In this document: positions 1 to 43,228 of the stretch, in pieces | Numbering within the stretch: the stretch's first letter is position 1 | Layout of the letters: every line of letters begins with the position of its first letter | From: a virus | Length of the DNA: 43,228 nt | Strand: one strand, 5' to 3' | IMG/VR virus record: IMGVR_UViG_3300004448_000217 | Coordinates: 1 to 43,228 of that record | Translations under genes and position numbers: made by a program | Notes under the pieces: generated by a model | Seen by the model: only the letters and a program-made list of their open reading frames with translations | The model's database searches: none | What the model was told of the DNA's origin: nothing

Positions 1-297
1 GACTGGAAATACCTAAACGATGCTACTACTCGTGGTAACATTGGAGGAATTGACGGTATCGTTGTACCTGCTGGTTCTGTAACAGTTTACGACCAAGTAC
101 TTGGAGAGAACGCTAAGAGACCATTCTTACACGTTCGTTACCGAGTTTCACCTACTGAAGACAGAAAGTACAAGTCTTGGGTAGTTGGTTCTGCTGGAGG
201 AGCCGCAACAAGCGGAGACGACAAAATGGAAGTTCACTTCTTGTCAGAGCGTGCGCTTTGTACAATGGGAGCTAACAACTTCATGTTATTGAAGTAG
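1..297 (+). CDS. C-terminal 98 aa of probable major capsid protein (5' end outside window)
   Basis: The frame is open from base 1 and stops with TAG at 295-297. The 98 residues contain no motif I can name with certainty. The C-terminus is rich in beta-type sequence (VVPAGSVTVYDQVLG, FLHVRYRVSP) and ends in NNFMLLK. The position fits a major capsid protein: it has its own strong terminator directly downstream, and it precedes the head-tail joining genes in the order seen in crAss-like and P22-like podoviruses. The function is inferred from position and general look only. An alternative is another abundant head protein. The missing N-terminus would decide it. Confidence 0.55.
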   Translation, partial: DWKYLNDATTRGNIGGIDGIVVPAGSVTVYDQVLGENAKRPFLHVRYRVSPTEDRKYKSWVVGSAGGAATSGDDKMEVHFLSERALCTMGANNFMLLK

Positions 298-307
298 TAT
301 TAAACAA

Positions 308-342
308 GGAGGGGGCTTATTAAAGCCCCTCTCCTTTTTTTT
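308..342 (+). terminator. Rho-independent terminator after the capsid gene
   Basis: The stem GGGGCTT (312-318) pairs with AAGCCCC (323-329) around loop ATTA. It is extended by GGAG/CTCC (308-311 with 331-334), with one bulged T, and followed by a run of eight T. It is placed 11 bases after the capsid stop codon, as expected for a highly expressed capsid gene. Confidence 0.9.
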
Positions 343-366
343 AAATCAAATTAAATATTAAATATA

Positions 367-1143
367 ATGGCAACAAAAACTGCAACAAAAAGTTTTGGTT
401 ATAACTCAATTTTACCAAAACTAGAACAAAAAGACAGAGTATTCATTTTAAAAGGAAACTCTTCTCCTATAAGACTGATGATATCAGTCAAACACACATC
501 AAGAAGACCACTTACTTATTTTGATGGTTCTTTAAACAGAGCTTTAAGATATGCAACAAACCAGCTTACTCCTTTTGTGGATGAGCAAGATGGTGTTGTT
601 ACTCTTGAACCTGTTACATTTGAAAACGGGACACTAATAGTTCCTTCCTGGAATGTTAATCTTCAAAAGTTTTTAATGATTCACCCTCAGTTTAACAAGC
701 TTTTTTTCGAATTAGACAAAGAGCAAGAAGCTAGCAAAGAGGTTGAGGACATCTACAATGAAATTGATGCTCAAGTAGAAGCTAAAAATCTTGACATTAA
801 TGACCTTGAGGCAATAGCTAGGGTTGTTATGAAGGGAAATATTTCATCTATGACATCTTCAGAATTAAGAAGAGATATGATTATTTGGGCTAAGAAAAAC
901 CCATCTGAGTTCATGAATCTAATTAACGATGAAAATCTAAAGCTAAGAAACCTAGCTGTTAGAGCTGTAGAAATGAACATTCTTCATATAAAACAAGACA
1001 ATAGAACGGTTGTTTGGGGAGATAATAAAAAAGAGCAGATAATCGTAGCTCCTTATGGAGAAAACGTTTATAGTGCTTTAGCTTTATTTTTCAAGACAGA
1101 CGAGGGATTAGATGTTTTACAAAACATAACCAATAAATTGTAA
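367..1143 (+). CDS. Hypothetical 258-aa virion-block protein
   Basis: I do not recognise the family. The protein begins MATKTATKSFGYNSIL and is predicted soluble. Residues 1-110 look beta-rich (short hydrophobic strands, DRVFILKGNSSPIRLMI). Residues 115-215 are helical and charged (DKEQEASKEVEDIYNEIDAQ). No signal peptide or membrane segment is seen. It sits between the capsid terminator and a second terminator, so it is a one-gene unit in the structural block. Its position right after the capsid gene suggests an auxiliary head protein or a head-completion factor. That role is inferred from gene order alone. Confidence 0.8.
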   Translation: MATKTATKSFGYNSILPKLEQKDRVFILKGNSSPIRLMISVKHTSRRPLTYFDGSLNRALRYATNQLTPFVDEQDGVVTLEPVTFENGTLIVPSWNVNLQKFLMIHPQFNKLFFELDKEQEASKEVEDIYNEIDAQVEAKNLDINDLEAIARVVMKGNISSMTSSELRRDMIIWAKKNPSEFMNLINDENLKLRNLAVRAVEMNILHIKQDNRTVVWGDNKKEQIIVAPYGENVYSALALFFKTDEGLDVLQNITNKL

Positions 1144-1180
1144 TTATAAAGTAATTACTTTTTTGCACCGTGAAAGGAGA

Positions 1181-1213
1181 GAAGGGGTCACAAATTGTGA
1201 CTTCTTTTTTTTT
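1181..1213 (+). terminator. Terminator with GTCAC/GTGAC stem
   Basis: GTCAC (1187-1191) and GTGAC (1197-1201) form a stem around a short A/T loop. Flanking GAAG (1181-1184) and CTTC (1201-1204 region) extend it, with a two-base bulge. A long T run (1205-1213) follows. It closes the 258-aa gene. Confidence 0.8.
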
Positions 1214-1222
1214 GTACTTTTG
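1195..1222 (+). promoter_or_regulatory. Bacteroidota-type promoter before the ring-protein genes
   Basis: TACTTTTG (1215-1222) matches the Bacteroidota -7 element TAnnTTTG exactly. TTG at 1195-1197 lies 17 bases upstream, slightly short of the usual spacing to the -33 box. The start codon at 1238 is 15 bases downstream. The promoter immediately follows a terminator, which supports a new transcription unit for the tail genes. The -33 part is weak. Confidence 0.5.
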
Positions 1223-1237
1223 TAGAAAATATATCCT

Positions 1238-1984
1238 ATGATAAATAGCATAAGAAATACTGTTATGTTTTTGCTGAACAAAGATAACAGAGGATATGTG
1301 TCGCCATCTGAGTTTAACTATTTTGCTAAGCAGGCTCAACTAGAGATTTTTGAATCTTATTTTTCAGACATTTCTAAGGCTGTAGCCCTGCAAAATTCAA
1401 GAAAAAAAGCTTTAAATTATGGAGACACAGTTCAGCATATTCAAGATAAGATAGATAGGTTTTACGCAAGCACTGCTTTGACGTACAACGACCAGAATAG
1501 CCCTAGCTTAGGTGAAGAACAGGATTATTTTCAGCTACCTTCAAATCTTTATAAGCTTATCAATATTACTTATGGAGGTGGATTTGGAACAGACACATCA
1601 ATGACTGGAGGAAGGATTATTCAGTCAATTGCGCCTCATAAGTTTGATATGATTGTGAACAGCAATCTCACTAAACCAACCGTAACATACCCTGTGTATG
1701 TTCGTTCTGGTAATAACATATTTGTTCGTCCATTATCTATACAAACTTTAGTACAAGCAAATTATATAAGAAAGCCCTTAGACCCAAACTGGGGATATGT
1801 AACCATTAATTCAGACCCAGTATATAACGCAGACAGCTCAACAGATTTTGAAATATCTGAAGAAGATGAAACTGAGTTAGTAATCAAGATATGTAAATAC
1901 GCTGGCCTAAGTATCAGGGAAGCTGACGTGGTACAGGTTACATCTCAGCAAGAGCAAGTTGAATACGCAAAACAAAATTCATAG
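1238..1984 (+). CDS. Ring / tail-connector protein, crAss-like type (248 aa)
   Basis: The N-terminus (INSIRNTVMFLLNKDNRG, then YVSPSEFNYFAKQAQLEIFE) follows the pattern I recall from the uncharacterised connector proteins that precede the tail tubular protein in crAss-like phages. It has a helical N-terminal third, a conserved-looking FYLP-type beta segment (YFQLPSNLYKLINITYGG, residues about 96-113), and an acidic C-terminal helix (EISEEDETELVIKICKYAGL). No membrane segment is seen. It is the first gene of the connector-tail unit and lies 3 bases from the next. The expected role is one of the rings below the portal. The family assignment is from memory and was not searched. Confidence 0.65.
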   Translation: MINSIRNTVMFLLNKDNRGYVSPSEFNYFAKQAQLEIFESYFSDISKAVALQNSRKKALNYGDTVQHIQDKIDRFYASTALTYNDQNSPSLGEEQDYFQLPSNLYKLINITYGGGFGTDTSMTGGRIIQSIAPHKFDMIVNSNLTKPTVTYPVYVRSGNNIFVRPLSIQTLVQANYIRKPLDPNWGYVTINSDPVYNADSSTDFEISEEDETELVIKICKYAGLSIREADVVQVTSQQEQVEYAKQNS

Positions 1985-1987
1985 AGC

Positions 1988-2875
1988 ATGCCAATTATAG
2001 GAACACATATAGACCATAGAGAATATTATCAAAACAACGGAAACAACCCTGGAGATGAAAACTGGGGTACATATCAGTATCTTTTATTAAGGGACATTAT
2101 AAACAACTTTTTACTGACATATGTAGGAGACGATAAGGTTATAAACAAAGCTGACAGAAATGAAGTTATTTTCCACGCAAAAAGAGGTCTTCAGGAGATT
2201 CATTATGATGCATTAAGGGAAATTCAGCAATTTGAAGCAGAACTTCCTGATACGCTCAAGATGCACCTGCCTCATGATTTTGTTAGCTGTGTAAAAGTTT
2301 CATTTGTGGGAGATAAGGGTCTTACTCATCCAATAATGCCTAACCACAGAACAGCTACTCCAACAAGTTACTTACAAGACAATACGGTTCATAAAAATAT
2401 TCTTATGGACAATAATGATGATGCTCTTACAGGAACTCCTGTTATAGAGACTAACTGGAGCAATCAATCATCTTCTGCTCCAAAAAAAGCAAACCCAAAT
2501 CATTTAGGGCAAAATTTTGGAATGGATACTTCTACGGCTAACAATAACGGTAGCTATGTATTAGATAAAAATCAAGGCTTTATTTTATTTAGCTCAGATT
2601 TGTTAGGTAAGCAGATTGTTATAGAATATGTGTCTGACGGGATATACGGCCTTGCTGATGATGAAATAAAAGTTCATAAATTAGCAGAGACATTTATGTA
2701 TGATTACTTAGTGTCTAGCATATTAAAGCAGAAGTTTGGAGTTCAAGAGTATATCGTAAGAAGAGCTCAGAAGCAAGCTTCAGCATCGTTAAGAAATACT
2801 AAAATTAGATTAAATTCTATAAAGCTAGGAGAGCTTACTCAGATTTTACGAGGAAGAGATAAGTGGATAAAGTAA
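1988..2875 (+). CDS. Tail tubular / ring protein (P22 gp4-like in crAss-like phages), 295 aa
   Basis: The segment RDIINNFLLTYVGDDKVI, followed by HAKRGLQEIHYDALREIQQF and the LP-containing strand LKMHLPHDFVSCVKVSF, is the pattern of the tail tubular proteins of crAss-like and Cellulophaga podoviruses. These attach under the portal and form the upper tail barrel. The residue 130-190 insert is Asn/Ser-rich and probably a surface loop. The C-terminal 50 residues are helical and basic. It lies between another ring-type gene and the giant muzzle-like gene, with spacings of 3 and 1 bases, so translation is probably coupled. Function is by family resemblance and context. Confidence 0.7.
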   Translation: MPIIGTHIDHREYYQNNGNNPGDENWGTYQYLLLRDIINNFLLTYVGDDKVINKADRNEVIFHAKRGLQEIHYDALREIQQFEAELPDTLKMHLPHDFVSCVKVSFVGDKGLTHPIMPNHRTATPTSYLQDNTVHKNILMDNNDDALTGTPVIETNWSNQSSSAPKKANPNHLGQNFGMDTSTANNNGSYVLDKNQGFILFSSDLLGKQIVIEYVSDGIYGLADDEIKVHKLAETFMYDYLVSSILKQKFGVQEYIVRRAQKQASASLRNTKIRLNSIKLGELTQILRGRDKWIK

Positions 2876-2876
2876 T

Positions 2877-5800
2877 ATGAAGATACAAAATTTATTTTCT
2901 ACAGGTAAAATGAATAAAGACGTTGATGAACGTCTTATTCAAAATGGCGAGTACATTAATGCTAAAAACGTTCGTGTTTTAAATACTGCTGGCTCAGATG
3001 CAGGTGCTATTGAAAATGAAAAAGGAAATATACAATTAACTAACATTAATATATTAAACAATCCACAGTGTATTGGTTCTATTTCAGATGAAGCAGAGGA
3101 AAAGATATATTGGTTTATCGTTAATAATGATGGATTTTCATACATATATGAGTACGACCGAACAAATCAAATTACATCTCAGGTACTAGCAGACGAAAGG
3201 ATTGGTGACCAACAAGTTTTAGGGTTTAGTAAAGACTATAAAATCACTGGTGTAAATGTTATATACAACGCATCAAAAAAATCAAAGCTTTTGTTGTTTA
3301 CGGATGGGTTAAACCAGCCTAGAATGATTGATATCAATAGGTCAAAGTCATATGGATTGAACAATTTTTATGAAGATGATATTTCTTTGTATAAAAAACC
3401 ACCATTTGAAGCACCTAAAGTCACTCCTTTTAATACGGGAGTTGCAACAGAAAACGCTGTCAAAGAAAACTTTTTTGCATTTGCAACTAGATATAGGTAT
3501 TTAGACGGGGGTTACTCTGCTTGTTCTTCGTTTAGTTACTTTAAATTTTCTCCCAAGCTATTTGATATAGATTTTGCTTCTATGGAAAATAATGGAATGG
3601 AAAATGTTTTTAATGGATACAGATTAACCTATAACAGTGGAGACCACAGGGTTACAGACATTCAACTGCTTTTTAAATACCCAGTAGAGCCAACAATATA
3701 TATTATAGACAATATAAACAAAAAAGAAAGCTCTATATTAGATAATACTAATCAAACTTATGAGTTTGCTAATAAAAAAATATACAAAACATTACCACAG
3801 GATGAGGTTTTTAGAACCTTCGATGATGTTCCTTTAACCGCAAAAGCTCAGGATATAATTAACGACAGAATAGTTCTTGGAAACACGACAAGTCAATATG
3901 ATTTACTTGAGGAGGAAGGTTCGGATGATTTTATAAAAATAAATTATAATGTTTCTGTTGAATCAACATCACAAGATGGAGAAGTAATAGAAGGCTCAAG
4001 AACATCTAGTGACACTAAAATAACTTTTGATTTTGATGGATTTGAATTAAAAGAAGGAAATACTATATCTGTGTTTTTATTATTGGAATCTGATGAAGCG
4101 GGTACAGCTCCAGACCAATACTTTGGAGGAGAGGGAGATGTGCAAGGAGCTTTTGTTCTTTCACAAGACTACACTTCTTTTGATGATATAGTTTTATCTA
4201 ACGAGTTTTTAGACTTCTTAACGTCTTTAAGCGGCTCTTTTTCTGCAGTAGTCAATACGGTTCCACCAGATGATGTTACAGACACAGAGTACGGAGACTT
4301 TGTTTTAGACTCAAACACACAAACGTCTTTTACGCTTTTAGCTCCTACTCTAACACACACAGTCGACAACACTCCTGCCGTTACTGATGACGATGATTTT
4401 ACAGATATAGATGAACCATATAAATTTAAAACAGACAATGTTGCAACGATAAGAGAAGATTCAAGTAATGTTTCTTTGAAATCTCTTAGAAGCTATGAGG
4501 TTGGTTTAGTTTATTTAGATTCATATGGCAGATATTCCAGTGTTTTACTTCCAAAAGAATCTTTAGGAGAATCTTCTAGTGAGGTTTTTGTTCCTATACA
4601 AAACAGTGTAGATGTAAATAAGCTAAAAGTTTCTATATCAAATCCACCTCCTTATTGGGCAAATAGATACAAGTATTTTGTAAAGGTAAATAAAACACCG
4701 CACTTTACAATGTATGCAAGTATTTTTTATGAAGAAGAACTTTATAGATGGGTTTTGCTTCAGGGTGCAAATTTAGGAAAAGTAGAAGCTGGTACAGTTT
4801 TAATTGTAAAGTCAGATGATGACGGCCCTTTAGACCAAGAGGTAAAGTGCAAGGTTCTTGAGGTTACTACTAAAAATTCTGCTGACGAACCACAAGGTGA
4901 AAAGGGATGGCTACCAGATAATGATGTGCTTGAAAAATCAGGAACCTACATGAAAATTAGGCCACTTAATTTTAATATGGATTTCAATCCTAATAACTTT
5001 CAAAATTACAATAAAAGAAGTAAGAAAAGTAGGACAAGTAGCGGATATAATAATCACTATCTACCGCATTTTCAGCTTGGTGGAGTCCTTGGGAGTTTCC
5101 TGAGTTATGGGGACAAAAACAAGGGTATACTTCAGATATTAGATGGAGATTCCAATACATTTATAAATCAAGATTTAAATACTGGCTCGCAAATAAAATT
5201 AGACTTTAAGTATGAAGAGATAGGTGATAATTTTAATTGGAACGGAAAATTTGCCGTCAACGGAAATTACACTTGTGCTGCTAATTCACCAACAAGGCTT
5301 AATACATTTGTTCAGTGGATGGAAAATGAAACGTCTTTTCCTAGCGAAGAATTGGCTTATGGACCAGACCCAACAGCCGTTCGGTTTAGAATAGAGTCTT
5401 TTCAGCAAAATCCTAGTGATGATTTTATATTAACTTTTTTCAAGGCAGATGCAGCAAGAGACTTAACTTTGCTTAATGTAACAACAACAGAAAGAACAAG
5501 TGGTTTGGAAAGGTCTTATCTGACAAGTAATATAGATTTAATTATTACTAACGGAATTTTAATATTTGAAACAGAGCCAACCGAAATAGATGATGAGGTT
5601 TATTACGAAACTGAAGAGACTTTTTTAATTGAAAATGGTCTACATAAAGGTAATGAGCAAGACCAAACAACCACAAACCCAGCTGTTTCAGTGCTTGGTT
5701 TTGGTAACTGTTTTAGTTTTGGAAATGGCGCTGAATCAATAAGAGTAAAAGACGATAGATTTAAGGCTCTTTTTGATATAAAATCTAGGCCAAACATAGC

Positions 5801-8144
5801 TATAGTGGAGGGTTATGAAAGAAAAGAAGACGCAAATAAACTTATATATAGCGGAGCCTTCAACGAAAACACTGGTTATAATACATTAAATGAATTTAAT
5901 TCAAGTAGAGGGATAACAAAGTATATGGATATGAAATATGGTTCTATTCAAAAGCTCTTTGCTAGAGAATCGGACTTGATTGTTTTTCAAGAAGATAGAG
6001 TTTCAAAGGTTCTTTACGGAAAAAACATACTAAACAGTCCAGATGGAAGCGGAAGCATATCTCAAATAGAAAAAGTTTTAGGTCAAGATGTTCCTTATTC
6101 TGGAGAATACGGAATTTCTGTAAACCCAGAGTCTTTTGGTCATTACGAGGGTAGACTGTATTTTGCAGACCCTAATAGAGGTGCTGTTTTAAGACTTGGT
6201 GGAGATGGAATAACACCTATATCATACGCAGGAATGAAGTCGTTTTTTAAGGAAAACTTATACAATAATAAAAAAAACTTTAACATAGGTGGTTTTGACC
6301 CAAAGTATCATCAATATGTTTTATCTATGGGCAACGAGGAAATGCCTCAAGCTCCATTAGAGTTAGATTGTGCCTCTACATTTACAAGAACAATTACCTC
6401 AGCATTTAATTACGATTTAAACCTAGGGTCTTTTGCAGGTACAGCTACAATAGCATACACAACATCAGCATCTATAGATATAGTAGTTATCTACAACGGT
6501 AACACATACACCAACAATGGTCTTACTGGGACGGGAACTGTAACTTTCCCTGTAACGTCAACAGACCTTGAGACAACAAACATTGCAGATGTAACAATAA
6601 CACCAGCATCTTCTTCTCTTATTACATTGACACACACGTGTCCAGAACCAGAAACTCTTGAAGTAATATTGGTTGTAGTGAATGACCAAGGAGAGGCTAA
6701 CCAAACGATTATCAACAGATACAAGCACGATGGGGCTCAAGGAGATGTGTATAATGCCGATTTAGATGTTTTTGAAGCTGATGAATTGACAAGATTTGAA
6801 ACTCTATCTGGTTTTATGGGAGGTGATATTATTCCAGATAACGGTGATACTGTAACGCTTTCTTCATTAAAACAATCAGGTATTCATACTGGAGATTTTA
6901 ATGATTGTAATAGTTTGGGTTATTTAGTTTCTGCAGCTGGGAACTTAACAGTTCAAAATATTATAGACCAAGCTACATATCCATCAGTTACAGGACAAAC
7001 ACTAGCTAATGGAGATGAGGAGAACACAACTTCATTTACTTTTAACAGAAATAATACAAGTGAAAAATTATATTTGATTTGGAACTACATTGACCAACTT
7101 CCAGTATTAGTTGATGATTCTATAACAGGAATAACAAACGGAGGAAGCTCAACAATTAATGTAGTTGCTAATGATACAATTCCCTCACCATACACAATTA
7201 CTATAGGAACACAACCAACCAACGGAACTGTAGTAGTAAACGCAGATAATACTATCACATATACTCACACAGCAGAGGCTGACTTAAACGATAGTTTCAC
7301 ATATATTGTAGATAGGGGAGGAGCATGCACCGCAGAAGCTACCGTAACAACTCAAGCTCTTGCAATAACAGTAGATACCTACATATATATAATTTTTGAT
7401 AGTACAGGTTCGATGGGAGGGACTTTTATTCCATTGCAGACAATGGTTGCTGGAGCTTTAAAATCAACGCTTCAAGATTTATATGCAACAGATGGAACTG
7501 AAGCTGAAGGAAATACAGACCCAGCAACAAATGGTAGTGATGAGTATGACAATAAGGTTATTATTGACACTGACGGTACTGAGCGGTCATTTTCAATGGT
7601 AATGAATAGTGACTTGGCTAATAATGGAAACTTCCCATCTGATGCTGCAAATGTAATTGTGTTATCTTTTCAAGATGAAGCATCACCTTACGCCGTTGGT
7701 CAAGGTTCGGTTGCCCTTCCTGCTGCGCCAAATGCAACCGTAACAACAGATATAACTAATCTAAGAAACTCCGTTTCAACATTGAATGGAACAAACTCAG
7801 GATTTTATAGAGGAGCTTTTATTAATGTTCTGGAACGCACACCACCATCAGGATTTCAAGACTTTATGATGGAGATGCGATTTGGGACAACAGCTAACTG
7901 GACAGCAACAAATGCAAACTTAGCAAACTTATCTTCTGGAAGTGACCCGACATTTGTTTATGAAATGAATATTCAAGATGGCCCTGGAGCAGCTCAAAAT
8001 ACAACGACAGCACCACTAAAACCTGATGGAAGCGAACCATTCGACCAATGGCAATATTACTATCTATATTGGATTACACATTCACTTAACACGCTAGGAT
8101 TTACTCCAGACGGTACAACTTGGCCAGCAATAATAGACGACTAA
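2877..8144 (+). CDS. Giant stabilisation/muzzle-like tail protein with Ig-like and VWA-like C-terminal domains (1755 aa)
   Basis: The N-terminus (FSTGKMNKDVDERLIQNGEY, then NVRVLNTAGSDAGAIENEKG) is the hallmark of the phage stabilisation / muzzle proteins of crAss-like and related podoviruses. These are homologous to P22 gp10 and form the distal tail tube and hub. Residues 1-1130 look like the usual beta-propeller-type body. A large addition follows. Residues about 1402-1498 form an Ig-like/cadherin-like repeat (DDSITGITNGGSSTINVVAN, then NGTVVVNADNTITYTHTA). From about 1503 there is a von Willebrand A-like region with a metal-site-like DSTGS at 1508-1512, the variant DxTxS of DxSxS. Such adhesive domains are typical of Bacteroidota surface proteins and suggest host contact. 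The C-terminal domain calls are by eye. Confidence 0.8.
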   Translation: MKIQNLFSTGKMNKDVDERLIQNGEYINAKNVRVLNTAGSDAGAIENEKGNIQLTNINILNNPQCIGSISDEAEEKIYWFIVNNDGFSYIYEYDRTNQITSQVLADERIGDQQVLGFSKDYKITGVNVIYNASKKSKLLLFTDGLNQPRMIDINRSKSYGLNNFYEDDISLYKKPPFEAPKVTPFNTGVATENAVKENFFAFATRYRYLDGGYSACSSFSYFKFSPKLFDIDFASMENNGMENVFNGYRLTYNSGDHRVTDIQLLFKYPVEPTIYIIDNINKKESSILDNTNQTYEFANKKIYKTLPQDEVFRTFDDVPLTAKAQDIINDRIVLGNTTSQYDLLEEEGSDDFIKINYNVSVESTSQDGEVIEGSRTSSDTKITFDFDGFELKEGNTISVFLLLESDEAGTAPDQYFGGEGDVQGAFVLSQDYTSFDDIVLSNEFLDFLTSLSGSFSAVVNTVPPDDVTDTEYGDFVLDSNTQTSFTLLAPTLTHTVDNTPAVTDDDDFTDIDEPYKFKTDNVATIREDSSNVSLKSLRSYEVGLVYLDSYGRYSSVLLPKESLGESSSEVFVPIQNSVDVNKLKVSISNPPPYWANRYKYFVKVNKTPHFTMYASIFYEEELYRWVLLQGANLGKVEAGTVLIVKSDDDGPLDQEVKCKVLEVTTKNSADEPQGEKGWLPDNDVLEKSGTYMKIRPLNFNMDFNPNNFQNYNKRSKKSRTSSGYNNHYLPHFQLGGVLGSFLSYGDKNKGILQILDGDSNTFINQDLNTGSQIKLDFKYEEIGDNFNWNGKFAVNGNYTCAANSPTRLNTFVQWMENETSFPSEELAYGPDPTAVRFRIESFQQNPSDDFILTFFKADAARDLTLLNVTTTERTSGLERSYLTSNIDLIITNGILIFETEPTEIDDEVYYETEETFLIENGLHKGNEQDQTTTNPAVSVLGFGNCFSFGNGAESIRVKDDRFKALFDIKSRPNIAIVEGYERKEDANKLIYSGAFNENTGYNTLNEFNSSRGITKYMDMKYGSIQKLFARESDLIVFQEDRVSKVLYGKNILNSPDGSGSISQIEKVLGQDVPYSGEYGISVNPESFGHYEGRLYFADPNRGAVLRLGGDGITPISYAGMKSFFKENLYNNKKNFNIGGFDPKYHQYVLSMGNEEMPQAPLELDCASTFTRTITSAFNYDLNLGSFAGTATIAYTTSASIDIVVIYNGNTYTNNGLTGTGTVTFPVTSTDLETTNIADVTITPASSSLITLTHTCPEPETLEVILVVVNDQGEANQTIINRYKHDGAQGDVYNADLDVFEADELTRFETLSGFMGGDIIPDNGDTVTLSSLKQSGIHTGDFNDCNSLGYLVSAAGNLTVQNIIDQATYPSVTGQTLANGDEENTTSFTFNRNNTSEKLYLIWNYIDQLPVLVDDSITGITNGGSSTINVVANDTIPSPYTITIGTQPTNGTVVVNADNTITYTHTAEADLNDSFTYIVDRGGACTAEATVTTQALAITVDTYIYIIFDSTGSMGGTFIPLQTMVAGALKSTLQDLYATDGTEAEGNTDPATNGSDEYDNKVIIDTDGTERSFSMVMNSDLANNGNFPSDAANVIVLSFQDEASPYAVGQGSVALPAAPNATVTTDITNLRNSVSTLNGTNSGFYRGAFINVLERTPPSGFQDFMMEMRFGTTANWTATNANLANLSSGSDPTFVYEMNIQDGPGAAQNTTTAPLKPDGSEPFDQWQYYYLYWITHSLNTLGFTPDGTTWPAIIDD

Positions 8145-8145
8145 T

Positions 8146-8919
8146 ATGGCACTACAAGCAGGACAAAGAACAATAACATTTGACGAGGTTTACACTGCCT
8201 GGACTTCTTTTCACTCATATGAACCAGAGTGGATGGAGCGTTTAGGCACTAACTTTTACACATTTAAAGGAGGAGAGCTTTATATTCATGACGAGAATGA
8301 CTCTAGAACCAATTTTTACGGGAGTTCTTATGGATGTAGTGTAACATACTCATCGAACAAGAACCCATCGGATGTAAAGGTTTTTAAAACTATAGGGTTA
8401 GAGACAAACTCTACTAGTTGGTATGCTACCTTATCATCAGAGCAAGAGGCTGGAGCTATAGGTAGTTCGGGTAATTTATTATTTGACAACAAGGAAGGTT
8501 TTAAATACGCCCATATAAGAAGAAATTCAGGTAACAGTCTTGATTTCAACAAGCTTTCTATTCTTGGTATAGGAGAGCTTCAAGTTATTCCAGGGGCGAA
8601 TCAGTATGAGTTTACTAATCAAGTGCCTAATCAGGTAAATGCGAATAACGCTGACTCAATAGGCGGAGATGTACTATATTTCAATAATGGAAGCACTCAA
8701 GAGATTGGTGTAATTGATTCGTTTACAGGTAATACGATAACAACTGTTTCTTCAACAAATACACCATCCGTAAACGATTTTTGTTTTGTTGTTAAAAACG
8801 CAGAGTCAGAATCTTATGGTTTACGTGGTTATCACGCAACAATAACATTAAATAATAATTCTACAAGTTTTGTGGAACTCTATGGGGCAAACGCAGAGGT
8901 GTTTAAGAGCTACATGTAA
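8146..8919 (+). CDS. Hypothetical tail protein (257 aa)
   Basis: The family is not recognised. The protein is rich in Asn, Ser, Thr, Gly and aromatic residues with short beta-type strands throughout (LYIHDENDSRTNFYGSSYG, VTYSSNKNPSDVKVF) and has no helix-rich region. This is the usual look of a phage tail or baseplate adaptor. It starts one base after the muzzle-like gene ends, so it is translated from the same message. A host-like promoter lies just after it. The likely role is a tail-tip or fibre-attachment subunit working with the preceding protein, inferred from position and composition. Confidence 0.75.
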   Translation: MALQAGQRTITFDEVYTAWTSFHSYEPEWMERLGTNFYTFKGGELYIHDENDSRTNFYGSSYGCSVTYSSNKNPSDVKVFKTIGLETNSTSWYATLSSEQEAGAIGSSGNLLFDNKEGFKYAHIRRNSGNSLDFNKLSILGIGELQVIPGANQYEFTNQVPNQVNANNADSIGGDVLYFNNGSTQEIGVIDSFTGNTITTVSSTNTPSVNDFCFVVKNAESESYGLRGYHATITLNNNSTSFVELYGANAEVFKSYM

Positions 8920-8925
8920 ATTTTG

Positions 8926-8933
8926 TATATTTG
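8926..8933 (+). promoter_or_regulatory. Bacteroidota-type -7 element TATATTTG
   Basis: TATATTTG is a full match to TAnnTTTG and lies 16 bases before the start codon at 8950. The -33 region (around 8901-8905, GTTTA) is only a partial match. It fits an extra promoter for the internal virion protein genes. Confidence 0.45.
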
Positions 8934-8949
8934 TAAAAAATAAAGTATT

Positions 8950-9513
8950 ATGGCTATAATGAGTGCAATTGGAATGGGAGTCGGTGCTATTGGCGCTGGT
9001 GTTCAGTTTTTCCAAGGGTCAAAAATGAAAAGAGAAGCTGAGGCTAAACTATCTCAGTTTCGCCATCAAGAGCTAACAAATTTAGCTGAAAACTTAAAAC
9101 CATCTCTAGAAGCGGAAAGACAAATGCAAGTAGCAGCATCTAAACAAAGAGCTGCTGTAGTTGATGTTTCTCAAGGAATGGACGCTGCTCAAGCGATGGG
9201 GATGATGGCTATGGGTTTAGGACAGACTCAAGACATGGAGATGAAGGCGTTTTCTAGCATGCTAGATAAAGAATATCAAGCAGACCAAGTAAGAGTTCAA
9301 GAAGAACAGAATATGAGAGCTATGATAGAGAAAAGAAAGATGGAAGAACTCCAATCTCTTAAAGCTCAAAAGATGGCTGGAACGCAAATGCAAACAAGTG
9401 CAATAAAAGATTTAGGAAGCATGGCTTTAAGTGCTGGTTTGGCTTCGGATAAAATAAAGGCTTCAGAAGGAATGGAGACTAGTTTGCTTGGGACTGCCAA
9501 AAAGAAAAAATAA
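8950..9513 (+). CDS. Small internal virion protein (187 aa)
   Basis: An N-terminal Gly/Ala/Met hydrophobic stretch (IGMGVGAIGAGVQFF) resembles a membrane-inserting segment. A long charged, Gln-rich helix follows (residues about 25-150, many Glu/Lys/Gln) with a Met-rich turn (AAQAMGMMAMGLGQTQDMEM). The end is KKKK. This arrangement matches the small ejected internal proteins of podoviruses (compare T7 gp14 or the cargo proteins of crAss-like phages). It heads a three-gene run of internal-virion-type genes of growing size (187, 678, 2176 aa), a familiar podovirus order. Ejection into the cell envelope is inferred. I see no catalytic motif. Confidence 0.65.
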   Translation: MAIMSAIGMGVGAIGAGVQFFQGSKMKREAEAKLSQFRHQELTNLAENLKPSLEAERQMQVAASKQRAAVVDVSQGMDAAQAMGMMAMGLGQTQDMEMKAFSSMLDKEYQADQVRVQEEQNMRAMIEKRKMEELQSLKAQKMAGTQMQTSAIKDLGSMALSAGLASDKIKASEGMETSLLGTAKKKK

Positions 9514-9519
9514 TAAAAT

Positions 9520-11556
9520 ATGTCATACGGAGGAGGAACTGTAACACAACCAATACTAGGAGGATTTGGAGATTTAGCAACTATGCTTCTTCAAGGTTCT
9601 TCTGAAATAGCTCAGATTAATCTGGAGATAGGTAAAAGAAGAGACCAACAAGCAGCTTCTTTAGCTGAAAGTATCTCTAAGATTACCTCTACTGGGATAA
9701 CTACTCACGATAAACTAATTCAACAAGGGGCTAGAGATGCAGTAAACAGACTAGCTCAGGGCTTTGAAGCTAACAAAAGAGGAGAAATTTCTTTAAGTGA
9801 AGTTTCGGCTATGTCATCTCAATTAGATTCTGAAGTTGGAATTTTGTCTAATATGGCAAAGCTACAAGATGAAAATATTAAAAACATATCCAAGGGAATT
9901 GAAGACGAAGATTTAGATTCAATATCATTTGATTATCAAAACAATTTGTGGTATACTGACCCGAATTTAAAAAACGATGTTTTTGTTTCACCAGCAACAA
10001 ATGCTGACGGAACTATCAAAACAAATCCAGACGGAAGTCCTATGATGGTTAGGAGGCCGTCTATGGAAGGTCTTCAGACTCAAAGGATAAATGGAGTATT
10101 AAGTGTTGTAAAAATAAAAGAAGTACCCTTGAGAGATGAAAATGGTAATCCTCAGTTTGACCCAAACACGGGAGCCCCTTTAACTACAAATAAGACATTT
10201 TCTCAACCTTTAACGGAATTTTTAAATCCTTCACTTAAAAAAGTAAGCCGATACGACTTAGTAGACGATGTTAAGGGGTTTCAATCTATTACAGGCGATA
10301 GATTTCGTTATGTAGATAAAAACACAGGGCAGATTACAAATATGCCTTACAGCCAGCTTGGGTCTACTGCTAACGGAACGATAATTCAAGGGTATACTAT
10401 TGAGCCAGAAAATTTTCCAGACATGATTAGACAGGTGGAAAATTATATTGGTAGCCCAAAAGACGACGAGGTTATATCTATACTTCATAGCTACATGAAG
10501 GCTAGAGCTGATTGGCAGCCAGATTATGGTATCCCAAGGACTGCTGCTGAGGTAAATGATTCTAACCTGATGGAAATTGTTGTTGGTGGTCAAAAAACAA
10601 TTCTTCCAAAGTATTATGATATGAATGGAGATTCTTTGACCTTTACTTCAGACCCTTTAGATTTACAAACAGACGGGTCTGGTAAGATAATGGTGACTGA
10701 AGAGCAAAGAGAGTTAGCTAAGGCATTTAAAAGAGACCATATGCTTAAATCCTTTAACGTTGAATACAAAGACTACAAGGAGTATATAGATGGTAAAAAA
10801 TCATCTTCAAGAATCCCACCTACAGTTTCTTACAACCAAGCTGTTTACTCTAAATCTACGGCTAATGGGATAAATAATTCAAATGCACTTGATTCAGATT
10901 ATTTATCTAATAGGTTAGGTATAGCTGTGATAGGAAGAGATGAGTTTTCATCTGGAAGCTCTTCGTCAGCAAACGATACAAGGAGTGCGATTGCTACGCA
11001 TAATAATGGTCAATTAATCAGCACAGCTCAGTTGGCGGCATCAACTGGTCAAGTTAAAAATTTATATGACAGAAGAAATGATGTCGTTGGAGGGTTTTCT
11101 ATAGTTTACGCATCAACACCAACAAAAAGTTCAGATGACGTAAGGACTAAAATAATGCAAGACCTAAAAGGTACAACAGCTTCTGGAGGTAAACTTACAT
11201 CTGTACAAAACATTTTATTTATGGACCAAGGTGTTGTTGATGGGAAAAACGCTGCAGCTCAAGTTTTGATTGAGGGTACTATAGATTTAGCATCAACAGC
11301 AACCTCTACAACAAACGCTTCTGGAGCTAGCACGGGTTCTATGGCTCAAAAACAGTCGATATCTGTATCTGATTTTTATGTGGTTGACGCTAATGAATTA
11401 CCAAGTTTATATAGAAAATTATGGGACCAAGGTAAAGGGCCTAAGTCTTTTAGACGTATATTGGAAGGAAAAGGATTTAATGTAGATGGTAATTTTAACG
11501 GAGCCTCAAACCAATGGCTTAAAGCATTTGAAGCTTACACTGAAGAAATGAATTAA
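9520..11556 (+). CDS. Middle-sized internal virion protein (678 aa)
   Basis: The N-terminal 140 residues are helical with a Gly-rich start (GGGTVTQPILGGFGDLATML) and long amphipathic helices (INLEIGKRRDQQAASLAESI). The rest is mixed. Residues 480-590 are Ser/Thr/Ala-rich (STATSTTNASGASTGSM). No enzyme motif is visible. It lies 6 bases after the 187-aa gene and 2 bases before the 2176-aa gene, giving the small, middle and large internal virion protein order known for T7-like and related podoviruses. The assignment rests on that order and on composition. A tail-associated scaffold is an alternative. Confidence 0.65.
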   Translation: MSYGGGTVTQPILGGFGDLATMLLQGSSEIAQINLEIGKRRDQQAASLAESISKITSTGITTHDKLIQQGARDAVNRLAQGFEANKRGEISLSEVSAMSSQLDSEVGILSNMAKLQDENIKNISKGIEDEDLDSISFDYQNNLWYTDPNLKNDVFVSPATNADGTIKTNPDGSPMMVRRPSMEGLQTQRINGVLSVVKIKEVPLRDENGNPQFDPNTGAPLTTNKTFSQPLTEFLNPSLKKVSRYDLVDDVKGFQSITGDRFRYVDKNTGQITNMPYSQLGSTANGTIIQGYTIEPENFPDMIRQVENYIGSPKDDEVISILHSYMKARADWQPDYGIPRTAAEVNDSNLMEIVVGGQKTILPKYYDMNGDSLTFTSDPLDLQTDGSGKIMVTEEQRELAKAFKRDHMLKSFNVEYKDYKEYIDGKKSSSRIPPTVSYNQAVYSKSTANGINNSNALDSDYLSNRLGIAVIGRDEFSSGSSSSANDTRSAIATHNNGQLISTAQLAASTGQVKNLYDRRNDVVGGFSIVYASTPTKSSDDVRTKIMQDLKGTTASGGKLTSVQNILFMDQGVVDGKNAAAQVLIEGTIDLASTATSTTNASGASTGSMAQKQSISVSDFYVVDANELPSLYRKLWDQGKGPKSFRRILEGKGFNVDGNFNGASNQWLKAFEAYTEEMN

Positions 11557-11558
11557 TT

Positions 11559-14500
11559 ATGATTGTGAACACAGAAAATCAAGTTGAAGGATTAGCTCCT
11601 GAAGAATTAAGTAAAGACATAGCTGTTACTGAAGACGCAAATGATGCTCAAGAGACTTCTACTACCGATGTATCAGTAGACCTAGACCCACCTGTTAACA
11701 AGGAAAAGGTTTATTCTTATCTAGTTTCTCTTTATGACAACGCTGGTAAAAAATATAACGAGCAAAAGCTTAGACAAATATCTTCTACTTCAGACGTTAG
11801 ATACTGGGTTAATTGGGCTCATGAAAAAACTGGACAGAAAGCTTTAGATGACAATAGTTGGAAAAAACTATCATCTACTTGGGTAGACCAAGTAAAGGTT
11901 GAAAAAAAAAATCAAGTTCAGACTTTAAAAAACTCACTTCAGGAAAATGCAATTGTTCCAACGGTAGGAGATACGGATTCTCAATCCATCTTGGAAACTA
12001 CTCCTTTAACATCGGGTTCTCAAGAGCCGACTAGCTTATCGGATATACCTCAGCCAAGAGTTACTGAATACTACACAGAGCAACTAGACGAGAATAATAG
12101 CATACTTCCAGTAATAAAGCAACTCCCTAGAGATTTACTTACTATGGGTGAAGGAGATGCTGCATTAGCTTTCAATGATGTTTTAGGTGATTTTGGGTAT
12201 AATGCTATGGAGACTGAAGCTGGCTCTAATAGCTTAAAAGTTTCAAGACCAGACGGAAGCATATTTGAAATCAACTTGATGTCTGACTTAGGAGATGTTG
12301 TGTATGGAGCTGTAAGGAGCGACGATTATAATCAATCACTAAACTTAAAGCATAATAAATTTGTAATGGATTTAGCTCTTGGAAAGCAAAACCTTGTTCA
12401 GGTTATGTCAGACCAGTTAGATAGTAATCCATTCGGAATTAATGAAGGAATGCGTCTTTTCACAAGGCAAATGAATAAGCCAGAAGAATCAGATTTATCT
12501 TTTCTTTCTAAAGCGCTTACTGGCCAGGAAAATTCTACTTTATTTAACACAGGGGGTACATTTAACCCAGAATTATTTATGACTGCTTTACAGCAGCTTA
12601 AAGGTAATATATCGCCTGCGTATAATGATATAATTAATCAAGAAGCTGATTACCAGAGAGAGGTAAGAATGTCTACGTTATCAAGCGTAAAAACAGATAA
12701 TCTTGTTTTACCAGAGAACCCACAGACATCTTTATCTGAACAAGAAATTGCAAGCAACAACAGAGTTAAATCGACTTACCGAAAGATAGATGAAATAATA
12801 AAAAAATACGAAACATCAAAAAGAAATACATCTAAACTATTAGGTAAGGCTCTAAAACGAAGTGCTGCCCTAGGTCAGGTTGATTTGCATGATGAAGAAA
12901 TTGTAGGTGGTTTAGTAAATAGCGGACTTGATATGCTGGATATGCCACTTCCTTCATTAATGATAAATGATAAACAAGCATCATTTCAAGACGTATATGA
13001 TTTAATATCAACTCCAAAAACCCTTGGATACATACAAAGAGGTGACATAAAAGTTTCAATAGATGATACTGTAGACGTCGGTCTTTTTAATGAATTGGTT
13101 GGTAAATTAAAAACAACTCAAGAAAGAAACACTGCTTTTTTAGACGAGGGTAATCCAAGACTTAACTCTTTTTTAAGGGGACTAGTTGATGTTCCTCAAG
13201 GAATATATGCCCACACATTAGACATACTCAATAATTTTGGAGTGGGTATTTCTGATGCTTTTGTTGGCTTAGGAATGAGTAGAGAAGCTGCTGACTTTGC
13301 AGTATTTGGAGAGATGGGTGTGGTTGTAGGAGGCTCAAAATTTAGCCCTCCATCGGTTATATCAAAATTATCTTTACCATCTAAAAAAGATGTTGAAGAC
13401 GCTATGGCATTACTGCCTGAATACAGTGGCTCTATATCAGACTCAAGAGGTATGGGTGAGTTTTTGTCATATGGAATGCAAGGGTTTACGGCTTCAGTAC
13501 CGTATATAGGTGCTTTTATCGCCAACCCTTCTGTAGGATTAGGTGTTACTTTTGGCAGCACTTACGGCGGTAGTATTGAAGAAGTTAGGGATGCTAAGGA
13601 CGCTGCTAAACAAGCACAGGTTTCTGGAGCTATTTTGACAGAAAAAGAAAAAGGCTTACTTGGAATGTCTAACAACGAGGCTAGAGCATATGCTTTTTCC
13701 AAAGCAGGAATGGAAACAGCTATAACAGCTGCTTTTACTGGAAGATACTTTAAGCAATTAAAACTTGCAAACGGATTCAAAAATATTCCAAAAACACAAG
13801 AATCTGCTCAACAATTAGCAGACGCTTTTGCAAGACAAAATAGAAAGGGGTTAATAGCTGCTTTTTCAAAATACACAGGCCTAGATGGTAGGGTTATCGC
13901 TAGTGAAATCCCAGAAGAACAATTTATAGCATATACGGGGTATCTTACTCAAGTTGCTTTTGGATTGGAAGAATATGATTCCAAAAAAGCAATTAAATTA
14001 GCTAAGGACGCTGGGTTAAATTCTTTATTTAGCAGTTCAGCTATGTCGGTTGGCGGTAAATTAATTACTCCAAACGCTAATGAAATTGCAAATAAAACTA
14101 TAAACAGGAAAATAACTCTTGACGGAGAAATGGATGCTGTTAAAGACAAGCTTGAAGCTGACTTTATTATTTCAAATCTGGAAACTTCTGGAATAAACAA
14201 AAACACAGCAAAATTCAAGGCCGCATTACAGATGCAACAAGATGCAGATAATCGAATACTGAACATTCAAAAAAGAAAAGAGGAGTTAGTTGAGCAGATG
14301 AGTGTTAGCGACAAAAAAAACTTCTTACAAGGTATCGCAGATTTAGAAGGTTTTCAGGCGACGATGGAAGAAGGTGGAAAGCCAGAAGAAATAAACTCAA
14401 CTCAAAAGCTTATTGATGAAAAGAAAGCTGAAATGAGAAAGCTTCTTACGAAATATCCAAGCGAGCTTAGCTATTATTTCTTGCCAAAAGATACGCAAAC

Positions 14501-17500
14501 ACAACTCATAGACAGGGCCCTTACAGAGCTTTCAGAAGAAGCTGGTCCAGAAGAAACCTTTAGTCTTACAAGCGAAGATTCAAAGGTTATTGAGCGAGCA
14601 TCACAGATATATAAGGAGGATGTTCTAGAGCGAATGGTAGAGCCAGAGGAGAATGTGGATGTTTCTGGATATTTTAACAACGTATCTGATTATTACGCAG
14701 AAACGACACAGCCAGAAGAAGCTGATTTTGATGTAGATGCAGCAATATTAGAAATAGAACAAAAAGCAACTACAGAAAAACCACCTACACAAACTGAACT
14801 AGACTTAGAGCAAACAGATGCACAGCAAATTGAAGGCGACCCTTCTTCAGACATGCAAAAAGAAGACGATTCTAGCGTCTTAGAGCAAGAGGATAAGGAT
14901 AGAACAAACAATATCATATCTAGGATAAAGAGTTTAAACTTATCAAAAGGTCTTTATAATTCTTTAGATAAAAGACAGAAAAAGATACTTTCGGGATTTC
15001 TTACAGATGTTCAAAATGGTAAAAGACCAAAATATGCTAGACTAGAAACTATTTTAGATGCTCAAGAGACAATAAACGACTTAAAAGTTTTAAATAATAA
15101 TAGCCCAATAAGCATTTTAGACAATCCAAATGCAGGTCTTTTAAACGATAAAAAGCCAATTGATTTTGTAAAAGACTTATATCCATACCTTAATAATTTA
15201 GGTAGAAAAATAATGATGGGAGGAACAAAGTTAAATCCCAAAAACTTAATGACTTCTGACATATTTTTAGGTGCTATATTTAGAAATACTAGTAAGGGGA
15301 AGCCTTTTATAGACTTGGTTTCTTCTGCTAATAGAGGTGTAGCTACATCTATAAACTCATCTCAGGAATTTATTAATCAAGATTCTAGTTTATTTATTAA
15401 TGAAATAAAGGCATACAACAAAGCAAACCCAAAGAGTAGGATTTCAACAGACTTAAGAAACTTAGAAACTTCTTATGAAATGCAAGTTCTTGCTCATTTA
15501 AGAAGAAGGTCTGGGGAAACAGACCAAACAACAGGTCTCGATACGGAGTTTCAAAGACAAAAAGCCAGTTTATTAAAAGAACTTGAGCTAAGAAAGCAAG
15601 AGTATGAAAAAGATAAGTCAGACTCAACGAACGAAGTTCTTTACAGACAGCTTGAAGACACTTTAAATCGTCTTGGTGTAACTAGCGCCTTGTCATATGA
15701 AGATGTAACTAAAAACGCTAAAGACCCAATAGTAAACGCTTTAAATAGATTGTCTGATAGATTTCCACATGCAGAAGCTAAAAAAAGAAAGCAAGATTAT
15801 GATGGACAGGATACTTATTTCGTAGATGGGACCTACGTCCCTAGTTTTAGAAGAGGGGATGACGGAAATGACAGGTCGGACGGCAGCAATAAAGGGGGCT
15901 CGTCAAACTACGGGACTATAGCTGGTGTATTTCAAGATATCGTAATGGATGATACTCTTGAAAACTCTAGACTGTCTTTTGGAAATTATTTCGAAAGAGC
16001 ATACCAACAAATGCAAGGCTCTTTTATAGATATGAACTCTAGAAGCGACTTTGAGCAGATAGATATGATTGTGAACTCTTCTGACTTTGAGGGTCTTTTC
16101 AAGAATCCGAAGGAGTATGAGATGGTTAAAAAGTATTTTGGCTCAAGAATGGAGGTTTTCAACTTTATGATAAGTCAAGGTCAAAATGTAAATACTGATT
16201 TCGGCAGTATGAATAACGTTTTTTCAACTTACAAAAAAGCTGGAGCTGCGTTTTATTCTACTATTTCTGCGATAGGACTTGCAAGACTCAATCAACCAGC
16301 ATCTCAGTTTTACAGTGCAACTTCTGGAACAATACCCATGTTAACAGATGCAAGGGCAAAAAACCACTTACAATTAGCTAATGCAAGGTTTTTATACTCG
16401 ATGGCTGGTGTCGGAAACGGTCAAAAAACTGCAAAATATGCGCAATGGGCTAACAATCTTATTGGAGGTGGTCATCTTACGAACATATATAAGCAATCTA
16501 GAACAGGATTGCGTAACGCTTTGAAGGCTGAATTTGCTATAGGAGACAAAACAAAACTACCACTTGATTACTATGTAAGTAAATTTAATCTAGATAGTAG
16601 TATTTTTTCAGATGAAATGAGAGGCATGAAGTACACTGTGGATTCGTTTTTAGACACAGTTACTAAAAGTTCAGAATTATCTCTTGAGTTCTTTTTAGCT
16701 AATGCAGATAGAGCTGCTGCAAACTCCGCTTTTGAGTCTCATTATCTTCAAAACAGAATAGACCAAGGAGCGGTAATTCCTAAAGATATGGGTGCTTGGT
16801 GGGCAAAAGAAAACGAAAACCCAAACAAAGAGGCTATAGAATATGCAGATAGAAGAATAGCAGAAACAATGAGGCAAACAGAACCAACTTCTGAGGCTGA
16901 ATTTTATGCTGTAAACGCTAGTGATAACACTAAATTTGCTCAAAGAACCATTTTCCCTTGGGGTAAATTTATGTTAAATGCAAAAGCAAACTTTGCAAAT
17001 CAATATGCTAGAAGTACAGATAAGACACTCCCAGAAGTCCAAAGAGAAGAGGCTAGAAGAAGAATGCAGGGTATTGTTAATGAAGTGTCTGTGTTTAACG
17101 GTATAAAGCTGACTACAAATGGAGTTACCACAATGGGAATTATTGGTGGTATCGTTAGTTTATTAGGTACTGATGAAGATGATATAAAAAGATATGAAGG
17201 TGGAATGACAAAACTCATATCTGATGCATTAAATATAGAGGATGCTGATTACGCAGAAAGCTTATCAGATATGCCTAGAGCTCAAAGAGAAACTCTTGAA
17301 GGATTTAGAAACTCTATGAGAGAATCTACAAGTGGCCTTGACAATACCTTACTGGAGATATACAAGCACTCAATGGAATATGAAAATAAGTTTGAGATAT
17401 CAAATAACTATAGTGTTCTTGTTCAAACAGCTTTTGATGTACTTCAAAACTCATCGCCTATTCCAGCTCCAGAGCCTTTGTATGATTTAGCTTACATGGC

Positions 17501-18089
17501 AATGAATGAAATGTATGGAGATGAAATAATTCCAGAATACATTTCTGCTGATTTAGAGCGAATGGGTACAGATAGTGACGAGGTTGCTTTACTTGTAAAA
17601 GAAAACCTAGGTATGTATGGCGTTGCATTTGAGCAGTATGACAAATGGAGAAAAGCTAGAATACTTTACAATGAAGGTGCTTTTAGAAAAGGAAAGTCAG
17701 GAGTGGGTAGCGGAGAAATAATAGAGTATATAGCTGCAGATACACCAGCCCTACAGGAAAAGCTAGATAAAACAATTAAGTTTATGTACCACGCTAGAAC
17801 TATGAACCTGGTTCTTCCTGGACCAAAAGGAGACATGAACAAGCTTTTAAATAAGCTAGAGCGACAAATAGAGCAAAACTATACGAGGTCAGCTCCTTCT
17901 ATTAAGGGAATAAATAACGAATTCTTTAAAGCTTATTTAGACTTTAGAGTAAATGAACAAGGAATCACTGTTGATAAGCTAAAAATAGCTAAATGGTGGG
18001 AAAAAGAGCAGAAAAACATGAATGGTGCAGCTAGAAAGCATGCAATAGAAAAAATAGAAGAAATAAGAAAAGCTTCTCTATCTAATTAG
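11559..18089 (+). CDS. Large internal virion protein (2176 aa)
   Basis: This is the largest gene in the window. An acidic, low-complexity N-terminus (residues 1-150) is followed by helical domains. A hydrophobic Gly-rich zone lies at about 560-680 (GVGISDAFVGLGM, YIGAFIANPSVGLGVTFGST). A Glu/Gln-rich linker spans about 990-1130, and the C-terminal half is long and helical, with a segment (RTIFPWGKFMLNAKANFANQ) of the kind seen in large ejected virion proteins. I looked for the DxDGD-type catalytic motif of crAss-like virion RNA polymerases and for lytic transglycosylase motifs, and saw neither. The stop overlaps the convergent gene at 18086 by 4 bases. The likely role is a DNA-ejection conduit protein. 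Confidence 0.7.
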   Translation: MIVNTENQVEGLAPEELSKDIAVTEDANDAQETSTTDVSVDLDPPVNKEKVYSYLVSLYDNAGKKYNEQKLRQISSTSDVRYWVNWAHEKTGQKALDDNSWKKLSSTWVDQVKVEKKNQVQTLKNSLQENAIVPTVGDTDSQSILETTPLTSGSQEPTSLSDIPQPRVTEYYTEQLDENNSILPVIKQLPRDLLTMGEGDAALAFNDVLGDFGYNAMETEAGSNSLKVSRPDGSIFEINLMSDLGDVVYGAVRSDDYNQSLNLKHNKFVMDLALGKQNLVQVMSDQLDSNPFGINEGMRLFTRQMNKPEESDLSFLSKALTGQENSTLFNTGGTFNPELFMTALQQLKGNISPAYNDIINQEADYQREVRMSTLSSVKTDNLVLPENPQTSLSEQEIASNNRVKSTYRKIDEIIKKYETSKRNTSKLLGKALKRSAALGQVDLHDEEIVGGLVNSGLDMLDMPLPSLMINDKQASFQDVYDLISTPKTLGYIQRGDIKVSIDDTVDVGLFNELVGKLKTTQERNTAFLDEGNPRLNSFLRGLVDVPQGIYAHTLDILNNFGVGISDAFVGLGMSREAADFAVFGEMGVVVGGSKFSPPSVISKLSLPSKKDVEDAMALLPEYSGSISDSRGMGEFLSYGMQGFTASVPYIGAFIANPSVGLGVTFGSTYGGSIEEVRDAKDAAKQAQVSGAILTEKEKGLLGMSNNEARAYAFSKAGMETAITAAFTGRYFKQLKLANGFKNIPKTQESAQQLADAFARQNRKGLIAAFSKYTGLDGRVIASEIPEEQFIAYTGYLTQVAFGLEEYDSKKAIKLAKDAGLNSLFSSSAMSVGGKLITPNANEIANKTINRKITLDGEMDAVKDKLEADFIISNLETSGINKNTAKFKAALQMQQDADNRILNIQKRKEELVEQMSVSDKKNFLQGIADLEGFQATMEEGGKPEEINSTQKLIDEKKAEMRKLLTKYPSELSYYFLPKDTQTQLIDRALTELSEEAGPEETFSLTSEDSKVIERASQIYKEDVLERMVEPEENVDVSGYFNNVSDYYAETTQPEEADFDVDAAILEIEQKATTEKPPTQTELDLEQTDAQQIEGDPSSDMQKEDDSSVLEQEDKDRTNNIISRIKSLNLSKGLYNSLDKRQKKILSGFLTDVQNGKRPKYARLETILDAQETINDLKVLNNNSPISILDNPNAGLLNDKKPIDFVKDLYPYLNNLGRKIMMGGTKLNPKNLMTSDIFLGAIFRNTSKGKPFIDLVSSANRGVATSINSSQEFINQDSSLFINEIKAYNKANPKSRISTDLRNLETSYEMQVLAHLRRRSGETDQTTGLDTEFQRQKASLLKELELRKQEYEKDKSDSTNEVLYRQLEDTLNRLGVTSALSYEDVTKNAKDPIVNALNRLSDRFPHAEAKKRKQDYDGQDTYFVDGTYVPSFRRGDDGNDRSDGSNKGGSSNYGTIAGVFQDIVMDDTLENSRLSFGNYFERAYQQMQGSFIDMNSRSDFEQIDMIVNSSDFEGLFKNPKEYEMVKKYFGSRMEVFNFMISQGQNVNTDFGSMNNVFSTYKKAGAAFYSTISAIGLARLNQPASQFYSATSGTIPMLTDARAKNHLQLANARFLYSMAGVGNGQKTAKYAQWANNLIGGGHLTNIYKQSRTGLRNALKAEFAIGDKTKLPLDYYVSKFNLDSSIFSDEMRGMKYTVDSFLDTVTKSSELSLEFFLANADRAAANSAFESHYLQNRIDQGAVIPKDMGAWWAKENENPNKEAIEYADRRIAETMRQTEPTSEAEFYAVNASDNTKFAQRTIFPWGKFMLNAKANFANQYARSTDKTLPEVQREEARRRMQGIVNEVSVFNGIKLTTNGVTTMGIIGGIVSLLGTDEDDIKRYEGGMTKLISDALNIEDADYAESLSDMPRAQRETLEGFRNSMRESTSGLDNTLLEIYKHSMEYENKFEISNNYSVLVQTAFDVLQNSSPIPAPEPLYDLAYMAMNEMYGDEIIPEYISADLERMGTDSDEVALLVKENLGMYGVAFEQYDKWRKARILYNEGAFRKGKSGVGSGEIIEYIAADTPALQEKLDKTIKFMYHARTMNLVLPGPKGDMNKLLNKLERQIEQNYTRSAPSIKGINNEFFKAYLDFRVNEQGITVDKLKIAKWWEKEQKNMNGAARKHAIEKIEEIRKASLSN

Positions 18090-18538
18090 TAATATTTTTC
18101 TTTTATCAAATTTATAACTTCCTGGCAGTCTTTTTGATTTCTAGGGACAAATAGGTCAGGAGACCAACCTTTCACGTTTAAATGGCGCTTAAATAGCTTC
18201 CAGACCATAGGAAACCTCTCGTTTGGATTACCTTTACACTCGATTATAAATCTAGGAGGGTTTTCTGTGCAAACGAAATCTGGAGTGTATGTTATTGGTA
18301 GTATTTTTTTATTACCTCTGTCGTGAAGGTATTTTTTTGTAGGGGTTTTTTCATAAGAAGAGTGTTCTGAATAAAATCCATCAATGATTGTGAACTTTGT
18401 AGACTCATATCCAAAAGGTATTTTATTGGCTTTAAGAAGTAAATACATATGAGATTCTAGTTTCGATTGAAACTGAATGCCGTCTATGGTGGTTTTTTTA
18501 GACCTGGTTATCTGTCTTCCTTTTTTATATCTACTCAT
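18086..18538 (-). CDS. Small PD-(D/E)XK-type phage endonuclease (DUF1064-like), 150 aa
   Basis: The order of motifs fits a PD-(D/E)XK nuclease of the DUF1064 phage family. First comes DGIQFQSKLESHMYLLLK, with the conserved Ser-Lys-x-Glu helix (residues about 19-36), then TYTPDFV (metal-binding Asp), then FIIECKGN (Glu-x-Lys), and then a basic helix. The protein is about the length of the family. It is the last gene of the leftward block and overlaps the previous - strand gene by 8 bases. Its stop overlaps the stop of the 2176-aa gene by 4 bases. The likely role is resolving branched DNA before packaging or degrading host DNA. The specific substrate is unknown. Confidence 0.75.
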   Translation of the reverse strand: MSRYKKGRQITRSKKTTIDGIQFQSKLESHMYLLLKANKIPFGYESTKFTIIDGFYSEHSSYEKTPTKKYLHDRGNKKILPITYTPDFVCTENPPRFIIECKGNPNERFPMVWKLFKRHLNVKGWSPDLFVPRNQKDCQEVINLIKEKYY

Positions 18539-18977
18539 CTACATCTTCTAAATATATGTAATCATCAAAAAGCATATCATCTAAAGTCTTTACAGCCTTC
18601 ACAACACTTGATGAATACACGTTTATATCTGCATATTCAATACTAATTCCATTATTAGATATTACTGGGACATATTTTTTAATGTTATTTATCCCATTCC
18701 AATAAAGAACTTTATTAAGATTTTGCTCTATTTTATTTTTATGTCTTAGGTATTCCATGGACATTTTATTATTTATGTTGAATTCTTTTGAAATTAAGTA
18801 AACGTAATCATCTTTAATACTGACAATTTCCAAACCACCTCCAGTAAAAACACTTACATAAACAAAGGAGTTTTGCAAATATTCTTCTAAATCTATTTTC
18901 TCTAATGCCTCTTTTACGAAAAACAACTCTTCGTCTGTTAGGTCTTTATTTACAAACAACTTTTTCTTGTAGTCCAT
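18531..18977 (-). CDS. Hypothetical protein (148 aa)
   Basis: The family is not recognised. The ATG at 18977 (MDYKKKLF) is chosen over a TTG two codons upstream. The protein is soluble and acidic. An N-terminal helix (LTDEELFFVKEALEKIDLEE) is followed by beta-type sequence (NSFVYVSVFTGGGLEIVSI) and an acidic C-terminus ending in DVDE. A near-perfect -7 box (TAAATTTG, 18981-18988) touches the start codon, so a leaderless message is possible. It lies right after a bidirectional terminator and overlaps the nuclease gene, so the two probably form one small unit. Confidence 0.7.
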   Translation of the reverse strand: MDYKKKLFVNKDLTDEELFFVKEALEKIDLEEYLQNSFVYVSVFTGGGLEIVSIKDDYVYLISKEFNINNKMSMEYLRHKNKIEQNLNKVLYWNGINNIKKYVPVISNNGISIEYADINVYSSSVVKAVKTLDDMLFDDYIYLEDVDE

Positions 18978-18993
18978 AAACAAATTTAAACAA

Positions 18994-19030
18994 AAAACCC
19001 TAAGCTATTTTGGCAGTCGCTTAGGGTTTT
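18994..19030 (-). terminator. Bidirectional terminator with a 12-bp perfect stem
   Basis: AAAACCCTAAGC (18994-19005) pairs perfectly with GCTTAGGGTTTT (19019-19030) around a 13-base loop, so there are T runs on both strands. On the - strand it ends transcripts from the phosphoesterase side. The + strand copy could stop read-through past 18089. Confidence 0.9.
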
Positions 19031-19120
19031 AAATATGAAAACAAAATAACAAAGAATAAATAAAATTGGTTAGTAAGGTATATTAAAACTAATCTTTGGT
19101 ATATGCAAATATAACTAAAT

Positions 19121-19291
19121 TTATCCAAAAGGACTATCGCCACTTCCGAATTCATAGTTTAAAGTTACCAACAAAAAGTGAAACCTTATTGTACTGTATG
19201 GCTCCTCTTCAGAGGGGTCAAATAATTCAAATCCTAAAACCATGCCTTCGTGAGGCCACCTAAACGTAAAAGAGAGTGTATACCAATCCAT
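19121..19291 (-). CDS. Small hypothetical protein (56 aa)
   Basis: An ATG at 19289-19291 opens a frame (MDWYTLSFTFRWPHEGMVLG ...) that ends with TAA at 19121. It starts 3 bases after the phosphoesterase stop. The predicted beta-rich sequence has an acidic middle (DPSEEEP) and ends GSGDSPFG. The tight spacing and full use of the gap between the phosphoesterase gene and the terminator support a real gene. The family is not recognised. Confidence 0.65.
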   Translation of the reverse strand: MDWYTLSFTFRWPHEGMVLGFELFDPSEEEPYSTIRFHFLLVTLNYEFGSGDSPFG

Positions 19292-19293
19292 AA

Positions 19294-20391
19294 TTAAAAT
19301 ATATGTGTTAATCTTGCTACTTGTCCGTATTTGGGGTGGTGTAAAAACCCCTCAACGGCTTTTGGGTTATGTTGATAACCCTTTCTGTGATGCCAGGAGT
19401 CCGTCCCACTAGGGCTTCTAAGACTCTCTACGGTTACACCAGCATAATCTTTTGCATTTTTGTGATGAACATGATGCGTGTATACATATCTATGTTTGGT
19501 TCCAGACCATTCTTTTTTAGCCTCCACAGCCATTAACAAAGGAAGGTCTTGAACTTTTGCGCCATCTCCATGTGTTGTCCCTATCAAATTTTCATTATAC
19601 CTAAAGTACTTTCTGTGAGATATACTGGCATCAAAAGAAACGTTTTTACAGTTTCTAAACCAAGACTTTATAACATCTGCAAGAAAAAAACCATTAGTAT
19701 AATCGTGATTACTAGGGTTGTATGTTACATGAACGTCAGCTACAGAAAGCAAACCCTCTATAACATCTACGTATAGTTTTTTAGCGTTTAAAAAGTTCTC
19801 GTACCACATACCATCAGTGTCTTGAGGAGTCCCGCTTGTGGTTGTCCTTCTAGGTGTGTCTATATGTAGTATATCATTTCCTATCACTAATAAAATCTTC
19901 TCAATATTAAAGCCGCTTGCTTTACTTAATATTCCTTTTATCCCTTGCTTTACTCTTTTTACAGCTATTTGTTGATTATAGTCCTCACCTGTTTCGAAGC
20001 TAGTAGCAAGTTTTCCTATGTGCACGTCGGCTGGGTCCAGTACAAGTAAATGAGGATTAGACAACAAATCCCTTTCTATCGGAGGATAGTTTGGAGAATG
20101 ATTATCCATTTCATCTATAATTCTTTTAGATATATCATTGTATGAGATTATATCTGGTCGAACTTTTACAGAGTACTCTTTTGTTTTGTCCCAGTATTCT
20201 TTTACAGAAGAGAAATCTATTCCCCTTTGCTTACAATATTCATAAACGCCGCTATGCCTTACTTTGTTTAGTTCTTCTTGCTGAGGTCCGCTAAGAAAAA
20301 CCCTAAACTTAACTCTTCCTGGTTGAGGTTTTTTTGGCTTTATACCTAGCGCTGTAGCTTCATCTACGCTTACGTAACATCTTTTTTTCAT
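19294..20391 (-). CDS. Calcineurin-like metallophosphoesterase (365 aa)
   Basis: The metal-binding motifs of the calcineurin-like fold occur in order: DPADVHIGK (Asp119, Asp122 and His124 area, for DxH), GND (171-173), SNHD (227-230, for GNHD), THGD (273-276) and HHVHH (about 307-311). This is the Mre11/SbcD-type arrangement often encoded by phages with DNA-replication genes. An N-terminal 100-residue part with a helix-turn-helix-like look (residues 35-75) precedes the catalytic domain and may bind DNA. The start overlaps the stop of the preceding 56-aa gene (ATGA). A nuclease or phosphodiesterase on DNA or nucleotides is likely. The exact substrate is not visible. Confidence 0.85.
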   Translation of the reverse strand: MKKRCYVSVDEATALGIKPKKPQPGRVKFRVFLSGPQQEELNKVRHSGVYEYCKQRGIDFSSVKEYWDKTKEYSVKVRPDIISYNDISKRIIDEMDNHSPNYPPIERDLLSNPHLLVLDPADVHIGKLATSFETGEDYNQQIAVKRVKQGIKGILSKASGFNIEKILLVIGNDILHIDTPRRTTTSGTPQDTDGMWYENFLNAKKLYVDVIEGLLSVADVHVTYNPSNHDYTNGFFLADVIKSWFRNCKNVSFDASISHRKYFRYNENLIGTTHGDGAKVQDLPLLMAVEAKKEWSGTKHRYVYTHHVHHKNAKDYAGVTVESLRSPSGTDSWHHRKGYQHNPKAVEGFLHHPKYGQVARLTHIF

Positions 20392-20558
20392 GGCTCCATT
20401 GATTTTTTTGTTTGTCGTAGGTCATATATCAAGGAGTTTATGGTATTTTTGCAGTCTTCAAAATCACCGTCGTAAATCTCTTCAAATGCATTGTTTAATT
20501 TATCGTGCATTCTATTAAATCTAGAGCTTAAATACTTATAACGATGTGAGTTTTCCAT
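20388..20558 (-). CDS. Small charged protein (56 aa)
   Basis: An ATG at 20556-20558 opens MENSHRYKYLSSRFNRMHDK ... and ends in TGA at 20388, overlapping the phosphoesterase start by 4 bases (ATGA coupling). The stop of the upstream gene is immediately adjacent at 20559. It is helical and charged with one Cys. The perfect packing between two genes is the main evidence. The frame carries one copy of the CGACAAACAA sequence (revcomp of 20408-20417). Function is unknown. Confidence 0.65.
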   Translation of the reverse strand: MENSHRYKYLSSRFNRMHDKLNNAFEEIYDGDFEDCKNTINSLIYDLRQTKKSMEP

Positions 20559-20795
20559 TTATTCTTTATCCATATGCCATAAAAGCTTGTCTCCTTCTGG
20601 TTTATTTATTTGCTTTATAGCTCTGTAAATAAATCTTGACTTTTTTTTAGCTTCATTTCTTTCTGTCTTTGATGAGTCAGAGCCAAGGTTAGTATATAAG
20701 TTACAATCGTACTCCAAAAGCGTATCTATTTTCTTTTTTTCACTCCAAGTTTTGTACCCTAAAACTTTTTCAGTAAACCTTGTTAATTCTTCCAT
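20559..20795 (-). CDS. Small helical basic protein (78 aa)
   Basis: The family is not recognised. It is highly charged and helical (KTWSEKKKIDTLLEYDCNLY, then TERNEAKKKSRFIYRAIKQI). It lies 1 base after the MazG-like gene and abuts the next 56-aa gene, so it is translated within the operon. The Lys-rich helical look would fit nucleic-acid binding or a small host-takeover protein, but nothing specific is visible. Confidence 0.65.
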   Translation of the reverse strand: MEELTRFTEKVLGYKTWSEKKKIDTLLEYDCNLYTNLGSDSSKTERNEAKKKSRFIYRAIKQINKPEGDKLLWHMDKE

Positions 20796-20796
20796 A

Positions 20797-21342
20797 TTAT
20801 AAAAACTGTTTTAAGTTTGGCTTAAAATACTCAGAGCCTTTCATTATTTTTCCGTCAGTTCTTTTTAAAACCTTGCCATTTTCTAACTTACTCATGTTTG
20901 ATTTATGAACCTCCTCAAACATATCAAATACAACTCCAGAAAGTCCATGTCTTAATATGATTCCGTATAATATATACATCATATCTACAATAGCATCTGC
21001 TATCTCTACCATATCTTCATCTTTACAGGCAACTAAGTATTCGTTAAGCTCCTCCAGCATTAGATTGTAGTTTAACACATACTCGTCCTCATCAATTCTA
21101 GAAGGTATTTTTCTTGTTGGAATTTCATAAGTTTTATTAAACTCAGAAACCATGTTTAACTTTCTGTCTTTTACAGTGAGCTCTTTTTCAATATATAAAG
21201 TAGCATCCATAAGTTCTTCTTGAAGATGCTTTAAAAAGTCATCTTTCATGTTGTCAGCAAGAGTAGTATTGTACTTTTCAACACCTTTAATACTCCTGTC
21301 TGTGTACTTATTTTTTACCGATTCTACTATAGAGTCAAACAT
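20797..21342 (-). CDS. MazG-like NTP pyrophosphohydrolase, possibly two modules (181 aa)
   Basis: Residues about 83-155 carry the all-alpha NTP-pyrophosphatase signature: LMLEELNEYL (ExxE) and then VEIADAIVDMMYILYG (ExxD), with a following HGLSG turn and a Glu-x-x-x-Ser-Asn-Met-Ser-Lys helix typical of phage MazG-like enzymes. The N-terminal part (KGVEKYNTTLADN, then HLQEELMDATLYIEKEL, residues about 19-55) matches a second pattern (KYxTTL ... EELxDAxxYLxK) found in phage dATP/dGTP pyrophosphohydrolase-like proteins. The chain may therefore be a tandem or a fused dimer. The role would be hydrolysing (d)NTPs or ppGpp-like nucleotides during infection. Confidence 0.8.
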   Translation of the reverse strand: MFDSIVESVKNKYTDRSIKGVEKYNTTLADNMKDDFLKHLQEELMDATLYIEKELTVKDRKLNMVSEFNKTYEIPTRKIPSRIDEDEYVLNYNLMLEELNEYLVACKDEDMVEIADAIVDMMYILYGIILRHGLSGVVFDMFEEVHKSNMSKLENGKVLKRTDGKIMKGSEYFKPNLKQFL

Positions 21343-21381
21343 TTCCTAAACATTATTTTTAGTAAATGTAGTAAAAAAAAT

Positions 21382-21681
21382 TTAGAATGTCAAAGTTTCG
21401 TTAAATTTTTTTCTAATTTCTTGTAAATTGCTATGGTCTATTGTGTTTTTTTGAAGAAGATGTACAAGTTCATGTACAATTCCGTCATCTGCCAAACAAT
21501 CGTCGCTTGAAATTTCTTTAACCCAACACACATATACTGCATAGTGTAGTATATCAATTATGTTTTCTAAAAACTCTATGTCCGTGTAGGAGCTGTATAG
21601 GTCGAATGATTGCGACAATGAATTTTTATCATAGACAAAAGTCTTATCCCCTACTTTGTATTTTTTTCCCAAGTTCTTCAT
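21382..21681 (-). CDS. Small protein with an HELVH motif (99 aa)
   Basis: It contains GIVHELVHLL (residues about 67-76), which formally matches HExxH of zinc metallopeptidases. An acidic loop DDCLADD precedes it and a His/Asp pair follows at about 82-83. At 99 residues it is short for a zincin. The same kind of small acidic phage protein exists without proven peptidase activity, so the motif may be fortuitous. The start overlaps the upstream gene by 38 bases. Function is unknown. Confidence 0.7.
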   Translation of the reverse strand: MKNLGKKYKVGDKTFVYDKNSLSQSFDLYSSYTDIEFLENIIDILHYAVYVCWVKEISSDDCLADDGIVHELVHLLQKNTIDHSNLQEIRKKFNETLTF

Positions 21682-21859
21682 ATAACTCTATTATTTTGTT
21701 TTGTAATTTTTTTTGTTGTGTTCTCCAATTATAAATCTCTTCTCCTTGTTTTTTTCTTCCATCATAATCCACCTCTATCTTTAGGTAGTTGAGGTCATGT
21801 ATAATTGGGTAAACCTTTATGTTATTTCTAATACATGTTACTATGCCGCTGTCTTCCAT
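21644..21859 (-). CDS. Small hypothetical protein (71 aa), TAATG-coupled start
   Basis: The start chosen is the ATG at 21857-21859, because the stop of the upstream gene overlaps it as TAATG. A start 4 codons upstream (21871) is possible. It has a short beta-type N-terminus (IVTCIRNNIKVYPII) and a charged C-terminal helix (NWRTQQKKLQNKIIELYEEL). It overlaps the next gene by 38 bases. The family is not recognised. Confidence 0.6.
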   Translation of the reverse strand: MEDSGIVTCIRNNIKVYPIIHDLNYLKIEVDYDGRKKQGEEIYNWRTQQKKLQNKIIELYEELGKKIQSRG

Positions 21860-22257
21860 TAAAATCTGCATTTTTTATTCTGCCATCTTTCTCCTAGATA
21901 ATTTAAAAAGTTTTTTAAATAATAATCTTCTTTTGTTTTAATCCATTTGTACCTATGATAGTATTGTGTTACGTAACATGCTTCAAGTGGAATGTTTTCA
22001 TTTACATCATAAATATCATCGTACTCTACCTTTAATACTACGCTACGCTTTGTTCTCCATGACGAGCATATTCTTTCAAGCAACATCTTTTGCCCGATTG
22101 GTATTTCGTTTCCACGTTTTTTTACTTCTATCAGTATTAAAATATCATTATCAAACTCCAACACTGCATCTATATCTGATGGGTGTATGGCTCCGTTCTG
22201 AACTCCTGTAAAATCTATAGCTCTTACAACTTCTTTACTGTTTCTAATCAAGCTCAT
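21859..22257 (-). CDS. Small PD-(D/E)XK nuclease-like protein (132 aa)
   Basis: The start at 22257 is chosen because ATGA couples it to the stop of the exported gene before it. Longer starts up to 22338 would overlap that gene by up to 84 bases. SDIDAVLEFDNDILILIEVK holds the pattern Asp ... Glu-x-Lys of PD-(D/E)XK folds. The following GNEIPIGQKMLLERI resembles the Gln/Glu helix of small phage proteins of this type. The protein is close to the minimum size for a nuclease domain. A catalytic nuclease is likely but not certain, and it could be a non-catalytic relative. Confidence 0.65.
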   Translation of the reverse strand: MSLIRNSKEVVRAIDFTGVQNGAIHPSDIDAVLEFDNDILILIEVKKRGNEIPIGQKMLLERICSSWRTKRSVVLKVEYDDIYDVNENIPLEACYVTQYYHRYKWIKTKEDYYLKNFLNYLGERWQNKKCRF

Positions 22258-22592
22258 TTCACTAAAGATATTTTTACGTTTTCCCATTTTCCTCCTTTTA
22301 TGTCGTAATCTACTAAGAAGTCTATGCGGTTTTTCCATCTTTTATTCATTCTGTCCTCTACAGTCCAGACGCCATTCATTTCACCTGCACCTTCCACGCA
22401 TACTTTTGCGCCGAACACAAACCCAAGAGGCTCTAAGTCCCTGGAAACCGCTATCCATCTATGTGAGCCAGGTGATTGTGAATTTATTTTTTTCAAAGAT
22501 GCAGTTGTTAAATAGTCAGCATTACATTGCTTTGGGTCGGCATGATATATTGTTGCCGTAACCAACATTGTTGTTAAAATAATTGTTTTCAT
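22254..22592 (-). CDS. Exported double-psi beta-barrel (RlpA/3D-like) protein (112 aa)
   Basis: A short hydrophobic N-terminus (MKTIILTTMLVTATIYHA) can act as a signal peptide. The rest has the 3D/RlpA-like double-psi beta-barrel order: ATIYHADPKQCNADYLTTAS, then WIAVSRDL, then FGAKVCVEG, then GVWTVEDRMNKRWKNRIDFL with the conserved Asp and Asp-Met-Asn turn. Proteins of this fold act on or bind peptidoglycan. In this early-gene context it may act in the periplasm, for example in superinfection exclusion or wall remodelling. Whether it is an active transglycosylase cannot be seen. It lies 11 bases after the 55-aa gene. Confidence 0.75.
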   Translation of the reverse strand: MKTIILTTMLVTATIYHADPKQCNADYLTTASLKKINSQSPGSHRWIAVSRDLEPLGFVFGAKVCVEGAGEMNGVWTVEDRMNKRWKNRIDFLVDYDIKGGKWENVKISLVK

Positions 22593-22603
22593 TTCTATTT
22601 GTT

Positions 22604-22771
22604 TTAAAGTGTTCCATTTATGTTATTTTTATTCCAATAATAATCACATCCGTTGTTCTTTATTGGTGAACCTTGAAAGTAAGATTGATATTGACTCGGC
22701 TTTGCGGTAAACCTATAACAGGTTTTTTTTGTTTTACAACCCTCGCCTTCACACATTGTTATATCTGGCAT
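22604..22771 (-). CDS. Small Cys-containing protein (55 aa)
   Basis: The frame from ATG at 22769-22771 encodes MPDITMCEGEGCKTKKTCYR ... and ends with TAA at 22604. It has four Cys (residues 7, 12, 18, 42) and an aromatic tail (CDYYWNKNN), suggesting a small zinc-binding or disulphide-held domain. Similar short phage proteins with the pattern CxxxxC ... CYRFTAKPS exist, as I recall. It fills the gap between the primase-helicase and the exported protein. Function is unknown. Confidence 0.65.
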   Translation of the reverse strand: MPDITMCEGEGCKTKKTCYRFTAKPSQYQSYFQGSPIKNNGCDYYWNKNNINGTL

Positions 22772-22789
22772 TATTCCCACTAATTAAAA

Positions 22790-24547
22790 TTATATTTTTA
22801 CTTGTTCGAATTCTAAATCCAAGCTTTTTGTTATTTCGTATGGATTATTCTTTGTAGACACCCAATTTGTGTTATCCCACATAGGGTTTCCATCTTTGAT
22901 TTCGGAGTATCTTCCGTTGTTTACGTTCCAACAGTAATCAACATGCGCTTGATTTTCCCCTAGATTTGCAAACTTTACCTTTAAAACCTTTATTTTTACA
23001 GTCGCATTTTCGTAATCACGATGAACCAATATACCATGTGGACTCATGTCATAAAACTCGCCACCGCCTTTTACATCATAAAATGTTGGCTCAATAAGCT
23101 TTCCCTTATCGTTTTGAGGTTTAGTTGGATGTGCAACTAATACACACACCACATCGTGCTTTTTACAAAAATTATCTATCTTATTTAAGTATGAATTTGT
23201 ATAATCCGTTATACTCATATTCATATTATCCTTATCTCTTATTTTGTTGTATGGGTCTATAACTAAACATCTTATTCCCATTCTTTTAACCAACTCCTCC
23301 CCTTTTTTTAAAACCTTGTCAAGGTCAAATCCATCTTCGTAATCTATAAAAAAGAAGTTTTTATTAATATGCTCAACGCAATCTTTCCAATCTTTTTTAG
23401 TAGTATCTTCATATTTAGGAGTGCTTCCGTATAGTTTACGTACAAGCTTATCTACGTGTAGGTATTGAGGGTAATTTTCTGTTGATGCGTATGCGGTCTT
23501 CCAACCATACATCATATTATATCCAATTGTCATTTGGTCAACAAAATCTGACTTACCACTTGATGGAAAACCTGTAACGACTATGAATTGCTTAGTATAG
23601 GTTGAAAATATACCATCAAAACTACTCAGCCCAATCTTATACCCATTCTTTACCCCGTTTTTATAAAAATCATCTAGCTCTGACGTCATATCAGACACTC
23701 TAAGGACGTTTTCAATCGGACATGGTATTGCATCAAGAACAACATTTTTAAGTGCCTGTTTTCCGTACTTTAGTAAATAATCGTTTGCGTCCTTACAATC
23801 TTTTAGGTCACATAGAAATACTTTATCTGAACCAAATCTTCTTATAAGTTCTTTCTTCCCATTCTCACCCGCCTCATCATTATCTACACAAATATATATC
23901 TCAGTCTTGTCGTCAAAGTACGAGTAAAATTCAGTTAAGTAGTCAAGATTCACTTGTCCTTTTGCTGTAAACCCATTAGGTACGCTTATTACAAAATCAA
24001 CCCCTGCTTCAACAAATGACAATGCATCTACCTCCCCTTCTACTATAACACATTTTTCAGAACCTTTAATTGAATCTATGTTGTAAAATGTTTTTTGAGC
24101 GCCTTTGTATAGTTTAAAGTTTTTTTGAGCATCTCTATACTTTATATTTATAAGCGCCCCATTTACAAAATAGTTAAACATAATCACATTAACTTCCTTG
24201 CCTACTTGTGGCATGTATTCAAGGCCTTGAGTTATGTTCATCTTACTTAAAGTGCCATCTGATATACCTCTAGTTTTAAACCAGTCAATTACACGCTCGT
24301 GTAGACCACTTTTATTTTGTTTTACAATAGGTCTAGTGTAATTGTATTCTTGTTCTTTTTCATATGTATGAAGCTGTAATACCTCTCCGCAATGTTGACA
24401 AGTACCAAGTCCACGCTCCCAATCAAGCATCATGCATTTTTGAGATTTCTTTTTTCTACTTTCTGAACAAACAGGACACGTTGATTTTTTTGCTCCTGTA
24501 TCTAGCTTGTATATGTTGTAATCTTTTATTCTAAATTCGCTCTCCAT
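22790..24547 (-). CDS. Bifunctional DNA primase-helicase, T7 gp4-like (585 aa)
   Basis: Three domains appear in order. A zinc ribbon has Cys24, Cys27, Cys50 and Cys53. A TOPRIM domain spans about 166-230, with Glu170 in VIVEGEVDALSF and the DNDEAG metal site at 222-227. A RecA/DnaB-type helicase follows, with Walker A GFPSSGKS at 326-333, Walker B CLVIDPYN (Asp431) and VAHPTKP as the later helicase motif. The length fits the T7 gp4 / Twinkle type. It makes primers and unwinds the fork. It lies directly downstream of the initiator gene, overlapping it by 17 bases, as expected for an initiator that loads this helicase. Confidence 0.95.
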   Translation of the reverse strand: MESEFRIKDYNIYKLDTGAKKSTCPVCSESRKKKSQKCMMLDWERGLGTCQHCGEVLQLHTYEKEQEYNYTRPIVKQNKSGLHERVIDWFKTRGISDGTLSKMNITQGLEYMPQVGKEVNVIMFNYFVNGALINIKYRDAQKNFKLYKGAQKTFYNIDSIKGSEKCVIVEGEVDALSFVEAGVDFVISVPNGFTAKGQVNLDYLTEFYSYFDDKTEIYICVDNDEAGENGKKELIRRFGSDKVFLCDLKDCKDANDYLLKYGKQALKNVVLDAIPCPIENVLRVSDMTSELDDFYKNGVKNGYKIGLSSFDGIFSTYTKQFIVVTGFPSSGKSDFVDQMTIGYNMMYGWKTAYASTENYPQYLHVDKLVRKLYGSTPKYEDTTKKDWKDCVEHINKNFFFIDYEDGFDLDKVLKKGEELVKRMGIRCLVIDPYNKIRDKDNMNMSITDYTNSYLNKIDNFCKKHDVVCVLVAHPTKPQNDKGKLIEPTFYDVKGGGEFYDMSPHGILVHRDYENATVKIKVLKVKFANLGENQAHVDYCWNVNNGRYSEIKDGNPMWDNTNWVSTKNNPYEITKSLDLEFEQVKI

Positions 24548-25283
24548 TATCTAAAATTTTAAACTCAAAACCAGGCTTATCAAAAAAGTTTCTATCTTTT
24601 TCTAGCTCTTCAATAGAACCGCTTTTTACTTTTTGCCCTTTCCATTTCCATTTACAAGGTCCACTTTCATTCATAGTCACATTTTTGTTGTACTTCAGCC
24701 AGTTTACAAAATGAGATTTGAAATCCTTTATAGTGTGTTTTAACTCATCGGTTGCAAATAAATGATTGTGAAATACATCTAATAGTTTATCTAGTTTGAT
24801 TTTTGTAATTCCGTTTTGCATACAAACAACCTCAGCCCAAGATGAATCGGATAGACATTGTACTAAAAATATTTTATTCTTATTTTCTTTTTTTATTATA
24901 TTCTTATTTATGTATGTCTCTTGCGTGTCGCTTGTTTGTCGTTTGTTTGTCTTTTTAACACTTTTCTTACGCTCTTCTACTTGATAACTCTCATAGTTAC
25001 AGATAGTTACTTTAGTATATTTGTTTGTCGTCTGTGTGTCGATTTCTCCAGTTTGAACCAATCGTTTTATAGCGGTTCTTACCTGTCTTATGGGGATGTT
25101 TAAATCAGAAGATATTCTAGACAAAGATGTTATGTATTCACCTTTAGATACAGACTGTCCCATAAATCTACAGTCATCATAACATGCGTTTAATAATAGA
25201 TGTATAAAAATATTTTTTGTATTGGAATCTTTATACCACTCCCAGTCTAGTATCCTCCTGTGTAGTTTGATGTAACCCTTCAT
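24531..25283 (-). CDS. Replication initiator, phage O / DnaD-like (250 aa) with iterons in its gene
   Basis: The N-terminus GYIKLHRRILDWEWYKD is the typical opening of phage replication protein O / helicase-loader-like proteins. It is followed by a winged-helix region (SRISSDLNIPIRQVRTAIKR, residues about 55-75, then TGEIDTQTTNKYTKVTI). A low-complexity Lys/Thr/Asn/Gln linker (about 108-135) separates it from a C-terminal helical domain (about 140-210). The linker-coding DNA consists of 11-bp direct repeats, as in lambda O, where the origin lies inside the gene. The gene overlaps the DnaA-like gene by 53 bases and the primase-helicase gene by 17. The likely role is origin binding and loading of the primase-helicase. 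Confidence 0.8.
   Translation of the reverse strand: MKGYIKLHRRILDWEWYKDSNTKNIFIHLLLNACYDDCRFMGQSVSKGEYITSLSRISSDLNIPIRQVRTAIKRLVQTGEIDTQTTNKYTKVTICNYESYQVEERKKSVKKTNKRQTSDTQETYINKNIIKKENKNKIFLVQCLSDSSWAEVVCMQNGITKIKLDKLLDVFHNHLFATDELKHTIKDFKSHFVNWLKYNKNVTMNESGPCKWKWKGQKVKSGSIEELEKDRNFFDKPGFEFKILDNGERI
24909..25041 (-). repeat. 11-bp iteron cluster inside the initiator gene (candidate origin)
   Basis: Read on the - strand, four tandem 11-mers run from 24952 down to 24909: AGACAAACAAA, CGACAAACAAG, CGACACGCAAG, AGACATACATA. Two more, CGACACACAGA and CGACAAACAAA, lie at 25041-25020. The common unit is CGACAAACAAG. All lie in the linker-coding part of the initiator gene. This is the arrangement of lambda ori, whose iterons sit inside gene O. 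Origin function is inferred. Confidence 0.6.
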
Positions 25284-25800
25284 TTCTTTTATGTATTGTT
25301 ATAACCTCATTGATTTTATCTGCCAATATATCAGCTAGGTTTTTGTTTTCATATAATTTATCTGTTATTTTACTCACCCTCTCGATGAACCATATGTCCT
25401 CTTCCTCATATGCTTTTTTGGCTATGTTTTTTTTGTAAACATTTGCTTGGTCAAAAACATATTGTTCGTAATCAACATAATATTTTATTTCATTTCTTAA
25501 ATCTTCTATTTCTTGTCTGTAAATTTTATCTACTGACATCCAGTCTTTTACTCTTGCTACACTATACAGTATTGAAGCATGGTTGTGTGGGTTTTTTCTT
25601 CCTCTATACTTAGAGTAATCGCCTATTGTTTGTAGCGACATTTTTGTGAACTCTTTAGCCATATAAAAAAACACCTTTCTTAAGTCTGCTACATCTCTTC
25701 TCCTGGTATCTAAAAACAAAAAATCTTTTTCCTTTTCGTGTTTTTTTACTATTATATTAGATATGGTATCCAATACGTTATATTTTTCTTTTAATGTCAT
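25231..25800 (-). CDS. DnaA domain IV-like replication protein (189 aa)
   Basis: Residues 33-90 follow the DnaA DNA-binding domain IV: RRRDVADLRKVFFYMAKEFT, then LQTIGDYSKYRGRKNPHNHA (for the IGxxxGGRDHTTV signature) and SILYSVARVKDWMSVD. There is no AAA+ domain: the upstream 30 residues are too short and there is no Walker motif. The rest (95-189) is a charged coiled-coil-like helix (EIEDLRNEIKYYVDYEQYVF). It overlaps the initiator gene by 53 bases. It probably binds DnaA-box-like sites or competes with host DnaA, helping origin recognition. The signature is clear, while the exact role is inferred. Confidence 0.85.
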   Translation of the reverse strand: MTLKEKYNVLDTISNIIVKKHEKEKDFLFLDTRRRDVADLRKVFFYMAKEFTKMSLQTIGDYSKYRGRKNPHNHASILYSVARVKDWMSVDKIYRQEIEDLRNEIKYYVDYEQYVFDQANVYKKNIAKKAYEEEDIWFIERVSKITDKLYENKNLADILADKINEVITIHKRNEGLHQTTQEDTRLGVV

Positions 25801-25805
25801 GCTTT

Positions 25806-25834
25806 AGATTTAAACCCACCCCGAAGGGTGGGAT
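25806..25834 (-). terminator. Terminator or attenuator with UUCG loop between SSB and DnaA-like genes
   Basis: CCCACCC (815-821 of 25 kb) pairs perfectly with GGGTGGG (826-832). On the - strand transcript the loop is TTCG closed by C-G, an extra-stable tetraloop. The sequence after the stem on the - strand is TTTAAATCT. The T run is short, so partial termination or transcript protection is more likely than a full stop. Confidence 0.7.
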
Positions 25835-25843
25835 TTAATTGAA

Positions 25844-26185
25844 TTAAAATGGTAGGTCGTTCATGTCGCTATTTGATACTGCGCTATTTGGTACAGTTTC
25901 AAAAGGCTCAGAACTCCCATTGTTTTGGTCTTCTTTCTGACCTTTTACTACTTTTCCATCCGTCCAAACTACAGAACCATTACCTAAGTAATGTTTTGGC
26001 GCCTTACTAGCACGTTCGTCCTGGTCTTGGGCAATAGTAATGGATACGTTTTTTCCGTATCTTGATTCGTCATTTACAGAAATAGTGATAGGAATATAGC
26101 TATCCTTTTCTCCTTTAATGACTTTGTTCTTGTCGATTTTCTTCAGTTCCGAAGCTTTTATCGACGCATTGATAAGTGTTGACAT
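25844..26185 (-). CDS. Single-stranded DNA-binding protein (113 aa)
   Basis: The short beta-rich protein (YIPITISVNDESRYGKNVSI, then YLGNGSVVWTDGKVV) is followed by an Asn/Ser/Glu-rich flexible stretch and the C-terminal tip NDLPF. That acidic-Pro-Phe end is the typical partner-binding tail of SSB proteins. The body is shorter than bacterial SSB and resembles the SSB-like proteins of Bacteroidota phages. It sits between the exonuclease and DnaA-like genes, with a terminator on each side, allowing separate high expression. The likely role is coating ssDNA at the fork and in recombination. Confidence 0.8.
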   Translation of the reverse strand: MSTLINASIKASELKKIDKNKVIKGEKDSYIPITISVNDESRYGKNVSITIAQDQDERASKAPKHYLGNGSVVWTDGKVVKGQKEDQNNGSSEPFETVPNSAVSNSDMNDLPF

Positions 26186-26223
26186 TTGTTTACGAATTAA
26201 AAATTAAAATTAAAATTATTATT

Positions 26224-26254
26224 AAAAAAATATTAATAGATAGTCTCTCTATCT
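26224..26254 (-). terminator. Weak terminator after the exonuclease gene
   Basis: AGATAG (26238-26243) and CTATCT (26249-26254) form a 6-bp hairpin with a 5-base loop. On the - strand it is followed after a short gap by a T run (26224-26230). The stem is A+T-rich, so its strength is doubtful. Confidence 0.45.
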
Positions 26255-26265
26255 TTTCTTCTGTA

Positions 26266-27015
26266 TTATATTTCGCCATAGATAGTAAAGTTTTCTAGTT
26301 TTTCAGTCTTATTAACGAAATATTTTAGGTAGTTCCTTTCGGCTTTAATCATTTTCTCCCTACCATTATCGTAGGCTTCATGTGATACATCATATAAGGC
26401 TACATTACCTGTTCCTTTCTCTATGACAATAAACTTCATTGGTTTTTGAAACATCATTGAGTATATGTAGGCTTGACTATCATAGTTATATGATTTACTA
26501 CTGTATTTGAATCCAGAAATTGAACTTGATGTCTTTATGTCGTATACAAATTCATCTGACACAATATCTGCTTTACACTTCCACATTAAATCAGTGTCTC
26601 CAGGATTTAATATGCTTATGTTTGGCACTTCAAATTTAATGCTATCTAGGTCAAAAACCTTCTTAACTTCTGTGTTTTTAAGTGTAGACTCGACTAATGA
26701 GTTCACATCGTCCCATTCTTTTTTAAGAAACAATAATCCACCCGCATCTAAAGAGGCCTCTTTGTATATTTTTGTGTTTCTTGTAGATGCTTCCACAAAG
26801 TTACTGTGTTGAGTTTCCCCGAACATCATGAGTTCATGAAAAGCTTTTCCGTATAGAAAGTTTATATTATCCTGCATTGGCTCTAGAAAAGCCCTAGGGT
26901 TGTTTATAAGCGTACCTATGTTTGAGTTAGATAAGTATTGTTTGCCAAAATCTCCGTAGTAATGCTCGTCATTTGCTAACTTAGCAAGTATTTCTTGTTT
27001 TTTTACTTCTTCCAT
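26266..27015 (-). CDS. PD-(D/E)XK exonuclease (RecE/lambda-exo-type), 249 aa
   Basis: LYGKAFHELMMFGE (residues about 54-67) is the Gly-x-x-x-His-Glu motif before the catalytic core. CKADIVSDEFVYDIKTSSS (about 147-165) gives the Asp ... Asp-x-Lys pair, and SYNYDSQAYIYSMMF carries the Gln-Ala-Tyr helix seen in RecB-like/PDDEXK_1 phage exonucleases. The length is normal for the family. It overlaps the 134-aa gene by 13 bases. That gene probably encodes the annealing/recombination partner, and SSB follows. Together these look like a phage recombination module (5'-3' resection plus annealing). Confidence 0.85.
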   Translation of the reverse strand: MEEVKKQEILAKLANDEHYYGDFGKQYLSNSNIGTLINNPRAFLEPMQDNINFLYGKAFHELMMFGETQHSNFVEASTRNTKIYKEASLDAGGLLFLKKEWDDVNSLVESTLKNTEVKKVFDLDSIKFEVPNISILNPGDTDLMWKCKADIVSDEFVYDIKTSSSISGFKYSSKSYNYDSQAYIYSMMFQKPMKFIVIEKGTGNVALYDVSHEAYDNGREKMIKAERNYLKYFVNKTEKLENFTIYGEI

Positions 27016-27407
27016 GACGCATCCTTTCTTTTGAAATCTTCGCTTTCATCTTCGCCAAATACACCGAGTTCGTAGAACCCTGTTAACTTGAGTACGGCTC
27101 TTGACATTGCACGTTTTTCTGCCATCTCCATGACGTACCATGTATTACAATTTCCGTCTCGATGATTTGTTCCTTTTAGCGCCGAGCCAAATGTTTGAAT
27201 AGTGTTACCACTCGCATCTGCATTGGCTTTGATTACGCAAAAGTTAGTTTCGCAATTGATTACATCATAGGTGATTGTGATTTTTTCACTTGCCTGGATT
27301 TTGTCAATCCCGCTCCTGGTGATGATGATGTAGTGTTGATGTTTAAACACATCTTCCTTTGAAAGCCCATATTTCAAGTACATGGCTTTGAGTTTGTCTG
27401 TTTTCAT
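27003..27407 (-). CDS. Putative recombination/annealing-associated protein (134 aa)
   Basis: The core ITYDVINCETNFCVIKANAD leads to a conserved-looking end, MAEKRAMSRAVLKLTGFYEL, followed by GVFGEDESEDF. The AEKRAxSRAxLKLxG segment is a pattern I recall from Erf/Rad52-like and associated phage proteins encoded beside PD-(D/E)XK exonucleases. The acidic stretch followed by a basic tail (RKDASWKK) could mediate partner contact. Overlap with the exonuclease gene (13 bases) supports joint action. No catalytic motif is expected or seen. Family placement is tentative. Confidence 0.6.
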   Translation of the reverse strand: MKTDKLKAMYLKYGLSKEDVFKHQHYIIITRSGIDKIQASEKITITYDVINCETNFCVIKANADASGNTIQTFGSALKGTNHRDGNCNTWYVMEMAEKRAMSRAVLKLTGFYELGVFGEDESEDFKRKDASWKK

Positions 27408-27416
27408 ATTACTATA

Positions 27417-27851
27417 TTATATTAAATTATTAACAAATGTACTGCTTTTTTTGTTAGTATGCAAAAAATTACGCAGTGTTTTTATTTCTTCAATTGCTAT
27501 TTTGTGATAATATTTTTTATTCTTTTGATTGTTTTTTGCAATAGCTATATGCATACTTTTTCTGTTGTTTTTTATTCTTTTGTAAGAGTTTTTAATAAAC
27601 AAGTAGTCGCAAAAATCATTTATATCACTAAAATTCAATCTATGCAATTCACTGGAACTCAGTGGTCTATACACGTCGGTCGATGTGTCATATGCTTCAT
27701 AGTTTTTTTCTTCATCTACTGATATAAAAAGCCTTCTATGATAAACACCATTGATTTCGTGTAATGTTCTTTTGTCATTAAGCTTAAGTATATCACTCCA
27801 AGCCATGATTATCGTGTTGTTTTTTTTCTTTAATGATATTTCTTTTTCCAT
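27417..27851 (-). CDS. Hypothetical basic protein (144 aa)
   Basis: The family is not recognised. The N-terminal Lys-rich segment (EKEISLKKKNN) is followed by MAWSDILKLND at residue 16, which is a possible second start. The middle is mixed (YHRRLFISVDEEKNYEAYDT), then a helical, strongly basic region follows (NSYKRIKNNRKSMHIAIAKN). It could bind nucleic acid by charge. It lies one base from the next gene and 9 bases before the recombination gene. Confidence 0.65.
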   Translation of the reverse strand: MEKEISLKKKNNTIIMAWSDILKLNDKRTLHEINGVYHRRLFISVDEEKNYEAYDTSTDVYRPLSSSELHRLNFSDINDFCDYLFIKNSYKRIKNNRKSMHIAIAKNNQKNKKYYHKIAIEEIKTLRNFLHTNKKSSTFVNNLI

Positions 27852-27852
27852 T

Positions 27853-28053
27853 TTAAATAAGTGATTTTAGTCTAAATATTTTTTCATTACTTGACTCCAC
27901 CAGGAGTTCAACGTATTCTATATCGTCATTTATACCCCATTTTTTTAGGTCATCACGAACCATTCGTAAAAAGTTGTTCGTTTCTATAGTAAGCTCAAGA
28001 AGTTCTATTAATTCCTTTCTTAATGCTTCATTTTCTTGCTTTAGATACTCCAT
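27853..28053 (-). CDS. Small coiled-coil protein (66 aa)
   Basis: An almost continuous heptad-like helix (LKQENEALRKELIELLELTI, then NNFLRMVRDDLKKWG) predicts a coiled coil. The start lies inside the upstream 56-aa gene (26-base overlap) and the stop is one base before the next gene. The likely role is an oligomerising small regulator or adaptor. No DNA-binding motif is visible. Confidence 0.65.
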   Translation of the reverse strand: MEYLKQENEALRKELIELLELTIETNNFLRMVRDDLKKWGINDDIEYVELLVESSNEKIFRLKSLI

Positions 28054-28198
28054 GTCTTTTTAATTTAATTTCTTCTATCTCTCCATGCTCTGCACTTTCA
28101 ACATAGTATTGTGCTGACTTTTCGCATAGCGTTGTTACTGTTCTGTTTGGCATTTCGCCACCATAGTACATATGTACCTTATACATTGTTTCATACAT
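28028..28198 (-). CDS. Small hypothetical protein (56 aa)
   Basis: The frame from ATG at 28196-28198 encodes MYETMYKVHMYYGGEMPNRT ... and ends with TGA at 28028. It fills the space between the 67-aa and 66-aa genes (6-base gap upstream, 26-base overlap downstream). The C-terminus is charged (EIEEIKLKRHG). Tight operon packing is the main support. Confidence 0.55.
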   Translation of the reverse strand: MYETMYKVHMYYGGEMPNRTVTTLCEKSAQYYVESAEHGEIEEIKLKRHGVSKARK

Positions 28199-28204
28199 AT
28201 CTTT

Positions 28205-28408
28205 TTATTTTAGTGGGACATCAGTCCAATTTGTTTTCTTTACTGCTTTTGTTAGTTTGCTTTCAAGAAATTCTATGTATTCCATTAAAGCTTCAATGTA
28301 ATACACGTCATCTGTCTTCAGTTCTTCTAGCCTATAACTATTAAAGTAGTTAAATCCGTCATCTACTCTATCTATTAAGGTAGATTTTTTTAAGTTGCTT
28401 TCTGCCAT
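28205..28408 (-). CDS. Small acidic helical protein (67 aa)
   Basis: The family is not recognised. It is mainly helical with an acidic middle (RLEELKTDDVYYIEALMEYI) and a basic end (KLTKAVKKTNW). It overlaps the lipoprotein-like gene upstream by 41 bases, an unusually long overlap, but both frames have good starts and stops fitted to their neighbours. Confidence 0.6.
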   Translation of the reverse strand: MAESNLKKSTLIDRVDDGFNYFNSYRLEELKTDDVYYIEALMEYIEFLESKLTKAVKKTNWTDVPLK

Positions 28409-28628
28409 TTTTATTAAATTTAATTGTTTTCAATTGTCTATATTCGGGTGCGATATAGTTTTTTTTAAATGTAAAATCGTTTACAATCTCCATTTCTTTT
28501 TTGTTAAGACTTTTCCATTGTTTAAATGTTGGGTAATAAAATCTAGTTGTAGGTGTTTTTATTACAGTTGCACATGATGTGCAAAACATTACTGCGATTA
28601 GTATTACTAAGTTTTTTGTTTTTTTCAT
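28368..28628 (-). CDS. Small putative lipoprotein (86 aa)
   Basis: The basic N-terminus MKKTKNL, hydrophobic core VILIAVMF and a Cys at residue 19 (FCTSC|A) form a plausible type II signal peptide and lipobox. A short basic mature part follows (YYPTFKQWKSLNKKEME). It would be anchored in the envelope of the infected cell. Phage lipoproteins made early often block receptors or other phages, so superinfection exclusion is possible (inference). The upstream gene is 3 bases away. Confidence 0.65.
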   Translation of the reverse strand: MKKTKNLVILIAVMFCTSCATVIKTPTTRFYYPTFKQWKSLNKKEMEIVNDFTFKKNYIAPEYRQLKTIKFNKNGRKQLKKIYLNR

Positions 28629-28631
28629 ATT

Positions 28632-28994
28632 TTAAAATTCTGCGTTATAATAAAGATAGTCTTCTTCCTTGTTTTCGTCGAAGAATGATTTCATTTTACT
28701 TCCTAAAATCCAGTCAGCGTATTCACTCATGTCTTTATCGGACACATTGTATTTTTTTTGTATTTCATCGTTGTATCCATCTACATTTTCAAACATATTA
28801 TTTACCCTTTTGACTGCTCCAGTTTTTTCAATTTCATTGAGGGTTTTTTCAATATGTCCGTAACTTTCTCTTTTTACGCAATATTCTACGTATTGAGGCT
28901 CTATATCAAAAGCTTCAAATCTTTCTCCTGCGTTGCTTGATTGTACTGCGAACATGAATTTACCTTCTATGTCGCCATTATAATATCTTCCCAT
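28632..28994 (-). CDS. Hypothetical protein (120 aa)
   Basis: The ATG at 28994 (MGRYYNGDIEGKFMFAVQSS) is chosen rather than a longer frame from 29033, which would overlap the upstream gene. Proteins opening with GRYYxGDIxGKFWFAVQxS occur in phages, in my recollection, without known function. The rest is acidic and helical (HIEKTLNEIEKTGAVKRVNN), with the end EEDYLYYNAEF. It is probably cytosolic. Confidence 0.7.
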   Translation of the reverse strand: MGRYYNGDIEGKFMFAVQSSNAGERFEAFDIEPQYVEYCVKRESYGHIEKTLNEIEKTGAVKRVNNMFENVDGYNDEIQKKYNVSDKDMSEYADWILGSKMKSFFDENKEEDYLYYNAEF

Positions 28995-28995
28995 T

Positions 28996-29247
28996 TTATA
29001 TATTTTTACGTTTATTAAAGTTATGTATTGCAAAGTTTACCAATTCTATTATTTCATCTGAAAATAAAACTGCATTTACTTCTTCCATTCTTGATATAGT
29101 TTCTTTGTCTTTAATATCAAAAGCGGCTTGTTCCATTTTTGTAATTTGCCTAGCAAATTTATCAATGGTCGCATAAGTTTTTTGAAAAACTCTGTCGTTT
29201 CTTTTGTCGCTCAGTAATTCTGAGTGTAAATAATCTTTTGTTGCCAT
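28996..29247 (-). CDS. Small helical protein (83 aa)
   Basis: The family is not recognised. The helical, charged sequence (FQKTYATIDKFARQITKMEQ, then IIELVNFAIHNFNKRKNI) has no membrane segment. It is the first gene after the 336-base gap that holds a terminator and the 14-bp repeat array, so it opens a transcription unit of small genes. Control by proteins bound to that array is possible. Confidence 0.65.
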   Translation of the reverse strand: MATKDYLHSELLSDKRNDRVFQKTYATIDKFARQITKMEQAAFDIKDKETISRMEEVNAVLFSDEIIELVNFAIHNFNKRKNI

Positions 29248-29346
29248 ATTTTATAATTTTTAACTAAATTAGTAATTTTATTGTTAATAACCTAATGTTT
29301 TTACGTTTTTTTACTTGCAAATTGCACCACATATGAGGGTTTTTTG

Positions 29347-29438
29347 AGTCGCATCGTGTCGGTCGCAATTTTTAGTCGCATCGTGCCAGTCGCATCGTGC
29401 CGTGATTGTGACAGTCGCATCTTGTTGTGATTGTGAAC
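29347..29438 (+). repeat. Array of GTCGCATCGTG repeats with two TGATTGTGA motifs
   Basis: AGTCGCATCGTG begins at 29347, 29374 and 29388. A shorter copy, GGTCGCA, is at 29361, and a variant ending CATCTTG is at 29413. The copies at 29374 and 29388 are identical 14-mers (AGTCGCATCGTGCC) in tandem. TGATTGTGA occurs at 29403 and 29428. The array lies in the gap 29248-29583, which holds no clear gene. It looks like protein-binding iterons, either an origin or an operator for the small-gene unit starting at 29247. Confidence 0.7.
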
Positions 29439-29444
29439 ATTGTT

Positions 29445-29476
29445 TAATAAAAAATGAAACAGGCCCTACGGACCTG
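29445..29476 (-). terminator. Terminator of the 542-aa gene unit
   Basis: On the - strand, CAGGTCC and GGGCCTG (29460-29476) form a 7-bp stem with one G-U pair and loop GTA. They are followed by TTTCATTTTTTATT. The G-U pair exists only in the - strand transcript, which supports that direction. Confidence 0.75.
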
Positions 29477-29537
29477 AATCACTTTTACATGAAAGAAATA
29501 TGAACATCATCAGCAATATCCATATGATGTAATGCAT
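29466..29537 (-). CDS. Possible tiny lipoprotein-like peptide (23 aa)
   Basis: The frame encodes MHYIIWILLMMFIFLSCK and then SDSGP. It is a strong hydrophobic segment ending in a lipobox-like FLSC, as in small lysis or entericidin-like lipoproteins. The stop falls inside the terminator stem. There is no overlap with neighbours and no clear ribosome site. It could well be chance in A+T-rich DNA. Confidence 0.25.
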   Translation of the reverse strand: MHYIIWILLMMFIFLSCKSDSGP

Positions 29538-29583
29538 TAGTGATATTAAGAAATCTCTTATTTTCACTAATACATATTTTGTT

Positions 29584-31212
29584 TTAACTTTGATATTCGG
29601 CATAATCTTCTTCTGTTATAATTTCATTTTCTAATAATTCTTCAACATCCACGCGTTTGTGACATGTATATTCTGAATCATTTACTACTATTACCTTTGA
29701 GTTTTCTGTTCTTATGTATCCATGGATAACACATTCGTCAAAATCATGTAAGTATTCTCCTTCGAATTCCGACCATATTACTTCATTCATATGATAATAT
29801 TCTTCTTTATCTTCTACATATCTGAAATCATCGCAGTCGTCCCAAGCATAATCTGAATTTTCATATATTGATATTGCGTTTTCGTATACAATATTTTCAC
29901 CGTGATGTTGACTCCAAACTGAGTCATCTATATGATAATATTCCCCATATCTTTCTATGTATCTTGCTTCATCTTCATGTACTCTATCACCACAATGTAG
30001 ACTTACATAATTATCGTTTGGACCACCGTCTGTTGAATCAAGACAATATTCTCCCTCTTCTGAATTTAGATATAATTGATTTTCTTCATTGATGTCGTCT
30101 GTGTATTTTAATGTATCCATATATGGATAACTTTTAAATCCACCTTTGTTTAGTTTTATTCGTATTTCGTCATTTAACAACTCACCAGTCGATGATACAA
30201 TTTTTGTATTACTATAGCTTTGTTCATATTTAGTATATGCTCCAAGTTTTTTAGCATAAGCTTTTACTGCTTCAATTGTCATTTGCGTTCCATATATTCT
30301 ATCGCAAAACAACCCATGGCTATCTGTGTTCCACAGTATTGCTCTACCTATTAGTTTATTGTCATAATTTGTAGCAATAATCATTTGTATTTTATCATCA
30401 TTTTTAGTGTATATATCAAAATAATTTTCACAACTTTCATGACGCATGCATGAATTCCCTAGTGATTCTGTGTTTTCACGTGAGTAATATTGACCACTAT
30501 ACCATTTTTTTATATCGTCACCTTTTACAATTTTTATGTTGCCTTGAAAAGTATACATACCTTTAAGTTTGTTTGCAAAATATTCTATTACACTGTCTGG
30601 TACTGGTATGTTTTGATTAGCAAATATTTTTCGTAAACCTTTTCCAAACTTTATTTCGGTTCTATATCTACTATCAGACATCCATTTATCTTTTTCTTCA
30701 TTAGTTACTGTCATTCGACCTTTAGGTGTGTATGTCATTTTACCTTTACCGTTGATTGTGAAATGCCTGTCGTTTTTATCACTTACAGCTTTCTTGTATA
30801 TTGTATTACATGCAGTTTGCCATAAATGCTTATCGTCTTGCATACTATCAGCAAAATTAATGATACTTCCAGCAAGGCTATTTGAAACAACTTTATTTAC
30901 TATATTGTTATCATTTCCTGGTGAAACAGCTATATCGTAATCTTTCAATAGTTTTTTATTGTCTAACCAATGGTATTTGTAGTATCCATAACCATCACGT
31001 TTGTATTTTTGTATGTAAATAATACTATCTTGTTTTAGCTGTACAATAAATCTTTTGTATTGCATTCTTGACATTTCGAAATTATCTCTGATTGCATACT
31101 CAAAATCAGAGTGTCCGTATGCGCCATTCATAGAATTTACTGGAAGCAACCCTCTGTACTTTAACATAAATAATATTATGTCATCTGATTTTACGTTATA
31201 TCTATATACCAT
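29584..31212 (-). CDS. Large phage protein with LGNSCMRH motif and Tyr/Asp-rich C-terminal repeats (542 aa)
   Basis: The centre contains ESLGNSCMRHESCENYFDIY (residues about 251-270), then KLIGRAILWNTDSHGLFCDR and IYGTQMTIEAVKAYAKKLG. I recall this order from uncharacterised proteins of diverse phages. The C-terminal 150 residues are acidic and repeat a Tyr/Trp/His-rich unit: YYHIDDSVWSQHHGENIVYE and YYHMNEVIWSEFEGEYLHDF. The N-terminal 100 residues look like a winged-helix region (FEMSRMQYKRFIVQL). It overlaps the peptidase gene upstream by 11 bases, so the two are made together. The conserved Cys-Met-Arg-His could be catalytic. The function is unknown. Confidence 0.75.
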   Translation of the reverse strand: MVYRYNVKSDDIILFMLKYRGLLPVNSMNGAYGHSDFEYAIRDNFEMSRMQYKRFIVQLKQDSIIYIQKYKRDGYGYYKYHWLDNKKLLKDYDIAVSPGNDNNIVNKVVSNSLAGSIINFADSMQDDKHLWQTACNTIYKKAVSDKNDRHFTINGKGKMTYTPKGRMTVTNEEKDKWMSDSRYRTEIKFGKGLRKIFANQNIPVPDSVIEYFANKLKGMYTFQGNIKIVKGDDIKKWYSGQYYSRENTESLGNSCMRHESCENYFDIYTKNDDKIQMIIATNYDNKLIGRAILWNTDSHGLFCDRIYGTQMTIEAVKAYAKKLGAYTKYEQSYSNTKIVSSTGELLNDEIRIKLNKGGFKSYPYMDTLKYTDDINEENQLYLNSEEGEYCLDSTDGGPNDNYVSLHCGDRVHEDEARYIERYGEYYHIDDSVWSQHHGENIVYENAISIYENSDYAWDDCDDFRYVEDKEEYYHMNEVIWSEFEGEYLHDFDECVIHGYIRTENSKVIVVNDSEYTCHKRVDVEELLENEIITEEDYAEYQS

Positions 31213-32353
31213 TGTTTAATAATTTAGGTTCAACATCTTTTTTGAATGTTTCTTTGTTGAAGCTTGCATCATACAACAATGTATCTGCTTCTATGAATTC
31301 CTCATCTGTGATTGTGGTCATATATTCAGCATCAATGTTTACATCTTTATCTTCAACATCTACATATGTGTGGCATGATAGGCAGAAGTACTCTTGCTCG
31401 TAATCGTCATACCAAACTTCATTTGCACTACAGCATGGACATTTAGCTGTTGTTTTGAAAGAATCTGCATATGCGTTTTGTAATGCTTCGTTTTTTGGTT
31501 TATACTTTGGTTCATTGTCCCAGCTATCATAGTAGTCATAACCCCAACTTCTTGCTGAATATGCATTGTAACCACCATATCCTATTCCATATGTCGTTCT
31601 TTTATTCAAATCTATTTCATATCTTTTGTTAGCTGTTGCTTGCAGTATTTCAAAACACATTTGTTTTGTTGATTCTACCTCTGATATGATAATGTATTCG
31701 TTGTCTGAATGTGGGTCGTAGTAACCACAAGACATGTTTGCTACTTGTACAGGATTGTTGTCTGCAATTTCACCAACATCTGTTATACCACCAATACATT
31801 TTTTGCGATTGTATTTTTCTAGAATGTAATCAATGTCATTGTGTAATGTATCGTCTGATAGTTTTGTACCGCTGATGCTTGTTACAAAGTCATTGTATCC
31901 TCGTCTATCGCATTCTAAAACAATAGTGCTGTCATTAAAGAATGTAAAGTCTGCTTTGCTTGAACCAACACATCCAACTTCTTCATCAAGAAAGAATACT
32001 GCTTTGAAGTCATCGAATTGTTTAAGTAGTTCTAGAGTAATATATACGCCTACTTTGTCATCACCACCAATACCATATCGTTTCATTGTTTTAGTGTCAA
32101 TAGAAAGAAGCACATCATCAAGCTGTACAACTTGTACATCGTTGTTTATGTTGTGTACTGTATCAATATGACAAACCATTGTTGGATATAAGTCTGCGTC
32201 CCCTTTGGTCACATATATATTTCCATACTTGTCTGTGGTATGACCAAGTTTTTGTTTTGCAAGTTCTTTTTTGATGAACCTTTGCATACGTTGTGTTTCA
32301 TATGAATGTGTTTGAACATTCATAACTCTGATTAGATTTTGATTTACTTTCAT
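31202..32353 (-). CDS. M20/M28-like zinc peptidase with C-terminal zinc ribbon (383 aa)
   Basis: The full metal-ligand order of M20-type peptidases (PepT-like) is present: CHIDTVH (His62, Asp64), GIGGDDKVGV (bridging Asp98), FLDEEVGCVGS (Glu124 general base, Glu125), LECDRRG (Asp149) and DPHSDNEY (His215). The usual dimerisation insert between Asp149 and the last His is nearly absent, which is closer to the M28/M42 layout. A linker rich in Tyr/Gly leads to a zinc ribbon (CPCC ... CLSC). The start at 32353 follows a hairpin. A longer frame from 32449 would cover that hairpin. It probably cleaves peptides or amide-linked adducts in infected cells. Confidence 0.8.
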   Translation of the reverse strand: MKVNQNLIRVMNVQTHSYETQRMQRFIKKELAKQKLGHTTDKYGNIYVTKGDADLYPTMVCHIDTVHNINNDVQVVQLDDVLLSIDTKTMKRYGIGGDDKVGVYITLELLKQFDDFKAVFFLDEEVGCVGSSKADFTFFNDSTIVLECDRRGYNDFVTSISGTKLSDDTLHNDIDYILEKYNRKKCIGGITDVGEIADNNPVQVANMSCGYYDPHSDNEYIIISEVESTKQMCFEILQATANKRYEIDLNKRTTYGIGYGGYNAYSARSWGYDYYDSWDNEPKYKPKNEALQNAYADSFKTTAKCPCCSANEVWYDDYEQEYFCLSCHTYVDVEDKDVNIDAEYMTTITDEEFIEADTLLYDASFNKETFKKDVEPKLLNNGI

Positions 32354-32365
32354 GTGATTGTGAAT

Positions 32366-32386
32366 TATAGGGGCCGAAGCCCCTGT
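32366..32386 (-). terminator. UUCG hairpin before the peptidase gene
   Basis: AGGGGC (32369-32374) pairs with GCCCCT (32379-32384). In the - strand transcript the loop is TTCG. The following sequence is TATAATTC, without a T run, and the peptidase start comes 15 bases later. It is more likely an RNA-processing or stabilising hairpin, or a partial terminator, than a full stop. Confidence 0.55.
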
Positions 32387-32390
32387 TAAA

Positions 32391-32798
32391 TTAAACTTTG
32401 ATTTTATTGTTAGCAACAAGAGTGTTGTACATAAGTAATGCACCCTCATATGCAGTCAATGTTTTGCCTTGACGTTCTGTAATATCAAAAGCTTGGCGAT
32501 AGTCATCAGCTTTGAATACTGTAGTTACAGGTTGTAAAAACGTTGGTGGCTTTGTTCCATTAAACAATGTCATTGCTTGTTTCCAAGCATCTCTATTGTT
32601 GTTGATGTCACGTGCTGATATATCGTTTTTTATACGATTGAACACGTTTTTGTCACTTCGAACTACTTTGTTCTTTTTGACATTTTTTACTGCAGTTTTA
32701 ATTGCAGAAGATACTGATGACCCAGTTACACCTATTGCGTTCCCGATGTCACTTACTGATGACCCATTTAAGAAGTCATTGATTAACTCTGTTCTCAT
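32391..32798 (-). CDS. Small helix-turn-helix-like protein (135 aa)
   Basis: The N-terminus LINDFLNGSSVSDIGNAIGV, then GSSVSSAIKTAVKNVKKNK, reads as a helix-turn-helix, with Ser/Asp/Ile-Gly spacing typical of the first two helices. A basic stretch and a helical C-terminal region follow (FKADDYRQAFDITERQGKTL). It could be a phage transcription regulator of the early block. It is one of few candidates on this strand. The DNA-binding call is by eye. Confidence 0.65.
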   Translation of the reverse strand: MRTELINDFLNGSSVSDIGNAIGVTGSSVSSAIKTAVKNVKKNKVVRSDKNVFNRIKNDISARDINNNRDAWKQAMTLFNGTKPPTFLQPVTTVFKADDYRQAFDITERQGKTLTAYEGALLMYNTLVANNKIKV

Positions 32799-32803
32799 AA
32801 GAA

Positions 32804-33103
32804 TTAAGATTTAAAGATTAATAAATAAAAATTTATAATTACGGCTGTGAATACAGCCCAAGTAAATAATATTACAGGTGATAAAACCAGTAATTCTGTC
32901 CAACTCATTGTTGAGTAAACTTGTAAAGATGCACCAACTATGCTTATAATAGCAAACAATGCTATTGGTGTTACAATATATTTTTCAGCTTTTGTTAGTT
33001 TTGGCTGTTTTTTTGAATCTGCTACGGTGATTGTGATACGACCATTGCGTTTTTTCTGTACCGTTGTGATACCTGTTGAAAGAGTTTTTGTTATTGTCTT
33101 CAT
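32804..33103 (-). CDS. Small membrane protein with two transmembrane segments (99 aa)
   Basis: The start at 33103 (MKTITKTLSTGITTVQ) is preferred because the longer frame from 33127 would overlap the gene ending at 33117. A basic N-terminal 45 residues (KKRNGRITITVADSKKQPKL) precede two hydrophobic segments, YIVTPIALFAIISIVGASLQ and ELLVLSPVILFTWAVFTAVI. The N-terminus is probably cytoplasmic. Function is unknown. Envelope modification or exclusion is possible. Confidence 0.7.
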   Translation of the reverse strand: MKTITKTLSTGITTVQKKRNGRITITVADSKKQPKLTKAEKYIVTPIALFAIISIVGASLQVYSTMSWTELLVLSPVILFTWAVFTAVIINFYLLIFKS

Positions 33104-33116
33104 AATTTCTATTTGT

Positions 33117-33362
33117 TTAATATTCATCTAACGGATACAAATCTTCCCATCCATCTACTGCGTTATTGTTATATGTTCTTTTCTCTTTGTATGGCTGTTG
33201 TTCGTAAGGCTCTACCCAAAAATCTTGACCAAATTGTTCTCCCCATCTTTCGATGCATTCCTTTGCCTCTTGCTGTGCTTCTGCTGATGTTTCAAATCCA
33301 TCCTCTTGCGTTACACATAGTCCAAATTCGTCTACTGTTACTACTTTGTACATTGTTTTCAT
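33117..33362 (-). CDS. Small acidic hypothetical protein (81 aa)
   Basis: The family is not recognised. Beta-type N-terminus (YKVVTVDEFGLCVTQ), a short helix (AEAQQEAKECIERWGEQFGQ), then an aromatic tail (WEDLYPLDEY). ATGA coupling with the upstream 63-aa gene (4-base overlap) supports it. Confidence 0.65.
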   Translation of the reverse strand: MKTMYKVVTVDEFGLCVTQEDGFETSAEAQQEAKECIERWGEQFGQDFWVEPYEQQPYKEKRTYNNNAVDGWEDLYPLDEY

Positions 33363-33550
33363 TCTACGTTTGGATTCTTTGGTTGAAGAGCAATCTTTTC
33401 AAAAACATCTTTTCTAAGAGATGCATATACTTCCATAAACTCTTCTACATTCATATCTTCTGCCTCTTTACAGATAGCATCAAGTTGTAGTTTTACCTTG
33501 TGATAGATTTTATATAAGTGCTTATCCATTTGTGCTTTTCTATAGTTCAT
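33359..33550 (-). CDS. Small helical protein (63 aa)
   Basis: The family is not recognised. Continuous charged helix (DKHLYKIYHKVKLQLDAICK, then EEFMEVYASLRKDVFEKIAL). It lies just downstream of tRNA-Glu and overlaps the next gene by 4 bases (ATGA). Confidence 0.65.
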   Translation of the reverse strand: MNYRKAQMDKHLYKIYHKVKLQLDAICKEAEDMNVEEFMEVYASLRKDVFEKIALQPKNPNVE

Positions 33551-33576
33551 AATATTATTTTTGATTTATAATTTAG

Positions 33577-33648
33577 TAGCCCGTGAAGGAATCGAACCTC
33601 CATTTGCACCGTGAAAGGGTGACGTCCTAACCATTAGACGAACGGGCC
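33577..33648 (-). tRNA. tRNA-Glu (anticodon TTC), 72 nt, no encoded CCA
   Basis: The acceptor stem GGCCCGT pairs with ACGGGCT (one G-U), with discriminator A at 33577. The D arm is TCTAATGGTTAGGA, and the anticodon arm CACCCTTTCACGGTG holds TTC. The T arm is GGAGGTTCGATTCCTTC, with a normal GTTCGATTC loop. CCA is not encoded (CTA follows), so host CCA-adding enzyme is required. GAA is a frequent codon in this A+T-rich genome, which may explain why it is kept. Confidence 0.93.
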
Positions 33649-33660
33649 GTTTGCGATAGA

Positions 33661-33921
33661 TTATACTACCGCAAGTAATTCATCGATATGAGCGTCAACA
33701 TCTACTGTGTTTTCTTCTGTGTATCGTTGTTGTAACACCCATTTTTCTACATTAGCTGAGGTCACATTGCCATTTACATCTGTTACGTCGGTATACATTC
33801 TAGGTAGAACTGCTTCATTGATGTATAGATTGTCTTTTAGCATTACGTTGTTTACGATGAATGCACGTTCAGTTTCCATTTTGATTGTGAACGTTACTGG
33901 AATTGGAATTTCTAAAGTCAT
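33661..33921 (-). CDS. Small hypothetical protein (86 aa)
   Basis: The family is not recognised. It is beta-rich (MTLEIPIPVTFTIKMETERA), then acidic (ENTVDVDAHIDELLAVV). It lies 12 bases upstream of tRNA-Glu on the same strand, so both are probably in one transcript that is processed. One TGATTGTGA copy (33882) lies in its codons 11-13. Confidence 0.6.
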   Translation of the reverse strand: MTLEIPIPVTFTIKMETERAFIVNNVMLKDNLYINEAVLPRMYTDVTDVNGNVTSANVEKWVLQQRYTEENTVDVDAHIDELLAVV

Positions 33922-33941
33922 TTGAATAATATTTAATTAAT

Positions 33942-33974
33942 AAAAAAATTTATAAAAATAGACACGAAGTGTCT
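33942..33974 (-). terminator. Terminator-like hairpin upstream of the 86-aa gene
   Basis: On the - strand, AGACAC and GTGTCT (33960-33974 region) close a TTC loop, followed by ATTTTTATAAATTTTTTTA. No gene lies between it and the terminator at 34083-34104, so the 110-base stretch between them is unexplained. It may be a backup terminator. Confidence 0.6.
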
Positions 33975-34082
33975 TAAAATTATTTAGGTTGAAACTTTGA
34001 AAACAACCTGTTTATTTATCCAACAATTGGAAGGAAAAGTTTTTTATTACAAATAATTCAAAAGAAATGGCTCGAAGAGCAT

Positions 34083-34104
34083 AAAAAAAAGGGGCGTAAG
34101 CCCC
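34083..34104 (-). terminator. Terminator of the first - strand gene
   Basis: GGGGC (34091-34095) and GCCCC (34100-34104) form a 5-bp stem with a TTAC loop on the - strand. Eight T follow (34083-34090). It lies 5 bases after the stop of the 247-aa gene. Confidence 0.9.
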
Positions 34105-34109
34105 TTATT

Positions 34110-34853
34110 CTAAGAGTAAGAGGCATACTCTGGATTGTCAATTTCCCATTGAGATAGTGAATCAACAGTTTCGAAATTCATTTCGCTTCTATCTATGTAA
34201 CTAAACTGTTCGTTTGTTACTGATTGTAACGCTGTATCTTCTGCTACACCGTAGAACAAATCGTCATTGTCAAAGTTATCTTGTTCAACAACTTTCATTG
34301 TATATCGTTCTTCAAAGTTCTTGATTAACCACGTTGGTACGTATATGACATATCTGTCTTTCAGTTGTAGATATTCCTTAACCTTACCGTCAACCAATTT
34401 CGTTTTGATTGCTGATACGTTTCTGTCATCGTATCTATCTACAACCATAGCTTCTGATACCTTACTCATTGGATATTCTACTAATGATTGTGAATCGTAT
34501 TCCCATTCTATCGTCTGACGTGAGGCAGACTTCTTGACTTTAGTCAAGCCTTTGACTTCTAGGATTGCGCCGTGTTCGTTGACTGCACCCTGTTCAGTCA
34601 TAAGAACCGAATCCTTGAAGTTAAATTTATAATAGCTACCAGGTACTATTAGTTGATTGTGAAGCCCACGTTCTTTGTTAGTGTAACGAAACTCGTACTT
34701 AGAGTTGGTTGACCATGATGTAGGTATCCACTTATCTTTGTAGATACGCTTGCCGTCAAGCGATGTTACGTTAGTTAAGTACATTGCTTTTCTTGATTTG
34801 CTACCGATGATTGATGCGATAACTGGAACTGATTTGTAAGATGAATTATTCAT
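34110..34853 (-). CDS. Hypothetical protein, first gene of the leftward block (247 aa)
   Basis: The family is not recognised. Mixed, soluble, with beta-type segments (YLTNVTSLDGKRIYKDKW, VIYVPTWLIKNF) and an acidic C-terminal quarter (DNFDNDDLFYGVAEDT). It has its own terminator and directly faces the gene-free region at 34.86 kb, so it may be the first gene expressed. Early first genes often encode host-takeover factors, but no motif supports a specific role. Two TGATTGTGA copies (34485, 34654) lie in it in different reading frames. Confidence 0.75.
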   Translation of the reverse strand: MNNSSYKSVPVIASIIGSKSRKAMYLTNVTSLDGKRIYKDKWIPTSWSTNSKYEFRYTNKERGLHNQLIVPGSYYKFNFKDSVLMTEQGAVNEHGAILEVKGLTKVKKSASRQTIEWEYDSQSLVEYPMSKVSEAMVVDRYDDRNVSAIKTKLVDGKVKEYLQLKDRYVIYVPTWLIKNFEERYTMKVVEQDNFDNDDLFYGVAEDTALQSVTNEQFSYIDRSEMNFETVDSLSQWEIDNPEYASYS

Positions 34854-34873
34854 AATATATAAATTAAATTAAT

Positions 34874-35423
34874 GTGTACGTGACTCTCACGCACACTCGC
34901 CGTCTTTGCGCTGTCAAGGGAAGCGTTAGCTTACCGTAGATAATATTGCATTAGTCAAGACCGACTGTCCAATAATTTTTCATTAGAAGAAAATTATTTG
35001 ACGGAGCGCTGGCGAGGCTTCGGAGAGTGTTCCTCTTCGAAGACTGTCTTTACTTATACAATATTACGAGAGCCACCCGAGAGGGTGATTAGCTCGATGC
35101 AGTATATTTCAATAGACGTGTGTGTGAGAGCCCTGACCATTGGGCGGCTGCGAGGGCCACGACCCGAGCGTTAATTGATATGCAACTACCAATGTCTACG
35201 CCCGCAACGATTGACAAACTATGACAACGTTCTACCAGCAGTATATATATAGAGTCAATTATAGTACAAGTGGTAATGTATTGTTTAGTATTTATGTAGG
35301 GATAGGGTGGGTTATCGAATGATTGTGAACAGGCAAGAAAGAATTATCTCTAGGGGGTGGGGGTATACGGGGTGAGTTAAAGGATACCAGGGGTATCCGT
35401 CAAAGCGAGACAAGCGAAGCTTG
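34874..35423 (+). ncRNA. Candidate large structured RNA in the divergent gene-free region
   Basis: No gene is seen from 34854 to 35685, yet the DNA folds extensively and is G+C-richer than its surroundings. A 13-bp helix joins 34884-34896 to 35118-35130 (one G-U) and closes a multi-branch domain. Its branches are: CTCGCC/GGCGAG (34896-34901 with 35011-35016) continued by GCGCT/AGCGC and GTCAA/TTGAC; AATAATTTT/AAAATTATT (34971-34979 with 34990-34998); a 10-bp hairpin at 35018-35042 (one G-U); and CACCC-GAGA-GGGTG at 35074-35087, a GNRA loop. Further helices follow: GGGCG/CGCCC (35142-35146 with 35199-35203), ATTGAC/GTCAAT (35210-35215 with 35254-35259), and hairpins at 35382-35398 and 35411-35423. 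Both G-U pairs and the GNRA loop point to the + strand. Ends are approximate and no clear promoter is seen. Confidence 0.55.
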
Positions 35424-35673
35424 GCGAGCGTACAATAGAGTTAGTTGTAAAATATACAGGGTTCAAAAAAAGCTAAAAGTTTTAGATAGTTGTAGGAATA
35501 ATAAGTACCCCGTGGGTTAAGAGAAAACGTTTTGTAATAGTGTAGAGTGTATATAAAGTACAGGTTATCCAAAACCTATGTATTTGCGTGGCGGTTTTTT
35601 GAAAACACCTATTACACTTAATAATGGTCAGTATTAATTTACAATAATGCGCCACATTTTATTATTTTTTTTG

Positions 35674-35681
35674 TATCTTTA
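35674..35681 (+). promoter_or_regulatory. Possible -7 element TATCTTTA before the 33-aa gene
   Basis: Seven of eight bases match TAnnTTTG. It lies 4 bases before the start codon at 35686, so the message would be nearly leaderless. The -33 region is T-rich but without a clear TTTG. Confidence 0.3.
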
Positions 35682-35685
35682 CAAT

Positions 35686-35787
35686 ATGAAAAAAGATTAC
35701 ACAAAATCGGTCACCTGGATAGTCATAGGTCTTATAGCAATAGGCTTATGGGGCTTCATATTAGAATTCATATATGAGGTATTGTAA
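35686..35787 (+). CDS. Tiny single-pass membrane protein (33 aa)
   Basis: MKKDYTKSV precedes one strong hydrophobic segment (WIVIGLIAIGLWGFILEFI), ending YEVL. It overlaps the following zinc-ribbon gene by 14 bases. It is the first gene of the right-hand + strand block. Function is unknown. Confidence 0.6.
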   Translation: MKKDYTKSVTWIVIGLIAIGLWGFILEFIYEVL

Positions 35788-36112
35788 CAAGTGTTTGAAG
35801 AACAAAACCAACGACAAGTTTAAAAGCGACAGTAAGCTAACTTGTAAAAAGTGTGAGTACCGTTTTAGACAAAGAATACTAAGGTTGATGGTAGAAGACA
35901 GAAAAATGTCTATTCAAGAAAAGCTATCGTCTAGAATTGGATACCTTGGCGCTGGATTACTAATATCGGCACAATGGACCATAGAACCTATTCTTTACGT
36001 TCTCGGGTTTGTGTGTGTCATAGTTCAAGTATCTTTTAAAAAGCAATGGAATTTAGTTGCCTTAAACCTCAACGGGCTTATTGCATGGGCAACTCATTTT
36101 ATAAAAGGATAA
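35774..36112 (+). CDS. Zinc-ribbon membrane protein (112 aa)
   Basis: Cys4, Cys7, Cys24 and Cys27 (YCNKCLKNK, LTCKKCEYR) form a four-Cys zinc site at the N-terminus. A basic helical stretch follows (RFRQRILRLMVEDRKM), then two hydrophobic segments, about residues 55-72 and 74-87 (IGYLGAGLLISAQW, ILYVLGFVCVIVQVSF), and an amphipathic C-terminus. A cytosolic zinc head on a membrane anchor is predicted. The family is not recognised. It lies 2 bases before the next gene. Confidence 0.65.
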   Translation: MRYCNKCLKNKTNDKFKSDSKLTCKKCEYRFRQRILRLMVEDRKMSIQEKLSSRIGYLGAGLLISAQWTIEPILYVLGFVCVIVQVSFKKQWNLVALNLNGLIAWATHFIKG

Positions 36113-36114
36113 TT

Positions 36115-36246
36115 ATGTGGGTAACAAATAACAGTATAAATGTCACGAATAATAACACGACTGTGTCAGGAGATTATTTCACTCAAACAACGACCTGGGA
36201 CGAAGATTTTAATCCAAAAACTTCAACAAAAAATAGACGAAATTGA
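36115..36246 (+). CDS. Small Asn/Thr-rich protein (43 aa)
   Basis: The start at 36115 (MWVTNNSINVTNNNTTVSGD) follows the preceding stop with the recurrent TAATTATG spacing. An earlier in-frame start at 36046 would overlap the zinc-ribbon gene by 67 bases. The protein is low complexity and beta-like with a basic end (KTSTKNRRN). Its stop is followed immediately by the 11-bp repeat array. Confidence 0.5.
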   Translation: MWVTNNSINVTNNNTTVSGDYFTQTTTWDEDFNPKTSTKNRRN

Positions 36247-36247
36247 G

Positions 36248-36280
36248 CGACAAGCAAGCGACAAGCAAGCGACAAACAAG
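36248..36280 (+). repeat. Three tandem 11-bp iterons upstream of groEL
   Basis: CGACAAGCAAG occurs twice (36248-36258, 36259-36269), followed by CGACAAACAAG (36270-36280), in perfect 11-base register. The third unit is identical to a unit of the array inside the initiator gene on the other strand. This suggests binding by the same protein. Confidence 0.75.
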
Positions 36281-36332
36281 ACATCCTGACAGTCAGTAAC
36301 TTACGGTACAAATTTTGACCTTATAAAAATAT

Positions 36333-36392
36333 ATGGCTAAAAAACGACATGCCTATATAAAAAGAAGAGAAGAAGAAAAGAAAAGAATATAA
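36333..36392 (+). CDS. Possible 19-aa basic leader peptide before groEL
   Basis: ATG at 36333 opens MAKKRHAYIKRREEEKKRI and stops at 36392, 15 bases before the groEL start. It is nearly all charged, like the other tiny Lys-rich genes on this strand. It could be a translated leader or chance in A-rich DNA. Confidence 0.35.
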   Translation: MAKKRHAYIKRREEEKKRI

Positions 36393-36407
36393 TTAAATCT
36401 AAATATT

Positions 36408-38009
36408 ATGATAGAAAAACAGATAGTTTTTGGGTCCGATGGGCGTGAGAAACTAAAAAAAGGAGTAGATATACTAGCTGATGCGGTTGCCTCCACACTT
36501 GGAGCATCGGGTAGAACGGTAATTATCGAAGACCAGTTCGGAAACCCACATATTACTAAGGATGGGGTTACAGTAGCTAATAGTGTACTGCTATCGGACC
36601 CCGTAGAGAACTTAGGGTGTAGTATTTTGAAGCAAGCTAGCCAAAAAACAGCTTCAGAGGCAGGTGATGGGACGACAACTTCCTGTGTTTTAGCTGCAAA
36701 ACTCATAGATGAGTGTTTTAAGAACATTTCAAACATAGAAAACGTAACACAAGCTAAGTCTGGAATCGAAGAAGCGGCAAAGGATATCGTAAAAGAGCTT
36801 GAAAAACTAAAAGTAGACGTTACAGACGAGAAATTACTAGAGGTGGCTAAGATTTCTGCCAACGGAGATGAGTATATTGGTAAGATGATATCTGATGCCT
36901 ACCTAAAAGTAGGTAAAGATGGTGTTGTAACCATGGACGAGTCCACCACAGGCGAGGATTACACCGAAATAACTAATGGAACTAAGATAAACAGAGGGTA
37001 TGGCACGCCATTTAGCGTAAATAACCTTAGAAACAAGTCAGTGGAGTACCAAAACCCACTAATTGTGGTGAGTGATATGAAAATTGACATGCACGAAAGG
37101 CTACATTTCGCTTTTGAGCAGTCAATCAAGCAAAAACGCCCACTTCTAATTGTTTCTGACCTTGACGATAGAGTAAAATTGTTCATAGCTCAGAATATAA
37201 ATAAAAAGAACCTTACAGCTAACTTTATTACACCTGAAGGTATCGGCCTTAAAAAGTTCGAACTACTGGAAGACTTGTGTCTTATGACTGGAGCTAAGAT
37301 GATTTCAGAAATGTCAGGAGATTCAAAACAAAATATCGACGAAAACTACTTAGGTACGTGTCGTCAGATGATTTCTAACTCAACTGAAACAGTTTTGGTG
37401 TTTGACGAAGAGGTAAACACAAAGAAAGATGAGGTTATCGAGTGGTTGAATAAAGAAATCCGACTAACGAAGAATAAATCCGATAAATGGCACTTACAAG
37501 ACCGATTATCAAAACTAGCTGGAGGGGTGGCTACTATTAAACTCGCAGGAAACTCTGAGGTAGAGCTTAAAGAAAAGAAAGACAGAGTAGATGACTCCAT
37601 CCATGCAACTAAGGCTGCCTTAGAAGAAGGAATAGTTGCTGGTGGCGGAATTGCACTAATTGATGCGGCTAGAAAAATATCGCAAAAACCTCCTCGAAGT
37701 AGTAATTCATTTAACTTAGGGTATAAAATGATGGTTTCCGTACTATCTAGCCCTTGGAACAGGATTATGTTAAATGCAATGGATGTAATTGACCAAGACA
37801 TCATTGATGCAATGGAAAATAAGCGTAAGAACTTCGGTTTTGATGTCAAAACAAAAAAATATGGTAACATGTTTAAAATGGGAATAGTTGACCCGTTCAA
37901 GGTCACAAAAAACGCTGTACTTAACTCAGCTTCTGTTGCCTCTACCATACTAACAACATCATGTGTAATTTCAAACAAAAGAATAAAAAGAGATGAAAGC
38001 AGTAGGTAG
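36408..38009 (+). CDS. groEL: Phage GroEL chaperonin (533 aa)
   Basis: Group I chaperonin along its whole length. The N-terminal ATP-site motifs include LGASGRTV, ITKDGVTVA (Asp52) and GDGTTT (Asp87). The C-terminal equatorial part has VDDSIHATKAALEEGIVAGG, holding the ATP-hydrolysis Asp that corresponds to Asp398 of E. coli. The apical domain is the most divergent part: NRGYGTPFSVN replaces DRGYLSPYF, changing polypeptide-binding residues. The C-terminus lacks the GGM repeat tail and ends in a basic RIKRDESSR. It is followed by groES with a 17-base overlap, the reverse of the bacterial order. The likely job is folding capsid or other large phage proteins. All key catalytic residues are present, so it should be active. 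Confidence 0.95.
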   Translation: MIEKQIVFGSDGREKLKKGVDILADAVASTLGASGRTVIIEDQFGNPHITKDGVTVANSVLLSDPVENLGCSILKQASQKTASEAGDGTTTSCVLAAKLIDECFKNISNIENVTQAKSGIEEAAKDIVKELEKLKVDVTDEKLLEVAKISANGDEYIGKMISDAYLKVGKDGVVTMDESTTGEDYTEITNGTKINRGYGTPFSVNNLRNKSVEYQNPLIVVSDMKIDMHERLHFAFEQSIKQKRPLLIVSDLDDRVKLFIAQNINKKNLTANFITPEGIGLKKFELLEDLCLMTGAKMISEMSGDSKQNIDENYLGTCRQMISNSTETVLVFDEEVNTKKDEVIEWLNKEIRLTKNKSDKWHLQDRLSKLAGGVATIKLAGNSEVELKEKKDRVDDSIHATKAALEEGIVAGGGIALIDAARKISQKPPRSSNSFNLGYKMMVSVLSSPWNRIMLNAMDVIDQDIIDAMENKRKNFGFDVKTKKYGNMFKMGIVDPFKVTKNAVLNSASVASTILTTSCVISNKRIKRDESSR

Positions 38010-38271
38010 TTTTATAATCGTAAAAGACGAGGAAGTCATTCAAAAGAATGAGTTAGGTCTTATTATGACTGAGAAATCAGACAACAATATACGTTATGTG
38101 ATTGGAGAGGTTGTAACTGTCGGAGACGACGTGAAAGAGGTTTATCCTGGACAATTCGTTTACTTTGACAAGATATCTGGCTCTGAGCTTAGACTAAAGG
38201 GAGAAAAATTCAAAGCTATTCGTGAAAGGGACGTAGTTGTAACTATGGATGATGTTGATTCCGCTGTTTGA
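37993..38271 (+). CDS. groES: Phage GroES-like co-chaperonin (92 aa)
   Basis: Opening MKAVGSFIIVKDEEV and a mobile-loop-like NELGLIMTEKSDNN (residues about 20-33, hydrophobic tripeptide LIM for the usual IVL). Then VIGEVVTVGDDVKEVYPGQF for the GroES VVAVG ... VKVGD core, and a C-terminal VTMDDV strand. The length is close to the usual 95-97 residues. It overlaps groEL by 17 bases and the next gene by 23, so all three are translated from one message. It should cap the phage GroEL, and perhaps the host GroEL too. Confidence 0.88.
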   Translation: MKAVGSFIIVKDEEVIQKNELGLIMTEKSDNNIRYVIGEVVTVGDDVKEVYPGQFVYFDKISGSELRLKGEKFKAIRERDVVVTMDDVDSAV

Positions 38272-38998
38272 TTACGAAAGGTATCGTATAATAATGCAGA
38301 CACCTTTCAGGTTCGAGGGTGAAGATTACCTTTATTTTCCTGACGGGTGTAAGTTCTACTCTCTTTACAGAACGACTAGGAAGATAAACTCATTTTCGGA
38401 GCTGGAGTATATCGCAGAAAAGTTCATACACCTAAATAAGGGGTTTGATGTTGAACTAATGAAAAAACTATTCGTTGAACTTTCAGATAGAGATAGAGGG
38501 CATATAATAAGAACATACGGAGCGTACAGAGTGGAAAGTATGATTGAAAAGGTTTTTGATAAAAAAACTAAGCCTTATTGTGCTCGGTTAAGAAAAATCA
38601 TATTTAACCCATCCAAAATGATTGATAAAAAAACCAAAATGAAAATAGTTGGTTCAATTATTGGCGCCAAAGAAAAACCAACCTCATCTCAGATAGAACA
38701 AGTTATAGAGGAGCTTTGGTTGAATAAGGAAAAAATAACAGTAACAAAAATAGCTGAAAAACTAAACACATCTAGATATCTTGCTAGCTGGTATTTTAGT
38801 GACGATGTAAAAAAATCACTAGCTAACGCTAATAAAGAAATAAAACAAGAAAACCTTATAAGCAGGGCAATAGAAGCTATAGATGTATTGACAGATAAAG
38901 GAGATAAACTTAAAATGAGAGAGTTAAAGAAAATAACATCAATAAGAAACTACTCATTGCTCAAACAAGCGGTTAGCCTTTATCAGAGTGGCTTTTAG
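38249..38998 (+). CDS. Putative DNA-binding protein with helix-turn-helix (249 aa)
   Basis: The first ATG at 38249 overlaps groES by 23 bases. An alternative at 38294 (MQTPFRFEGEDYLYF) would remove the overlap. A segment at about residues 155-185 (EKITVTKIAEKLNTSRYLAS) reads as a helix-turn-helix. The rest is basic and helical. Residues 10-60 are aromatic-rich (EDYLYFPDGCKFYSLYRTT). Co-translated with the chaperonin genes. It could regulate late genes or take part in DNA packaging. The 3' end overlaps the convergent gene by 26 bases. The family is not recognised. Confidence 0.7.
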   Translation: MMLIPLFDYERYRIIMQTPFRFEGEDYLYFPDGCKFYSLYRTTRKINSFSELEYIAEKFIHLNKGFDVELMKKLFVELSDRDRGHIIRTYGAYRVESMIEKVFDKKTKPYCARLRKIIFNPSKMIDKKTKMKIVGSIIGAKEKPTSSQIEQVIEELWLNKEKITVTKIAEKLNTSRYLASWYFSDDVKKSLANANKEIKQENLISRAIEAIDVLTDKGDKLKMRELKKITSIRNYSLLKQAVSLYQSGF

Positions 38999-39452
38999 CT
39001 CTATTCATTCCCTGAATTATATTTCTGTAAACTTTATCCATGTAATTTTGTTTTTTAAATATAGGATTAGAGCGAGGTTCTTCTGAAATAGGCTCTTCTT
39101 TGTTTAATTTTTTGTACGTTAAAGAGCATATTGTTTTTCCTTTATGACTTAACTCCCATAGCTTTGCTCTAGCATATTTCTCGCCTCCTGGCCTCCACTC
39201 TTTTATAAGCCCTTTGTTTACCATCTCGAAAAATCTTTTTTTGTCCCAAGACATTGTGTTTCCATAGTAATTAAAATCTTCTTTTTTAAAATACGGCAAA
39301 TCATAGAGATACAAAAGCATATCTAGCTCCATTGAAGATATTTCGTATTTTCTTTTTATATAGTATTTTACGACTCTCCAGTATTTTAAAAAGTTATGCT
39401 CTCTTTGCCTTGGCTGTCTTTTAAAAGACTTTCTTTTGTAAGTTTTTATCAT
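38973..39452 (-). CDS. Lone leftward winged-helix (MarR-like) regulator candidate (159 aa)
   Basis: The start at 39452 (MIKTYKRKSFKRQPRQREHN) is chosen. A longer frame to 39605 would run under the divergent small gene and adds an unlikely hydrophobic stretch. Residues about 35-115 have the winged-helix order: EISSMELDMLLYLYDL, FNYYGNTMSWDKKRFFEMVN, then GLIKEWRPGGEKYARAKLWE (wing) and LSHKGKTICSLTYKKL. Basic flanks fit DNA binding. It is the only - strand gene in the right-hand block and is divergent from the small-protein run, so it may control that promoter region. Confidence 0.75.
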   Translation of the reverse strand: MIKTYKRKSFKRQPRQREHNFLKYWRVVKYYIKRKYEISSMELDMLLYLYDLPYFKKEDFNYYGNTMSWDKKRFFEMVNKGLIKEWRPGGEKYARAKLWELSHKGKTICSLTYKKLNKEEPISEEPRSNPIFKKQNYMDKVYRNIIQGMNRAKSHSDKG

Positions 39453-39498
39453 TAAATTAAATTGAGTATAGGGCAAAAATACGAAAAACATTTTTTGG

Positions 39499-39506
39499 TA
39501 TATTTG
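39499..39506 (+). promoter_or_regulatory. Bacteroidota-type -7 element TATATTTG for the small-protein run
   Basis: TATATTTG matches TAnnTTTG exactly and lies 17 bases before the start at 39524, in the 71-base space between divergent genes. No convincing -33 TTTG is seen at the usual distance. It could be the main promoter of the 39.5-43.2 kb run and a target of the divergent winged-helix protein. Confidence 0.5.
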
Positions 39507-39523
39507 CTGTACAAATAAGACCA

Positions 39524-39685
39524 ATGGCAAAAGAGAAGAAAAAAGGTAAGGGAAATAAAATATGCTCCGCAGGAATAGCTTGGGCAAAGAGGACTTTTGA
39601 CACATACCCTTCTGCTTATGCTAACATGGCTGCAAGTAAATATTGTAAAGACCCGAACTATGCCAAAAAAAGTAAAAAAAAGTAA
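39524..39685 (+). CDS. Small Lys-rich phage protein (53 aa)
   Basis: MAKEKKKGKGNKICSAGIAW begins the protein, and WAKRTFDTYPSAYANMAASK, then YCKDPNYAKKSKKK, form the rest. The pattern WAKRTFxTYPSAYANxxASKYC is like the small basic DUF5872-type proteins of phages and large DNA viruses (family name from memory). It is the first gene of the run and overlaps the next by 26 bases. Its function is unknown; a packaged DNA-binding protein is possible. Confidence 0.65.
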   Translation: MAKEKKKGKGNKICSAGIAWAKRTFDTYPSAYANMAASKYCKDPNYAKKSKKK

Positions 39686-39788
39686 AAAGCTTTCTGCTGG
39701 GCAAATGAAGATAGCTAGACTAGCTCCTCCATTTGACCAAATAACAAAAGCTGACTTTAAAAAGTTAAATAAAAACAAAAAAGGATAA
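39660..39788 (+). CDS. Small Lys-rich phage protein (42 aa)
   Basis: The ATG at 39660 opens MPKKVKKSKKLSAGQMKIAR, and APPFDQITKADFKKLNKNKK completes it. The KIAxxAxPxDxITxADFKKL pattern is common among tiny podovirus proteins of unknown role, as I recall. A longer in-frame start at 39597 lies inside the previous gene and is not needed. Confidence 0.65.
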   Translation: MPKKVKKSKKLSAGQMKIARLAPPFDQITKADFKKLNKNKKG

Positions 39789-39790
39789 TT

Positions 39791-39883
39791 ATGCCATACG
39801 GAAGCGCAACTTACAGTAAAAACAAGTCTAAGCCAATGGCTAAGAAAAAAAAGAAATCTAAGAAAAAAAGTAAAAAGAAATAA
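39791..39883 (+). CDS. Very small Lys-rich protein (30 aa)
   Basis: MPYGSATYSKNKSKPMAKKK, then KKSKKKSKKK. The tail is almost pure Lys/Ser. Spacing of 2 bases on both sides in the same run, with the repeated TAATTATGCC start context, makes it credible as a gene despite its length. Confidence 0.55.
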   Translation: MPYGSATYSKNKSKPMAKKKKKSKKKSKKK

Positions 39884-39885
39884 TT

Positions 39886-40206
39886 ATGCCTGACATAGAT
39901 TACAACTCATATGGATTTAAAAACGCAACTGTAGATAGATTATCTAATAGAGCGGTTTTTAATACTAATAAGATGCCATTAAAAAAGAAAACTCAACCTA
40001 GAGATTTGGAGGCAGATGCAAAATTAATGGAGCTTGCTAAAACTATGAATGTCCCTGACCCAGGTCCAGTTATGCTTGGTGACGGTTCGGCACTTACATA
40101 TGCAGCTGGCGCTGCCGCTGGAGGAGTAAAGGCTATAATTAAATATGCTGCAAAGAAATTAAGTAAAAAAGCAGCTATAAAAATAGCGTCAAAAGCATCA
40201 GAGTAA
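39886..40206 (+). CDS. Small protein with Ala/Gly-rich C-terminal helix (106 aa)
   Basis: Residues 1-60 are polar (YGFKNATVDRLSNRAVFNTN). Residues 63-106 form a hydrophobic-to-basic amphipathic segment (GDGSALTYAAGAAAGGVKAI, then KYAAKKLSKKAAIKIASKAS). Such ends occur in small virion proteins that insert into membranes or bind DNA. The family is not recognised. The next gene starts directly after its stop. Confidence 0.65.
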   Translation: MPDIDYNSYGFKNATVDRLSNRAVFNTNKMPLKKKTQPRDLEADAKLMELAKTMNVPDPGPVMLGDGSALTYAAGAAAGGVKAIIKYAAKKLSKKAAIKIASKASE

Positions 40207-40461
40207 ATGGGCGAACTTAAAAAATGGAGAGATGAGAAGTGGGTAAGAATAGGAACTGACGGTTCTATTCTTGGAGCTTGTGGAACGAGCAAGGATAAGA
40301 AGAACCCAGATAGATGTCTTCCATTGAAGAAAGCAAAAAGCATGAGCAAGTCCGAAAGAGCTGCTACTGCGAAAAAGAAGAAAAAAGAAGGAAGAAAAGG
40401 AAAAACAGTTGTTTCAAACACAAAAGCAGGAAAAGTAACTAAGAAATTTACAAAAAGATAA
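40207..40461 (+). CDS. Small conserved basic phage protein (84 aa), DUF6321/5872-like
   Basis: The pattern KWVRIGTDGSILGACGTSKD, then NPDRCLPLKKAKSMSKSERA and AATAKKKKKEGRKGK, is one I recall from short proteins in cyanophages and other large phages (W-RI-x-G-x-I-x-G-x-CG ... P-x-RCLP-x-x-KA-x-S-x-SKS-x-R). The exact DUF number is uncertain. Two conserved Cys could bind metal. Overlap of one base with the next gene (TAATG). Function is unknown. Confidence 0.7.
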   Translation: MGELKKWRDEKWVRIGTDGSILGACGTSKDKKNPDRCLPLKKAKSMSKSERAATAKKKKKEGRKGKTVVSNTKAGKVTKKFTKR

Positions 40462-41030
40462 TGGCAAATATAAGTTTATACGAATTAGATTCTACGATAC
40501 ACCTAAGTGACAAGGTTATTGGTACAGACGGTACAACAGGAGAGGACCAGGGAAAAACTAAAAACTTCTCTGTTTCCGCTCTAAAGAACTTTATAGCTAG
40601 CACTAGTGTAGTTCAAACTCAAGTTGATTTAGACCAAGACGATATACTTAGTTTGAATAACCAAGGTTCTGTAGAATTAATACCTGCTCCTGGAGAAGGA
40701 AAAGTAATAGTAGTAGAGGCGTGTGCTTATCACTCTCCTGAACCTACTGTTGGAACTGGTTTTTCTATTAGTGCAGTTATACAGCCAAAACTTGGAATTA
40801 TGGTTGAAGGAGCACCAAGCGAGTTCTGTAGGATTCCAGATTTTATTGCTAATGGCTTCGGAGAGCATTATTTTTATGATATTGCTAAAGATGTTCAGTT
40901 TAATAACACGGGACCAAATAGTGCACTGATACTAAAAGGAGGTCCTGATTTAGTTATTACAAACCCCAATCCACCAACTGAGTTTGAAGTAAAAGTAATT
41001 ATTTTTTACAGAATATTAGAATTCGTATAA
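40461..41030 (+). CDS. Fibre- or decoration-type virion protein (189 aa)
   Basis: The N-terminus MANISLYELDSTIHLSDKVI, then GTDGTTGEDQGKTKNFSVSA, looks like the adaptor region of phage head or tail fibres. The rest (residues 55-189) is beta-rich (VELIPAPGEGKVIVVEACAY, EFEVKVIIFYRILEF), consistent with a jelly-roll-like trimer. It is the only large beta protein among the small basic ones. The likely role is a head fibre or side fibre. The identification is from overall look and not from a search. Confidence 0.6.
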   Translation: MANISLYELDSTIHLSDKVIGTDGTTGEDQGKTKNFSVSALKNFIASTSVVQTQVDLDQDDILSLNNQGSVELIPAPGEGKVIVVEACAYHSPEPTVGTGFSISAVIQPKLGIMVEGAPSEFCRIPDFIANGFGEHYFYDIAKDVQFNNTGPNSALILKGGPDLVITNPNPPTEFEVKVIIFYRILEFV

Positions 41031-41032
41031 TT

Positions 41033-41323
41033 ATGGCAGATAAAAGTAAAATGTCTTGTAATAAGCCAAAGAAATCAGATAGAGCTGGAAAGAAGAAAAT
41101 GGTCAAGGCGTGCTCAGGAGGAAAAGAAAAGCTTATTCATTTTGGCGCAAAAGGATATGGACACAACTATTCGGCTGCTGCAAGGAAATCATTTAAAGCA
41201 AGACATAAATGTTCAAGTGCTACAAATAAATTAACTGCTCGTTATTGGGCTTGTAAAAATTTGTGGGCAGGTAAAGGCGGAAGTACCAAATCTTCTCCAA
41301 AATCAAAAAGAGGTAAATACTAA
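41033..41323 (+). CDS. Small Cys/Lys-rich conserved phage protein (96 aa)
   Basis: LIHFGAKGYGHNYSAAARKS, then FKARHKCSSATNKLTARYWA and CKNLWAGKGG. I recall the FGAxGYxxY ... SFxARHxCxxAxxKxTARYWACxxLW pattern from short proteins of large phages and algal viruses. Several Cys and aromatic positions suggest a compact fold, possibly metal-bound, with a basic tail (SSPKSKRGKY). Role unknown. Confidence 0.7.
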   Translation: MADKSKMSCNKPKKSDRAGKKKMVKACSGGKEKLIHFGAKGYGHNYSAAARKSFKARHKCSSATNKLTARYWACKNLWAGKGGSTKSSPKSKRGKY

Positions 41324-41336
41324 AAAATATATAATC

Positions 41337-42014
41337 ATGCCAGATAAAAAGAAAAAAATAACAAATGAATCTGCTAGTTCTAAAGTACAGAGCTATCTAT
41401 CTAACACCAAAACAACGTTTACAAAGAGTGATACAAAAAAGTATCCTTATTTGGGTAGTCAGTTTCAGTTTGATTCTAAAGTATTCAACCCAATGAGAAA
41501 CCAAGGACCAACACAAAGAGGGTACAAATACTCTACAAGCGATGCCACAGGAACTCCAAGGGTTGGTTCTGAAACACACTACAATGAGGCTAAATACAAA
41601 CAAGACAAATCTTTAAAAGGATATTTTGGGGGTAACAAGGCTCAAAAAAAATCTGCAGAAAAAGGAGCTAAAAGAGCAGCTTCAATTTCATCAAGCATGA
41701 TTAAAGGCATGTATAATGCATCTAAGCTCCTGGCAAAAGGTAACGAGAGTGCAGCAGACGACTTAGCTCATGCAACAAGAACGGCGGCTTTTAACCAGCA
41801 AAGTAGAGGAGGTTTTGGGGCTTCTGAGGTTTCTCGTAGACAATATAGAAATATACAAAGTATATCAAACGCCTACTATAGCCCAAGAATACAACAACAG
41901 CTACAAAATATGAAAAAAGGAGTAGAGCCTTCTAAGATTGATATAAAGTCTAATATTGACCCTAAAGAAATAAACGCTAGTTTAAGAAGTTTAACATCTA
42001 GAAAGAAAAAGTAA
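41337..42014 (+). CDS. Basic structural-like protein (225 aa)
   Basis: The family is not recognised. Low-complexity polar N-terminal 110 residues (SSKVQSYLSNTKTTFTKSDT; KYSTSDATGTPRVGSETHY) are followed by a helical basic domain (SAEKGAKRAASISSSMIKGM; RGGFGASEVSRRQYRNIQSI) and a Lys/Arg end (RSLTSRKKK). The helical region resembles small internal virion proteins. It lies among the small basic genes, 13 bases after the previous one. Confidence 0.65.
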   Translation: MPDKKKKITNESASSKVQSYLSNTKTTFTKSDTKKYPYLGSQFQFDSKVFNPMRNQGPTQRGYKYSTSDATGTPRVGSETHYNEAKYKQDKSLKGYFGGNKAQKKSAEKGAKRAASISSSMIKGMYNASKLLAKGNESAADDLAHATRTAAFNQQSRGGFGASEVSRRQYRNIQSISNAYYSPRIQQQLQNMKKGVEPSKIDIKSNIDPKEINASLRSLTSRKKK

Positions 42015-42015
42015 T

Positions 42016-42459
42016 ATGTCAGAAAAAAAACCTCTTATTGGTAAAGGCGTTTTCTTTGTCCCTAAAATTGAAAACGACAAACAGAAAAGAGAAAACATTC
42101 GAAATGTCCGAAGGTCAAGAAGAAGTGCGTTGAAGAATGCGAGTACAAAAGAAGAAAAAAAAGCTATTAGGGAAGAGGCTCGTCAAAATATAAGAACCGA
42201 GAGGGGTGGCGTTTCTCAGGTAAGAGAGATTTTTACAGATGTAAAAGATTTTAGTGACCAAATAAATCAGCTTAAATCTAATATTCAAGGAACAACAGTT
42301 GGTAGAGTTACTAATTTAGCAAAAAACTTAATAGGGCATATCTCGTCTGGAAATTTCCAAGCTATTGCTGGAGATATTGGAACAGGGGTTGCAATTGCTA
42401 AACGCCTAAAAAACACGCCAGGAGCTATAAAAAAACAAACAAAAAATAATTGTAATTAA
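42016..42459 (+). CDS. Basic helical hypothetical protein (147 aa)
   Basis: N-terminal 75 residues are strongly charged helix (KIENDKQKRENIRNVRRSRR, SALKNASTKEEKKAIREEAR). Residues 80-135 are more hydrophobic (VTNLAKNLIGHISSGNFQAI, AGDIGTGVAIAKRL). It resembles other DNA-binding or membrane-active virion proteins of the run, but the family is not recognised. Starts 1 base after the preceding stop. Confidence 0.65.
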   Translation: MSEKKPLIGKGVFFVPKIENDKQKRENIRNVRRSRRSALKNASTKEEKKAIREEARQNIRTERGGVSQVREIFTDVKDFSDQINQLKSNIQGTTVGRVTNLAKNLIGHISSGNFQAIAGDIGTGVAIAKRLKNTPGAIKKQTKNNCN

Positions 42460-42460
42460 A

Positions 42461-42601
42461 ATGGGAAAATTTTTAGTAAAATTAGGATTAAAAATACAGG
42501 CGCTTTGGTGTAAATTTCAGTGCAAGTGGAACTGGTTAGTTTCAAAAATTATGTTTAATACAGATTCGTGTCCAAATAAACTTTGTACTTGTAAAAAATA
42601 A
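42461..42601 (+). CDS. Small Cys/Trp-containing protein (46 aa)
   Basis: MGKFLVKLGLKIQALWCKFQ, then CKWNWLVSKIMFNTDSCPNK and LCTCKK. An amphipathic N-terminal helix with two Trp precedes a CPNKLCTC end. The protein fits exactly between the 147-aa and 51-aa genes, supporting reality. Membrane association is possible. Confidence 0.55.
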   Translation: MGKFLVKLGLKIQALWCKFQCKWNWLVSKIMFNTDSCPNKLCTCKK

Positions 42602-42605
42602 TATT

Positions 42606-42761
42606 ATGAAATCAAGAGGATTAGGAGATAGTGTAGAAAAATTAACAAAGGCAACTGGAATTAAAAAAGTTGTTGACTCCGTGAGTAAAGCTACAGGCAA
42701 GCCTTGTGGGTGTGGAGAAAGAAGAGATACGTTAAATAGAATGTTCCCATACAAGAAATAA
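42606..42761 (+). CDS. Small conserved phage protein with CGCGERR motif (51 aa)
   Basis: MKSRGLGDSVEKLTKATGIK, then KVVDSVSKATGKPCGCGERR and DTLNRMFPYKK. The GLGDxxEKxTKATGIKKxVD ... CGCxxRxxxLN pattern is common in phages of marine bacteria, as I recall. The Cys-Gly-Cys could bind metal. It overlaps the next gene by one base (TAATG). Confidence 0.7.
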   Translation: MKSRGLGDSVEKLTKATGIKKVVDSVSKATGKPCGCGERRDTLNRMFPYKK

Positions 42762-43006
42762 TGTTAAGTAGAACGGCAAAATATTATCGTGATAATCCTG
42801 AAGCTAGAAAAAAGCATAGGAAAACCTCAGCGAAGGCTCAAAAGAAAAAAGAAGCTGTTCGCAAAAGAGTAGAATGTAATTTATTTAATAGAAAAAACAA
42901 AAAATCAAAAAAAGGAGATAAATTAGATTGCTCACACAAAAGCGGACGTTTAGTTCTGGAGTCACAGAAGAAGAACAGAGCTAGAGGTGGCGGAAAAAAA
43001 AGATAA
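42761..43006 (+). CDS. Small basic conserved phage protein (81 aa)
   Basis: AKYYRDNPEARKKHRKTSAK, then RVECNLFNRKNKKSKKGDKL and DCSHKSGRLVLESQKKNRAR. The pattern YxDNPEAxxKK ... R-V-E-x-N-x-x-NR-x-GxKGDxxDxSHxxG ... NRARxG is recurrent in marine phages, as I recall. It is not an HNH nuclease that I can support, since the second His is missing. It overlaps the holin-like gene by one base. Confidence 0.7.
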   Translation: MLSRTAKYYRDNPEARKKHRKTSAKAQKKKEAVRKRVECNLFNRKNKKSKKGDKLDCSHKSGRLVLESQKKNRARGGGKKR

Positions 43007-43188
43007 TGAATTTGGATAGCAAAATATCATTTGTAGCAGGATACATCTTTACAGCTGTATCGTCAATAAGCATCTTAGGATTAGTTCAAGCTGCATTAAT
43101 TGGTTTAATTGGTGGTTTTTTTGGGCTTTTAGGAAAAGAGCTCTATTACGGACTTAAGGGTAAGATTAAAAATGAGAAAAATAAATAA
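43006..43188 (+). CDS. Holin-like small membrane protein (60 aa)
   Basis: Two hydrophobic segments, residues about 8-30 (FVAGYIFTAVSSISILGLVQ) and 30-47 (AALIGLIGGFFGLLGKELYY), separated by a short turn. The C-terminus is short and charged (KGKIKNEKNK). It overlaps the start of the amidase gene by 17 bases. Small two-segment proteins next to an endolysin are usually holins, which open the inner membrane at lysis. The call is by context and topology. Confidence 0.7.
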   Translation: MNLDSKISFVAGYIFTAVSSISILGLVQAALIGLIGGFFGLLGKELYYGLKGKIKNEKNK

Positions 43189-43228
43189 AATAATAATTCA
43201 TTGCTCTGCAACACCCGAAGGAAGGGAT
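43172..43228 (+). CDS. N-acetylmuramoyl-L-alanine amidase, N-terminal 19 aa (3' end outside window)
   Basis: MRKINKIIIHCSATPEGRD. The IIIHCSATP strand with the zinc-binding His is the start of the Amidase_2 / T7-lysozyme-type domain (compare VIHCSAT in T7 lysozyme). The gene runs out of the window at 43228. It overlaps the holin-like gene, forming a lysis pair. The enzyme cleaves the amide bond between muramic acid and the peptide stem. Confidence 0.9.
   Translation, partial: MRKINKIIIHCSATPEGRD

Follow-up and report, generated by a model that had tools for sequence, protein, structure and literature searches.

RecBCD uses Chi in a single orientation, and enzymes of the RecBCD type recognise Chi only when they approach it from its 3' side. 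KOPS motifs direct a translocase towards dif, and in ColE1-type origins a structured primer RNA runs into G-clusters and an A-tract. Lambdoid phages have their Chi sites concentrated in the stretch from the origin to the packaging site, in some of them towards cos (PMC3784561), and it is also known that RecBCD and Chi act at the completion of replication (PMC10025158).

The locus compared with these systems here lies in a single IMG/VR virus record, IMGVR_UViG_3300004448_000217, the whole 43,228 bases of which were analysed (the window). This is a partial genome, taken to be incomplete because a relative, G002, is circular by a 123-nt end repeat and closes at 60,778 bp. Genes for virion proteins run rightward from 367 to 18089, genes for a primase-helicase, a DnaD-like loader, exonucleases and MazG run leftward from 34853 down to 18086, and from 35686 on small ORFs, GroEL and GroES are again rightward. 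The nearest cultured phages infect Cellulophaga, Flavobacterium and Tenacibaculum (30-42% protein identity), and the phage is a marine one of the Flavobacteriia type. Between the divergent early and late genes, upstream of groEL, sits a gap that a preliminary description had called gene-free, as it is, since ORFs that reach 60 aa are absent between 34853 and 35774, with one very short ORF from about 35686. The tRNA-Glu said to lie nearby is real (33576-33648), and tRNAs are found at a similar location in four relatives. No DNA similar to the gap region is present in 50,697 cultured phage records.

Homologues were gathered via the genes that flank the gap and via its conserved core. A wider pattern scan of genome contigs gave one real match and two chance matches, and a scan with the pattern TTACC...GTGGC gave no further family member. 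The real match (L058, NZMJ01000013.1) is a 64.7-kb phage contig of the window's family inside a genome bin labelled Maricaulis, and is probably misbinned. The features of the locus are collected in Table 1.

Table 1. Features in and around the gap (window coordinates; L059 and L060 are the two close relatives that share the 5' domain)
Feature	Position	Strand	Remarks
Polar-motif copies besides the core copy (n=15)	1650, 11560, 16066, 18385, 22473, 24763, 27272, 29403, 29428, 30753, 32355, 33028, 33882, 34485, 34654	+	
First gene of leftward (early) module	34110..34853	-	no known family
Polar-motif copy	34654..34662	+	one of the 15 others
P1, outer helix, 5' strand	34884..34896	+	pairs with 35118-35130; 13 bp in L060, 12/13 in L059
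Small hairpin AAGC-GTTA-GCTT	34921..34932	+	stem invariant in three phages; loop varies GTTA/GATA
P2, inner helix, 5' strand	34942..34961	+	pairs with 35046-35065; L059 has two compensatory double changes
Hairpin, closing GUC/GAC	34967..35002	+	inner stem AAUAAUUUU/AAAAUUAUU in window, GAUUGU/GCAAUC in relatives
10-bp hairpin	35018..35042	+	invariant in three phages
P2, inner helix, 3' strand	35046..35065	+	pairs with 34942-34961
Stem CGAG-AGC/GCTCG with window-specific GAGA-loop insert	35067..35096	+	relatives: short hairpins CGAGAGCTTTGCTCG, CGAGAGCTCAGCTCG
P1, outer helix, 3' strand	35118..35130	+	pairs with 34884-34896
Sequence-conserved noncoding core	35273..35690	+	same location in all relatives reaching it; blastn 67-82%, alignment, model R2
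Conserved TGTTTA, perhaps part of a promoter	35282..35287	+	alignment; TATGTTTA in several relatives
Hairpin GATAG...TTATC, just 5' of motif	35301..35316	+	96% of cells paired, 11 sequences
ATGATTGTGAA, terminal polar-motif copy, invariant in core	35319..35329	+	TGATTGTGA 16:0 in window, 150:0 in family
Hairpin GGATACC/GGTATCC	35382..35398	+	three compensatory double changes; GATTTCC/GGAAATC in L059
Hairpin CAAGC-GAA-GCTTG	35411..35423	+	A-U to G-C double change in relatives
GTGGC, 5' arm of invariant inverted repeat	35588..35592	+	pairs with 35651-35655; invariant in 12 sequences
GCCAC, 3' arm of inverted repeat	35651..35655	+	then T-run, then TAnnTTTG-like box ahead of next ATG
Phage GroEL, anchor gene downstream of locus	36408..38009	+	PF00118, E 7e-64

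The most over-represented 9-mer in the window and in its family is TGATTGTGA, which occurs 16 times in the window where 0.5 are expected, always on the + strand, and which in 17 family records is found 150 times on one strand and not once on the other. The window has 13 matches to ATGATTGTGAA with up to one mismatch (2 expected), again all on the + strand, and every one-mismatch variant of TGATTGTGA is near background. The sites fall in leftward (-) genes (76), in rightward (+) genes (39) and outside ORFs (29), and inside genes they use all possible reading frames, therefore selection is on the DNA and not on the peptide or mRNA. The motif is also graded along the genome, left of the core its density per kb declines from 1.57 through 1.33, 0.88, 0.67 and 0.42 to 0.22 (nearest interval 0-1 kb, farthest 16-32 kb), and right of the core there are no sites within 0-9 kb (116 kb pooled), whereas the lowest density on the left predicts at least 25. 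The spacing of sites grows with distance from the core in all eight genomes tested (rho 0.59-0.95) and the gradient is found inside the early module alone (1.50, 0.92, 0.67 and 0.42 per kb), with the family records being related, so that the tests of gradient and polarity are not fully independent. This polar, graded motif is robust, and to our knowledge has not been reported so far; nothing relevant to the word was found in open-access papers. One copy in the window (11559-11569) forms the start codon of a 2176-aa gene, and the same is seen for a 2249-aa gene in G002 (18898).

The gradient ends at a noncoding core, the sequence of which is conserved at the same location in every relative covering it, with model R2 matching it in every one of these family genomes. 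Neither this core, which is conserved more deeply than the 5' part, nor the polar motif had been noticed in the preliminary description. The consensus fold of the core is similar on the two strands. Its stability as RNA is not unusual (z mostly -0.5 to -3), which is why a DNA role was considered. The hairpin just 5' of the terminal motif copy has a final pair that is G-C, G-U or A-U depending on the phage. Further helices had been drawn as far as 35423, and among these are the GGATACC and CAAGC-GAA hairpins, which show compensatory changes among five relatives; the hairpins of the core that carry such changes are lineage-specific. In L065-L067 a G-quadruplex-type run, GGGTTGGGTGGGTGGGG, replaces the hairpin of other lineages. 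The core also carries an A-rich stretch, with the A-tract AAAAAAAGCTAAAA at about 35465, and the GTGGC/GCCAC inverted repeat, the arms of which are 58 nt apart. On the fixed alignment no covariation was found in the AGGUU/AACCU hairpin or in GTGGC/GCCAC, in the latter because its arms do not vary.

A number of other readings of parts of the core were considered. A protein-coding core was rejected, as ORFs from ATGATTGTGAA vary in length and do not continue in the alignment as read by eye. The word GCGCCACAT was rejected as a promoter box, with an RNA or terminator role judged likelier because its distance to the TAnnTTTG-like box varies among relatives. A pseudoknot of an ACCC loop with GGGU is attractive in several sequences, with not all covered, and no claim is made of it. 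Upstream of GroEL in two distant phages (L074 and L075, GroEL 41%) short words in common with the core can be seen by eye (an A-rich word, AAAAAGCTGAAAA, GCCCCGTGGGGC, ATAACCCA and CCCCGTGGGG), homology is not claimed as there is no significant match to model R2. Just ahead of GroEL in the window, at 36158-36282, is a small unlisted ORF (MSRIITRLCQEI...ERQASDK...), the DNA of which is nearly invariant, with GCGACAAGCAA repeated in distant relatives. In L059 (about 990-1460) and L062 (about 2230-2590) a small gene lies between two copies of TTTACA-N5-TGCGCCACAT, with only a short remnant in L060, as if the gene could come and go by recombination.

The 5' part of the gap is where an ornate RNA had been proposed, and here the folding withstands shuffling, with 34854-35425 outdoing every one of 100 dinucleotide shuffles on either strand (z -2.8 on + and -3.3 on -). 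The 5' domain (34884-35130) is recognisable by sequence only in two close relatives, so the comparison is of three sequences, the window, L060 (record G001) and L059 (G010), the consensus fold of which reaches -74.8 kcal/mol on the + strand versus -65.8 on the - strand, and z -7.5 against column shuffles. A covariance model of the inner part of the domain found no further copy in 0.97 Mb including the family genomes. The 13-bp outer helix of the preliminary description (P1) is conserved in both relatives, where two one-sided changes keep G-U or A-U pairs on the + strand, and its 10-bp hairpin is kept as well. The interrupted 16-bp helix that it placed at 34896-35016 is not conserved, the 5' strand having diverged in both relatives and the 3' strand not, and the GAGA-capped stem, real as a stem, is an insert confined to the window. 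The double changes in P2 are G-C to C-G and U-A to C-G, and the GUC/GAC-closed hairpin retains its stem though both arms have changed, the arm in the relatives containing a copy of the polar motif.

Thus a candidate structured RNA on the + strand, as first suggested, is supported by the consensus fold, by compensatory changes that keep helices (two doubles in P2 among three sequences, three in the GGATACC hairpin among five) and by the changes in P1 that pair only on this strand. Counts of G-U versus A-C pairs on a structure folded for the + strand favour G-U by construction, and for this reason are not used as proof of strand. Judged from sequence comparison, the 5' domain is likely to be a real structured RNA with a fold partly unlike the one first drawn, the main limit being that there are three sequences. 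In other lineages the gap between the early gene and the core differs in sequence, yet folding is strong on both strands in eight of nine lineages tested (z -3 to -6), the remaining one, G003, giving z -1.2 over the 138 nt tested, and covarying pairs are seen in two lineage pairs.

Membership of this RNA in GOLLD or ROOL is not supported, as tRNAs are the only matches at an Rfam gathering score, both in the window and in 13 relatives. A permissive Rfam scan of 34500-35900 gave two chance matches only, with nothing else reaching E<=5. The identities OLE, HEARO, introns, tmRNA and RNase P are rejected as they have no Rfam match either, and no tmRNA was found by ARAGORN. The RNA may be of a new class. 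It could be argued that the main content of the locus is an RNA gene for a large, ornate, stable and stand-alone phage RNA of about 0.75 kb resembling GOLLD or ROOL, with the polar motif ending nearby by chance. The conserved fold with its compensatory changes and the way the upstream part folds strongly in most lineages despite differing sequences are in favour of this, as are the conserved 3' part, variable 5' part, nearby tRNA and phage setting described for GOLLD (PMC12286853). Against it are the failure to match Rfam, the unexceptional stability of the core, long-range helices that lack covariation, and an invariant segment of the core that is a DNA motif repeated genome-wide. A reading as RNA only is insufficient because the conserved core and a genome-wide polar motif that ends there stay unexplained. 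An explanation by an RNA gene in the main is considered unlikely.

The reading preferred here is that the gap is a DNA-end locus, at which one-directional or rolling-circle replication would start or finish and/or a packaging cut would be made, and which also has an RNA gene; a probability of roughly 0.45 is placed on it. A helicase-nuclease, either the host AddAB/RecBCD type or a phage enzyme, may enter DNA ends at or just right of the core and move leftward. On its way it would read TGATTGTGA from the 3' side as a Chi-like signal, at which degradation stops and recombination starts, and sites nearest the end would matter most because an enzyme coming from the right meets those first. The structured RNA could extend rightward to enter the core, which is rich in G and A, and serve there as a primer or R-loop, or as a packaging or late-control RNA. 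The motif is, as is typical of Chi, an exact and short word that is over-represented and strand-polar, and its one-sidedness, its exactness and a gradient that ends abruptly fit selection for Chi-like end protection.

Other observations bear on the DNA-end reading to differing degrees. Four of the 13 contigs that bear the core end no more than 45 nt from the motif (P about 4e-8 if random), which assembly breaks at a short conserved word could also cause. The AT skew at fourfold sites has the same sign in six of six genomes and is weakly consistent with rightward one-directional replication; GC skew is mixed in this regard, and the minimum of cumulative GC skew falls at about 35 kb, where gene direction also switches. 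Counting against a DNA end, in the circular relative G002 the distance to terminase is 19 kb, and no copy of the motif occurs in the cultured flavobacterial phages examined, namely Cellulophaga phi10:1 and phi38:1, stretches of phi13:2 and phi40:1, Tenacibaculum JQ and elemo.

The same polarity, the density rising to one point and the 5' to 3' orientation towards that point could also be produced if TGATTGTGA were to act in the manner of KOPS, loading a DNA translocase or directing it to a site of resolution or packaging inside the core. However, no FtsK-like protein was seen among the genes scanned in a non-exhaustive search and no recombination site is known at the core, which leaves this explanation improbable. 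No more probable is a leader function for the late (groEL) operon, in which the region would form a long 5' RNA and control late transcription by, for example, antitermination or attenuation. As a leader might, the region always immediately precedes the groEL module and has an inverted repeat and T-run at its end, but in nearly all relatives a TAnnTTTG-type promoter-like box follows the T-run directly ahead of the first small ORF, so the late operon can start after the RNA, and a leader leaves the motif gradient unexplained. An antisense regulator, in which the RNA segment AUGAUUGUGAA pairs with many UUCACAAUCAU sites in leftward early mRNAs, would suit the 76 of 144 sites for which the gene is leftward and its mRNA complementary, but is already disfavoured and very improbable given 39 sites in rightward genes, in the non-pairing sense, with polarity complete there too.

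If the motif is Chi-like, it would provide from sequence alone a candidate recombination signal for Flavobacteriia, one of the major marine bacterial groups, for which we know of no earlier candidate. It would also show the site and direction of DNA-end formation in an uncultured phage family, and selection for end protection can be measured by the gradient. The gap adds an unclassified structured RNA at the same locus, with replication, packaging and late control as candidate links. Tentatively, and with some doubt, a sharply defined DNA-end locus may thus join an unclassified structured RNA to a genome-wide, fully one-sided, distance-graded 9-bp signal, the putative reader of which is a helicase-nuclease or translocase belonging either to marine Flavobacteriia or to the phage itself, and the signal would be the first Chi-like word for the group.

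Amongst known systems, GOLLD and ROOL resemble the gap RNA in being phage-encoded and structured, with a conserved 3' and a variable 5' part and a tRNA nearby (PMC12286853), which is a resemblance only. The gap RNA differs in having no Rfam match and a core that is not strongly folded. A polar repeated word, TTGATAGTGTT, is also present in Cellulophaga phage phi38:1, the GroEL of which is distant, and it is found on one strand only (L137, 11965-29664; TGATAGTGT 11:0). Several of its copies are just upstream of leftward start codons and for this reason it is read as a probable expression signal, whereas TGATTGTGA is mostly inside genes. The KOPS motifs of FtsK are likewise polar with a density rising to one point, and differ in the word, the gene content and the sharp one-sided end seen in the window's family. 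The gap invites comparison with ColE1-type primer RNA origins, in that a structured RNA would run into G-clusters and an A-tract. The Chi of lambdoid phages (GCTGGTGG, read by RecBCD) is, like TGATTGTGA, a short, exact and over-represented word, and it is concentrated near the origin or packaging site (PMC3784561), as TGATTGTGA may be. In contrast to it, the window's family has a word of its own, TGATTGTGA, with a strand bias of 150:0 genome-wide and a smooth gradient with an abrupt end at a noncoding locus.
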